A DNA stretch of 64,000 bases from Labyrinthula sp. Ha (lineage: Eukaryota > Sar > Bigyra > Labyrinthulida > Labyrinthulaceae): positions 1 to 64,000 of the forward strand of contig JAALGZ010000031.1 of NCBI GenBank assembly GCA_015227615.1. The letters are read 5' to 3'. Position numbers and translations under genes: made by a program. This document shows positions 1-64,000 of this stretch, piece by piece. Position 1 is the first letter of the stretch. Each line of letters begins with the position of its first letter. The notes under the pieces were generated by a model. That model worked only from the letters and a program-made list of their open reading frames with translations, was not told the origin of the DNA and made no database searches.

Positions 1-15
1 GCCAGTAATCAGCAG

Positions 16-435
16 TCAATCCAGAGTCAATGAATAGCACTTTGTAGCCATCCTGCAATGTGCGATTCCAACGTTCCACTGTCCCTTAATCGATGGATGG
101 TACTTTGGCGACACATCATGAACTACTCCCAGGTTCTCAAATTCTTCCTTCAGTGATGAGTTAACAAACTCATTTCCTTGATCCATCTTAAAGTTGAGCA
201 GCTTCCTAGATGTCAAATTGTTTATCCTCTTTAACCAAGCTTTAATTACCTCGGTTACTTGTGATTTCTTGCAAATGCAAAACGTCCACTTGTACTTAGT
301 GTAGTCATCAACAAGAGTTAGCATGAATCTAAACCCACCTTTTGCGGTTGGCAACGGTCCAACAAGATCTGCATGAACTTTTTCAAATCTTCTAGTTGCT
401 TTAAACTTGTGCACTTTTGTCGTACCAGGGGTCAT
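16..435 (-). pseudogene. copia integrase core fragment (element 1)
   Basis: About 140 codons of a retroviral-type integrase catalytic core. Visible blocks are HADLVGPLP, the LVDDYTKYKW segment carrying the first Asp region, and MDQGNEFVNSS, which matches the usual second Asp block (D-x-G-x-E-F). The region after it, normally TPQQNG followed by the catalytic Glu, is degenerate here (HPSIKGQWN). The fragment is out of frame with the upstream gag-protease block and runs off the left edge. It integrates element cDNA in intact relatives; this copy is not expected to be active. Confidence 0.75.
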
Positions 436-476
436 CTTTCAGACAACTTTCCTAAGTTACACTCTATGCATTACTT

Positions 477-1595
477 TCATTTCTTGAACCTTTCTTTTGG
501 AAGCCCATCTATCAATCCATGCTTCTGCATCTCCATCATTGTCTGGTAAGATGGATGTCCAAGCTTGCGACACCACTCCATGGTTGTGTCAGGTGTCAAG
601 CCTAGCTTCCTAACATTAGTTTTGAATGAAAATGACAACCAATACAGCTTGTTTTGACCTCTTTCAGTAACCAACTTATGGGTTTTTGTTTCATTAACTA
701 CCACAGTTTGATTCTTCAAAAAGTAGGGAGACCAATCTTTGTCTGCTAACAAGCCTGTGGAAACAATCATGTTTTGGTTTAAGTTCTCATCAAAAGCAAC
801 ATTTGTAAGTCTTACACTCAATCCAGTTTCTGTTAATCCTACAAAGTCTCCAATGTAATTTACAAGAACAACTCCTGAAAACGTCTCAACAACTAGAGGT
901 TCTTTAAGGCGTTTTAAGTTTGTCATTAGTTCTTTTGTTGAGCACACATGAGGACTAGCACCCGAATCTAAGCAAAAATGGATTTCATTTGACTTCTGAG
1001 TACCACCATGAGCTCCAATTAAGCAAATCTCTGTTTTTTCGTATAGACCTAACCCACTAAGATCATCCTTTTCCTTAGTGGAACAAACTTTCTTCACTTG
1101 TTCTTTTTTCTTTTTAGGGCAGTCGAAACTTTTGTGACCAGTTTTCTTACAGTTCCAGCAACATGGACATCTAAACTTGAGATGGCCTTCCTTCTTACAA
1201 ATCGGGCACTTTTTCTTCTTAATGCTTTGCTTAGCTGGAGCAGCATTTGCAACCTGCTCCTTCAGCACAGCTCTAGTGCCACTTAGACTACTCAACACAG
1301 TAGCTCTTTGCATCACTTTAACTAGAATTTTTTCCATGTCGTAAGAATTGTCATCACTCCTGAACATCTTCTCTGTACGAATGTTCAACACTAGTTCATT
1401 AAATTCTGTTGGTAGCAAGGAAAACAACTTCAAAGCCTGTTGAGAGTTTGAAACAATCCCCCCTGCATGCTTCAGTTTCTTCACAGTAACCTTAAATTTG
1501 GTTACTGTCAGAAGAACATCTGGTCCAGCCTCAATTTGCTCTAACTCACGCTCAGCTTCTTGCAGTTTCACATCCTCAGAAGTTACACAAACCAA
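477..1595 (-). pseudogene. copia gag C-terminus, zinc knuckles and protease (element 1)
   Basis: 372 codons. The N-terminal part is gag-like (LLPTEFNELVLNIRTE). Two CCHC knuckles follow, CPICKKEGHLKFRC and CWNCKKTGHKSFDC, which is one more than most copia Gag proteins carry. The protease active site is CLDSGASPHVC. The block ends with the GAG-pre-integrase signature (CRKLGHPSYQTM). The frame overlaps the preceding gag block by 13 nt, which points to a frameshift, and it ends before the integrase block. This is a decayed gag-pol, not a host gene. Confidence 0.8.
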
Positions 1596-1870
1596 CTGAA
1601 GTTCTTTCCAAGCCTCTTCACACTCTCAAATATTAAGCAAAGATATTCTAAATCTCCCCCTACACACCTTAGTAGGTCACTAAGCGCTCCAGCTGCCTGT
1701 CTCTCAAACTTTTCGAGCTCTTTGGGATCTTCTGGTACAGTTCTGGCACCAGTCACAATCCCCAAAATTGCCGTGCGAAGAAAGTACAGCTTCATATTCT
1801 TCGCCAACGTGGCGTAATTCTTGGCGTCTGTGAGTTTTGACGGAAGTTCCACTTTTTGAGACAGTTCCAT
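1583..1870 (-). pseudogene. copia gag N-terminus (element 1)
   Basis: 95 codons in a third frame. The sequence has the pattern of the N-terminal copia gag domain: LTDAKNYATLAKNMKLYFLR, where a Trp in the NYxxW motif is usual and is replaced here, followed by an acidic and basic helical stretch. It overlaps the downstream gag-protease block by a few bases in another frame, so the two were once one reading frame. The ATG at 1870 fits a natural Gag start. Confidence 0.65.
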
Positions 1871-1930
1871 GTACTTCTGCGTTTCGTTTAGGCCCTTAAC
1901 CTGTTGTAGTAAGTCTTTGATTTTCTAGAG

Positions 1931-3114
1931 AAATTCTTAGTTAGTTAGTTGCTCTGTCCTAAACAGCTAATAGTACTGAAGACTAGAAGTTAGTCACTAG
2001 CAACCACAACAAATTCTAATAAATTTTTATATTCTTTATTCCTTCTATAATATTTTCTAGAAAATTTTTCTTGCTCGGAATGAACTATGAAACACTAAAA
2101 TACTCAGAGCTGAGAAAAAGATAATAATAAGAATTCTGGGATTGTAATCTAAGTTAATTGATGATTCCTTTGAACTCTGACATACATCAATTCAAAGTCC
2201 AAATCTCATGAGAGGCACAAATCAGGAACTAAGGAGTTCCTCAATACTTTATTTAGCTTTGAAAATTACTTTGATCATATTATTGTAACTTTTTTTCTCG
2301 TAAGAGTCATTTATTTATTATTTTTTGTAGCCTGCATTGAGCTTTATTCTGTACTATTGCTTTCTATCATTATATTAGTCATGTCTTTATTTCCAAATAT
2401 ATTTATGGACTATTTGATACCTTTATTATAATTAATGAATTCACATGCTTGAAGAGAAGTTTAAATGATTTTTCCAGTACTTATTTCTTATTTAAGAAAT
2501 CATTAAGTTCCTATAAACTATGTGAAGAACTATCTTAAACATTAATTTCAATATAGGTTAGAGAAAAATTGATGAAAATGAATACAAGATATTTTTCAAA
2601 CTCAACCCTGGCAAATAAGCTGGGAAGTAGAAAATATTTCTTTTCTATGAGCATTTTACAAATAGATATCTCTAAGCAAAAACAATATATTTTTTTAATT
2701 CAAGATTAAAATATATTTTAGCTAACAATAAGAATAAACTTCAAGTGTGAACGCAAAGAAAAGGATACAAGTTTTTGAATTGTTTCATTTAACAAATAGT
2801 AAAGAAATGTATTCAATTTTGGAGATAAACTAAAAGAAAAAAAACAATATTTATATATATAAATTTTATCAAAAACAAACTACAACTTTAGTGTTTATTA
2901 GTAGCGATTAATACATTCTTTTTCACCTTGATATTGCTGAAAAATAGGTATTCTCAACTAAAAATAACAGAGCTAGTGGAATTATTTTGAAGTTGTGAAC
3001 CCGACTTTAGCCTTTTATAGCAGTCCAAGTATTTTTCATCTGATTAAATATCCGTCGTACTCTTTGCAAGCGAGGCTTCTTTTGTTTTTGAAGCAGTGAT
3101 AATTTTGTTATCAT
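1931..3114. other. intergenic, AT-rich, nothing recognised
   Basis: No coding frame with recognisable content on either strand. The left part may include the 5' LTR of copia element 1, but there is no partner LTR to compare with it. Confidence 0.6.
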
Positions 3115-5659
3115 TCATCCTAAATATTTTCTTCTTAAGTAAAACCTTTCTTCCACTTCTTGTTCACTCACATTGTGTTGTTCAACCAATTGCTGAATAA
3201 AATTTAAAAGGAAACCATCTCTTTCTGTTCCAATAAATCTAAAACTAAGTTCGTTTTCTTTAATCACAAATATATCAAGTATTTCATCAGGACCAAAAAT
3301 TATTCTAGAAAAGAACTTGAACAAAAATGAATTTTGAAGCTTTTTGTGGTTGAAGAAAATAAAAACAATTTGCAGAAACTTTTCTCTTGTAATTGGATTA
3401 TCTGTTTTCCACACTAAATCAGGAGTCAAAGATATTTTTAATTTCGAATCTTTCACTTCAGGAAGTAACACAGGAACAATAAAACTGTTTTTTTCTCTTG
3501 GATCCACAAATAGAATTAAACTATGTAAAGCTAAGTTTAAAACATATTCTCTTTCTTTTTTTGTATATTGTTGTAATAAAACTTCAAATAGATCTTTTCT
3601 TATTATTCCAGTATCAATATATTTTCTATAGTTTGAAAATACATTTTTATTTGTTCTAAAAGCAAGTTGATGAAAACTTTCATCACGAATGAAACTTCCC
3701 AAAGCTTGAGCTAAGAAAGAAGGTGCAAAAAATATAAAATTCTCACTTGCAGATAAGTTTAAACCAGGAAAATAAGAAATAATTCCTTCTTTAGAATAAA
3801 TTTCTAACATTTCTTCCATTTGTTCTTTAGAAAAGTTACATTTCTTGGCTTTTAGTTTAAACTTTTCAACTGTCATATAACTTGATTCTTCTCGACAATT
3901 ATCAAAAAATAATGCATAAACAGATTTAATTGAAATACCTCTATTTATTGAGTATTTTAATTTGCTTTTGATGGCCTTCTCACGACTCTTATCAAAATCA
4001 ACAGCATTTTCAACAGGAAAGAAAATAGTTTCTTTATCTTCAACAAGATTTAACTTCCCAGAAAGCTTAGACAGAAAGGATTTAATTGTATTGTTTATAT
4101 TCCCAAGTGTTTTGTTTTTCTTTAAAAAAGTTTTTAAATAAGTTCCAATAAATAAAACAGGTGCTTTTGGAGTATTTCTTAAAATACTTTCACACCAAAA
4201 TTTTAGTCTAAATAAATCTTTTTTATTTAACTTTGTCATATTAAAAACAACTAAATAAATAGCTTTTTTATTCATAAAAATATGATGAACTGAAGAAAAA
4301 ACTTCTTGTCCACCAAAATCATAAACATGAAAAAAAGTATCACTAGTTGTGAAATCTGAAAAATAAGAATCTGTTGTATATTGTTCAACAAAAGTTTTTT
4401 CTGTTATAGTTCTTGTAATTAACTCACCTTGAAATTCCAAGTTATATTTTGACTCTTTTTGAACTTCATCTTCAATAATATATTTACAAGATATCATGTT
4501 CCTAACTCTTTGAACGCTGAGATCATATTTTGTAAGTGGTTTAAACTTATTGTGGTTAACTTGAAATATATGATAATCTTCCAAAACTAAAGTAGATTGT
4601 ATTTCTTTTTGAAAACTTTTTCCAGATAAATTTCTTAATAAAGAAGTTTTTCCAGTTCTTCCATCACCTAAGAATAAAACTAAAGGAAATAAAATACCTA
4701 TAAGAATAACTGAAACTTCTTTTAACTCTTCATACTCTTCATATTGTTTTTGTAATGAAGAATGAACAAGTGGTTTCAACATTTCACTTTTTCCTTTAGG
4801 TTCAATAAAACTTTTAAAAACTTGCACACCAAGAACAGAAGGATGCGAATCAACTATTTCTTGTAGCTCAATAATATCTTCTTCTGGAAGATTTTCAGAT
4901 AAATACCTATCACCATATATTAAACTCTTTGTTGTTTTATCAGTTTTCAAGAAGTTTTTAATAGCTGAAATAATAACTTTGTTTTGAACCTTTTCATGAA
5001 TACTAAAAACTCAATATTTTGGTAAGAAATACTATATTCTTAAAATAGTTTTATTAAAAGATAAGCTTTTAAATATATCTGATATAGCTCGTGCCCAGGA
5101 TTTTGTATTCTTTAGTCTAAATAACAATATAAAATATTCTTACTTTATCTCTTTTACACTGATTGATATTAAGAAACTGCAAAAAAAGAACTCTGTAGAA
5201 AGATAACAATTATCAAACCTAAGTTAAACACATACGAAAAATATACTCCAATTTATTCAGTTTCAAGATTTTAAGTTGTTGACAGTTTTGAAAATTTTCA
5301 TCACTGAATCTACAAGAGTAAAATCTAAAGTGATGAAAACAATAACAAAATACTTGAGTTCTTTCACAGCTGCAAAACAAAGAATATAATTTGTAAAAAA
5401 AGATTCGACAGCATCAAAGGCACAATATCGAAACCTAACATTAAGATAATAGAACAGAGTATACTCTATAAAAGACACGTCTTGATCTGGTTGGAACCCT
5501 TCGACAAACTCTTTTATCTCTGTTTTAAACTTGTTTGGGTTTAAACTAGTTTCAAAAAAATCTGGTTTCCTTAGATTTATTAACATACTTAAGATACCGT
5601 TCAATCTGAAACGTTTTTTTATTACTTCTTTTTTCAAATTCTTTTTTGATTGAGCTCAT
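3115..5659 (-). CDS. Roco-family GTPase (LRR-ROC-COR), eight exons with 27-30-nt introns
   Basis: The proposed CDS starts at the ATG at 5659-5657 and removes introns 5570-5597, 5435-5464, 5325-5353, 5219-5246, 5117-5143, 5003-5032 and 4668-4697. That leaves 2,343 nt, or 780 residues. The first ~230 residues form leucine-rich repeats (VSFIEF, VKELKF, LKILKL, VKEIKL, ILRIYI). The ROC GTPase follows, with P-loop GDGRTGKTS near residue 264 and the switch motif DFGGQE near 380. The C-terminal ~300 residues are COR-like (IISYFPG, IFFAPSFLAQAL). Roco proteins are dimeric signalling GTPases; no kinase domain is present. The G4 position reads IGTYLK, without the usual Asp. Without splicing, the ROC-COR frame (3115-4950) has no ATG at its 5' end and the LRRs are scattered over three frames. 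One more possible intron (5520-5546, 27 nt) is in frame and undecided. Confidence 0.8.
4668..4697 (-). other. 30-nt intron splitting the P-loop Gly (phase 1)
   Basis: Starts GTATTTTATT and ends TTATTCTTAG on the minus strand. Removing it joins the beta-strand SVILIG directly to DGRTGKTS, a normal G1 motif. It is in frame without a stop, so retention would only insert ten hydrophobic residues. A shorter 18-nt GT-AG choice inside it is also possible. Confidence 0.65.
5003..5032 (-). other. 30-nt intron in LRR region (phase 2)
   Basis: Starts GTATTTCTTACC and ends GAGTTTTTAG. It contains an in-frame TGA if retained. Removal joins ILRIY to IHEK and restores the 28-residue spacing of the repeats. 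Confidence 0.8.
5117..5143 (-). other. 27-nt intron in LRR region (phase 2)
   Basis: Starts GTAAGAATAT and ends GTTATTTAG. Retention gives an in-frame TAG. Removal gives VKEIKLKNTKSW, placing V, I and L exactly 28 residues before I, I, I of the next repeat. Confidence 0.8.
5219..5246 (-). other. 28-nt intron in LRR region (phase 2)
   Basis: Starts GTATATTTTT and ends TTTAACTTAG. The length is not a multiple of three, and removal is needed to join LKLNKLE to FDNCYLS in frame. Confidence 0.8.
5325..5353 (-). other. 29-nt intron in LRR region (phase 2)
   Basis: Starts GTATTTTGTT and ends TCACTTTAG. Removal joins VKELK to FYSCRFSDENFQ and moves the frame so that LKILKLNK is read; without it the frame hits a stop at 5263. 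Confidence 0.8.
5435..5464 (-). other. 30-nt intron in LRR region (phase 2)
   Basis: Starts GTATACTCTG and ends TTAATGTTAG. It is in frame without a stop, but removal gives VSFIEFRYCAFD, which aligns position by position with VKELKFYSCRFSD and LKILKLNKLEFDN. Confidence 0.7.
5570..5597 (-). other. 28-nt first intron of Roco gene (phase 2)
   Basis: Starts GTATCTTAAG and ends AAATCTAAG. It links the only plausible ATG-initiated first exon (MSSIKKEFEKRSNKK...) to the frame beginning RKPDFFET. The acceptor AAG is less pyrimidine-rich than the others. Confidence 0.65.
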
Positions 5660-6622
5660 ATTTCTTTTGTTGGTATAGGTTTAGGTTTTAAGGGAGTTGA
5701 TTGGGCCTACTGGCCTAACCCTACGGCGGGGATCTAAGTACCAATAAGAGCTACGTACTAATGTATTATTTTGATCTTCTATTATGTTCCAATAAGTTCT
5801 ATTGATCTTATTGGTGTTTTACAGGATCCTCTGAAGCTGGTTGGTCAAACTCTCATCTCTTGCTTATTTCCAGTATTTCCCAAAATCCTAACTTTTCTGA
5901 TACAATCCACAATCAAATTAAAAAAACATAAATCATGCAAAATGTAAAGATAGTGCCAAGTGTGTTCAGTTCAAGCTGTTGAAACCTTTCTCGTTGAAGT
6001 TTTACCACGTTATGCCTTTCTATTGTGTTCCTGTTCAAGATTTTCACGATTTTGCCCATTCTTATCTGGTTTCTGCATTTTAGATGGCCTGTTTTTATCT
6101 CATGTTGATTCTTGGACGATCCTATATATGTTTCGAGGTATTTGAGGGTAAGTGGAGGTGGCTTAAGTCCGGGAGGTTGAAGGGAAGTACAGTTGGTGAG
6201 ATTTCTCGTTGTTTTTAGGATGTGTTCTTCATTTTTGAGAGCAATTGTTTCTTGCAGCTGAAGTTATCAATGGTCTTAGTGAGTGTTAGGGGGGCTCCTT
6301 TGAGCTGAGCAATGCTGTTCTTGAGTTATTCTGTAGTTTGGTTTTCCAGGGTTGTTGTTCCAGGTCAAGGATGTTGGTATTCTAATGATTTTCTGGTCAT
6401 AGTGCGGTATTTGTCAACTTGGGAGGATTGCGTTTATTTGCTCCAGTAGCTGAAAACAGTCTGTCGGATTCATCCCTTTTTCTCCAGTTGCTGTTCCTGA
6501 CGTTTCACTTAGTGCTTTACGGGATATTCTAGTTGTTGGGTTTTCTGTGGGTTGATTGTGATTACTTTATCTTAGTCGTAGCATGGGTGCTATAGGGGTT
6601 CTGTTCACGTCAAGGTTCCTGT
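5660..6622. other. intergenic and probable LINE 3' tail
   Basis: No host coding frame recognised. A locally GC-richer patch (5695-5740) is followed by an inverted repeat, CCAATAAG ... CTTATTGG, near 5790-5815. The 6150-6622 part is richer in G+T on the plus strand, like the adjoining LINE body, and is probably its 3' end; no poly(A) end or target duplication was identified. Confidence 0.4.
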
Positions 6623-9600
6623 TCACGTCCAAGGCCAAGTCTGCGTTCCTGTTGAAGTCCAAGTTCCTGTCCAATTGCTCTTCTGGTTCCCGGTTTCTTG
6701 CGCAGTTTGAAGGTTGGTTCTCATTTTCAGGGTGGTAGGAAAAGTGGGATGGTGTGGGCTCTCAGACGGCACTGGAACTTTTCCTAGTAGTGCAAGTGCT
6801 TCATCGTAGTATATAGGTTTTACTGTTGGTGGTGGGGATGGGCTTCGAAGTTGGTAATCTCGCAACGCTGCTAGTTCCTTATCTACAATACCTCTTGCTG
6901 TGCATCTATGGTTCTCCTGACGTTTTGTCACTATGCTGGCAAGATCCAAGTCACCCTCTTCCAGTTGAAAGCTATAGCCATCTATTTTGTCAATGACTTT
7001 TTTCAGCCTTCTTGATATTGTTGTTAAGGTTTTTGTTATCTTTACATTGGACGACCAATTTTCTACGTTGTATATGGTTGGGACTATTAGTAGTGCTCTT
7101 GTCAGGTTAATTCTGCTCTTCTTTTGGATGTTTGAGGAAGAAAATTTGTCTCTGAATCTGTTGATGTGGTTGTGAGCTTCATTTAGTTTCTTGGTGATAG
7201 CATCAGTATTAATACCTTGTGGATCAAAGATAGCTCCAAGATATTTGTACTTTGTCACGGCTTCAATTGTTTCTGCTGCTACTTCAACGTTGCTTGTTTT
7301 GGGTTGGATTTTGTCGTGTATGATCGTTCTACTGTCAGTAACCGCTAAAGTCCCAGCTCTGCTTCTGTTGCGTGTTCCATCACAAAACCTCGAGCTTTTG
7401 TGACACCTTAGTGACGTTTCTGAGTGAAAGTATCTATCGCAACGTTCGCAGTGAAAGTTGGTCAATATTCAATTTATGTCTACGTCTGGTATGTTATCAG
7501 CCAAACTGTATCCTTCGCTTGTGAGCATAACTTTTGTTTTGTTAATATTAGTTTTTAGGCCTGTGAGTTGTTGAAGGTTCTGCAGTTGCGTTACAAAGCT
7601 GATTATTTCTTCATAGTTCCTTGTTACTATTACCAAGTCATCTGCAAAAGCAAAGTATCTGAAGGTTTGGTTGTGTAAGCTGGTGCCTTGTAAGGTATTA
7701 TTTTTTATTCTCTTCATTATAGAGTCAAGACAGAGGATAAAGATGCTTGGGGATAAACTATCTCCTTGAAGCACACCTCTTTTTATATTTACTAAACTAC
7801 TTTTTTCTCCGCTGTCTGAAACGAAAACTTTGGTCTTGTCGTAAAGGATGGTGATAAGTTTGATGAGCTTTTTTGGTACGTGATGCTCTTCTAGTGCTAG
7901 TTTCATGAATTTATGCGAAATACTATCAAAAGCTTTTGCAAAGTCTATGAAAAGAATTCGAAGATATATTTTCTGCTTCAGAGTTTCCTTTATGATTGTA
8001 TCAAGTGCTTCAATTTTCTGTATCGTTGAGCGGCTGTTTCTGAATCCTGCTTGATAATCTGGAAGTTTATTCAGTATTGGTGCTATTCTATTGTTGATGA
8101 TTTTTGTGAGAAGTTTAAAGTGAGAGTTCAATAGTGAGATTGGTCTATAGTTCGATGGGTCATTTTTACTTCCCTTCTGTTTGTATAGATACACTACTTT
8201 GCCTCTGCAGATTTTTCTCATCTTTTTAGACTTGAACGCATCTAGCCTGAAGAAAGATTGAATTTCTCTAACAGCATGTTTTTGAACTATTTCAACATGC
8301 TTCAGGAGTTCGTTTCTTTTATTGTTTGGTCCTGGAGCTTTATTATTTTTTAGGGTTTTGATGCATTCTTTGATTTCATCTACTTTTGGAGGATGAATGT
8401 TTATGCTGTTCGAAGGAGCCGGTGCAAGAATTGGAGTTTGGTAATGTCGTATTTGGTTTTCCGTCAATAAGCTCATTGGAAGTGGTAGGTTTTGTTGCTT
8501 CTCTAAATATTATTATAGTATCTGGATACGACCTGCGGTTCCTACCAACTTTCCAGTTGTATTCTTGGTTATTTTACCGAGCTGTTTACGGACTGGTTTT
8601 ACCTTCTTCATCAGTTGATACCCAGTTCTCGTATTGTTGTTTTGGAACGCAGTTTCTATTTCAGACGCTATTCTCTCCAACCAGTTGCTGTAGTCTTCCT
8701 TAGCTGATCTTTTTACTTCGTTTGTAATTCTTTTCTTCTCCTCAGGATTCAGGTTGCTCCAGTTGGCTCGTTTGTACCGCATCAAAGACATGGTTTGTTC
8801 CGAGTTCTGGTGTTCTGGGAGGCTGTACTTAACTTTGGGAAGATGTTTTTTCATGATGTTTGGAATTGAGTGGGTTAGGGTGATTTAAGTATCGGTGAGA
8901 GTCTCATTGAGATCCAGAGCTTCTTTCCCTTCTCTGTTTACCTTCTCCTGAATGGATGTGTTAGTTCCTAGCACGCTGTAGTCTAATTGGGTTCAAGTTC
9001 GCTTACCTGCTGTGCGATCCTGGCGTATGTTTATTCGAACACTGGTAGCAAGATGGTCAAAGTTTCTCTCCATCCACAAGTTGTATGATATTTTTGGTGA
9101 CATCTTCAAGTGGGATATTGTAGGTATATGATTCGTAATTACATAGTCAATTTCAGATGGCCCCCCACTATTTGACCTTGGCATAAATGTAGCATGTTTC
9201 CTAGAGCCTTTCTTGCCTGTAACAGCTAAATGGTTGCAGATTGTTAGTTCCTTTACTTTCAAAAACTCCACTAACAGTTTACCATTAGTATTTGTACGAT
9301 GAGAGAGCCCTAGTTTACCTTCTACATTTAACTCTTTCCTTGAGACTTGAGCATTGAAATCACAACAAATGAGAACCAACCTTCTCTTGTTAACTCCATT
9401 CAGCTTCGACTTGAGCTCCTTCAGGTACATCTTGTACGTTTCTTGACCGTGACCGCAGTGTGGCGCGTAAGTGTTAACCAAAACGAGACTTCTTTTTCCA
9501 CCTAGTTTGACAACCAGCTTCAGGATCCTGTCGCTTCTTCCGTCTGTGTCCGTTACTTGACTAGCAAGCTCGTTACACAGGAAAGTCGCTACGCCCGCCG

Positions 9601-9784
9601 CTTTTTCAGGCAGTTTTGAGCAAAACCACCTTCCTGAAGCCGAGCTAACGTTCACCATTCGCTGTAGGCGTTGCATTCCTTGCTTGTGCAGTTCCTGTAA
9701 CATTAAAATTTCAGTTTTTTTAGTAAGTTGTTGTACGTAGCTGCACTTAAAGGCAGTTAGACCACCAACATTCACCCTCACCAA
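6623..9784 (-). mobile_element. LINE (non-LTR) retrotransposon with APE endonuclease and RT
   Basis: Order on the minus strand: AP-type endonuclease (8993-9784), linker (8513-8854 and flanks), reverse transcriptase (7469-8476), then a C-terminal region with a C2H2-like finger (6623-7465). No LTRs are present. These are the hallmarks of APE-type LINEs; the clade is not assigned. True 5' and 3' ends could not be fixed; they may extend to about 9930 and 6150. Confidence 0.85.
6623..9784 (-). pseudogene. LINE ORF2-like polyprotein, one frame with in-frame stops
   Basis: All blocks lie in the same frame (1,054 codons). Endonuclease signs are LQELHKQG, VNTYAPH, ICCDFNAQ, GPSEIDYVI and the terminal NFDHLAT, matching the N, E, D/N and H-containing motifs of APE enzymes. 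RT signs are YRPISLLN, FIDFAKAFDSI, GVLQGDSLSPSIF and the catalytic FAFADDLVI. The thumb-like part shows YKYLGAIFDPQG, and the finger reads CERCDRYFHSETSLRCH. Internal stops are TGA at 8993, TAA near 8883, tandem TAA-TAA at 8510-8515 and TGA at 7469. After each stop, the sequence continues coherently in the same frame. No frameshift is needed anywhere, which is odd for a dead copy. Activity is not expected without readthrough. Confidence 0.8.
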
Positions 9785-11556
9785 CTTGAGAAAGTGCTCC
9801 AGTCGGCTTGCTGCTCCCGGGACTTCTTTCGAAAGAGTAGTTAGGTCTCTACTCTGAAAACATTGTATTTTTGCTTCGTCCTTGAGATTGTTTTCACAAG
9901 CCCAAAATTTATCGTTTTTCTTTTTTGTTTTCTTTTTGTACTTTTATGACATAAATTAATTGCCCAAAATATCTTTTTGTAAGAATAATCATAAAAACCA
10001 ATTTTTGAACCAATCAAATATTAATATTGGATTTCTTATCGTTCTTAACGTTAACTACCGGAATATAATATATAAATTTTGCTTAACGGTAATGAATCCT
10101 TATCGTATTGTAAATTTTTTGGAAATTAATGTTAAATACGATAAGCACAATAACTTTTGGTGTTTCCAAAATCTTTTAACAATTTAATAGTTTTCCCGAA
10201 TAATATTTCCATAATATATTATACCTATATCTTTCCTGTGAAGGGGTAAAAGTGAAGCAAAAGCTGACTTAGAAGTAAATGCAACAAAGAATTAACATCA
10301 TTTGCAAATTATTTTATATGAAAATCTTCTTTTGACTACAAGCCTTACCCTTACACTTATCTCAATCTAAGCTCAAAATAACTCCTAGAGAGTAGCAAAA
10401 TATTCCAATAGCTTTCTAAGAAATTTCAAAGGACTAATTCTACTCTCTAAGAGAAAATGTAACTGAGAAAATCGAGGTAATGCTTTGGCCATAGCAAGAA
10501 TTTTGAATAGTCTTCATATAGAAATGCTTGTATCTTGGCTCAAACTCTTTTTCAGAAAGTTTAACATGGAAAAGTATTAAATTGTACTTAAAAAAAATTA
10601 TTTGACACAAACTTAGTAAAATTGACTAGTATTCTTTACCTTAGCCCAATCTAAGTGTTTCTCTTCACAACCAAACACGTCTCCCAGACAGTTCAGCTAA
10701 TCAAAATCTCCAACAAGTAGAAGACAACTAGTCTTGAAACTTCAACGAGCAAATTATTCTTTGTTCTTTTTTAAAAGTTAGTTGTATTTATATTGTCACT
10801 ACTTTTCTTCTTCACACTAGGCGCTTTTTCTGGACTTATTTGGTTTTGGTTTGGGTTATAGCTAGGAAGAGAAAATTTCGAGTTTGCTGAATTTCAAAAA
10901 TATACCGGTACGTTCTGTTACCCATCGTGTTTATCGTGAATTCCGTTAACTCACGTTAATCCTGTTTAACAATATGTCGGCAATTTTCTTTAACGCCAAT
11001 AGCGTTAACCAGAATTATTAGGAAATTAACGTTAACTATCGTGAATAAATATACGATAAGAAATCTTACCAAGTAGGAAGAAAACGAGGAAATCCATAAC
11101 ATTTCTTATACTCTATATTAGAGATACAGCAGTATTAGTTCTTAGTTTGTGCCTTGGTAATTGGTACCAGAGATTAACGTGATCCCTGCAAAATACTAGG
11201 ATGTGCCATACTAACAATGATCATAATTCAGAAATAACTCTATTATATAACCATATTTGTGAGGTATAAAAATAACTATACAGATAACGAAAATGAGCAC
11301 TTCAAAGCTATTGGAAAAATGGTAATGGCCATGTTTACCTAGAGTCTCCCCAGTTTCAACCACCTTTATAGGTTATATTTCAAACGTGATCGGTTCAAAA
11401 AGTAATACTTTTTACATAAATGAAATAACACCCCTCTTTATGCTTATGCTGCTCTCCGTATTAAGTCCGCCGACCTTTTCTCGGTTATATACAGTGAAAT
11501 AAACTGCTGAAGTTGAGTGTGAAAATATTAACGCAACAGAGTGAAACGTATAAAAA
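9785..11556. other. intergenic, very AT-rich, nothing recognised
   Basis: Contains the LINE 5' flank and then AT-rich sequence with several imperfect short direct and inverted motifs around cgttaac/gttaacg at 10025-11060. No coding frame with recognisable content. Confidence 0.6.
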
Positions 11557-12594
11557 ATGCCGATAAAGAAGCTTGAAGAGTGTTTACAAGTCCTTGGTTC
11601 CTCCTGCGCACCATTTGGCAACTGTCAAAATAGTACATGTGTCTGTGATAACGGCTGGGATAAAACTGAGGAGTTTATGTTTGCATTTGATTTTTCGCAA
11701 TCATCTGTCTCCTCGTTACCTTGTAGCCGGAACCTGAACCTCTTGATAAGCTTATATATTATTGGCGGGCTTTCAGCTTTTTTGGTACTCTGCTTTTACT
11801 TGAAAAGTATCTCTAAACTATCCCAACTGAAACGATTATCTTTCCTACTCCTCGGATTTGGGTTGTTTTCAAGTGTTTGCTTGTACCGAGCCTTCAGGAT
11901 AAATGACGAGTTCAACACCCCAAACTATTTCTCCATTGGAACTGTTATCTCCTACTTCTTAACTAGTATTTCCACAGTAATTTTCATGAACAGATATGTC
12001 CAATATGTAAATAATACAATCCATGTCCGAAACAAAACAACCAGAAGGAAAATCAAAGCAGCTGTTGGCTCAGAGCGGGTTGTTATTCTGTCCTGCGTGA
12101 TTGGGTTCTTAGCAAATTTCACAGCCATCGTGAGCATCGACCCCAAAGTAAAACTTCAAGCTTTTCGCTTGGGGTATTTGATGTATGCATGTCTTTCAAT
12201 ATATATTCTAATACCTGGAGCTTACTTGATAACGCTCTTAATTAGGGCAGTTGATTTTGTGTTGGATCAGACGAAAACAAGTTCGGGTAGAGAGCGCTTA
12301 GAGATAACGAGTCGTGCAATGAAACAAGTTCGGAGTATTACCTTGGTGGAGCATGTTTCTATGTTTGTTTTCTGGACTCTTGGAGCAACCACGATTACAG
12401 GGATGGACCTGTTGAAGTATGCGATGCCTGCAATGATGGTGCTTGGCAGTATTCACGCGCTTGTTGTCTCCAACGCTTTCAAAGTTACAACCAGTTTTCG
12501 TGGTGATGTTTCTAATACACGAAGGACTAACGCGCTCAATACAAAGAATAAGACTTCCCAGTGGAATCTTAGCTTCAGGAAGGAATCTGTCTAG
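11557..12594 (+). CDS. EGF-like/seven-transmembrane receptor-like protein
   Basis: 345 residues. Residues 9-35 are cysteine-rich with an EGF-like pattern (C-LQVLGSSCAPFGNCQNSTC-C ending CVCDNGW). Seven hydrophobic segments follow, starting near residues 59, 91, 124, 170, 205, 262 and 287. The last helix contains SNAF and is followed by a basic Ser/Thr/Asn-rich tail of ~40 residues. The layout (extracellular small Cys module, 7TM, cytosolic tail) suggests a GPCR-like surface receptor. I cannot place it in a named GPCR class and no ligand is inferred. No clear signal peptide precedes the Cys module, so the N-terminus is either translocated through TM1 or an upstream exon is missing. It lies head-to-tail 257 bp upstream of CDC48. 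Confidence 0.6.
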   Translation: MPIKKLEECLQVLGSSCAPFGNCQNSTCVCDNGWDKTEEFMFAFDFSQSSVSSLPCSRNLNLLISLYIIGGLSAFLVLCFYLKSISKLSQLKRLSFLLLGFGLFSSVCLYRAFRINDEFNTPNYFSIGTVISYFLTSISTVIFMNRYVQYVNNTIHVRNKTTRRKIKAAVGSERVVILSCVIGFLANFTAIVSIDPKVKLQAFRLGYLMYACLSIYILIPGAYLITLLIRAVDFVLDQTKTSSGRERLEITSRAMKQVRSITLVEHVSMFVFWTLGATTITGMDLLKYAMPAMMVLGSIHALVVSNAFKVTTSFRGDVSNTRRTNALNTKNKTSQWNLSFRKESV

Positions 12595-12851
12595 AGCACT
12601 TCAACGTATGCTTCATACCTCCAGATTACTTATTAAATGCTTCCTTCTACCGAAAGATTTCCCCCCAGCAAATCATTTTTCCATATGTGATTTCTAAGCT
12701 TTTTTATATATATATTGGTTATTTTTTCTATCTTTCTCAAGTGTCTTTCACGTAATAAACTTTTTTCTTGTTCCTTTAGCATTTATGCCACGTCATTAAT
12801 AAAATCAACAATATCTTCCAGAAGAAAAGAAACCCAAATCAAAACAAAATC

Positions 12852-15321
<2,470 letters not shown>

Positions 15322-18300
15322 ATAATTTTTCTCGAGACAATTTTGTGAAAATGTTTGTTAAAAGTGCAAAATTGCTTTCGTGGTTCAGACTTCCCCAAAA
15401 GCTACTCCGTGTTACCAAAATAAAAACCCTGAATGATCTGTTTTGAGAACTTATATTCAAAGTTATTAGTAAGTTAGATAGCGTATCAGAACTGCACTCT
15501 TCTGCTGGTAACATGTCGGCAGGAGCTGTGTATGCAAGAACAAAGAATTTAAGAAAATGAAAACCACCAAACAGTCAAATTTTTGAAACACAAGAAATGA
15601 GTAGAAACAGAAATACAATATGTTGCAAAGCTTAGGCTATTTCTGAAACTAGGGCCTTTTTCTAGCCTTTTCAGCTGAAACGTATTTAAGAAACATGCAA
15701 CCTATGAATTAGACCTAAAACAATGATGCCTCTAGGGGTGTAAATGTAGTGAATGACTCAGTACAATGTTTAAATCCTTGAGGTTCTTGCAGATGCCTGA
15801 AGAACTACACCGGTATGATCATATGTGAACACAAGTATCTGTCTCCACGTATCCTTGATAGAACAACATGAGAACTCAGAACACTAAGAGTCCCACAGAG
15901 GCATAAGAAAGTATATGCATTAGACTTTGTCTAGGTGAGGTAATACACAAACTTTAGAGAGTATATTTCAAATGGGCGCCAAATATATCCATGCGGTAGG
16001 CTTATGGTAACATTATTCTAATTAAATGGTATCATTAAACATTTCATGTTTTTCTCACGGTTTTAGCACACTAATTGCCTCTACCTTAAGAGTCTAAAGC
16101 ATTGAAATTCTGGCAAGAAAAGCATATAGTTACAGGGTTATTCTTCTTTCTACTACCTGTACAGTTAAAAAGTTTATGATAATGAAGGAACAGAATTAAA
16201 ATTATGACTAGGCACACAACTTAGATATTTTTTTAAATAGAAGAAAACTATTGTAATATACGTATGTTAACTTACTTAGAAGTAATGATTACCAATGAAC
16301 TTGTAATATATTTTTTTGACTACTAATGCCATAAGCTTCGCAAAATTACCACAACTGTTTTTAAAAAATGGGCCATACTTTGCTGAACAAGCAACCAATT
16401 TTCAAACTCAATTTTAGACTAGACACTTTTAGCTAAATAAGTCTACAGGATTCACCATTCTTGGTATACCTTGGAATTGTTAATGCCTTAAGTAAAAGAA
16501 GCCCGTAAATATTTTTTGAAACGTACTAGAGTCTTCATTTATTCAATAGATAACGTCATGTTTGTTGGATATCGCAAATCTCAGAGGTGAAGACTATGTT
16601 GTGGTAGTCCTTTTTTCTAGTCTCAAGACTGACAAAGCGGACTCACCGTGACGAGAGAATTTGTGTTCATCAAATCGTTTCTGCAACCTTTAGGAACATG
16701 AATAATATCCAAATCCATAAATAAAAATAAGTTTGAGTTCTTGCCGCAAGTCAGGCCACTTAGTGTATTCTGAAGCCAATTGGTGTAGCGAATTCATGCA
16801 AGAACACTTTCATTTTTTTAATATATAGTTGTATTTTTGCTCGTTCCAGATCATTATTAGGGCCTTGTGGATATCGCAGGGTAGCCTCCATGCTAATATA
16901 GTCCTAACTACTTTTAAGGTGTACTAAGATACTTTGAGAAGTTAGTTAAGTCATAGGTAAGAAGTTTCTGGGATATTAAAGATAATAATTCATAATATGG
17001 AGCTTCAATACAAGATTCAAAAACTCTACATGCCATTTATTTTGAGGTCGACAATTTAAGTAACAGCAAAAGTAGATTAGGGAATAAAAGGTATTTGAAT
17101 ATTAGTGACTTATTCAGACAGTAGTTAGTTTCGTTTATAGTTTTGCTTCAATATCTTGAAAGGTACCAAAGCAAACTTTATTAACTAGGACTTGAAAATA
17201 GCAAAAAAGTATTCTTTGATAGTTGGCTTTAACCGGTATGCTTTCGTTTAAAAAGAAGCCACCTTTGCTCCGTATCGGGATAAGAATTCCATGATTGTTG
17301 ACCAGATATCAAATCTTAGACAACGTGCTAAATAAAGGGAAACTTAAAGTACTATATATAGACTAGAAGACTTAAAACCCTCTGGTAACTTCCGGTATCG
17401 TGGAATGGTCTACACTGCTTTCATGACTGTGGTTTGGTGATAACTAAAGACATGAAGCAGCGAACACGATGTCAAATCTCAGATGTAGTGTTAGTAAAGA
17501 GCATGAATAAGCATAACGAAAATTCCATAAGAAAGGCATGGAAGTGTAGCCAAGGTACACATAAAAACAAACGTATTCGAAACCTGAAGATGAGCGCTAA
17601 AGTTGGCGTCATAATAAGGCCGGTGTAACAAGAAAAAACAGTTAACACTGTAAAGCGAGTGTTTTGTTCCATATTTGAAAGTTTAGAGGATACATTTAAT
17701 CTGTACTTGTAACTGTAGTTAAAATACAGAACTTAATAAACACTAATGAGAGAAAGTATCATATTACCTGGCTGTTTGCTGCTGTTCTTGAGTCTAAACG
17801 CATTTTATCATTGAATGCTGCCAAGGGTGAGAAAAAATAGGTAATGGAGCTCAGAGCTCATTCTAAAACCACAGAAGGTTGAGACTATATAAATGGAGCA
17901 AAAGGCAGGGCTAGCAAGGTTGATATTTCTAGTAAATATACTTTCAGTTCATAGACAAATTAATAGGAACTAAGGCATGAAGTTGCTAAAATAAAGGGGA
18001 CAGCATGGAATTCATAGTTCTATGGGGACACTCTGTATCAATGTAGAAAACATGACACTCAGAAGTGAGATCTCTAATGGAGCTACTCGAAACATAACAC
18101 TTCTTATACAAGCAAAGGAAAATCATTTTCGACTTTCCCGAGAATATTTGTTAAATATTTTTGAAATTAGAATGCTTGAAACGTTTATAACAAAAAACAT
18201 CTGATTTTGTTAAGTCAGCACTTTCCCTATCTTTTTATGGTTACCTAGTTCTAACTCTAAAATGAAATTATAGGAACCTAAAGATGTAGAAATCTTAAAA

Positions 18301-18921
18301 AGGAGTCAAGGGAAGAGGTGTAGTCTTCATACCAGAAACTGCGAAAAATGGTAAGTTCCTTGATTCTATTTGAAGGAATAGGCAATTGAGATACTTAAGC
18401 GCAAACAACATAGAAGCTTTAAACCAATATTTTTCAATAAAAAACTTACGTAGAAAACCTTATACATATTTTATATTTCCTCATATCGACCGTAAATTCT
18501 TTTTATTGGGAGAATGGCATAGTTTGAACTGAGAAGAACCCAATGAAAGATAATTTTGTCGAAAACAAAATTCAAAGCATTGACTATAACAAAATTCCGT
18601 CTAGATTTATTTATTTATATTTCATCCGATAGATATTTACATTAACGGATTTATTATATAATATTATCTTCTATACTGAATTCTCCTTACCGAGTAGAAA
18701 ATAGACACTAAGAATCTAGATAACTATTGATATCCCCATTTACACAGATTCTTAATTTTATTGGATAGATTTTCGTGTTTCTAATTTTGATTGGTTGAAG
18801 GAAAATTGCAGGAGGTATTTCTTCTTTCACACTAGAACAAAAGAGATAAACAACAAAACCTGAATCAAACGATTACTTCATTCAATTACCTTGACAAAAC
18901 TGACTGTACAGCACTGAAAAT
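15322..18921. other. intergenic, 3.6 kb, nothing recognised
   Basis: AT-rich sequence with only short unrelated open frames. No RNA gene, repeat pair or transposon signature was found. It must contain the 3' end of CDC48 transcripts and the promoter of the kinase gene, but I see no motif that fixes them. Confidence 0.6.
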
Positions 18922-21657
18922 ATGAAAAATAATACTCTCACTCCTTTACAAAACTATCTCCAGCAACATGGAAATTTGGGATTCCAGAACAACTACAAGA
19001 ACGCTCCTTCTTCACCAACAGCCCACGATGATTTCCTCGAAACAGTTTCTGAATTTAAAAGAGAAATGAGTCAGGAGCGAATAGAGCATCGATCTCAAAT
19101 GGAGAGAGATGACGGGAAAACAATATTTGGGAAAACGGTGAGAAGAAGGAACATCTTCACAGAAAGTAGTGACCTGTTTGAGGCTCAAAAACATTGGACA
19201 GAAGTTACTCCTAAGAGCAATGGACTAAGAAATAAATTAGTAGATAATTTAAGCACATGTTTCTTGTTTGAAACTTTGAGTACACAAGATAAATATCACG
19301 TTGTGGATGTGATGAAGAAACGACTTGTTACTGCAGGTGAAGTTATCTTTCGGCAAGGTGATATGGGGGATTATTTCTATGTGGTAGAATCTGGAAACCT
19401 ATCAGCGTTAAAGTACACAGGAGAAATAAACGAACAAAAAACTTATGATGATATTAAACTTGAAGAGATGAAAGTAGTTAAGGACTATCAAAATGGAGGT
19501 TGGTTTGGAGAGAGAAGTTTATTATTTGAACAACAAAGAGCTGCAACTGTTATAGCAAATGCGGACTCTGTTTTATGGAAGCTCGATCGAGTAACATTCA
19601 AACATGCAGCAGCACAGGCAAGTCAATCTACCGTCGAAACAACTTTGAAAGCCTTAAAAGCAGTTCCTTTGCTTCAGGTTTTGACAGATGAACAATTGAG
19701 AGATATAGCTCAAGTAACAAGAATATGTGAGTTTTCAGCAGGAACTAAAATTATTCAAAAAGGAGATGTTGGAACAACTTTTTATGTTATTAAGTCTGGA
19801 AAAGTGAATGTAATTAATGGAAAATATGGATCTCCCTCTAAAGATGGTGAAGTGAATACTGTATTGGGCCCAGATAATTTCTTTGGTGAGGTTGCTTTGA
19901 TGTATGATGCACCAAGAGCAGCGGATATTGTGGCTGCTACCGATGTAGAACTCATTGGACTTGAAAAGCATGCTTTTATTAGTATTTTGGGACCTATTCA
20001 AGAAGTTATTGATGATAATGTGAAAGCATTTGCAGTTCAAGGTTTGAATATTTTGAAAGATTTAACACCTGAACAGAAAATTGATGCGTTTAAATTGTTT
20101 AGCAGAGAAAGATTTCGAGCTGGAGAATATATTATAAGACAAGGTGAAGAAGCAACAAAGTTTTATGTTTTGAGAGAAGGGGAAGTTGAAGTCTTGAAAG
20201 CTATGACGATTCAAGTGAATAATCAGCACACAAGAACTCATGAAATTGATGAAAGGGTTGAGCAGATAAAAACTTTAAAAGTTGGTGACTTTTTTGGAGA
20301 AATGGGATTGTTGAGTAATTGTAGACGTGTTGCAAATATTCGTTGTTTAGTTGACTGCGAATGTTTTGTTCTGACCAAAGAAGACTTTAATGCATTAGTT
20401 CAACAGGAAAGCGTAAGAGCAAAACTAGAAGATGGTGCTCTTGAGAGGGAAAGAGGAAGTGAAGAAATTAGAGCAAGGTTGCAAAAAAACCAAAGGGAGC
20501 TTGAAATAAAACAACTTCTTCAATCTATGAATGCAAATGTTAATTTAAGAGTAATGCAACCTGCGCATCAGGTGCCTAGAAATAATCTGCAGCCAAAGGG
20601 AATGTCTAGATTACCCACTAGTGCACAAGATTTTTTGATGAAGTACAGCAGTCCGAGTAGCTTTGACGAAGGTTATCGGATGGGAAGATTTACAAACTTC
20701 AATTTAGGAGAGTTTAATTCGATTTGTACTTTGGGTACTGGAACATTTGGTAGAGTGAAGATGATTATACACGAACAAACAAAACAAACTTTTGCGCTTA
20801 AAATTCAATCAAAGCATCAAGTTATGAAATATAATTTAAGAAAGAATATCTTTAACGAAAAAAATATGTTGATGCAAATTAATCATCCATTTATTTGCAA
20901 ATGTTACCAAACTTTTCAGGATAAAGACTACTTGTATTTATTGCTGGAACTTGTGCAGGGAGGTGAGTTATTTTCACTGCTTCAAAACCTTGGCCCTGGT
21001 TTACAAACGCATCATCATGTATTTTATGTTGCTTGTGTTGTTTCTGCTCTAGAAGTTCTTCATGTAAGGAACATAATTTATCGAGATTTGAAACCTGAAA
21101 ATTTGATGATTGACCCTAATGGATATTTAAAGCTTGTAGATTTTGGATTTGCAAAGGTTGTAGAGTATAGGACGTATACACTTTGCGGAACACCTGATTA
21201 CTTTAGCCCCGAGCTTGTTTTAGGATCAGGTTATGGTAAAGGCAACGATTTATGGGCATTGGGGATCCTTGCCTACGAGCTGATTGCTGGATTCACACCT
21301 TTTGGAAGCAACGAAGACCCCCAGAGTGAGGTCTATAAGAAAATAGTAAGAGAGGAAGTTCGTTTCCCAAAAGACTGTTATGATCAGGCAGGGATGAGTC
21401 TTATTTCTGGTCTCTTGCAGAAAAGAGTTGAGAATCGAGTTGGTTGTGGGCGTTCTGGAATAATGTCTGTTAAATATCACCCCTGGTTCCGTGATCTGAA
21501 TTGGGATGCGCTATTGCAGATGAAACTGAGAGCACCCTGGAGACCAAGGCTGAAGAATCAGATTGATGCAAGTAACTTTGATAGATACGACGAAAATTAT
21601 AGGATTATTCCTTTTAAATACGATCAACACACAAATGATCCGTTTAAAGGGTTCTAA
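18922..21657 (+). CDS. cyclic-nucleotide-dependent protein kinase (PKG/PKA-like AGC kinase)
   Basis: 911 residues in one exon. Three cyclic-nucleotide-binding domains come first, with phosphate-binding cassettes near residues 193 (FGERSLLFEQQRAAT), 319 (FGEVALMYDAPRAAD) and 455 (FGEMGLLSNCRRVAN). A helical linker leads to an AGC kinase domain (~597-860): GTGTFGRV, ALKIQ, YRDLKPEN, DFGFAK and the activation loop TLCGTPDYFSPE. The chain ends in FKGF, the FxxF hydrophobic motif of PKA-type kinases. Regulatory and catalytic parts in one chain is the PKG plan; metazoan PKG has two binding domains, while apicomplexan PKG has more. Site 2 is canonical, site 1 lacks the Pro before RAA, and site 3 has RVA. 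A Thr after RAA at site 1 slightly favours cGMP. It likely acts as a soluble, cNMP-activated Ser/Thr kinase. Catalytic Lys, Asp and DFG are all present. Confidence 0.9.
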   Translation: MKNNTLTPLQNYLQQHGNLGFQNNYKNAPSSPTAHDDFLETVSEFKREMSQERIEHRSQMERDDGKTIFGKTVRRRNIFTESSDLFEAQKHWTEVTPKSNGLRNKLVDNLSTCFLFETLSTQDKYHVVDVMKKRLVTAGEVIFRQGDMGDYFYVVESGNLSALKYTGEINEQKTYDDIKLEEMKVVKDYQNGGWFGERSLLFEQQRAATVIANADSVLWKLDRVTFKHAAAQASQSTVETTLKALKAVPLLQVLTDEQLRDIAQVTRICEFSAGTKIIQKGDVGTTFYVIKSGKVNVINGKYGSPSKDGEVNTVLGPDNFFGEVALMYDAPRAADIVAATDVELIGLEKHAFISILGPIQEVIDDNVKAFAVQGLNILKDLTPEQKIDAFKLFSRERFRAGEYIIRQGEEATKFYVLREGEVEVLKAMTIQVNNQHTRTHEIDERVEQIKTLKVGDFFGEMGLLSNCRRVANIRCLVDCECFVLTKEDFNALVQQESVRAKLEDGALERERGSEEIRARLQKNQRELEIKQLLQSMNANVNLRVMQPAHQVPRNNLQPKGMSRLPTSAQDFLMKYSSPSSFDEGYRMGRFTNFNLGEFNSICTLGTGTFGRVKMIIHEQTKQTFALKIQSKHQVMKYNLRKNIFNEKNMLMQINHPFICKCYQTFQDKDYLYLLLELVQGGELFSLLQNLGPGLQTHHHVFYVACVVSALEVLHVRNIIYRDLKPENLMIDPNGYLKLVDFGFAKVVEYRTYTLCGTPDYFSPELVLGSGYGKGNDLWALGILAYELIAGFTPFGSNEDPQSEVYKKIVREEVRFPKDCYDQAGMSLISGLLQKRVENRVGCGRSGIMSVKYHPWFRDLNWDALLQMKLRAPWRPRLKNQIDASNFDRYDENYRIIPFKYDQHTNDPFKGF

Positions 21658-23429
21658 CTTAAAATGAAATGTTGAAAAGAAATTTGAGTTTTATTGCTCA
21701 TGAAATGAGTGTTATTTAAAATTTAATTTCTTATCCACATGTCTCGCGATAAAAGGTTAAACTAGGAAAAACTTAGACAGCTGCACTACAAACTGCTAAG
21801 AAGACCAAACTCCAAAAACCTGTTCAAATTGCACTATCTGGAAATGCTCGCTTCGTCGGAAACTTTTGCATACTTTATACTAGTAGATGTAGCTGGTATC
21901 TTCTTAGATTTCAATTGATTGTGCAGTTTATTCCTGTTCACAAGAAATTAAGAACTTTTAATTGAATTGACCTATACCTATTTTTTAGGCTGTAGTAGCA
22001 TTCAATTTAAATAAATCTTACCTCTTATGAAAATTCCAACAAATGTTAGTCTAATGAGGCTCTATGAAAGAAGGATACAGAAACAAGGGCCTAGCTGATG
22101 AAAAACAGCATAATCAGAAAATAAAATGAATTACTCGATAATTAATAAATCTGAAGTATATTGTTTGATCTAAGTATACTTTCAGGCAGCGAAGACAATT
22201 CTGGACTGATGGACTAGATGTTCAACTGAACAACAGGAACAATAAGTTACATTAAGTCATCCTTCTCAGTTACCTCAATCAAAGTTGTGAACAAGATAGA
22301 ATCCACACGTTGCAAAAAAAGTTTTCATTACATTTCCAATTATCACCACGAACAAAAACTCCGCCTTCAACTAGAAAAGCTGGTTAAAGCAATGTAGAAA
22401 GTTTTCTTGAATGAAACTTGGAATAAACTCCCTACTTGACACTCTACATACTATCAGAATTTAAACTTAGCAACTAGGGTCTACCCAGACTATGTGCAAT
22501 GATCTTTGAAGAAGTCATCTTCATCAAAAGCATGCCTTAACAACCAAAGCTATTTACAGACTTGGGTGGATTCCGAGCAGGTGTTGAGAAGTAGGTTCAA
22601 CTGTCGCCACCTGAAAAAATATTCCCATGCGGTAGTATAATTTTGTATTGTCACCCAATTCATTATTTTCCTTCTTGCGTTTTCTACCAGATTTGTATTC
22701 CCTAAGTTATTTCTTGCACGCTTCAAAATAAAAATAATGAAAATTATCTTTCCTTTAGAGTACTTTCTTGTAGCTGTGGCTAAACAAGAACTTCTTTTTC
22801 TTGTATGTTATTAATTATACTCCTTTTCCGCTGATCTCATCTCAAGTTTCATAGTCCAAATCAAATTTTCAACGGCTAAAAACGTATTATCTGGTTAAAC
22901 CGACATAAGATAAGTTGAAATTCATAAACAGAAAGCGAATCTGTATTCCCAAATTTATATTTGAAATCACGGATTTGAACCTGAATTCTTATTTTTGAGA
23001 ATGATTTTTGAAGTGCGTATTGACTTTTCAATTCTGAATTCAGAACTCTAACCACGAAGCAGGTTTCTAAAATCTAAACTTTTGTTATCATTAACGGATT
23101 TGGGATCACAAAACCGGCTCAAATACTAAGCACGTGAAACTTTATTCACATTTGCGAGACGAACTGCACAAAGTTTGAATTTGGGGTGGATATGTTATAG
23201 ATAAAGTTTATAAATGCTGTCTCATTAATAAAAAAAGGCACCCATCAGAATGAACGCAGAGTGTATGTAGAGGCGATATTCTTTCCCGATTCAAGCTCAT
23301 TTTCCAGTACTTTCACTCTAGGTCTGTAGTGGAAAGAGTACACAACTTCTAAGACATATTCTGAAGTTGTGTCTACCTTTAGCTTCCACCTTAAAACTCA
23401 AGTTTTCGCCCTTCGCGGTTTTTTGCATG
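21658..23429. other. intergenic, 1.8 kb, nothing recognised
   Basis: No coding frame with recognisable content. A GGATTTGAACC string near 22978 looks like a tRNA T-arm, but its stem does not pair. Confidence 0.6.
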
Positions 23430-23434
23430 CTCGG
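23430..23434. repeat. 5-bp target-site duplication (left), CTCGG
   Basis: CTCGG directly precedes the left LTR and is found again directly after the right LTR at 27861-27865. This is the 5-bp duplication typical of copia integrases and fixes both outer borders of the element. Confidence 0.85.
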
Positions 23435-23660
23435 TGTTTGTAAGAGATGATATGTAGGAACTAGGTTTACTAATAATATGTGAATCCGTTCCCTTGCTAT
23501 GCTTTCACTTATTATGTTGTCGAGTATGCAAGGTTGTGTTTGCTCTCTATTTATCTCACCATCCTATTCTATATTTCTAACTTCCTGTTCGTATGTTCTG
23601 TCTGGTATGTTACAGTCTGTTTATCTGTTCCAAGTGTTCTAACTATATATATTCAGTACA
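23435..23660 (-). repeat. 3' LTR of copia element 2
   Basis: On the plus strand it begins TGTTTGTAAGAGATGATATG and ends ATATATTCAGTACA. It aligns end to end with 27630-27860, sharing long blocks such as CTATTCTATATTTCTAACTT. Confidence 0.9.
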
Positions 23661-23771
23661 CACCCCTGGATTTATGACTATGAATCTTATTATGACACTG
23701 ACATATATATATAATGTGACCTTGGTGAAGGGAAAAAACCTCAGAGGTGACAAAACCTTCACCTCCATCAA

Positions 23772-26700
23772 CTATACGCTTATCAGGCTTTGTAGAAGAT
23801 TCTTATATACTTCGGGTGCGCAACACTTTGTTAGCATGTCTGAGATATTCTTTTCGCTTTGAATATATTTCACTTGGATGATTTTCCTTTGTAATAGTTC
23901 TTGGCAGTGCAGTAGGTGAACGTCTATATATTTTGTTTTCTGTATTGACCTTCTTCCTTTTAACATTTGGATAGCTGGTTGGTTATCTATTTCAACCAAG
24001 ATGGGAAGTTCAACTTAGACTTCATGGAATTCTAAATATTGTAACAGCATTCTTAGTTTCTTCATACACTGGCTTAAGGATACAAATTCAGCTTCTGCTG
24101 TTGAAAGCGTTATCATAGACTGTTTCTTTCATCTAAATAATAGTGGTCCATTATTGAAGAGAATGAGGTTACCTGATATGCTTCTGCGATTATCAAGTTC
24201 ACTTGTCCAGTCACTGTCTGTTTGTACTCTGAGTTGTATCTTATTACTCTTGCTTTTCTTGAACCTTATTCCATATTTGCTTGTATAACATAAATACTTG
24301 AGTGCTTCCTTTGCTACGGATAGCAGGACTGGATTTGCGAAGTTCACTCTTCTGGCAAGTAAGTTTGTAACATAATTTACATCAGGCCTTGTGTTCAGGG
24401 CAGCATGGCTTAAGGTTCCTACGGTGCTCTGGTATAAACGTTTGTCTTGAAAGGTATCTTTAGCTTCCCATACGTTCTTTGACTTGGACATCGGGTATTT
24501 AACTTGTTTCATTTCTGTGAGCCTGAATCTCTTCGCCGAAGCCTTGATATAGTTCTCTTGGGTCAATAATATGCTATCCTCATCTTCCTTTACCTGATAC
24601 CCTGCATATTTTGCTATTTCGTTTGCTGTTTTTATGTTAAATGATTGCCTTATATGTTTGATTAGATTATCTACTTCTTTTCTTTCGCCAGATATTATAA
24701 TGTCATCAACGTACAGAATTAGATATAGTTTTGGGCAATTGGATTGAGATTCGTGATTTTCAGATGATATTTTATTTTGGGCATTTTTCCCCCCGCATTT
24801 GTAAATGCAAGGATCTGTAACGAGTTGCACAAACCCATAATCCAAAAATAACGAAGAAATAAGAGAGTTCCAGAATTTAGGACTATCTCTTAATCCATAT
24901 ATACTGTGGCTTTCTTTCCAGACAAATGATGTATCAATCCTATCTTCATGACCTTTAGGGAGCTCTAGATATGTTGGCTCACTTCTCGATGCATATAAGA
25001 ACGCTGTTTTGACATCTAATTGTACCTTGACGAATTGAAGATATATTGTAAGCATTGTAACCAATAAAGTTTTTATGCTGTCTGAAGCTGCGACTGGAAC
25101 ATAGTTATCTGCGTTTGGATCTTCATGTTCTTTATCACCTCTTGCAACTATTCTCACTTTTGCTTTTGTTGTGTTGGAGATGTTGTCGTATTTACACTTG
25201 AAGAGTTCTCTGAGAGGTAGTATCTGGATGGACTTTTCTGCTGGCCTTTGAACTACTTGAAACTTCCCTGTTCTTTCAAGGCTATCTATTTTTGCTTGAT
25301 ATGCTTCCTTCTACTTTAATTTTTCTGGATGATTCATTGCTTGAAAATACCACTTTGGTTCATGATGAATAACTTGTTGAGCAGTCTTTGCAGTGTTGTT
25401 GCTTTTCTCAGGTACTATTTCTTGCTCATTAAACTTGGCAGTCCTAGTTTCACTTAGGACATTATCCTTCAGCCATCTGACAATAAGAGATGGTTTCTTT
25501 GTTATTCCAAGAAACTGACAGGGTTCAGCTTTGATATCTAACTTGGATCTTTTAGTAAGTGGCCGTTTGCCAAAACCTTTTGTTCTAAATATTCGGAACA
25601 TAGTTATGTCTGGTTTTAATCCGGTCAATGACTCATGAGGTGTTGTCATGTTGTTTGAGTCTAAAGGATGTTTTTTTGGATTGGAGTTGGGCTGTTTTAG
25701 GTGATATGTAAGTGCATAGTACCAGAAGTTATGTGTTAATTTTGCTGTGTAAAGCATAGCTCTTACGCCGTTGAAAACTATCTCATTTGTAGCTTCATCC
25801 AGACCGTTTTGTTGAGGTGTTCCAACATTACTTGTACGATGAGAAATACCATGTTTCTTGAAGTATTGCTTTAATGAGTTATTTGTAAACTCAGTTCCTT
25901 CGTCACTGTGGAAGATAGTGGCATTGAATTTCCATCTTTGTTGTATTTGCTTGAGTTTCAGTTCAAGCTTCTTTGGTATTTCACTTTTCTTCTTAACTAG
26001 AATAGCCCATCTAAATTTTGAATAGCTATCAGTCAAATTAACTGCATAGGTAAACTTGTGGATGGTCATAGGTTTAATTGGTCCAACTGTGTCTGCATGT
26101 ATTTTTTCTTCAGCAACTCTTGCTACAAATATGTTTCTAGATCTAGTAGGCATTGCAGAAGAATCCAACTTCTGAGAAATACATCCTTCGCAGAAGTGTT
26201 TGTCTCTGTGATTCCTTACCTCTAGTTCATTCTGTATTATATTCTGTCAGTTTTTTAATCTCTTATAGTTTAAGTGCCCAATTCTCATGTGTAACAGTTC
26301 TGAGTCAATAGCAACAGAAGCTATTGAGTTTGTATTATCTTTATGTCGTAATACATCGTTTTTATTCAGAATGTTTGCCCTAATATACCATAAGTTATCT
26401 TGTTTTGAACAACTGTAGTATGAGACTCCTTTGTATTGAATCTCGAGATATTTCTTACTAAATGCTAGGGTGAATCTCGATTCAGTTAGTCTCTTTCCCG
26501 AAACTATATTCGAGTTTGCATCAGGACAAACATAAACATTGTTTACTAGTAGTGTCTTTCCATTATCCAGACGTAGTAGTAAAGATCCATGACGTTTACT
26601 ATATACTCCTTCACCTGATTTTAGAGTACCGACTTTGATAATATGTGGTTTGAAATTGAGAATATCCTTATAACTTGATTCAATATGCAACGTCGCTCCA

Positions 26701-27578
26701 GTATCCAAAATGAAAGATTAAAAAGAATGATATTTTTCTTCATCTCGCGCAACGTTACAGATCGCGTCAGCTCCTTTTAGTCTTAACTCACTTTCTCTTT
26801 CTTTATTTTTAGAACTTGCTACGTTTGCGTTATTGCTATCAATTTCGTTCTTCCTCATATTCTTTAGCTTGATACATTTCTTCGTGGAATGCGATAACGT
26901 CTTGTGGTATTTACACCACTTCTTGGTCTTGCTGCTGATATTTCGTTGTTTGAATTTCTTCTTCTTACTGTTTCCTGATGAATACAACGTACTTGAAGTC
27001 AGTTTTATTGAACTTACTAAGTTGTTGAATTGGATTTTTCCAGAGGATTGTATGACCGCGTTAGATCTTATATTAGCTACCATGGTATTGTAGGAAGGAG
27101 GTAGTTTTCTTATGAGCAACTCAGACAGTTCATGGTCTTTTATCTCTCCGCCAAAGTTCAAACATTTTGAGTGAAGTTCCTTGAACTTGAGTATAGATGC
27201 TTCGACGTTGCTCGATAGTTTGAAGCTTTCCAGTTGAATCCTTGTTACCTGTAGGTCCACTGCTTTATCCCCTTCAAACTGCTGTTTCAGGTCTGTTATC
27301 ATATCATACGAAGTATTGAGATCTTTTACTAATGGAAAGTGTTAAGAAGAGATATGTTTCACGATGAAAAGCATTTGTTCTTCGTTTATCTTCTCTACTT
27401 GCTTCTTTTGAGCTTCAGTGAGTTCCTCTTGATCGATGGTTGTTTCTCCTAGTATTACTTCTTTATTCTTTTTACCTAGGCTCATAAGTGTGCGTTGAAC
27501 TAAATAGTCCCATCGAGGAAAGTCTTTCGGATCTTCGAGGAGGAACAGCTTGTTGGTGGGCTCAGTTTCAGAAGGCAT
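23772..27578 (-). pseudogene. copia gag-pol polyprotein, single frame with six in-frame stops
   Basis: Frame of 1,269 codons from the ATG at 27578. Gag (27578 to ~26720) ends in a knuckle-like WCKYHKTLSHSTKKC with His at the second position. Protease is LDTGATLHI (26708). GAG-pre-integrase is LLHMRIGHLNYKRLKN plus FCEGCISQK. Integrase (26168-25311) has VNLTDSYSKF, SDEGTEF and GTPQQNGLDEATNE, covering the D,D,E residues. Reverse transcriptase (~25310-24130) has VQLDVKTAFLY and the catalytic YVDDI. RNase H (24128-23772) has LSTAEAEF and IDNQPAI. Internal stops are TAA 27342, TAA 26718, TGA 26247, TAG 25311, TGA 24129 and TAA 24015; each is followed by coherent coding in the same frame. Two of them (25311, 24129) sit where copia proteins normally have Trp. 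Confidence 0.88.
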
Positions 27579-27629
27579 GTGGACAACCTTCTTTGTCTTT
27601 TCAGTGGTATAACTTTTAGGCTTTTAACA

Positions 27630-27860
27630 TGTTTGAAAGAGATGATATGTAGGAACCAAGTTTTATTAACAATATGTGAATTCTTTTCTTAACTATGGTT
27701 TTACTTATTCCTTTTTTTCGAGTTTAAAAGGTGGTATTTGCTCTCAATTTATCTCACTATCCTATTCTATATTTCTAACTTCCTGTTCGTACGTTTAGTC
27801 TGGTACGTTACAGTCTATTTATCTGTTCCAAGTATTCTAACAATATATATATTCAATACA
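27630..27860 (-). repeat. 5' LTR of copia element 2
   Basis: On the plus strand it begins TGTTTGAAAGAGATGATATG and ends ATATATTCAATACA. It is the partner of 23435-23660 and should contain the element promoter; none is recognisable by eye. Confidence 0.9.
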
Positions 27861-27865
27861 CTCGG
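27861..27865. repeat. 5-bp target-site duplication (right), CTCGG
   Basis: Matches 23430-23434 exactly. Confidence 0.85.
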
Positions 27866-28111
27866 GTCTGCAGGGTATGGAATCTTGCATATTTTGGGAT
27901 AGTTTTTTGTACGCCACTTAATTCTTAGAGTATTAAATTTTATTTGTTTCAACGATGTTGAATTACTCTGCCCGCTGCTGAATATCTAAATTTTCCCGCA
28001 TGTGCAAAATAAGAAAAGTTCATACCTACTCTATGTGACTATGTTAACTAGCTAAAGAAGTTTGTACAAAGTGATCCTCCAAATCATTCGGAATTGCAGA
28101 AGAGAAAAACA

Positions 28112-30491
28112 ATGACAACAACAGAAGAAATGAGTGATGACCTTAGTTGGGCTAACCAAATTAAAATAGATTGTCGGCAGCTTGAGACAAGGAAATCGCA
28201 TCGCACAAAAGCAGAAGTCTTTGAACGTTTAGGACGGCTGATTTCTGAAGCCAAACAAAATGATCTGCTTATTGCATCAGTAGCTGTCTTTGCAAATATT
28301 GTTGTCGAGGATGACGAAGAAGAATATCCAGCGTTGTTAAATGTTTTTAAATATGGGATTCTTGAAAGAGTAGTTTCCTTGGGAAACAAAATACTTGAAG
28401 AAAAAAATACAGAAGATACATTCCTCTTAAGAGTCGTTGCGACATCTTTGAGTAACTTTTCAATGCAGTTGAATATACGACCTGTTTTCGTGTTTGGGGG
28501 AAAAGATAAAGAAGATGAAAAAGATAGAGAAATTCGTGAACGAGCTGAAAATATTGTTCAAAACACGTCAAGAATAGAAAACTCTCCAATACCTTTTTCT
28601 TTAAAACTACTACTTGAAGATTCTATTCCATTTGAAATAAGAAAGATATCTATTCAGATTTTGATTAAACTCAGTGATTTTTCTGTGTTGAAACTTCAAA
28701 TTTTGAACAATGATTTGTTTCTAAAAGTTATTGAAAGAATGAGAACATTTTATGCGAGTGAAGATGTTGATGAACAACAAGGTTTATTAGAACTTTTTGC
28801 TGCTGTATTTTCAAACATAAAGAATATATCTGATGTAAATCAACTAGTTTTAGAAAAACTTACTCCTCTAAGAAGCAAAATTGTCAAATACTGCTTAAGT
28901 GATGAAGTTAGAAACTCTGTCAATGGGAATTTATCTTTGAAACTTTTAACTGTATCAAAACTATTTTTTGCTAGTTCAAATACTGAATTAAACCTTCTTT
29001 CATTTTTGAATAAGTTGGGGAAAATAATTAGTTTTCCCTTTGACTCGAATGAAAAATTGTTGCATTTGACAAAATGTTCTTTAAATGAAATACAAGTGTT
29101 GAAAAAAGATCTTTTGCCTATTCTTCAGTTATTGGAAAGTATGGTTGCAGATGGAACTGTGCAGACAAATGCTGTATCTAATGCAAAACTTTTGCTGAAG
29201 TGTGAAGTTGATCTTTGTTTGGGAAAAATATGTTGTGTTTGTTCCTTTGTTATTGAAAACGAGTTAAATGATGCTGTTCAAAGAAAAAAGACTAATGATA
29301 AAGCAGATATTAATAGAGAGAAAGTTATGGAATATGCATTTTTAAGAAAATATGCTCTCTCTATTCTTGCTCAACTTGCAAACTCAGAAGAAAATTGTAT
29401 TTCTTTGGTACAAAACTTACTAAAGCAGCCAGAATATCTGGGAATTTTTGAAGAAAACAGTTTGTTTGGGTCAGAGAATATGCTTCAAGTTTTGTGGCAT
29501 TTGGTTGATACTATGTCAAATTTTGATGTGGAAGGAACTCAATCAACACTTTCTTTATTCAAAAACCTTTTCTTTTGTGCAAGAGTTACAAATCAAGTTA
29601 TTCAAGGGTTAAGAAAGTATGAACCTATTGGAAACTTTATCCTTAAGAAAAAACTCTACGAGAATCAGGATGTTAATATTGCAACGTTTACTGTTGGGAT
29701 CTGTCGATTGGTTATTTCTCAACCTGATCTAATTGGAAAAGATGCAATTATTTCTTTTTTTGGAAAGAATTTTTTGAAGGAAGTTGTGAACGTTGCGTCG
29801 AGTGAGAGTATGAAAATGCATCCTGTGGTAAGAGCAGAGATGGGAAGATGCATAGCTTTACTTTTAAAGCAATCTGAATGCACTGGTATTTTTGTTTTAC
29901 TATTTACTTTTAGCTCTTCAAGAGGTGGTAGGAATTGACGATGAGAATGGGTTTGTCGTTTTAGTTTCAAAGTTTTTTACTTTTATTTTGCAATCAAGAT
30001 ATTCGGTTCTATTGAAAGAAGGATTAGAGGGTCTGCAAGTTGTTTTAAAAAAGGTTTCAAGTAATAGGAGAGAAGAAGTAAGAAAATGCTTAGCTTTTTT
30101 TCCAAAAGGAAATGAAGAAATTGAGATTGGTAAAGAAGGGAGAAAAAATAAAGACTTTTATAAAGATATTGAACAACTTATGACTGGTCTTGATAATTTA
30201 GACCTTACACTTACAGATGAAGATTTAGATATTTCAAAAGCTGAATCCAAAAACGGAACTAGGGAATCATCAAACAGCACCAACAAAGAAGTGATCTTAC
30301 AAGAAAAAGTAATTGAAGAAGAAGTCGATGAACCACAAAGTGATGAAGACTTATCTTCACTCACTCTGTTTGAACGTATTTTGCAGCTTAAATTTGGATT
30401 GGTACCTGTTAACGAAACAGAAGGTTCTGAAGCACCTGATTCTACAGAGATAGAAGATCTTGCTGCTCAAGTGTATGAATCATTAATTTAA
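28112..30491 (+). CDS. ARM-repeat protein resembling SmgGDS (RAP1GDS1), two exons
   Basis: Exon 1 is 28112-29885 and exon 2 is 29914-30491, giving 783 residues. The start is the first ATG of the frame (MTTTEEMSDDLSW). Most of the chain is helical with armadillo-like repeats (for example LFKNLFFCARVTNQVIQGL and ATFTVGICRLVISQ). Two short insertions are rich in Lys/Glu. The last ~100 residues are acidic (EEEVDEPQSDEDLSS). The order of repeats near the C-terminus resembles SmgGDS, a chaperone and exchange factor for small GTPases with polybasic tails, but that family is nearer 560-610 residues. Other ARM proteins are possible; the ARM fold is better supported than the exact family. It converges on ST1, with 208 bp between stop codons. 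Confidence 0.6.
29886..29913 (+). other. 28-nt intron in the ARM-repeat gene (phase 1)
   Basis: Begins GTATTTTTGTT and ends TTACTTTTAG. The length is not a multiple of three, so it is required to join the two long frames: ...KQSECT, Ala from a split codon, then LQEVVGIDDENG. It matches the Roco introns in size and ends. Confidence 0.88.
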
Positions 30492-30699
30492 ATTTATATT
30501 CTCTACTAAGACCATAGAGTACGTTCTATACTGTTTAAATAATACGCTTTTCAAGCTTGTTGGAAGTGCAATTCACTCTACAGTATTGAGTTAAAGTTAT
30601 ACTTAAGAGCTATTTCTTTATCACTTAACTTATAGAACTAGTGTAATGCTACATTTGATCACTATACTCGACCAATACCAACACAAAATAAACTACTGT

Positions 30700-31869
30700 T
30701 CAAACATAAACTGTTCCAGAATCTGCACATATACCTTTTAATTTATCTATAGTGTCCTGCAACTTTCTGTACAAACCCCTCTTATCCTTATGTGCGTATT
30801 TTTGTCTTAGTTTTTCTCTTTCTCCATTATCAACCGTGACTCTATAATTTTCCACTTTAAATTCTTCTTCATTATTTAAATTAAAAAACTCACCAAAACC
30901 CAAAGGCAAATTTGGTAAACTATCATAATCAAAACATTTAAAAAAAGCAGGATCTAAGCGAAGAAGCTGCTGCTCAATAATAAACTTTTCGTTTATATGT
31001 GCATACATCTTCGCAAGCTTGTTCCAACTTGCAAACCATCTTCTTACAGCAGTAGAGATTAAAATGTCCAACGCGTTTCTGTACATAAACATAACTCTAA
31101 AATCTAAGTTCAATGCTTCAAAGATATCAGCAAGAACTCTCACATCTGGAAAATCTGTTTTGTGACACTCGTTTGAAAAATGGCCATTTGGATAACTCAA
31201 CATTCCAACACGCATATCACACATAGTATTTATTATTATGGATCGGTGTTCAATATCCGAAGGCTCATAAGCAACTCCAAGAATAACTTTCATATAATCT
31301 ATCAAACTCTGTTTTCTTTTCTCTCCAACATTTTTGCTACCAAATAATCCGCTTCTCATCTTATTATGGGCAAGAGTAGATGCAAATCCGGTATTACGAG
31401 TAGGATTAGGCAAACATCGCGTATTGTTGGATGAATCGAACATTGGACCAAGAAAATGATGTCCATTCCCTTCTAAACCAACTGCAAAAACAAATTTTAT
31501 ATCAGAGCTGAAAGCTTTTTTCTCAAGCACGTGTGGAATCTGTTCAGTGTCATTTGCTTCTTTTGCAGCTAGGTGGGAGCACCCGGGTTTTTCAGCAGTG
31601 TTTCCCCATTGAGCTAATAGCTTATCAGCTATTGAGTCGAGGTCAAGTTTGTTTGATTCTGGGTAGAGCAAATAAGTGTCCAGTTGTAGATCCTCATTTA
31701 ATGTAGTAGCAGGACCTTCACTCGTCTTCTCAGGTGTTATGTTCAACATTAGTGGGTTGAAAGAATACGTGCTAACAAGATATAATAAAGTTGCACCAAG
31801 AGCTACTCTGCTAAAGAGACGTAGTTTTTTTTTCCAATAACTAAATTCATTTTCTGTTTTGATGTTCAT
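30700..31869 (-). CDS. ST1: type II membrane sulfotransferase-like protein
   Basis: 389 residues. A short basic N-terminus (WKKKLRLF) precedes one membrane segment (~21-37). A stem follows, then a lumenal-type domain. Two motifs suggest PAPS-dependent sulfotransferase folds: FVFAVGLEGNGHHFLGPMF at ~126-144, in the place of the 5'-phosphosulfate loop, and FMYRNALDILIS at 261-272, matching the R-N-x-x-D-x-x-x-S pattern of the 3'-phosphate site. Conserved Cys lie in GCSHL, CDM, ECHKTDF and KCFDYD. It is probably a Golgi enzyme that sulfates a glycan; the acceptor is unknown. The assignment rests on motifs, not on overall similarity. It is the first of six same-strand paralogs. Its 5' half is almost identical to ST2, while its last ~170 residues differ. 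Confidence 0.65.
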   Translation of the reverse strand: MNIKTENEFSYWKKKLRLFSRVALGATLLYLVSTYSFNPLMLNITPEKTSEGPATTLNEDLQLDTYLLYPESNKLDLDSIADKLLAQWGNTAEKPGCSHLAAKEANDTEQIPHVLEKKAFSSDIKFVFAVGLEGNGHHFLGPMFDSSNNTRCLPNPTRNTGFASTLAHNKMRSGLFGSKNVGEKRKQSLIDYMKVILGVAYEPSDIEHRSIIINTMCDMRVGMLSYPNGHFSNECHKTDFPDVRVLADIFEALNLDFRVMFMYRNALDILISTAVRRWFASWNKLAKMYAHINEKFIIEQQLLRLDPAFFKCFDYDSLPNLPLGFGEFFNLNNEEEFKVENYRVTVDNGEREKLRQKYAHKDKRGLYRKLQDTIDKLKGICADSGTVYV

Positions 31870-34800
31870 ATTTTATTACTTAACTACCCTTTACGAGTTT
31901 GTTTTAAACCCTTTTAATAATTTTTAAATTTTTATATTTCTGTTGCAGTATTCCCGGAAGTTTTGAATCTATATCTGTATAAATTACCAAAAAGTTTCTA
32001 AAAAAACCAGAATGAGTGTTTTTTTCAATCCAGTATCAGATTATTTACAATCCAGTACTAGATTATTTACTTATCTTGAGAGTTGAGACATGAATTTCTT
32101 AGAACAAAGTTTAACAATCCCGTAACATATTTATAAGAAAAAGTATAACCAATCTTCTCTATTCTAAAAAACGAGATCATAAATAAATTCTCATTTATAT
32201 ATCTCGATTTCTTGAAATCAATTCTACATATTCTTCTCCGCTTAATAAGAGTTAATCTAAAGATCATTAATATGTAGTATATTATTATAGATAATATATA
32301 TTTAGCCTTTACAACATGTTTACAACTGAAATAAGAAAGGACTGATATATAATATGGGATTAAACATGATTTCACATAAGCTACCAATGATAAAGATTGT
32401 CAATAATTCTCCAGAAGTTTTGAAATAACTTACTCTATGGTAATTAAGTTAGAAGATAAATACCGTACACTCAGGAGAAACATAGGTATTGCTGAGAATA
32501 ACATCATCTTCCAACAAATTAGTTTATAAACTGACCTCAGTTCTACATCTACTCATTGTTGTCTTCTTTCACAGAAAACAGTTGTGCAAAAGGTCATTCT
32601 GATGTACATGAAATAAAAGTTTAAAAGAGTATCCTTATTTGCTTTTAAATATCCTTTCCTCTTTCCTAACTTTCCCTTTTGTTCTTGAACTTTCATAAGA
32701 AGTTTAGTCGTTTTTTTAAATCATTATTAGTGTAGTCTATAGGTTAGCTCTAGTTGTTGCAACCATTATGGTCATGAATTCAAAGTTTGGGAGTCTATAC
32801 GACGTGGAATGAATCTAAATCAATGTACCATGTCTATTTGAAAAGATGTTTACTCTGCTATTCCGACAAAGTTGCACTTTGTCTCATTTGGTTTTTCGAG
32901 TAGTCTTGCATTCTGCTGTAAGTTTATTATAATCAACTGGTTCTTGATTGATTCTGTATAAGTTAACTTGGCCAAAGGGCTCAATCATCTATGAGCCTGC
33001 CATTTACTGCACGCGTTCAGAGCCTCGAGAGTCGAGACTGCAATGTGTCAATAATCATTGTTAAGACTGGTATCAATAGCATCCAGTTTTCACCAGGTGT
33101 TCGTAGATAGCTCTTGGGGCTAACCATGAAAGAAAACTGAATTGATTCGTCAGTTACTGGAAGGATCGAGATTGCGGGTAAGAAATCCGTTTCCCAAAAT
33201 TTTAAACAAAAGTCCAAATTGATTCTAAACAATTGAAATATTGGCCAAAGATATTGAAGAGAAACAATGTGCTCTTCAATACTATAATTATAAGTTTTTC
33301 TTGCAAGAAACTTAAAGCTATTCACAGGTAGATTAAATTTATTCTTGAATGCAACCATAGAAAAGATATTCTTAGCTTTCGCTTTATATACCTATAAGAC
33401 CATTCATTATTGACAATCAGTTTCCTTAACTTTACTGTTCCAAAAATTATCCCCTTACACTTTGAAAGTGCTCCGCATTTTTGCTCCTGCTTAATCGATC
33501 ACCGTTAAGTACCAAACACTCAATACTACATTACTATACTTCAATTATATCATTCGCTAGAATTCCTTTATCTAAAGATAGTATTTATTGAGGCCAGCCA
33601 TTGAGAGGCCACTCGAATTTCATTGGTTGAAATGATTCATTGGTTAGATTAATTATCCAAAAATGAAAATAAAAAGCCAATAAAACGAAAATTCAAACCA
33701 AGAAATCGCGAAACAAGATGTAAGTACAGAGCCACTTAATGAAACAAAAAAACATGATTAAAAGGGAAGCGAAGCTAATTTTTGACAATATTCAATAGGT
33801 TTCTAGACATTAAGAAAAAAAATTTATAACTGTTGTCACTTGAGTGAAGATGAGATTGTGTTTCACCTGAGAGTAGGGTTGAATAGAAAGACTGAAGAGC
33901 AATAGTTGGCGATATTCCCTATGGAGAGGCCAGAAGCAAAAATGGCCAGAAAACGCTCATAATATTTTATTTGAAAACCAAGAGAAAGAAAAAAGGCTAA
34001 ATGTGAAGTAGTTGTTTCGCTTCTTATTCTCATGATTGGTAACAAAATTCTGTGAGAGAAAGTATATAGAACGTGAAAGGAAGCTTTCGCTGCATGTTGA
34101 TTTAAGGGTTCCTGATGGACATGGGGATCAGGGTTAGGTCTTTGATGCTCCTGTTGAAGAAGAAAATAATGTAGTGGCATTTCTTATCCCTGGTGGACAT
34201 AGAGCTTACAGCATTTCTATTGTTTAGGGTCGCTTCAAGGCAAATTTCAGTACTTATTTTCAATCGATCTTATTCATTGAACATGTTTCACCTCAGGATA
34301 TAGAATATGTGCTCTTTTTTAATTCTAGCTTTTAAAAATCCTATGAGCGAAGTTGCATAAGGATGTTACTTGTAAAGATGTTTCCCTACGCCGATTTTAC
34401 CTCCTGATATAAAGTTTTTGTTTTCCTAATGTTTAGATTAAAAGTTCCCATGAGCGAAGGCACAGGTTATTTATTTGTGCAAGGGTTTGATTTTGTTTAT
34501 GATCAAAATGTTGTTTTTGAGGCGTTGTTATATAAGAAGAAGATACTTTTTATTTCTGGGAATTTTTATTCAAAAGATTCCCATTTCGTTGAGCTTGCTC
34601 CGTGCACTGAATGCTTTTGGAAAAGTTCACGGCGGTAATAGGTATGGGTGGATAACGACAAAAAGATGGTTGGTAAGTAGTTTCGAAAACATACTTACAT
34701 GGTAAAATTTACTCCATTCTGATGGCAAACCTCGTGATTTTTTCTTCTTGTTTTTCTCTTCTTCGAAGATAACGTTATCGTACCAGAATGCTGGAGGAAG

Positions 34801-35479
34801 GACATACCCCCACCGGAAAAGGACCCATCGGCATTTTGCCTCAGCACCTCTGTCATTGTTATGACAGTTGCATTTGCCTTTCTTCAACACTCAAGCGTCC
34901 TTTGTTAGGCTTCTGCATATGGTTCTTTCAAAGTTGTTTAAAAAAGAGGATCATTCTGGAGCGCCATGTTGGTAATAGTTGCATTTCCTCAATTTAGTCC
35001 ATCTCCAACTTTCCAATCGTTCTTGCAAGATTTTGAAACGGTATATTATGATTGGCCCAGGTTAAGCAACTGTACTCAGAGTAGATATTACTATCAAGGC
35101 GTTTTAGTGCCAACTTAAAATAAATTGGCGCATGTTTTATTCTCTCTATGATATGGTGCGTCTTATCTCCCTGATCCAAACAGATGAAGCCTCCTGTGAC
35201 CTGCTTGATCCCTTTGGTCCTAATGTCGCCCACTTCCTTTCATACATACTTGCCTTTGGAAGTGAGGTTATTCCACTTTCTTAACGTGGAGTTTGTAGAG
35301 TTAAAATCTTGCTTCAGATGGTAAGCATTGAGCTGATCTATTGTCCTTCCTTTTTGCTTTGATGAAAGTCGAGCTTTTCCCTTTATTTTGGAATGACATC
35401 CTTTCTCACACTATGTGGAAACATGTCTAAGTGTGAGCTGCTTCTTAACATATGCCCAGCCTCTGCTTTCTTAGGTTTC

Positions 35480-36215
35480 TGTAATATTTTTTAGGAAAGA
35501 TTGTTGCTCAGTCCAAGGAAAATGACGAATAATTCCATCGAGGTATTGTTCAAAAATTGCTTCCGATGCGAAATCTTCCCTCACAACTTCCTTTAAACGC
35601 TCCATGAAGAATTTGAAGACAGATCTGCTCAAAGTTTCTGCTCCTGTTCTAAATGATACTGGAAGATGTTTCGTACACCGAATATGTACAGCTCCTGCTT
35701 CCTGTGGTGTTTTGCTATGGCTAAAGAGCCGTCACTGATAATTTCACCAGTTGACTGAAGCCCAAGATGTTGAATAGCACAAGCAACCCTCGTATGCTTT
35801 TCGGCATGCATCAGCGTCCAACCGAGGCTGGGTGTCAAAAGAGAAGAGTCAATACCTACGGAGAAAACGGCCACAAATGATTAGCGAGGTAGTCTGTGGG
35901 TAGTATCGAGCTGTATTTAATCCGAACACAGAGTAATTAACATAGTTTATAGTGCCTCTTGAAGGGTTAAATCTTTCAGTCTAGGTATTCCTTCTGTTTC
36001 AGTCGAGTAGTAAAGCTCAAGCGTTCCACTTTTAGTCAAACAGATTGAACCAACTTTAATTAATCTTTAAATATTTGTGTCTTCATAGTATCTTCCTTCA
36101 TTTGTTGCTCTCTTTGAGTCATGCTAATGTGAGTCTTTATTGAAGTAAATCCCTGTAAATTCACAATGTAGTGCAACTTCTATGGTTGTTAAGGGCGTGC
36201 CATCAAATCCTATAT
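35480..36215 (-). pseudogene. decayed MULE-like transposase, copy in unit A
   Basis: Translated in the minus direction with several stops and at least one frameshift near 35720, this stretch gives the signatures of a Mutator-like DDE transposase: LDTTHRL, VAVFSVGIDSS, LMHAEKHTRVACAIQHL, a second Asp in ISDGSLAIAK and the C-x-x-H block HIRCTKHLPVSF. An alpha-helical region follows (FKFFMERLKEVVRE). The order and spacing fit MULE families; no terminal inverted repeats were located. It is a relic caught in the duplicated spacer. Confidence 0.5.
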
Positions 36216-37672
36216 ACTTAATCAGCTTTATTTCTTTTACTTTACTGCAGAGCGAAAGTTTTTTTAATTCTCATTAGCTTGTAGTTCATGGCATGAGTGA
36301 CCTAAACACATGACTTGAAAGAAATATTTCCAAGTTCAAGGTCAGACTTATTGTATGACCCAAAAGAACAAAACGTAGAGGAAACACAAGTTAAACTATG
36401 CCTTGGTATCTTTCTTTGACTACATCCGGAGATTTCTTGTGTCTGTTTCTCTGAAAAGCAGTTGGATGAAACTTCTCTCCACGTAAATCGGTTTGCAACG
36501 ACTTTCTTACGTACTTCGAGCATTTCTTCAGATGTAAATCCTCTAGACAGGGTCCAATCATCTGGCCCAGGCGTTTGTTTTTGTATTGGAGACCCTTACT
36601 TCACTTTCAAGCTCTATTGAAACTTCTTTTTGCTTGTCATATATGTTTTCTTCTTTTCATAAATTTTGGACTTCAGGACCGAAACGACACAGAATCACCT
36701 GTTTAAAGTAGCTTTACCAAGGCTAGCGTGTGTGAAACCGATACCTCAAAATTAATATTATGAAGGCAATAAGAGTAATAACAACCATCCGAGGGTTCCT
36801 AGATTAGTTCCTGCTGTTCAGAACAAATATACAATGGATTTAATTTAGCCTCTATAGTCTGTAATGTTGGATTAAATCACTGTCCTGCTTTCTTTCTAGT
36901 TGCTTAACTAACGTCTCTTTCTATTTCATAGGTGAGTGCTGTTTTGCATTGTGGCGGTTGCTCTGAATACGTTAAAACTTAATATGAAATACTGTATGGC
37001 TATTTCACTAAACTGTATCAATTGTATTTAGGATATGTAACTATATTTATATTGTATTCTGTAATATGTATGTAATAGCATATTTATATTTAATAGTGAG
37101 AAGCAGAGATGTATACTTCGAGGGTTCAGCGCTCCCAGATTCTGCTTCCTGAGCTAAATCCTGTAGTGCTTCTCACTAGTTTTCTTGTTGGAAATGATGT
37201 TAGGCAGTAAAGATTCTATTAAGGGCCTGAAGCAAATATCTTCAATGACTTGTAGCTGGTACAACCTATAAGATTTTAGCTCCCAATATTCCCTAACTTT
37301 CTCCAATGTTATATTCAACAGAGCACTGATAACGCCTTCATATAGACTCACTGTTATCCTAGTTTAGTGTTTTTAGTTTTCTAATCCAGGAGAAATAAGG
37401 GTACTGCTAGTGGTTCCCTAGAGGCAAGAAACACTTCAAAACTAACTCTTTCCACAAATTCGTTGCTGCTCTTGCACAGCACCGCATAATTGAACATACA
37501 TAAACTATGGCCTCACAGAAAGATAGGGAGGCTTAAACAACAGATTAAGGCCAGGAAAAATATTTCATTACTCTTCCTGCATGCTAATAATGAAAAACCC
37601 ACTCTTCACAATATTAGACTTTGTTTGCTTATTAAGCAGAGTGTAGCACAGTTACTAGTATTATTTATTGAG

Positions 37673-37829
37673 TCTATTAGTTTTGCAATAAGTTTCTTTT
37701 AATAAATTTAGTGTGTTAATAACAGTTCATAGCCGAATGGGTCGACACGAGAAGGGAATAACCATAGAGAAAAAACTGGTGAACATCAGTTTACACCAGA
37801 ACAAGAAAACCTACATGACAAACTGAGGA
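37673..37829. repeat. conserved 3' flank of ST2 (also at ST3 and ST4)
   Basis: About 157 bp directly 3' of the ST2 stop codon is nearly identical to 51749-51905 beside ST4, starting at CTATTAGTTTTGCAA. The plus strand can be read as a short peptide ending in a stop (MGRHEKGITIEKK...), conserved in all copies, but this may be chance. Confidence 0.75.
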
Positions 37830-39002
37830 TTAATAACGCGTTCCAGCATCATAACATATCTGTTCAATTTTGTCGATACTCTTCTGAAGGTTTTTATATA
37901 GCCCATTTGTGTCTTTTTTGGAAAAACGTTTACGTAATTTCTTTCTAGAGTCTTCATTTACACTAACTTTGTAATTTTTAACCTGAAATTCATCTCCTCC
38001 TTCTGAATTCAAATTCAAGAAAACTCCAAAACCTTCAGGTAATGCTGGTAATTTATCATCATCAAAACATTTATAAAATCGCGTATCAAGCCTCTTCAAT
38101 TGCTCTTGTATAATATATTTTTCTGTAACATGCTCATACATTTTATCAAGTTCTTCCCAATGACCAAATTTTCTTCTTACAGCAGTAGAGAGAAGAATGT
38201 CCAATGCATTTCTATACATAAAAACAACTCTAAAATCCAAATTCAATGCTTCAAAGATATCAGCAAGAACTCTCACATCTGGAAAATCTGTTTTATGACA
38301 CTTGTTTGAGAAATGACCATTTGGATAACTCGACATTCCAATCTCCATATCACAGATAGTATTTATTATTATGGATCGGTGTTCAATATCCGAAGGCTCA
38401 TAAGCAACTCCAAGAATAACTTTCATATAATTTATCAAACTCTGTTTTCTTTTCTCTCCAACATTTTTGCTACCAAATAATCCACTTCTCATCTTATTAT
38501 GGGCAAGAGTAGATGCAAATCCGGTATTACGAGTAGGATTAGGCAAACATCGCGTATTGTTGGATGAATCGAACATTGGACCAAGAAAATGATGTCCATT
38601 CCCTTCTAAACCAACTGCAAAAACAAATTTAATATCAGAACTGAAAGCTTTCTTCTCAAGCACGTGTGGAATCTGTTCAGTGTCATTTGCTTCTTTTGCA
38701 GCTAGGTGGGAGCACCCGGGTTTTTCAGCAGTGTTTCCCCATTGAGCTAATAGCTTATCAGCTATTGAGTCGAGGTCAAGTTTGTTTGATTCTGGGTAGA
38801 GCAAATAAGTGTCCAGTTGTAGATCCTCATTTAATGTAGTAGCAGGACCTTCACTCGTCTTCTCAGGTGTTAAGTTCAACATTAGTGGGTTGAAAGAATA
38901 CGTGCTAACAAGATATAATAAAGTTGCACCAAGAGCTACTCTGCTAAAGAGACGTAGTTTTTTTTTCCAATAACTAAATTCATTTTCTGTTTTGATGTTC
39001 AT
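37830..39002 (-). CDS. ST2: hybrid sulfotransferase-like protein
   Basis: 390 residues with the same plan as ST1: membrane segment ~21-37, GLEGNGHHFL at 131-140 and FMYRNALDILLS in the second motif. Up to about codon 106 it follows ST1 (one visible change, NIT to NLT). From about codon 117 onward it follows ST3, including the C-terminal ICYDAGTRY. The switch lies between 38653 and 38685, where the two parents are identical. The frame is open throughout, so an ST1 anchor and stem are joined to the catalytic domain otherwise found only in the broken ST3. It probably keeps transferase function with the substrate preference of the ST3 domain; that is inference. Confidence 0.68.
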   Translation of the reverse strand: MNIKTENEFSYWKKKLRLFSRVALGATLLYLVSTYSFNPLMLNLTPEKTSEGPATTLNEDLQLDTYLLYPESNKLDLDSIADKLLAQWGNTAEKPGCSHLAAKEANDTEQIPHVLEKKAFSSDIKFVFAVGLEGNGHHFLGPMFDSSNNTRCLPNPTRNTGFASTLAHNKMRSGLFGSKNVGEKRKQSLINYMKVILGVAYEPSDIEHRSIIINTICDMEIGMSSYPNGHFSNKCHKTDFPDVRVLADIFEALNLDFRVVFMYRNALDILLSTAVRRKFGHWEELDKMYEHVTEKYIIQEQLKRLDTRFYKCFDDDKLPALPEGFGVFLNLNSEGGDEFQVKNYKVSVNEDSRKKLRKRFSKKDTNGLYKNLQKSIDKIEQICYDAGTRY

Positions 39003-42000
39003 ATTTTATTACTTAACTACCCTTTACGAGTTTGTTTTAAACCCTTTTAATAATTTTTAAATTTTTATATTTCTGTTGCAGTATTCCCGGAAGTTTTGAA
39101 TCTATATCTGTATAAATTACCAAAAAGTTTCTAAAAAAACCAGAATGAGTGTTTTTTTCAATCCAGTATCAGATTATTTACAATCCAGTACTAGATTATT
39201 TACTTATCTTGAGAGTTGAGACATGAATTTCTTAGAACAAAGTTTAACAATCCCGTAACATATTTATAAGAAAAAGTATAACCAATCTTCTCTATTCTAA
39301 AAAACGAGATCATAAATAAATTCTCATTTATATATCTCGATTTCTTGAAATCAATTCTACATATTCTTCTCCGCTTAATAAGAGTTAATCTAAAGATCAT
39401 TAATATGTAGTATATTATTATAGATAATATATATTTAGCCTTTACAACATGTTTACAACTGAAATAAGAAAGGACTGATATATAATATGGGATTAAACAT
39501 GATTTCACATAAGCTACCAATGATAAAGATTGTCAATAATTCTCCAGAAGTTTTGAAATAACTTACTCTATGGTAATTAAGTTAGAAGATAAATACCGTA
39601 CACTCAGGAGAAACATAGGTATTGCTGAGAATAACATCATCTTCCAACAAATTAGTTTATAAACTGACCTCAGTTCTACATCTACTCATTGTTGTCTTCT
39701 TTCACAGAAAACAGTTGTGCAAAAGGTCATTCTGATGTACATGAAATAAAAGTTTAAAAGAGTATCCTTATTTGCTTTTAAATATCCTTTCCTCTTTCCT
39801 AACTTTCCCTTTTGTTCTTGAACTTTCATAAGAAGTTTAGTCGTTTTTTTAAATCATTATTAGTGTAGTCTATAGGTTAGCTCTAGTTGTTGCAACCATT
39901 ATGGTCATGAATTCAAAGTTTGGGAGTCTATACGACGTGGAATGAATCTAAATCAATGTACCATGTCTATTTGAAAAGATGTTTACTCTGCTATTCCGAC
40001 AAAGTTGCACTTTGTCTCATTTGGTTTTTCGAGTAGTCTTGCATTCTGCTGTAAGTTTATTATAATCAACTGGTTCTTGATTGATTCTGTATAAGTTAAC
40101 TTGGCCAAAGGGCTCAATCATCTATGAGCCTGCCATTTACTGCACGCGTTCAGAGCCTCGAGAGTCGAGACTGCAATGTGTCAATAATCATTGTTAAGAC
40201 TGGTATCAATAGCATCCAGTTTTCACCAGGTGTTCGTAGATAGCTCTTGGGGCTAACCATGAAAGAAAACTGAATTGATTCGTCAGTTACTGGAAGGATC
40301 GAGATTGCGGGTAAGAAATCCGTTTCCCAAAATTTTAAACAAAAGTCCAAATTGATTCTAAACAATTGAAATATTGGCCAAAGATATTGAAGAGAAACAA
40401 TGTGCTCTTCAATACTATAATTATAAGTTTTTCTTGCAAGAAACTTAAAGCTATTCACAGGTAGATTAAATTTATTCTTGAATGCAACCATAGAAAAGAT
40501 ATTCTTAGCTTTCGCTTTATATACCTATAAGACCATTCATTATTGACAATCAGTTTCCTTAACTTTACTGTTCCAAAAATTATCCCCTTACACTTTGAAA
40601 GTGCTCCGCATTTTTGCTCCTGCTTAATCGATCACCGTTAAGTACCAAACACTCAATACTACATTACTATACTTCAATTATATCATTCGCTAGAATTCCT
40701 TTATCTAAAGATAGTATTTATTGAGGCCAGCCATTGAGAGGCCACTCGAATTTCATTGGTTGAAATGATTCATTGGTTAGATTAATTATCCAAAAATGAA
40801 AATAAAAAGCCAATAAAACGAAAATTCAAACCAAGAAATCGCGAAACAAGATGTAAGTACAGAGCCACTTAATGAAACAAAAAAACATGATTAAAAGGGA
40901 AGCGAAGCTAATTTTTGACAATATTCAATAGGTTTCTAGACATTAAGAAGAAAAATTTATAACTGTTGTCACTTGAGTGAAGATGAGATTGTGTTTCACC
41001 TGAGAGTAGGGTTGAATAGAAAGACTGAAGAGCAATAGTTGGCGATATTCCCTATGGAGAGGCCAGAAGCAAAAATGGCCAGAAAACGCTCATAATATTT
41101 TATTTGAAAACCAAGAGAAAGAAAAAAGGCTAAATGTGAAGTAGTTGTTTCGCTTCTTATTCTCATGATTGGTAACAAAATTCTGTGAGAGAAAGTATAT
41201 AGAACGTGAAAGGAAGCTTTCGCTGCATGTTGATTTAAGGGTTCCTGATGGACATGGGGATCAGGGTTAGGTCTTTGATGCTCCTGTTGAAGAAGAAAAT
41301 AATGTAGTGGCATTTCTTATCCCTGGTGGACATAGAGCTTACAGCATTTCTATTGTTTAGGGTCGCTTCAAGGCAAATTTCAGTACTTATTTTCAATCGA
41401 TCTTATTCATTGAACATGTTTCACCTCAGGATATAGAATATGTGCTCTTTTTTAATTCTAGCTTTTAAAAATCCTATGAGCGAAGTTGCATAAGGATGTT
41501 ACTTGTAAAGATGTTTCCCTACGCCGATTTTACCTCCTGATATAAAGTTTTTGTTTTCCTAATGTTTAGATTAAAAGTTCCCATGAGCGAAGGCACAGGT
41601 TATTTATTTGTGCAAGGGTTTGATTTTGTTTATGATCAAAATGTTGTTTTTGAGGCGTTGTTATATAAGAAGAAGATACTTTTTATTTCTGGGAATTTTT
41701 ATTCAAAAGATTCCCATTTCGTTGAGCTTGCTCCGTGCACTGAATGCTTTTGGAAAAGTTCACGGCGGTAATAGGTATGGGTGGATAACGACAAAAAGAT
41801 GGTTGGTAAGTAGTTTCGAAAACATACTTACATGGTAAAATTTACTCCATTCTGATGGCAAACCTCGTGATTTTTTCTTCTTGTTTTTCTCTTCTTCGAA
41901 GATAACGTTATCGTACCAGAATGCTGGAGGAAGGACATACCCCCACCGGAAAAGGACCCATCGGCATTTTGCCTCAGCACCTCTGTCATTGTTATGACAG

Positions 42001-42612
42001 TTGCATTTGCCTTTCTTCAACACTCAAGCGTCCTTTGTTAGGCTTCTGCATATGGTTCTTTCAAAGTTGTTTAAAAAAGAGGATCATTCTGGAGCGCCAT
42101 GTTGGTAATAGTTGCATTTCCTCAATTTAGTCCATCTCCAACTTTCCAATCGTTCTTGCAAGATTTTGAAACGGTATATTATGATTGGCCCAGGTTAAGC
42201 AACTGTACTCAGAGTAGATATTACTATCAAGGCGTTTTAGTGCCAACTTAAAATAAATTGGCGCATGTTTTATTCTCTCTATGATATGGTGCGTCTTATC
42301 TCCCTGATCCAAACAGATGAAGCCTCCTGTGACCTGCTTGATCCCTTTGGTCCTAATGTCGCCCACTTCCTTTCATACATACTTGCCTTTGGAAGTGAGG
42401 TTATTCCACTTTCTTAACGTGGAGTTTGTAGAGTTAAAATCTTGCTTCAGATGGTAAGCATTGAGCTGATCTATTGTCCTTCCTTTTTGCTTTGATGAAA
42501 GTCGAGCTTTTCCCTTTATTTTGGAATGACATCCTTTCTCACACTATGTGGAAACATGTCTAAGTGTGAGCTGCTTCTTAACATATGCCCAGCCTCTGCT
42601 TTCTTAGGTTTC

Positions 42613-43348
42613 TGTAATATTTTTTAGGAAAGATTGTTGCTCAGTCCAAGGAAAATGACGAATAATTCCATCGAGGTATTGTTCAAAAATTGCTTCCGAT
42701 GCGAAATCTTCCCTCACAACTTCCTTTAAACGCTCCATGAAGAATTTGAAGACAGATCTGCTCAAAGTTTCTGCTCCTGTTCTAAATGATACTGGAAGAT
42801 GTTTCGTACACCGAATATGTACAGCTCCTGCTTCCTGTGGTGTTTTGCTATGGCTAAAGAGCCGTCACTGATAATTTCACCAGTTGACTGAAGCCCAAGA
42901 TGTTGAATAGCACAAGCAACCCTCGTATGCTTTTCGGCATGCATCAGCGTCCAACCGAGGCTGGGTGTCAAAAGAGAAGAGTCAATACCTACGGAGAAAA
43001 CGGCCACAAATGATTAGCGAGGTAGTCTGTGGGTAGTATCGAGCTGTATTTAATCCGAACACAGAGTAATTAACATAGTTTATAGTGCCTCTTGAAGGGT
43101 TAAATCTTTCAGTCTAGGTATTCCTTCTGTTTCAGTCGAGTAGTAAAGCTCAAGCGTTCCACTTTTAGTCAAACAGATTGAACCAACTTTAATTAATCTT
43201 TAAATATTTGTGTCTTCATAGTATCTTCCTTCATTTGTTGCTCTCTTTGAGTCATGCTAATGTGAGTCTTTATTGAAGTAAATCCCTGTAAATTCACAAT
43301 GTAGTGCAACTTCTATGGTTGTTAAGGGCGTGCCATCAAATCCTATAT
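42613..43348 (-). pseudogene. decayed MULE-like transposase, copy in unit B
   Basis: Copy of the relic at 35480-36215, with the same stops and frameshift. It was duplicated with the segment, not inserted independently. Confidence 0.5.
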
Positions 43349-44805
43349 ACTTAATCAGCTTTATTTCTTTTACTTTACTGCAGAGCGAAAGTTTTTTTAA
43401 TTCTCATTAGCTTGTAGTTCATGGCATGAGTGACCTAAACACATGACTTGAAAGAAATATTTCCAAGTTCAAGGTCAGACTTATTGTATGACCCAAAAGA
43501 ACAAAACGTAGAGGAAACACAAGTTAAACTATGCCTTGGTATCTTTCTTTGACTACATCCGGAGATTTCTTGTGTCTGTTTCTCTGAAAAGCAGTTGGAC
43601 GAAACTTCTCTCCACGTAAATCGGTTTGCAACGACTTTCTTACGTACTTCGAGCATTTCTTCAGATGTAAATCCTCTAGACAGGGTCCAATCATCTGGCC
43701 CAGGCGTTTGTTTTTGTATTGGAGACCCTTACTTCACTTTCAAGCTCTATTGAAACTTCTTTTTGCTTGTCATATATGTTTTCTTCTTTTCATAAATTTT
43801 GGACTTCAGGACCGAAACGACACAGAATCACCTGTTTAAAGTAGCTTTACCAAGGCTAGCGTGTGTGAAACCGATACCTCAAAATTAATATTATGAAGGC
43901 AATAAGAGTAATAACAACCATCCGAGGGTTCCTAGATTAGTTCCTGCTGTTCAGAACAAATATACAATGGATTTAATTTAGCCTCTATAGTCTGTAATGT
44001 TGGATTAAATCACTGTCCTGCTTTCTTTCTAGTTGCTTAACTAACGTCTCTTTCTATTTCATAGGTGAGTGCTGTTTTGCATTGTGGCGGTTGCTCTGAA
44101 TACGTTAAAACTTAATATGAAATACTGTATGGCTATTTCACTAAACTGTATCAATTGTATTTAGGATATGTAACTATATTTATATTGTATTCTGTAATAT
44201 GTATGTAATAGCATATTTATATTTAATAGTGAGAAGCAGAGATATATACTTCGAGGGTTCAGCGCTCCCAGATTCTGCTTCCTGAGCTAAATCCTGTAGT
44301 GCTTCTCACTAGTTTTCTTGTTGGAAATGATGTTAGGCAGTAAAGATTCTATTAAGGGCCTGAAGCAAATATCTTCAATGACTTGTAGCTGGTACAACCT
44401 ATAAGATTTTAGCTCCCAATATTCCCTAACTTTCTCCAATGTTATATTCAACAGAGCACTGATAACGCCTTCATATAGACTCACTGTTATCCTAGTTTAG
44501 TGTTTTTAGTTTTCTAATCCAGGAGAAATAAGGGTACTGCTAGTGGTTCCCTAGAGGCAAGAAACACTTCAAAACTAACTCTTTCCACAAATTCGTTGCT
44601 GCTCTTGCACAGCACCGCATAATTGAACATACATAAACTATGGCCTCACAGAAAGATAGGGAGGCTTAAACAACAGATTAAGGCCAGGAAAAATATTTCA
44701 TTACTCTTCCTGCATGCTAATAATGAAAAACCCACTCTTCACAATATTAGACTTTGTTTGCTTATTAAGCAGAGTGTAGCACAGTTACTAGTATTATTTA
44801 TTGAG

Positions 44806-44962
44806 TCTATTAGTTTTGCAATAAGTTTCTTTTAATAAATTTAGTGTGTTAATAACAGTTCATAGCCGAATGGGTCGACACGAGAAGGGAATAACCATAG
44901 AGAAAAAACTGGTGAACATCAGTTTACACCAGAACAAGAAAACCTACATGACAAACTGAGGA
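44806..44962. repeat. conserved 3' flank of ST3
   Basis: Third copy of the flank described at 37673-37829; within the 7,133-bp repeat it is identical to that copy as far as I can read. Confidence 0.75.
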
Positions 44963-46133
44963 TTAATAACGCGTTCCAGCATCATAACATATCTGTTCAA
45001 TTTTGTCGATACTCTTCTGAAGGTTTTTATATAGCCCATTTGTGTCTTTTTTGGAAAAACGTTTACGTAATTTCTTTCTAGAGTCTTCATTTACACTAAC
45101 TTTGTAATTTTTAACCTGAAATTCATCTCCTCCTTCTGAATTCAAATTCAAGAAAACTCCAAAACCTTCAGGTAATGCTGGTAATTTATCATCATCAAAA
45201 CATTTATAAAATCGCGTATCAAGCCTCTTCAATTGCTCTTGTATAATATATTTTTCTGTAACATGCTCATACATTTTATCAAGTTCTTCCCAATGACCAA
45301 ATTTTCTTCTTACAGCAGTAGAGAGAAGAATGTCCAATGCATTTCTATACATAAAAACAACTCTAAAATCCAAATTCAATGCTTCAAAGATATCAGCAAG
45401 AACTCTCACATCTGGAAAATCTGTTTTATGACACTTGTTTGAGAAATGACCATTTGGATAACTCGACATTCCAATCTCCATATCACAGATAGTATTTATT
45501 ATTATGGATCGGTGTTCAATATCCGAAGGCTCATAAGCAACTCCAAGAATAACTTTCATATAATTTATCAAACTCTGTTTTCTTTTCTCTCCAACATTTT
45601 TGCTACCAAATAATCCACTTCTCATCTTATTATGGGCAAGAGTAGATGCAAATCCGGTATTACGAGTAGGATTAGGCAAACATCGCGTATTGTTGGATGA
45701 ATCGAACATTGGACCAAGAAAATGATGTCCATTCCCTTATAAACCAACTGCAAAAACAAATTTAATATCAGAACTGAAAGCTTTCTTCTCAAGCACGTGT
45801 GGAATCTGTTCAGTGTCACTTGCTTCTTTTGCAGCTAGGTGAAAGCACCCAGATTTTTCAGCAGTGTTTCCCCATTGAGCTAATAGCTTATCAGCTATTG
45901 AGTCGAGGTCAAGCTTGTTGGATTCTGGGTAGAGCAAATAAGTGTCCAGTTGTAGATTCTCGTTTAATTTAGAAGCAGGTCCTCTGATCAACCCTCCAAG
46001 TTTTAAGTTCAGCTTTTGTTGGATGAAAAATACGTGCTGACAAAATATAGCAAAGTTGAACCAAAAGCTATTCTGCTAAGAAGACGTAGTTTTCCTTTCC
46101 AATGGATATATTTATTTTCTGGTTTGGTATGCA
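44963..46133 (-). pseudogene. ST3: broken sulfotransferase-like gene
   Basis: The ATG at 46133 opens MHTKPENKYIHWKGKLRL and a membrane segment, but a net frameshift in the stem (near 46020) gives TGA at once (FSSNKS stop). The frame resumes at about 45991 (RGPASKLNENLQLD), then hits TAA at 45737-45739, where ST2 has GAA: the Glu of GLEGNGHH is replaced by a stop. Downstream, 45709 to 44963 is open and equals ST2. Two independent lesions make this a pseudogene. Its 5' part is the only diverged 5' end of the ST1-ST3 group and represents the original second parent of the ST2 hybrid. Confidence 0.88.
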
Positions 46134-49100
46134 TGCTGCGTCATTTGAATCCCGCTTTACAACCTTATCTCACACCCTTTAAATTATTCTTAGATTTTTA
46201 CGTTTCTATTCCATCATTTCCAGTTTTCGTGTGCTAATTTCAGCAGAATTTTCAATATTATATGTAGAACAACAAATTGAAAATTTATTTCGTACATAAT
46301 TATTATTCATCTGTATGGTTAAAACATTTTATCCATGCTAACGATAACTACAAAATGTTTATTTCATCCAATAAGTGAAAATTAATCTAACTTTGTCTTA
46401 TTTATCTTAACGTTTAAATGATATATCGAACCGTTAATCCCAAACTTATGAGATCTAGGATTGTGTCTTTAGCACAACAAATCGACCAAGACAAGGCAAG
46501 ACAGCAAAGAATATGTATTTTGAAATTTCTTCACTATCTTACTCTTCTCATTTAGTTTATTCACATTCTGCATTTAATAAGATTTATAAAAGGAGACTAA
46601 TACTTCGCAAAAGAACAAGATTTGAGGTTAATCTTGATCTACAAAGGCCCTAGCAGGGGTCAAACAATGTTTCGGGAAGATTAAATGCTACTAAACGACA
46701 GCTATGTACATTTCAAAATATTTAGTACCACATAATCTAACTTTTCACTAGATTACGGTGAGCTTTGGTAAGATGCACAATACTAATATCAAAAATACTT
46801 TTTATCTATTGCAACTTTCTCAGTAAAAGCCGTTTTCCTTAGCGATTAGTAAATTATCTTTCATAAAATAACAGCACTTATAACATTGCACAGTATCATG
46901 TTGTAGTATGTGTTTTTACTTTAAATGTAGACTTTACAGTTAAACTTACCGCTTATATTTTAGGAGAATTATGCTAGGTGCAAGCTATTACTTTGGTTCT
47001 ATGTAACTTACTAAGTTCTCGTTAATAAATCTAATGCCGCTTATTAAAAGTATTTTAGGGAAATGCCTACCAACTCAAATATTAGAACTGTTGTTATTTA
47101 GAAACGAAATGTCTTTCTTCTGTTTAACTCAAAAATGTATTCTGGAAAAGCTATCTCAAATAGTTCGTCACATGTTCACTAGAAGTAATCAACTTAGGAG
47201 AATACCAGCACTGTGTTTATAGTCTGTGCAAGAAATGTTTGGCTCTACGCAAGAATTGTGAACAAGAAAACTTATATGTTCAATTTTTAGTAAAACTTGA
47301 AAGGAATATCCCCAGATCAATTTTTATATGGAGTAATCTACAATGAAGATTAAAGCCATGTTTAAGGTTCCTTCATAAGATTCTTTGTTTGTATTCTTGT
47401 TTTTACTTGTAGGTCACAACGGGCATCAATTTTCGTATGCGCGTGCATAATATATGGTCCGACTAGCCCATAGTATAGAAATTGTTCGCAACAACCCTTA
47501 AATACAAATGAACTACAAGAAAAAGAAAAGAAAAAAAAACTTGATTAAGTAATTCTGCGATCAAGAAGCTTCCGAAATGCTGTGCCGGCCCCTAATGGGG
47601 CACCAAATATCCACTGAAAACAGACTGGTATTCTAGAAATAGATTATCTCCAGGTTTTTTATCTCCAGTTTAATTTTACAGTAGTTTAGTTCTTTGAAGC
47701 CGTGCTTTTAGAGTAAGAGTCCACATTAAATCGTGACTTTCTAAAAGAAAGAAAAAAACAACCACATTTATTTAGTTTAATACTTAGCAGATCAACTGCA
47801 ATTAAACTGCAACCATGAAAGATTCATTATTAAGAAAAATATAAACTAAGAAAAAATGAATACTAAGCTGTTAACTCCAATGAAAGAAACTAATGCTGTG
47901 TAAAGAGAAGAGCCTTAGAACTTAGTGAAGTGAATTATATGTTTGCTCAGATTAGCCTGGTAATTGGAGAGCACCCAAAGGATAATCCCTGCTATGTCGT
48001 ATAAGCTCCAAGTACATACTATCTGGTGTATTAATCCTGTTTGTGAAAATTCCAGCGACTAATGATGCTAGTATACTATAATTATTTTGGAGAGTTGAGA
48101 CACTTTGTAGTAATTGGTTCGTACTGAAACAGGTCGCAGGGGTACTGGGCACTGATACAGCCATTTTCGATATAGCATTTCTCTACTTATTAACCGCGAA
48201 TGACAACTAAAAAAGAGGGATAAAATATCCATAGTTTACGGTGGGGCTTATTAAACGAGAGTGATATTATATTGGCAAACCACACTTTATTTATTGTTTT
48301 ACTTTATATTGCTAATTCAGCATTCTATCCATGGTTTTTCGCACATTGTCAGATAGTAATGTATACGACGTTATTCAGTATAATCATTCCTGTGGAATAA
48401 TTATGTGCTAAGCACATAAGTTTTCCGGGCATTAAGAGTATCTTCTAATGCCCGGTCATAATCTGATGACAGGGGATCGAACTGAAGACGTCAGCTTTAT
48501 GAAAATGGATTAATGTTCATGCAGTTATGCAAGTTTAAATCTGATCATATGTGCAGTATCTCATGCAAACAGTTACTGCTATTGATTTTTCTGTTTACGT
48601 TGGCATAAATAATCAACGACTTCTTTGGTATAGACAAATTTGTTTTCATACCTTCAGGGTCCTGTCCACACAGTCATTGTATATGGTCACCTTTAAGTCG
48701 TCGATATGTTGGCACACCCGACTTATCTATTGTAATTCTCATTTCCCCAACATTTTATTCATCTTTTGGGAGCAGAAGGTTTACCGTTTTCTCTTTATAC
48801 TTCTGCTGTCGATTCCACAAAAAAAGTGTAACCAGAGTTTTAGTTGATCTATGCTCTCGTTGTTACATCATCAAACTGAAAACTTCAAACACAAAATACT
48901 TTAGTAAGATCATTTCCTAAAATCACAAAGTCAGCCTATCTTTTTGGTTATTTAAGTTAGGAAGTAACTCTATCTTTTAAAGCATTTATTTTTTTTAAGT
49001 TTCAAGATATCTTGTGCATATCTATTATCTACATTTCAACTACTGCATTCATCAAAATGTATCGAAGAAATCTAGACAGTAATTTTCTTGTTAGCTCAAT

Positions 49101-51748
49101 AATAAATGTCTTTGGCCATTTAAGTTTTGTTTTATAATGAAAGTCCAATCATTGCTTTTGGTTGCTGAGTTTGTCCAACACGCAGAAGTTTAAGCCTTTT
49201 CTTATTATGAACCGTTGAGTTTTAACTGCTTAGTTTATGTGTTGTTGCAGGCAGTACCAGTAGTGTGACCAATTGGACCGTGTTTCATATATGTCTGTTT
49301 ATAAATTCTCCGGCTCACAACTATAATAACAATCACCTCAACTTGCAGAACTATTATATTAAACTCTAACGCCCTTTCCTAATTTATCTAGAAAACTGAA
49401 TATGTACTTAGCTTATTAATTAGCACTAACTGTTACAAGAAGCTTCAAGAAGAAATAATATAATATTTAAATAATGCGGAGTTGTGAAAATGATAGTTAT
49501 ACTATTTGTGGCTAAATCTTGGGTAAACACTGTATTATTACTGATCAGGTGTTATGGAGTGTAAAAATTTTTATAATAACGTATGTTGTTAATGTGTTTT
49601 GTACAGAAGAGAACTTATGAACATTTCTAATGTTTGTTCTAAACCTTTTTTTGCGCAGTTTACTGATCTTCAACTAATATAAATTCAAACGAAACATCAT
49701 GAAAGAAAAAACAGATGTCCGTAATGTTTCCAGACCTTGGAAATTTAATGAGTCTTATTTTCTGATTTATTTGTTTAATTTCTTAAAGATCGAAACATAG
49801 ATCACATGTCTTACTTGTATAACTAATTTATTCGCTAGTACTATATTGATATCTCCTTTTAAATTGTGAGAGCCTACTTCTTATGATTCTACAGAGAAAG
49901 ATACATGATTTTTAGGCGATATGTTGCATAGAAGATATTCGCTACCTATGACATGGAACCTGTCTTTTAAATCCTTTAGTGGTTTTGAACAGTTTTTTAT
50001 ATATCTAAAACTGAACAATTAGTTTTTCACTTAGTCTTAACACATATTTTCTTCATCTTTTGGAAGCTAAAGTTTAGGTGCAAATGATTTGTTTCGACCT
50101 AATCGTCATATGAAGCTAAATGCTGTTCAAACTTTAACTCTTACATTTCATTTCTATTATTTGGACTATCATTGTCTTCTTCTTGCAAGATGTTCATTTT
50201 GTTCACACAGATGAATTGAATGGAACGAATTCAAATTTGTGACTCTTAGCGTCGCACTCCCAGTGAGCATTGTCTTTGTCAGCATATGATGGCAGCTTCT
50301 GTTCAAATTCTCCACATTATAAGCAATGCTTTTTGGTTGGAAATTGTTGGAGTTCTTCATTTAAGTCTTAATTACACTTTAATGTATCGCTTTGGAAGAT
50401 ATGAACTCTGGGTAGAACAAAACAATGCTGGCAACTACCTTCAAGAAGTAGAACATTGTCTCATTTCACGTTTTGTTCATGGAGATGGTTTTTTGAAGGT
50501 GGAATTTATTTTCAGGATGGTTGTACATTAGTGCTTCAATGATTTTTCCACTGTCTCTTTCTCCAGAAAACTTGAATTCTGCAAATTTTTTTCCAAATAA
50601 ATTTAAATAGAAGTTGAGGTTGCGATATTGAATCTTTGGAAGTCGTATTTTCAGGGGAACTTTTGATCCTTGCTTATCTTTCTCCTAGTAAAGCTCAATG
50701 GGGTTATTGCCCTGGAATAGTACTTTTGAGCTAACAATGTAGTGGACTAAGCTCACTTTCTTAGTCAGCCTGAGGATATGTTTAACTGTATTGATTCGAT
50801 AGCTAATTGAATCTTTTCTTCATTAAAATGCTGTTCACCATATTGACAAGGTACTACATCGTTATCGACCTTAAAAATGTGTGCATTCCATGAATCTTTC
50901 ATTAAGTTTAAACGATTCTTGCTAAGGGTTTTGTATAATTCTTCACTGCAACAGTGCTGAGTTGATTTGATCTTTAGACTTTGGATATTCAAATTCTAGC
51001 TACTTTAGAGTGTTTTACTTCTCGTTGGACTAGCTAGGGCGGATGTACTTGGTAATTAGTATGCACTGAAAGAAGTTTCGTTCCAAGATAACCCAGGCAT
51101 GATGCTTGCCAGTTTTTGAAGATGACTCGCTGCGCACCTAATTTTGGTAACTGGTTATTTTATTTTGCATAATTAATAGTTCTTCTGTTTTCGTTTCATG
51201 AATTGTTTTTTTATCATTTTCGTGTTTTGGTTATAATGGTACTCGTTTGATTACGTATGGTGACCGGCAATATGAGTAGGTGTCAATATATAGGTGCAAA
51301 GGACGGCATCAATTAAAATAACTGAAACGTACAAGTAAGCAAAATATTCGGTGAATCTAGCTAGTATTGCGTAAAGAATTCCAAATGAGAAATTTAATAG
51401 TTTATTCATTCTTACATCTCCTGGATTGGTTCAATCTCAGGTAAATATGATGTTTTTCAAGTAAAGTTTATCTTAAAGATGATAAAGGATGTGATTTATA
51501 CACTCAGGATATTTTCTCTTACTGCCAGATACTCTTAGAACCTGCTTTATCCCGATCTTGACTCATCTCTTGTTGGCTATTAAATTCTTAGCCTATTGGC
51601 GTATGTTATATTTTTGATTGTGCTCACTAATAAGTTATGGTAATACCAGCCTATGAAAACTGAACTAATTCTCAAGGGACTACATGAACTATTTACATAG
51701 TAAATACATCAACCTCAATATAATTTTTAATAACATATTGTATACTAG
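46134..51748. other. intergenic, 5.6 kb, no gene recognised
   Basis: AT-rich with scattered short frames. Two local structures stand out: a GC-rich hairpin GCCCC-TAAT-GGGGC at 47588-47601 and three consecutive hairpins at 48386-48455. The 50160-51150 part has more even composition, like the spacer that holds the transposase relic, but I could not recognise a protein in it. Confidence 0.5.
48386..48455. other. cluster of three perfect hairpins
   Basis: ATTCC-TGT-GGAAT (48386-48398), TTATGTGCT-A-AGCACATAA (48401-48419) and CCGGGCATTA-loop 11-TAATGCCCGG (48425-48455) follow one another with 2-5 nt between them. The third is far more GC-rich than its surroundings. Function unknown: structured RNA, transposon end or protein-binding palindromes are all possible. 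Confidence 0.6.
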
Positions 51749-51905
51749 GACTATTAGTTTTGCAAAAATTTCTTTTAATAAATTTAGTGTGTTAATAACA
51801 GTTCATAGCCGAATGGGTCGACACGAGAAGGGAATAACCATAGAGAAAAAACTGGTGAACATCAGTTTACACCAGAACAAGAAAACCCACATGACAAGCT
51901 GAGGA
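51749..51905. repeat. conserved 3' flank of ST4
   Basis: Nearly identical to 37673-37829 (a few mismatches, for example CCCACATGACAAGC versus CCTACATGACAAAC), although the coding regions of ST4 and ST2 have clearly diverged further in. This suggests a gene-conversion tract or a constrained 3' element. Confidence 0.75.
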
Positions 51906-53042
51906 TTAATAACGAGTTCCAGCATCATAACATATTTGTTCAATTTTGTCTATACTCTTCTGAAGGTTTTTATATAGTCCCTTTGTGTCTTTTTTAGAAA
52001 AGGTTCGTCGCAAACCTTTTCGAGAATCATCATCTACACTAACTTTATAGTTTTCAACCTGAAACACATCTCCTCCTCCTTCTGGATTCAAATTAAAGAA
52101 ATCTCCAAAATTTTCAGGTAATGCTGGTAACTTATCATAATCAAAGCACTTATAAAACCGTGGATCAAGTCTATTCAATTGTTGTTGTATTAGATATTTT
52201 TCTGCAACGTGTTCATAAATTTCTTCAAGTTCTTCCCAATGACCAAATTTTCTTCGTATAGCAGTAGAAAGAAGAATATCTAATGCATTTCTATACATAA
52301 AAACCACTCTAAAATCCAAATGAATAGCTTCAAACATTTCTGCCAAAACTCTCACATCAGTAAAATCAGTCCTATGGCAAACATTTGTAAACCAATCATT
52401 CGGGTAACTAAGCATTCCAACCTCCATATTACACATAGTATTTATTATAACTGACCTTCTATTATTATCACTTGTCTTATTGGCAACGCTTAGAGCCATT
52501 TCCATATATCTGATTAGCCTCTCTGTTTGTTCTTCTTTAGTTACGTTGCTTCCAAATAAACCTTTTTGCATCCGATGGTGAGCAAGAGTAGATGCTTTTT
52601 TATCTGCTTTCACAGGTTTAGGTGGACATTCTGTATTATTTGAGGATTTAAACATAGGGCCGATGAAATGATGTCCCATTCCTTCTAAGCCAACAGCAAA
52701 AACGAATCTAACATCATCTCTAAATATTCTCTTGGACAACACTTGAGGAATTCCTGCAGCTTTGCTTGCTTGTTTTACAGATAGATGCATACATTCTGGC
52801 TTTTCTGCTGAATTTTCCCATCTAGATATCAGTCTCTCAGCGACTGCTTCTAACTTGGGATCATTCGGGTCGAAACTTTGCTCAAGAAGTTCTTCTGGAA
52901 CTTTTGCTTCAAGGTTTTCTTGCACAACAAGGTGTTTATAAAACGAATTTTCAGAATATGTTATGTAAAAGATAAGAGCAATAAAGAAAAAAAATGGAAC
53001 AAGACATCCAACTACCTTGTAATTCTTATCTTTTACCTTCAT
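51906..53042 (-). CDS. ST4: type II membrane sulfotransferase-like protein
   Basis: 378 residues from the ATG at 53042 (MKVKDKNYKVV), chosen because ST5 begins the same way; the open frame extends upstream without a homologous start. The membrane segment is at ~10-28 (CLVPFFFFIALIFYITY). Motifs are VGLEGMGHHFIGPMF and FMYRNALDILLSTAIRR. The stem is shorter than in ST5. The last ~24 residues are identical to ST2 and ST3, and the identity continues into the 3' flank, so this end has exchanged sequence with the ST2/ST3 side of the array. The rest of the protein is closest to ST5. Confidence 0.65.
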   Translation of the reverse strand: MKVKDKNYKVVGCLVPFFFFIALIFYITYSENSFYKHLVVQENLEAKVPEELLEQSFDPNDPKLEAVAERLISRWENSAEKPECMHLSVKQASKAAGIPQVLSKRIFRDDVRFVFAVGLEGMGHHFIGPMFKSSNNTECPPKPVKADKKASTLAHHRMQKGLFGSNVTKEEQTERLIRYMEMALSVANKTSDNNRRSVIINTMCNMEVGMLSYPNDWFTNVCHRTDFTDVRVLAEMFEAIHLDFRVVFMYRNALDILLSTAIRRKFGHWEELEEIYEHVAEKYLIQQQLNRLDPRFYKCFDYDKLPALPENFGDFFNLNPEGGGDVFQVENYKVSVDDDSRKGLRRTFSKKDTKGLYKNLQKSIDKIEQICYDAGTRY

Positions 53043-55584
53043 TCTTCTGTTTATAAATGTTTCAGACATAAAATTTTGGAAAATTCTAAAGCAGTAATTT
53101 ACCGGAGTTTTCGACAATAAGGTCACGAAGTATATTAAAAAAAAGAAGAAAAACTAAACCCTTACGAACCATTGAATAATATGTTCCATCTATAGAAACT
53201 ATATTGAGCTAAGTAAAATATTGAAAATTCTATTTAAATTTTTTAATCACTGAGCAATTAAGGAAAGATTGGAAAATTAGTCACGCTAACATGGTACACT
53301 ACTAAAGATGCAAATTTATCCCTGCTTATTAGTCTCTGAAATATCTAGAGATTTATAATTGACAACTAGAAAAGTATATGAACCAATATGTTTTTTTTTG
53401 CTACTACCAAAATCTCCTGTGTTAACAAATTAACCTTTCCTTGAGATACTGATTTGTATTCCTCATTATATGACTACCGCCTTCGTATTTGCATATTAAT
53501 ATTATTGAAGCAAATTAATCAATCGTTATCACTCCTAACATATAACTTTATTTATCCTTATCGTCATATTGCATCGTGATATATATTTTAGGTAACCTAA
53601 TCAGCTAATATTCACTAATTTTCATTGTTCGGCTTTCCTTAGTTTCGCCATCACGAGGTGGTTACTCTTTTCTTTTGAAAATCTAATTTATATTTGGTTG
53701 ATTTGCATCATTTCATTAAATTGAACGAAAATCTTATACAAGTTAATTATTTTGGCTTTTCTGGCTCCCCGCCAAGATCTTTCTTCTAAGTTGTGGAGAT
53801 TACCCAAGAGGTGTGTGATGTTCTCGACCTTATCAAACCTTTTCTCATTGATGCGGATAAAAAATGTCTTTTTTTATTTCTACAGACCCAGTAAACTAGT
53901 TCATCTAGCACAACATTGCTTCCATACAACATTAAGCTTAGATAAATTAGTTTAGATACCAGAGAAGATTTGGAATTTAACCTCAAACTTCTGGGACGTA
54001 CGAGCAAATTTCTATCCATCTTAAACTGTAACGTTCATACGAGTGTGCCAAACTTGACAATTTCCTTTTTTTATTTATCAGCTGGCCTTAACAGAAGATC
54101 ATATGCATGTAGACCATTCGTAAGTGTTTTGTTCATACCAGCTTAGACACGACATCAGGAACAAGACCATATTACAAATTCTGAGTATAGAATGTGTTCA
54201 ACCTCCAGAGACAATAAGGTTAGTTATCCTGAATTTATGAAAATGTTCAGATCTTTTATGAGTACATCAACAGAAAAGCAGGTAATCCCTTAATAAGTTC
54301 AGATGACTATCCATATATGGTAAAGGTTTGGGAGCAAAAATCAGGCTAAGTCTGTAGTTTTTCCCCAGAGTTCACTCCATGTTTGACTTTGTCCACAGTA
54401 AAAGAAGTGAGTATTCCATTAATCAAATTTAAATGAAATATCTTTTAATATCTCAAATGAGCTTGACTACAGAAACTACTCTTTGCGTCTAAACCTCATT
54501 ATATGGATTTCAGGATTAAAAACTTTTTTGAACATTATGATTACTTAGCGCACCTCTACAATTTAATGCTGTTATTTTTCTTATCTACCTCTCAAACTAA
54601 TATTTTTGGTTCAAAAAGATACGACATTTGCACAGGAGGATACAGGTGATCAACCCAGAAAGCAAGTAAAAGGTTATACTCTTCACTTATCTAACAGAAG
54701 TGGAAATAACGAACTATAAAGATCTATTAGTTTGGGCCTAAGCTTCTCAACAGGCATCCATGCTCAGTAACTAAGTTCATAGAACGCTTTTGTATCTCTG
54801 TAAAGATCATGCAATAACCCAGAATGTATCAGCCAAATTATGTTGTTTGGGCATGAAATGTTACTGCATCACTTCCTATGTATTACTTATACTCTTAGCA
54901 GTCTTTTTCACTATTTTTTGGTTGGTGAAATTATGTAAAGAGAAATCTAAAAATAGAATTTTAATCTTCTTGACCGTGCTGTTGCGTTTGGCGCACGAAA
55001 CGTAAATCTTATTGGATGACATTTCTTATGTCCGTGCAAGATCACATTTACTAACAAGAAGCCATTTAGTGATAATCCTAGGAAGTAAAATAAATTTAAG
55101 TCTCATTTTTTGGCTTAGCATCTCCCAAGCATGTGCGTAAGAATTAAGTCTTGAATACAACCTCTTTTACTTTGAAATCGTGATAAAATAAGCCATCAAT
55201 TAAATATATCCTACAAATTTCTCTCGAAGAAAACGTTTTATTCAAATACTTCTATAGTTTAAATCAGTTAATTACCAAAGCTTTGACGGCATATGAGAAA
55301 ATATTTGGATTTTCCATTTGCAACAAAGGTATAAGGATGGTATAAAGGACGCGTATTACAAAATGAAAGGCCATCAGTACAACTGTAACAAACAGCGTAG
55401 CATCTAATGGAAAAGATAGCAAAGGGATTTGATTTTCTATTTTTGAATATTTAGTAGTTAGAAGCTTAGACTAAAATACGCCCACTTCAAGTCATAACCT
55501 GTAGTCTTATACTTCAATAGCACTTGATACCTTCAAATAAACCTAACATAAAAATGTGAAGGAATTTAGTAAAAGTTTTCAAGC
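53043..55584. other. intergenic, 2.5 kb, nothing recognised
   Basis: AT-rich, only short frames without recognisable content; no RNA gene or repeat pair seen. Confidence 0.6.
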
Positions 55585-56790
55585 TCAATATTGTGTCCCA
55601 GTGTCTTTGCATATTTTTTCTACCTTGTCAATACTTTTCTGAAGATTTTTATACAGCTTTTTTCGATCCCTTTGAGAGTATGTTTGTTGAAGTCTTTTCC
55701 GAGACATCTCATTTACTGTGACTCGATAAGTTGTCACTTTAAACTCACCACCCTTTTCAGGATTGAGATTAAAAAATTCACCAAAACCTTGAGGTAATTT
55801 TGGTAATTTATCATAGTCAAAACACTTGTAAAATGCTGGGTCGAGCCTGTTCATCTGCTCTTTAATTATATATTTTTCTGTAATATGCTCATAAATCCCT
55901 TCTAGTTCTCCCCAACGACCCATTCCTCTTCTTACTGAGGTAGAAAGAAGAACATCCAGAGCATTTCTGTACATGAAAATAACTCGAAAATCCAAGTTTA
56001 TAGCTTCAAACATTTCTGCCAGAACTCTCACATCCACAAAATCAGTTTTGTGGCATTTATTTGTCATGAAATCATTCGGGTAACTCAGCATACCAACCTT
56101 CATTCCACACATAGTATTAATCATAACCGATCTTCTACCGTGAGCTGTTCTCTTGTTAGCAACCCCAAGCGCCATCTCCATATATTTGATCAGCCTATCT
56201 TTTTGCTCATCTCTAGTCGCATTACTTCCAAATAAACCCTTCTTCATATTATCATGGGCTAGAGTAGATGCTTTTCCATCATCATCTACGGGAAGAGGTG
56301 GGCACTCTGAATTCCGTGAGGATTTGAACATCGGACCAATGAAATGATGCCCGATTCCTTCTAGTCCAACAGCAAAAACAAACCTTACATCATCTTTAAA
56401 AACCTTCTTTGGCAAAACTAGAGGAATACCTTCGGTTATGTTTGCTTCTTTTGCAGAGAGGTGCATACAACCAGGTTTCTCAGCTGAGTTTCCCCACCCA
56501 CTGAGTAACCTTTCAGCTACTTCTTCTAATTTTGGGTCATTTGGATCAAACATTGGCTCAACAGGTTGATCGATCTTGGGTGGTTCAGATTCGTACTCAA
56601 TTGTTGCAGACTGAGAATCTTCTTTGCTAGATCCCGAAATCTCTTCCACGGTTTTCGCTTCTAGGTTCTCTTGCGGCACAAGGTGCTTATAGAAAGAGTT
56701 CTCAGAGTATGTGACATACAAAATAATAGCAGCAAACAAGACAAATGGAACAAGACATCCAACAACCTTATAATTCTCCTTAACCTTCAT
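55585..56790 (-). CDS. ST5: type II membrane sulfotransferase-like protein
   Basis: 401 residues from the ATG at 56790. The membrane segment is at ~9-27 (CLVPFVLFAAIILYVTY). The stem is longer than in ST4 by an acidic Ser/Glu-rich insertion (SGSSKEDSQSATIEYES). Motifs are VGLEGIGHHFIGPMF and FMYRNALDVLLSTSVRR. The C-terminus, KDTGTQY, resembles YDAGTRY of ST2 to ST4. It does not share the conserved 3' flank of ST2 to ST4, so that sequence is not a family-wide terminator. Start and end are unambiguous and no lesion is seen. Confidence 0.65.
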   Translation of the reverse strand: MKVKENYKVVGCLVPFVLFAAIILYVTYSENSFYKHLVPQENLEAKTVEEISGSSKEDSQSATIEYESEPPKIDQPVEPMFDPNDPKLEEVAERLLSGWGNSAEKPGCMHLSAKEANITEGIPLVLPKKVFKDDVRFVFAVGLEGIGHHFIGPMFKSSRNSECPPLPVDDDGKASTLAHDNMKKGLFGSNATRDEQKDRLIKYMEMALGVANKRTAHGRRSVMINTMCGMKVGMLSYPNDFMTNKCHKTDFVDVRVLAEMFEAINLDFRVIFMYRNALDVLLSTSVRRGMGRWGELEGIYEHITEKYIIKEQMNRLDPAFYKCFDYDKLPKLPQGFGEFFNLNPEKGGEFKVTTYRVTVNEMSRKRLQQTYSQRDRKKLYKNLQKSIDKVEKICKDTGTQY

Positions 56791-57178
56791 TCTTCTCTGT
56801 CCAAAGTAAATGTTTCATACAAATATTTTGGGAAATTAGAGTTATATTACTACCGTAACCCTCGTCTATAAGCTAAGTTCCTATGATACTGGAATAAACA
56901 ATAAAAGGAACCTCTTCAAGAACAAAAACCTTAAAACATGTGTTTAGGCAATACTTATCAACAGTATTTTAGTATTTTGGTATTAAAATATATTTTATCT
57001 TAATTTACTCGAAGTATTCGGTTTCAAGGGTGAACAGAACTAGGAAGCCAAATTACGACTACAACACATTAACTAAGAGGAAACAATATAGTATTACACT
57101 AAAACAAAAACGACGATATTTCACAAAGTTCTAATACTTTGACAATGCGAGAAATGAGAAAAAGTAAATCAAGTATGA
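56791..57178. other. intergenic between ST5 and the small basic gene
   Basis: 388 bp of AT-rich sequence; it should contain the ST5 promoter. No motif recognised. Confidence 0.5.
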
Positions 57179-57784
57179 TCAAACGCCCAGTTTTTGCGAT
57201 TTAGAGATAGTTAGACGCATTTTCACTGCTAAAGGTAAGGCTGATTCTTTCAAAGTTGTTTCTGTCCTCATATTTTCTTTTTCCCATGTTTCATATCTAG
57301 AAGGACACTCCACCTTTTGCGATTTCTCTTCATCAGCACAATGTTCCTCTTGGCCTTTGTGTTTCTTGTTCATCTCTACCTTTTTTTCTTCTTGTGTTCC
57401 TTCATCTCTGAAAAAGGAGTCTTGTGTGTGTAAACTATACACTTCCACAAAGTCACGTTCCTCCTTTGCTCTTGAGCGTTTTGTAGGAGTAGCTACATAA
57501 CTGTGTCCTTCCCTCCTTTTCATTTGAAGTTAATCTTCTTCAACCGTATCCAATACCACCTCTTTGTTTTCGTCTCTCAGTTCTTCTTTCTTATCAATGA
57601 AACCGGACTTCCATGAGTTCGAAATTTCGTCAGACACCTTAGATGGAGCAAATTTTACACTTTCATCCCTAGTCAACGCTGAGTCTCTCTTCCGCAACCT
57701 TCTTATAATGCTTTGCCAAGATTTTGGAATAAATACTTTCACTATTTTCCTTTTTTTTTTCCTATAGTTTGTCTCACTACTCAT
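57179..57784 (-). pseudogene. Lys/Arg/Glu-rich hypothetical protein split by one in-frame TAA
   Basis: Two coding blocks lie in the same frame. The first starts at the ATG at 57784 (MSSETNYRKKKRKIVKV, 84 residues) with a KKKRK cluster like a nuclear localisation signal. It ends at TAA 57530-57532. Two codons later an ATG at 57523 opens the second block of 114 residues (MKRREGHSYVATPTKRSRAKEE), rich in Glu, Lys and Gln. Either this is one gene with a nonsense codon or readthrough, or two tiny genes. I found no GT-AG pair of suitable length that would remove the stop and keep the frame. No family recognised; a nuclear role is only suggested by composition. It sits between ST5 and ST6 on the same strand. 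Confidence 0.4.
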
Positions 57785-58217
57785 TGTCCGCCTTTTAATT
57801 ATATTTTGCAATTTTTACCGGTGTCTTTTATACCCTTAAACAGCACAACAGTTTAGTTTCAAACTTTGCTGAAGCTATTAATATAGATGAACAAAAGAGA
57901 TAGAAAGCTCCAAGTGTGCCTAAACTCCTACTATTGTGGGCATTTTGCTTGAGCTCTCTTATCACTCTGCAGTCGCTATTTTATTTCCTATGACCGGATA
58001 TTACACCTATTCGGGACAAGAACACATAATATGTTTCCGCAAGAGGCGGCTAATCAAGGGTCTAACGAAGACACCGTTCTCTAATAATAATACGATTGTT
58101 AGGTAGTCAACTTAACGGGGGAAATAGTGTGAGAATAAAGAAAGACTTGACTGCAACAATACACTACAAAGTATAATGAATAAATAAAAATAAAACCAGT
58201 CGATAAACAGTGAACTA
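57785..58217. other. intergenic between small basic gene and ST6
   Basis: 433 bp with no recognised feature. Confidence 0.5.
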
Positions 58218-59432
58218 TCAAGAATATGTTGTACCAGTGTTTGAACATATATGTTTTAGCTTGTTTATAATAGTTTGCAGTTCCTTATAGCGTTCCTTCT
58301 CGTCAATCTTCACATAGGTTTCTCTTAGAGATACTCGTTCAACTTCCTCTACACTTTCTTCAAAGTTGTGAACCCGAAATTCCTCGCCATTAGGTCCTGC
58401 CAGATTAAAGAATTCTCCAAAATTATTAGGAAGTTCAGGCAACCTATCATAGTCAAAGCACTTGAAGAACTTTGGATCAATCCGTAGAAGCTGTTGCTGG
58501 ATTATAAACTTCTCAGTTGTGTGCTGATAAATATCTTCCAGCTCATCCCAAAGCCCAAATTTCCTTCGTATGGAAGTAGATAGCAAGATATCAAGCGCGT
58601 TCCTATACATGACAACTATGCGTAGATCTAAACCCAAAGCCTCAAATATTTCTGCTAACACTCTGATATCTATAAAATCTGTTCTGTGACAGCGATTCCA
58701 AATATGATCATTTGGATAGCTTAACATTCCAACATGCATGGGACACATCGTATTAATCACCACGGATCGTTTTTGTTTCGTAGAAAATTTATTCGCCACG
58801 TTAACCAGCATTTCCATGTACTTTATCAACCGCTCTCTTTGAAAAGTGAAGTTACTACTACTTCCAAATAAACCCTTTGTCATCTGATCATAAGCAAGTG
58901 TACTTGCATACTCATCTTCTTTAACAGGTGCTGGAAGACATTCTGATGATTTTGAAGATTTGAACATTGGTCCAAGAAAGTGATGTCCCATACCTTCAAG
59001 TCCAACAGAAAAAACAAACCTAACGGTGATATTAAACTGAGCCTTTTGTAAGACTTCTTGGATTTTTCTTGTTTTATTTGAAGGCTTTGAAGAAAGATGC
59101 ATGCAATCAGGAGTTTCAGCTCCATTTGTCCATCTAGAAAGGAGAAAATCTGCTAATGCGGATATGTTGTTGTTGTTAATCGAGAGGTCCAAAGGATAAA
59201 AACTTGTTTTTGAGTGTGAATATTGTGTTATTTGGTTTGATTTCGAGCAGTTACTTCTAGAATTCTCTCTGTCAATATCAATTCCTTTGAATATTGTTTT
59301 AGCTTGTAGAAACTCTCTTGGTCGAAGGCTGGGGTGAAGGGAACTACTAGAGAGAAATATAACTAGGAAGAAGAACATAAGAAAAAATGAAAATATCATC
59401 ATACGAGATGGGTTGAGTAATTTTTCGTTCAT
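58218..59432 (-). CDS. ST6: type II membrane sulfotransferase-like protein
   Basis: 404 residues, the most diverged member. The membrane segment is at ~11-29 (MMIFSFFLMFFFLVIFLSSSS). The stem is polar and contains Asn-x-Ser/Thr sites. Motifs are VGLEGMGHHFLGPMF and VMYRNALDILLSTSIRR, so both proposed PAPS-site motifs are kept although the stem and C-terminus differ. CMHLS, NTMCPMHVGMLSYP and KCFDYDRLPELP match the other members. It lies at the array's outer (right) end and is transcribed leftwards like the others. As the least similar copy, it may be the oldest split in the family. Confidence 0.65.
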   Translation of the reverse strand: MNEKLLNPSRMMIFSFFLMFFFLVIFLSSSSLHPSLRPREFLQAKTIFKGIDIDRENSRSNCSKSNQITQYSHSKTSFYPLDLSINNNNISALADFLLSRWTNGAETPDCMHLSSKPSNKTRKIQEVLQKAQFNITVRFVFSVGLEGMGHHFLGPMFKSSKSSECLPAPVKEDEYASTLAYDQMTKGLFGSSSNFTFQRERLIKYMEMLVNVANKFSTKQKRSVVINTMCPMHVGMLSYPNDHIWNRCHRTDFIDIRVLAEIFEALGLDLRIVVMYRNALDILLSTSIRRKFGLWDELEDIYQHTTEKFIIQQQLLRIDPKFFKCFDYDRLPELPNNFGEFFNLAGPNGEEFRVHNFEESVEEVERVSLRETYVKIDEKERYKELQTIINKLKHICSNTGTTYS

Positions 59433-62400
59433 TTGTTTCTTTCGGTGTGATTAAAGCATCAATGTAAAAGCTCTGGGCGCGATTTATTTACTTCAAAATC
59501 AGATACTCCTCTCGATCTTATTTGCTGGAGCGATTGCCCAAAATATATAATTTCATATGCTGATATTTACAATGTGTGAGAATGTAACTTCCTTATACTT
59601 TGCCTAAATTTCAAAGGGCCTGAAAACAAAGTAAAGTTGGCTACAAAGTAACAAGTAAATATTAAAAAGTTAAAAATAATATTAAATTCATTTCTTCTTC
59701 TGTAAATTTTCTTGAAGTTTTATTGTTAATGAAGGTTAATGCTTGAAGTTTGCGCTAACATACGTCACTAAGAATGGCCCCCATGACTCGGCCCTTGATG
59801 ATGATGCGGATGAATTCCCGTCCTTTTACATCTGTTGTACATAGATAAGTCGAAGGGTTCACAGAGGCTATGTATGAATCAGTATGATAAATACAATACC
59901 AATTTCAAAAATATACGATTCGATACTGAATTTGAGAAAATTCAGGTTTTTAATAATAGCAAAGAAACTCTAGGCTTAATAGTCCTCAAATAACACATGA
60001 TATATTCCATCGCTTTGAAGAAACGTTTCATCCAGATACCTTATTCCTAGCATTGGAACTGTATAATCTACAATCCGATCTTCAAAAGCTCTGCCTGGAG
60101 CTGATTAGAATACTTTTTTTACATTTGATAAGGTTAAAGTATATGAAGCTTGACATTTCAACAAACCCTAAGAATAATGATATTAATTTCACCACTGTGA
60201 CTGCTTGATATAGATACAAAACCTTGAAAACCTCTCCTCTTTAAACTGTGGAAATATGTTTCCTAAACTCAGCATACTTTGAAACAATTAAGTATCGGGC
60301 TAAGAACATCTAGAATCTTGAAACAAAGTGCACAAATCACCTTAAACATGCCTTAAACTCTTTTTTAAATGATCTAGAAAGTATGGTTGTCTTGGTTTAG
60401 CTTTATTAATTTTTGTTTCTATTTAGTTAATTTTGTGTTATTTTTTTTACGGAAATTTAGAAGTTGAGTCTATTAGATTCTAGAGTATTGTGGTTCCGGA
60501 GTCAAAAAATCATGTCCCAAAATTGCTCTCAGGTTGCTAACGTGTGTTAATAGTGTGTGTTCTAATATTCAGAAGCAATTCTTATAATACCCAGAATGTA
60601 AGGGCATTCTTTTTAATATAGTCTTATTTCCATGGTAGCGAAATTCTAGAACACCTAGCCTACTATGAAATACAGATTTGGACAGAAAAAATAGAGTAGG
60701 ACAACAAGATTAGAGTATTGAGGCGTTAGTGCGGCCCAGGGATGAAAAATTTAGGAATGAATATGTCATATTACATCTCAACTTTCCAAACACGACAGAA
60801 CAACTACTAAGGAAAATTATGGAGTATGTGCTATTCCAATGGAGCAGATGGTTTAGCTTACTAAGTCATAAATAATACCCTGATTTTATGAAATTATCAA
60901 TAATTAACTGGTTATTAAATTGATTCTGATCATAACAAACGATAACGGGGTCTTGGTTCTTATGAATGGCCTCTAATTTTGTTCTGATTATCAAAATAAG
61001 GATGGGATATGCTGCCCTGCTTTGAATAGGCAAAAATTCCATAATTATTTTCTGTACCACATGAAAACTTTTAAAAAATGGCTACATGACAGAGAAATAA
61101 TCCAGTAATATGATGTGATAGGGCCATACGGCCCAATTTGGTGTAGATAATCAATTATCAACATTTGTTAATAAAAGGAGTTGATGAAACATAAGAAAAA
61201 GTAAAGAGGAGAAGGATAAGTACAAAATGCATTTATAAATTATCCATGAACAATATCTTACCCTTCTTTCAAAGCAAGGGTTTTAAGTTGTACAATCAAT
61301 AAGTTTTCATATAATAACTTCAGTTATTCATGGTAATTATCCTTTCATCAGTAAAGAGAAATATTTTTTTCTACCTTTATCAAGCTGCATATGAATTACC
61401 CTGAAGTCAATAAAAACGTCTACATGGCTCGATAAAGTTTACAATTTGTACCCCCTGTAAATCCTTTGATATTCTTACTACGTGATTAATTGATAGAAAT
61501 ATTTGAAGATATTTTTAAGTCAATACTCAAAGTTGATTCAATTTTTCTTGTTTATGGTTTTTGTATGTTAATTCCTTTGAAACCATTTGAATAGTATTTC
61601 GGAGAACCGGTACTTCTATGTTCATCATATTTCACGTCAGGTGTTCTGAATTAATAACCCTCGTAATATGTAGAGTGCATTTCAGCACGTACTCTTGAAG
61701 TTACAATTTTTCCTATCACATAGTTGTTGAGATAAAGGACAAGTTTCTAATATATAAGAGTAAAAAGAGGGAGAGGGATATGATGAAAGGAATGATACTG
61801 GGAAATAAGACGGTTTAATTATCCCTGACTCAAATCCAAATAAGTTATTAGATTTGAATAAAATTCTGAACTACGGGTCTTTACTCAGAAACTTGTTTTA
61901 AAATGTAATCATTTTCCTGACACGATATGATTTATTAAATTATTTGGGCTAAGGGTGAAACATTTCAGCTTTTTCCAGTTACCATTATTAACTGCGAAGT
62001 ATAGCAGTATTTGAACTTCTAATATGTTGATTTATACTTCCTATTTTTCACATAAACTTTTCTTGATCGTATTGATAAATCAAAAGGAGTCATGGAGCTG
62101 TTTAGTTGAATCGATTTGCGCAAAGATTAGCACGAGTTAATATAAATTATAGAATCCTAGAAAACAACATGTGCTTTCCACCTATTCATCCTGTGAACTA
62201 TTTTCCCCTTTCGACCTTTCCACTTTAGTTACAGTATTGCTTCCCGTCACAAGTATGTTGACTCTTGTTTTAGATATGTCAACTGATTTTATATCTAGAT
62301 GGTACTTGTGTTCATTTAGTGGGCTATAGTGCTCCTTAGAGAAAATCTTTTCTGGAGCAATCTTACATTCTATTGCTAAGACCGGGAAATCAATGTGTTT

Positions 62401-64000
62401 AGTAAACTTATATTGTAGAATTTTTCATTTGAGAATTTCCGATATGTCAAATAGGGTTTTCCCTGTAGAATTTATCCAATTTATCTGCGATTATATAGTA
62501 CAACTCCACACGTCTTTGATTGACGACTAGCATTGTCGCAAATAATGTAACGCATTGTTGCCTCAAAGTTATTACCACTACCAGGGCTCCGAAGAGTGAC
62601 CATGGCTTCTTTCTTGGATAAAGTCTGGCTTTCTTTCAAACATCCTCGAACATCCTCGAAAATTCTGAAGTTTCTGGATCCTTATAGCTTTCTTGGTTTC
62701 CGCAGCTCCATACTTCTAATAATCATATTTGATTGTACATACTCTTGGCGTGTTTTCAAGCTTTATTTCGCCATCTTACTTTCAGAATGTCATAAACAAA
62801 TTTGTGATTTTGTGTTGATAGACGGTGTACAGTCAAATGCGTTTTTAACAACCTTGGATAACTTTGGTTGGCTATACTTTATCCGGTATGTAGATGAGTT
62901 TACTTTTCTACATAGTTAGGGTGTCCTTTCTTGGTTTAATCAAGTAACAAGCTTCAAGAGGCTGTAACTCTGTTCAGCTATAGTATCAAGTTGATGAGCC
63001 GGTACATTTTTTGGATACATCATCATATCTAGGCCTTGGTGTCATTATTCTGAATGCTATTTCCACTACTCGACTTACATTCGCCTTCAGTCTTAGCAAT
63101 TTCACAAATTAATTTTCCTCATAAAGCTGTGCTTGGTGCAGTAAATTTTCGTGGTAACAAACCTTAGTTCTTGTCTCATTTTTTTGATTGTTTCTGGTGG
63201 ATCTATAAAGGAGAACAAAGTTTATTGGGGGCGTTCCCAACTGTATATCTCATTTCAACCTTGTCACAGTTTCGGCAGCCCCAAAACGACTTGCTGCACA
63301 GGTTTTCAGTACCATTCGCAGTAGGAGTCGTACAAATAAGCTCATTGGCTAGTTTTCACGTAGACAGCACAGCAACGCACAAAGGAAGAAGCAAATTAGA
63401 ATGTATAGACCGCCTAGAAAACCATGAAAAAAGTAAAGAAAAGTTTCTTGTGCATAAAGTAGATAGCAAGTTCAAACCTATGGTATGTCTTGATTAACAA
63501 ATATAAGTAGATTGATGCAATTTGCTTCGATTGGTTTAATTTGAGAAAATGGCAGAGAGGCAGACCAAATTTATGTTAATAGTATTAATTATACACCCTA
63601 CTCTATGTATCGCAGGTTTTTGTTACCGAATATATCTTGCTGCTTTAAATTCCCTCAATAATGCAATAACAGTTGCTCTGGGGAAAAGGGTAAGAGATAT
63701 ACCATTTGTAAGTAGAGCTAAAGCATACAGCAGATCATCATAACAAGTATAGTGCGTACTTGCCTTTCCAAACTCATTCCTCTGATTCATTCTTCTTTAA
63801 TAGTTTCAACTAGAATACAACTCATGCACCTGTACTTCACAAAAAAACCAATGCCGATAACTTCACGATATCTAGTATCCACCTATGTCTTCTGTAGCTA
63901 TAGCTAATGTGAACACTAGGTTACTATATACCTATCACAACGGCCGTCCCTTATGGGCAATATATGAGAGAATTATGAAGTTAACATGAAAAATGAAGTG
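59433..64000. other. intergenic, 4.6 kb, no gene recognised
   Basis: Left part very AT-rich. From about 62180 to 63750 the composition is more even and several short frames occur on both strands. One minus-strand stretch near 63290 reads LCSKSFWGCRNCDKV, a Cys-rich finger-like string, which may be a relic of a transposon. Nothing firm enough to call a gene. Confidence 0.5.

Follow-up and report, generated by a model that had tools for sequence, protein, structure and literature searches.

A large LRR-ROC-COR gene family in Labyrinthula with putative introns of about 27–31 nt

Introduction

The closest described counterparts of the locus reported here are the LRR-ROCO genes of brown algae. In the available part of the published account, these form an expanded family with one LRR per exon, phase-2 exon borders and variable sites on the concave face of the repeats (Teng et al., 2024, PMC11378527; Zambounis et al., 2012, as cited therein). 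The same part of that source gives 72 bp for all of the shuffled LRR exons, 4 to 49 LRRs, alternative splicing and 9 to 47 genes per species (PMC11378527). The LRR genes of Tetrahymena, as far as the accessible portion of the source describes them, have tandem exons of exactly 90 bp with an extreme phase-2 bias, exon exchange and introns from about 50 bp upwards; that portion makes no mention of Roco (PMC6564038). On these partial accounts a phase-2 layout with one LRR per exon is thus already published for both groups, and a further case would make it testable whether this layout has been arrived at repeatedly as a way to evolve recognition proteins.

Introns are about 31 nt long in Blastocystis and 15–16 nt long in Stentor. 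The accessible text of one source gives 16–17 nt for mikrocytids and 18–21 nt for chlorarachniophyte nucleomorphs (PMC10245619), and that of another gives about 25 nt for Paramecium and Nyctotherus (PMC5014332). Our literature search, which had most subscription journals outside its reach, did not find a Roco family that combines tiny introns with one LRR per exon.

Here we analysed a stretch of 64,000 nt, called the window throughout, which is the beginning of contig C79 in the 50.8 Mb genome (153 contigs) of Labyrinthula sp. Ha. It contains a gene that is, judging from the sequence, quite probably one member of a large LRR-ROC-COR (Roco) family in which introns of about 27–31 nt are spliced out, with removal presumably at the mRNA level. 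As in the brown-algal genes, to the extent that the available account covers them, LRR-ROC(-COR) proteins are encoded with a separate exon for each LRR, phase-2 borders, a variable face and an expanded gene number. The Labyrinthula family differs from that account in having exons of mostly 75–105 nt (there is one 72-nt exon each in L024 and L027), a constant repeat count in the 19 genes read, at least 117 Roco-like frames and introns of mostly 27–31 nt, so that neither exon size nor repeat number follows the brown-algal pattern as there described. The phase-2 exon-per-repeat layout is common to Tetrahymena, whereas exon size differs and the introns in the portion of the Tetrahymena source cited above are longer. 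With the lineages known for ultra-short introns the family shares a narrow length class, but here the mode is 28–29 nt, at least one intron of 61 nt occurs as well and, in the DNA sampled, the tiny introns are sparse outside of the Roco genes.

Materials and methods

Twenty stretches were fetched from the genome: L009, which belongs to the window itself, and 19 further Roco loci. Gene models were built with a script that took nine introns as seeds and was afterwards retrained on those it found, so that its splice-site weights derive from introns of the same loci. Intron length was first left free between 15 and 120 nt and was later set to 22–40 nt, which gave the models used for the intron matrix. 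GT–AG ends were obligatory and trained ends were favoured; the ends of the Roco introns alone are therefore no evidence for splicing. Phase-1 introns of "27 nt" and "30 nt" that the script placed within the ROC-COR exon of several paralogs were dropped, the L010 residues there matching the window protein ungapped, as were script introns of 23 and 35 nt in phase 1.

The intron matrix consists of 19 genes from the same genome, namely the window gene, with its introns entered by hand, and 18 paralogs, with the spliced proteins aligned. It excludes L013, in which the LRR part was not found, and L029–L031. A second alignment, A1, also holds the window gene and 18 loci, which are partly different from those of the matrix. 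Apart from PDB and Pfam, all comparisons were made inside this one genome.

Selection was counted in ten of the 18 paralogs. L017 was left out because it equals L016 in the LRR part, L027 because its model is incomplete, and L011, L014, L018, L019, L024 and L026 because they are more distant. The set of exposed columns was fixed after a first set that was off by one (ratio 0.70), and the final set covers four junctions instead of five.

Results and discussion

Structure of the gene and its product

Removing seven stretches from the minus strand between 5659 and 3115 leaves 2343 nt, which is 780 codons plus a stop, starting with ATG. The original prediction, that cutting out seven GT–AG stretches of 27–30 nt yields a single 780-residue frame from an ATG, was thereby reproduced on the sequence, and the prevalence that it described of GTAT-type donors and TAG acceptors also held (donors GTAT in six of seven and GTAA in one; acceptors TAG in six of seven and AAG in one). 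Introns 1–6 are in phase 2 and intron 7 is in phase 1. The features, all on the minus strand, are as follows.

3115..5659, minus strand: LRR-ROC-COR (Roco) gene, spliced product 780 aa; based on frame, Pfam, fold and the 19-gene intron matrix
5598..5659, minus strand: exon 1, 62 nt, ATG at 5659; equal length in L018
5570..5597, minus strand: intron 1, 28 nt, phase 2; site filled in 18 of 19 genes, empty in the L027 model
5465..5569, minus strand: exon 2, 105 nt; runs into the first LRR strand
5435..5464, minus strand: intron 2, 30 nt, phase 2; site filled in 19 of 19
5354..5434, minus strand: exon 3, 81 nt; single LRR-like unit
5325..5353, minus strand: intron 3, 29 nt, phase 2; site filled in 19 of 19
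5247..5324, minus strand: exon 4, 78 nt; single LRR-like unit
5219..5246, minus strand: intron 4, 28 nt, phase 2; site filled in 18 of 19, L011 being one alignment column off
5144..5218, minus strand: exon 5, 75 nt; single LRR-like unit
5117..5143, minus strand: intron 5, 27 nt, phase 2; site filled in 19 of 19
5033..5116, minus strand: exon 6, 84 nt; single LRR-like unit
5003..5032, minus strand: intron 6, 30 nt, phase 2; site filled in 19 of 19
4698..5002, minus strand: exon 7, 305 nt; final LRR-like unit plus the linker that reaches the P-loop
4668..4697, minus strand: intron 7, 30 nt, phase 1; falls within the codon for the P-loop glycine; site filled in 4 of 19
3115..4667, minus strand: exon 8; ROC GTPase (GDGRTGKT, DFGGQE) and COR, stop TGA; based on Pfam, profile and fold

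Without splicing, the frame from 5010 to 3115 is open for 631 codons. Gene finders with the usual intron limits would lose most of the LRR part, and a possible large recognition family could be hidden in this way. The earlier statement that they would miss the whole N-terminal half was overstated, as exons 1–6 code for about 162 of the 780 residues, or one fifth.

Pfam identified ROC in the window protein (PF08477, 1.1e-18, 68.1 bits against a cut-off of 27), and Roc was found in all 19 members of A1. The Pfam COR-A match of the window protein (5e-07) reached 30.2 bits, which is under the cut-off of 35.3, and COR-A was found in seven of the 19 A1 members. Against PDB, the A1 profile matched LRRK2 and C. 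tepidum Roco. We also predicted the fold of the unspliced window frame 4767–3118 (mean pLDDT 75.4). Foldseek with this fold returned LRRK1 (8.7e-19), C. tepidum RocCOR (3dpu, 1.3e-15), COR alone (3dpt, 7.5e-08) and LRRK2, at TM-scores of 0.5–0.6 and about 15% identity. The window protein is a Roco protein, with ROC assigned by Pfam and COR placed directly after it by the predicted fold. It has the fold and order of ROC-COR in common with LRRK1/LRRK2 and Chlorobium tepidum Roco (PDB 8e05, 8fo9, 3dpu, 6hlu), in which an N-terminal LRR part is known. By contrast with these, Pfam gave no kinase match in the window protein.

Pfam called no LRR in the window protein or in L016, and in L018 and L026 the LRR matches were sub-threshold. 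L031, a distant member whose LRR part has no visible intron, has LRR_6 over the Pfam cut-off. The LRR assignment of the window protein leans on the family pattern, that is LxF..C and a scaffold frozen in ten paralogs, and is best regarded as putative.

Intron sites in the paralogs

The nearest fetched paralog, L018, has exon lengths identical to those of the window gene (62, 105, 81, 78, 75, 84 and 305 nt) and introns of 28, 29, 28, 28, 27, 30 and 30 nt; between the two genes, introns and exons are equally alike. In the matrix, sites 1–6 are filled in 18, 19, 19, 18, 19 and 19 of the 19 genes, always in phase 2. The introns at these sites measure 24–32 nt, mostly 28–29 nt, the one exception being 38 nt in L027, whose model is poor. 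A common layout of exons of about 74, 105, 81, 81 (or 78), 75 (or 78), 84 and 87–102 nt separated by phase-2 introns was seen in 18 of the 19 other loci, L013 being the one without it. The exceptions to this layout are that the window gene and L018 are without the last intron and that the models of L027 and L009 are without intron 1. L009 is the window copy run without paralogs, for which the script chose a later ATG and skipped intron 1.

When lengths of 15–120 nt were allowed, 103 of the 120 introns placed on the real strand of the 18 paralogs were 27–31 nt long. On the antisense strand the script placed 0 introns. A control with a shuffled LRR region and the remainder real gave 39 scattered introns, 18 of them of 27–31 nt. 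Among 105 distinct introns (23–33 nt), the commonest lengths are 29 nt (52 introns) and 28 nt (35 introns). In these mutually related introns, A occurs at positions −7, −8 and −9 in 42, 53 and 41 and T at −10 in 88; the acceptor weights of the script did not include positions −8 to −10. The short intron unit probably consists of a GTAT donor, a T-rich middle, an A about 7–9 nt from the end acting as the branch point and a TAG acceptor. Taken at the level of sequence, the stretches in the window are almost certainly introns. If splicing is confirmed, this lineage joins the few with a narrow class of ultra-short introns.

One repeat per exon and a variable face

Each small exon corresponds to one LRR-like unit, with symmetric phase-2 borders inside the repeat strand. 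Introns 2–6 cut the same point of the repeat, at the codon just ahead of the F position in LxF..C, where F, L or I is found. All 19 genes read have the same number of repeats. Because the exons are symmetric in phase 2, they can be exchanged without damage to the frame, and small one-repeat exons with short introns may be a layout suited to varying protein binding.

The family appears to be large. By eye we picked 122 Roco-like rows from the genome list; 117 have an open frame of at least 300 aa, and 20 lie on contig C2. This is a lower bound of at least 117 frames, with 150 of 511 candidates scored and 22 other fetched loci examined singly.

Variation in the LRR part is uneven in the ten paralogs. 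At scaffold positions pN/pS is 0.08 by simple counts over related copies, compared with 0.73 in the remaining LRR and 0.42 in ROC. At the exposed positions beside the scaffold pN is 0.41, and 0 of 5000 random column draws were equally high. The exposed-site pN/pS is 1.05 (interval 0.73–1.65), and with this interval simple counting does not prove positive selection. Setting exposed-site pN against pS of the whole LRR gives 1.89 (1.39–2.54), which is the sole comparison that exceeds one.

Two copies, L020 and L021, have almost the same sequence between about −100 and +3500 relative to the start. Within the gene, 46 of their 64 differing columns (gaps counted) fall in one 300-nt block from +450 to +750, which comprises exons 5–6 and introns 5–6. 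No near-identical source of this block was found among the 17 other models, where the best values were about 0.88 for L020 and 0.82 for L021. Family size, the LRR-per-exon layout, the hypervariability of the exposed face and the exon block in which two otherwise almost identical copies differ go beyond the original prediction.

The many copies and the variable face suggest recognition of variable partners. Under this model, transcripts would be spliced over very short introns, the LRR face would bind variable partners, as has been proposed for brown-algal ROCO proteins and is known of NLRs, and ROC-COR would act as a GTPase switch, by analogy with LRR-Roco and NLR biology. The repertoire would be germline, with many dispersed copies, and would diversify as point changes accumulate on the binding face and as paralogs exchange LRR exons. 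We consider the chances about even that the LRR-Roco family represents diversifying recognition GTPases. Only tentatively do we suggest that this single-celled eukaryote has a germline repertoire for recognition, made up of well over 100 LRR-Roco receptors with binding strands cut by phase-2 introns of 28–29 nt and with one-repeat exons exchangeable with little linked DNA. It is similarly doubtful, though conceivable, that this repertoire is analogous to both the NLR repertoires and the ROCO system of brown algae, with introns far shorter than those of Tetrahymena LRR genes.

Slightly short of an even chance is the possibility that this is an expanded family of ordinary intracellular signalling proteins, in which the LRR face varies through relaxed constraint after duplication and not through non-self recognition. 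Roco proteins form an expanded intracellular signalling family in Dictyostelium. The fixed repeat number in the 19 genes is consistent with such a role, as are the dN/dS values, which stay under one (0.39–0.93) in all regions of the ten genes. However, relaxed constraint fits poorly with the contrast between scaffold and exposed positions, and with the concentration of differences in one exon block of the recent duplicates L020 and L021.

The P-loop and linker sites

Two intron sites vary among the genes of the matrix. The P-loop site is filled in four of the 19 (window gene, 30 nt; L018, 30 nt; L026, 29 nt; L014, 27 nt), and in the other 15 it is empty without a gap. An intron in the linker part of exon 7 is present in 17 of the 19 genes, at three nearby alignment columns, and is missing in the window gene and L018. 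If splicing is confirmed, both sites provide presence/absence pairs for studying exact intron loss or gain. Some of the linker-site introns are 35–37 nt long, and some genes offer an alternative AG there that would give 29 nt.

The P-loop stretch of the window gene is stop-free and divisible by three, as are those of L018 and L014. Introns 1–6 could then be real and this 30-nt stretch be kept, at least sometimes, as ten coding hydrophobic residues before an intact GDGRTGKT. Retention leaves the motif intact, and in the predicted fold part of the stretch forms, at low confidence, the strand ahead of the P-loop. We consider this improbable. The stretch in L026 is 29 nt long and the frame there needs its removal, and the P-loop stretch has ends that conform to GT...TAG, as in the other introns. 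The original prediction had named conservation of the removed residues in homologs as a test; the ten residues are absent in 15 of 19 genes, which favours introns.

Decay of the gene, with chance read-through and convenient GT–AG pairs, is very unlikely as an explanation. In the seven exons that precede the P-loop, the window gene and L018 differ by 71, 48 and 53 substitutions at the three codon positions, and the lack of a concentration at third positions is what decay would give. But the equal exon lengths, the intact frames, the sites common to the 18 paralogs, the scaffold residues frozen in ten paralogs and the absence of antisense introns all oppose it.

Short introns elsewhere in the genome

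Tiny introns were also found in genes for which known relatives fix the junctions, and GT–AG fits in each. In malate dehydrogenase (L003) a 31-nt intron interrupts GAAGGIGQPL, and once joined the protein is gapless there against PDB 2dfd. Two introns, of 27 and 33 nt, lie in the gene of a Rho-type GTPase (L007), and their junctions are gapless against Cdc42; the second was 27 nt long in the script model and was shifted by eye to 33 nt. In PurL (L033) the junction of a 30-nt intron is gapless against PDB 9n9w. These housekeeping-gene introns, the paralog sites, the presence and absence at the P-loop, Pfam Roc and the Foldseek RocCOR matches agree with the prediction of a Roco gene with seven tiny introns. 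At least one larger intron exists here too, in CDC48:

13081..13141, plus strand: CDC48 intron, 61 nt, in the gene at 12852–15321

Ciliate IES-like segments, which are eliminated in the somatic nucleus, fall in a similar size class (26–30 nt) and need TA at their ends. That the AT-rich stretches in the Roco genes are such segments instead of introns is extremely unlikely, as at least 14 of the 105 distinct stretches start with GTTT and so have no TA, cutting from TA to TA would presumably leave four extra bases and break the frame, long genes of this genome, CDC48 and PurL among them, can be read with the standard code, and the ends of the 61-nt intron in CDC48 are of the same type.

The tiny introns in malate dehydrogenase, the Rho-type GTPase and PurL point to an organism-wide habit of splicing very short introns. 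By contrast, the distances between GTA[TA] and TTTAG in 198,257 bases outside of the Roco genes had no peak at 28–29 nt (8 and 8, against a baseline of 6.8 with a standard deviation of 2.8), which indicates that tiny introns are sparse elsewhere. Many of the gene models sampled are intron-free. Within the DNA sampled, the capacity for tiny introns thus appears to be general in this organism, and their density seems special to the Roco family. One further candidate, placed by the script and the frame only, lies in an unrelated long gene of the window:

29886..29913, plus strand: 28-nt intron in the gene at 28112–30491

Roco copies and the P-loop intron

Two other Roco loci of this genome, L020 and L021, have a unit of about 3.6 kb in common. 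Since likeness between the two loci stops abruptly at either end of this unit, where the flanking DNA is unrelated, single Roco genes seem to move as units. On another contig of the same genome (C2), 18 of the 20 Roco frames picked by eye were spaced 11.6–60.5 kb apart, between about 0.9 and 446 kb. A spacing of 17,844 bases occurred twice and one of about 11.6–11.8 kb three times, and these repeated interval lengths hint at segmental duplication. Downstream of the gene at L018, another Roco locus, is a second, partial copy of the Roco C-terminal part (L018:6647-7081).

The P-loop intron is stop-free and has a length divisible by three in three of the four genes having it (window 4668-4697, L018 and L014). 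The P-loop motif stays whole if this intron is kept in, and it is possibly an intron turning into coding sequence.

Other features of the window

Features of the window (likeness among the related long frames judged by eye)
16-1924, minus, Copia-type retroelement pieces, first set
6623-9943, minus, probable non-LTR element
18922-21657, protein kinase, PKG-like
24129-27341, minus, Copia-type retroelement pieces, second set
30700-31872, minus, related long frame 1
37830-39005, minus, related long frame 2
44963-45736, minus, related long frame 3
51906-53153, minus, related long frame 4
55585-56814, minus, related long frame 5
58218-59450, minus, related long frame 6

The first Copia-type set lies directly 3' of the window Roco gene; gag and integrase in the two sets were matched by Pfam at 477-1625 and 25311-26246, and the adjoining frames were judged by eye only. 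Directly 5' is the probable non-LTR element, with a reverse transcriptase at 7469-8509 (RVT_1, 1.8e-35, Pfam) and a minus-strand frame at 8993-9943 that by eye is endonuclease-like.

Six consecutive minus-strand frames (30700-59450), one shorter than the others, have VFAVGLEG.GHHF or a near variant in common by eye. The only one searched (55588-56814) had no Pfam match. Judged by eye, these frames are a tandem family. The PKG-like kinase, for which the gene-model script called zero introns, is a single open frame with three cyclic-nucleotide-binding stretches.
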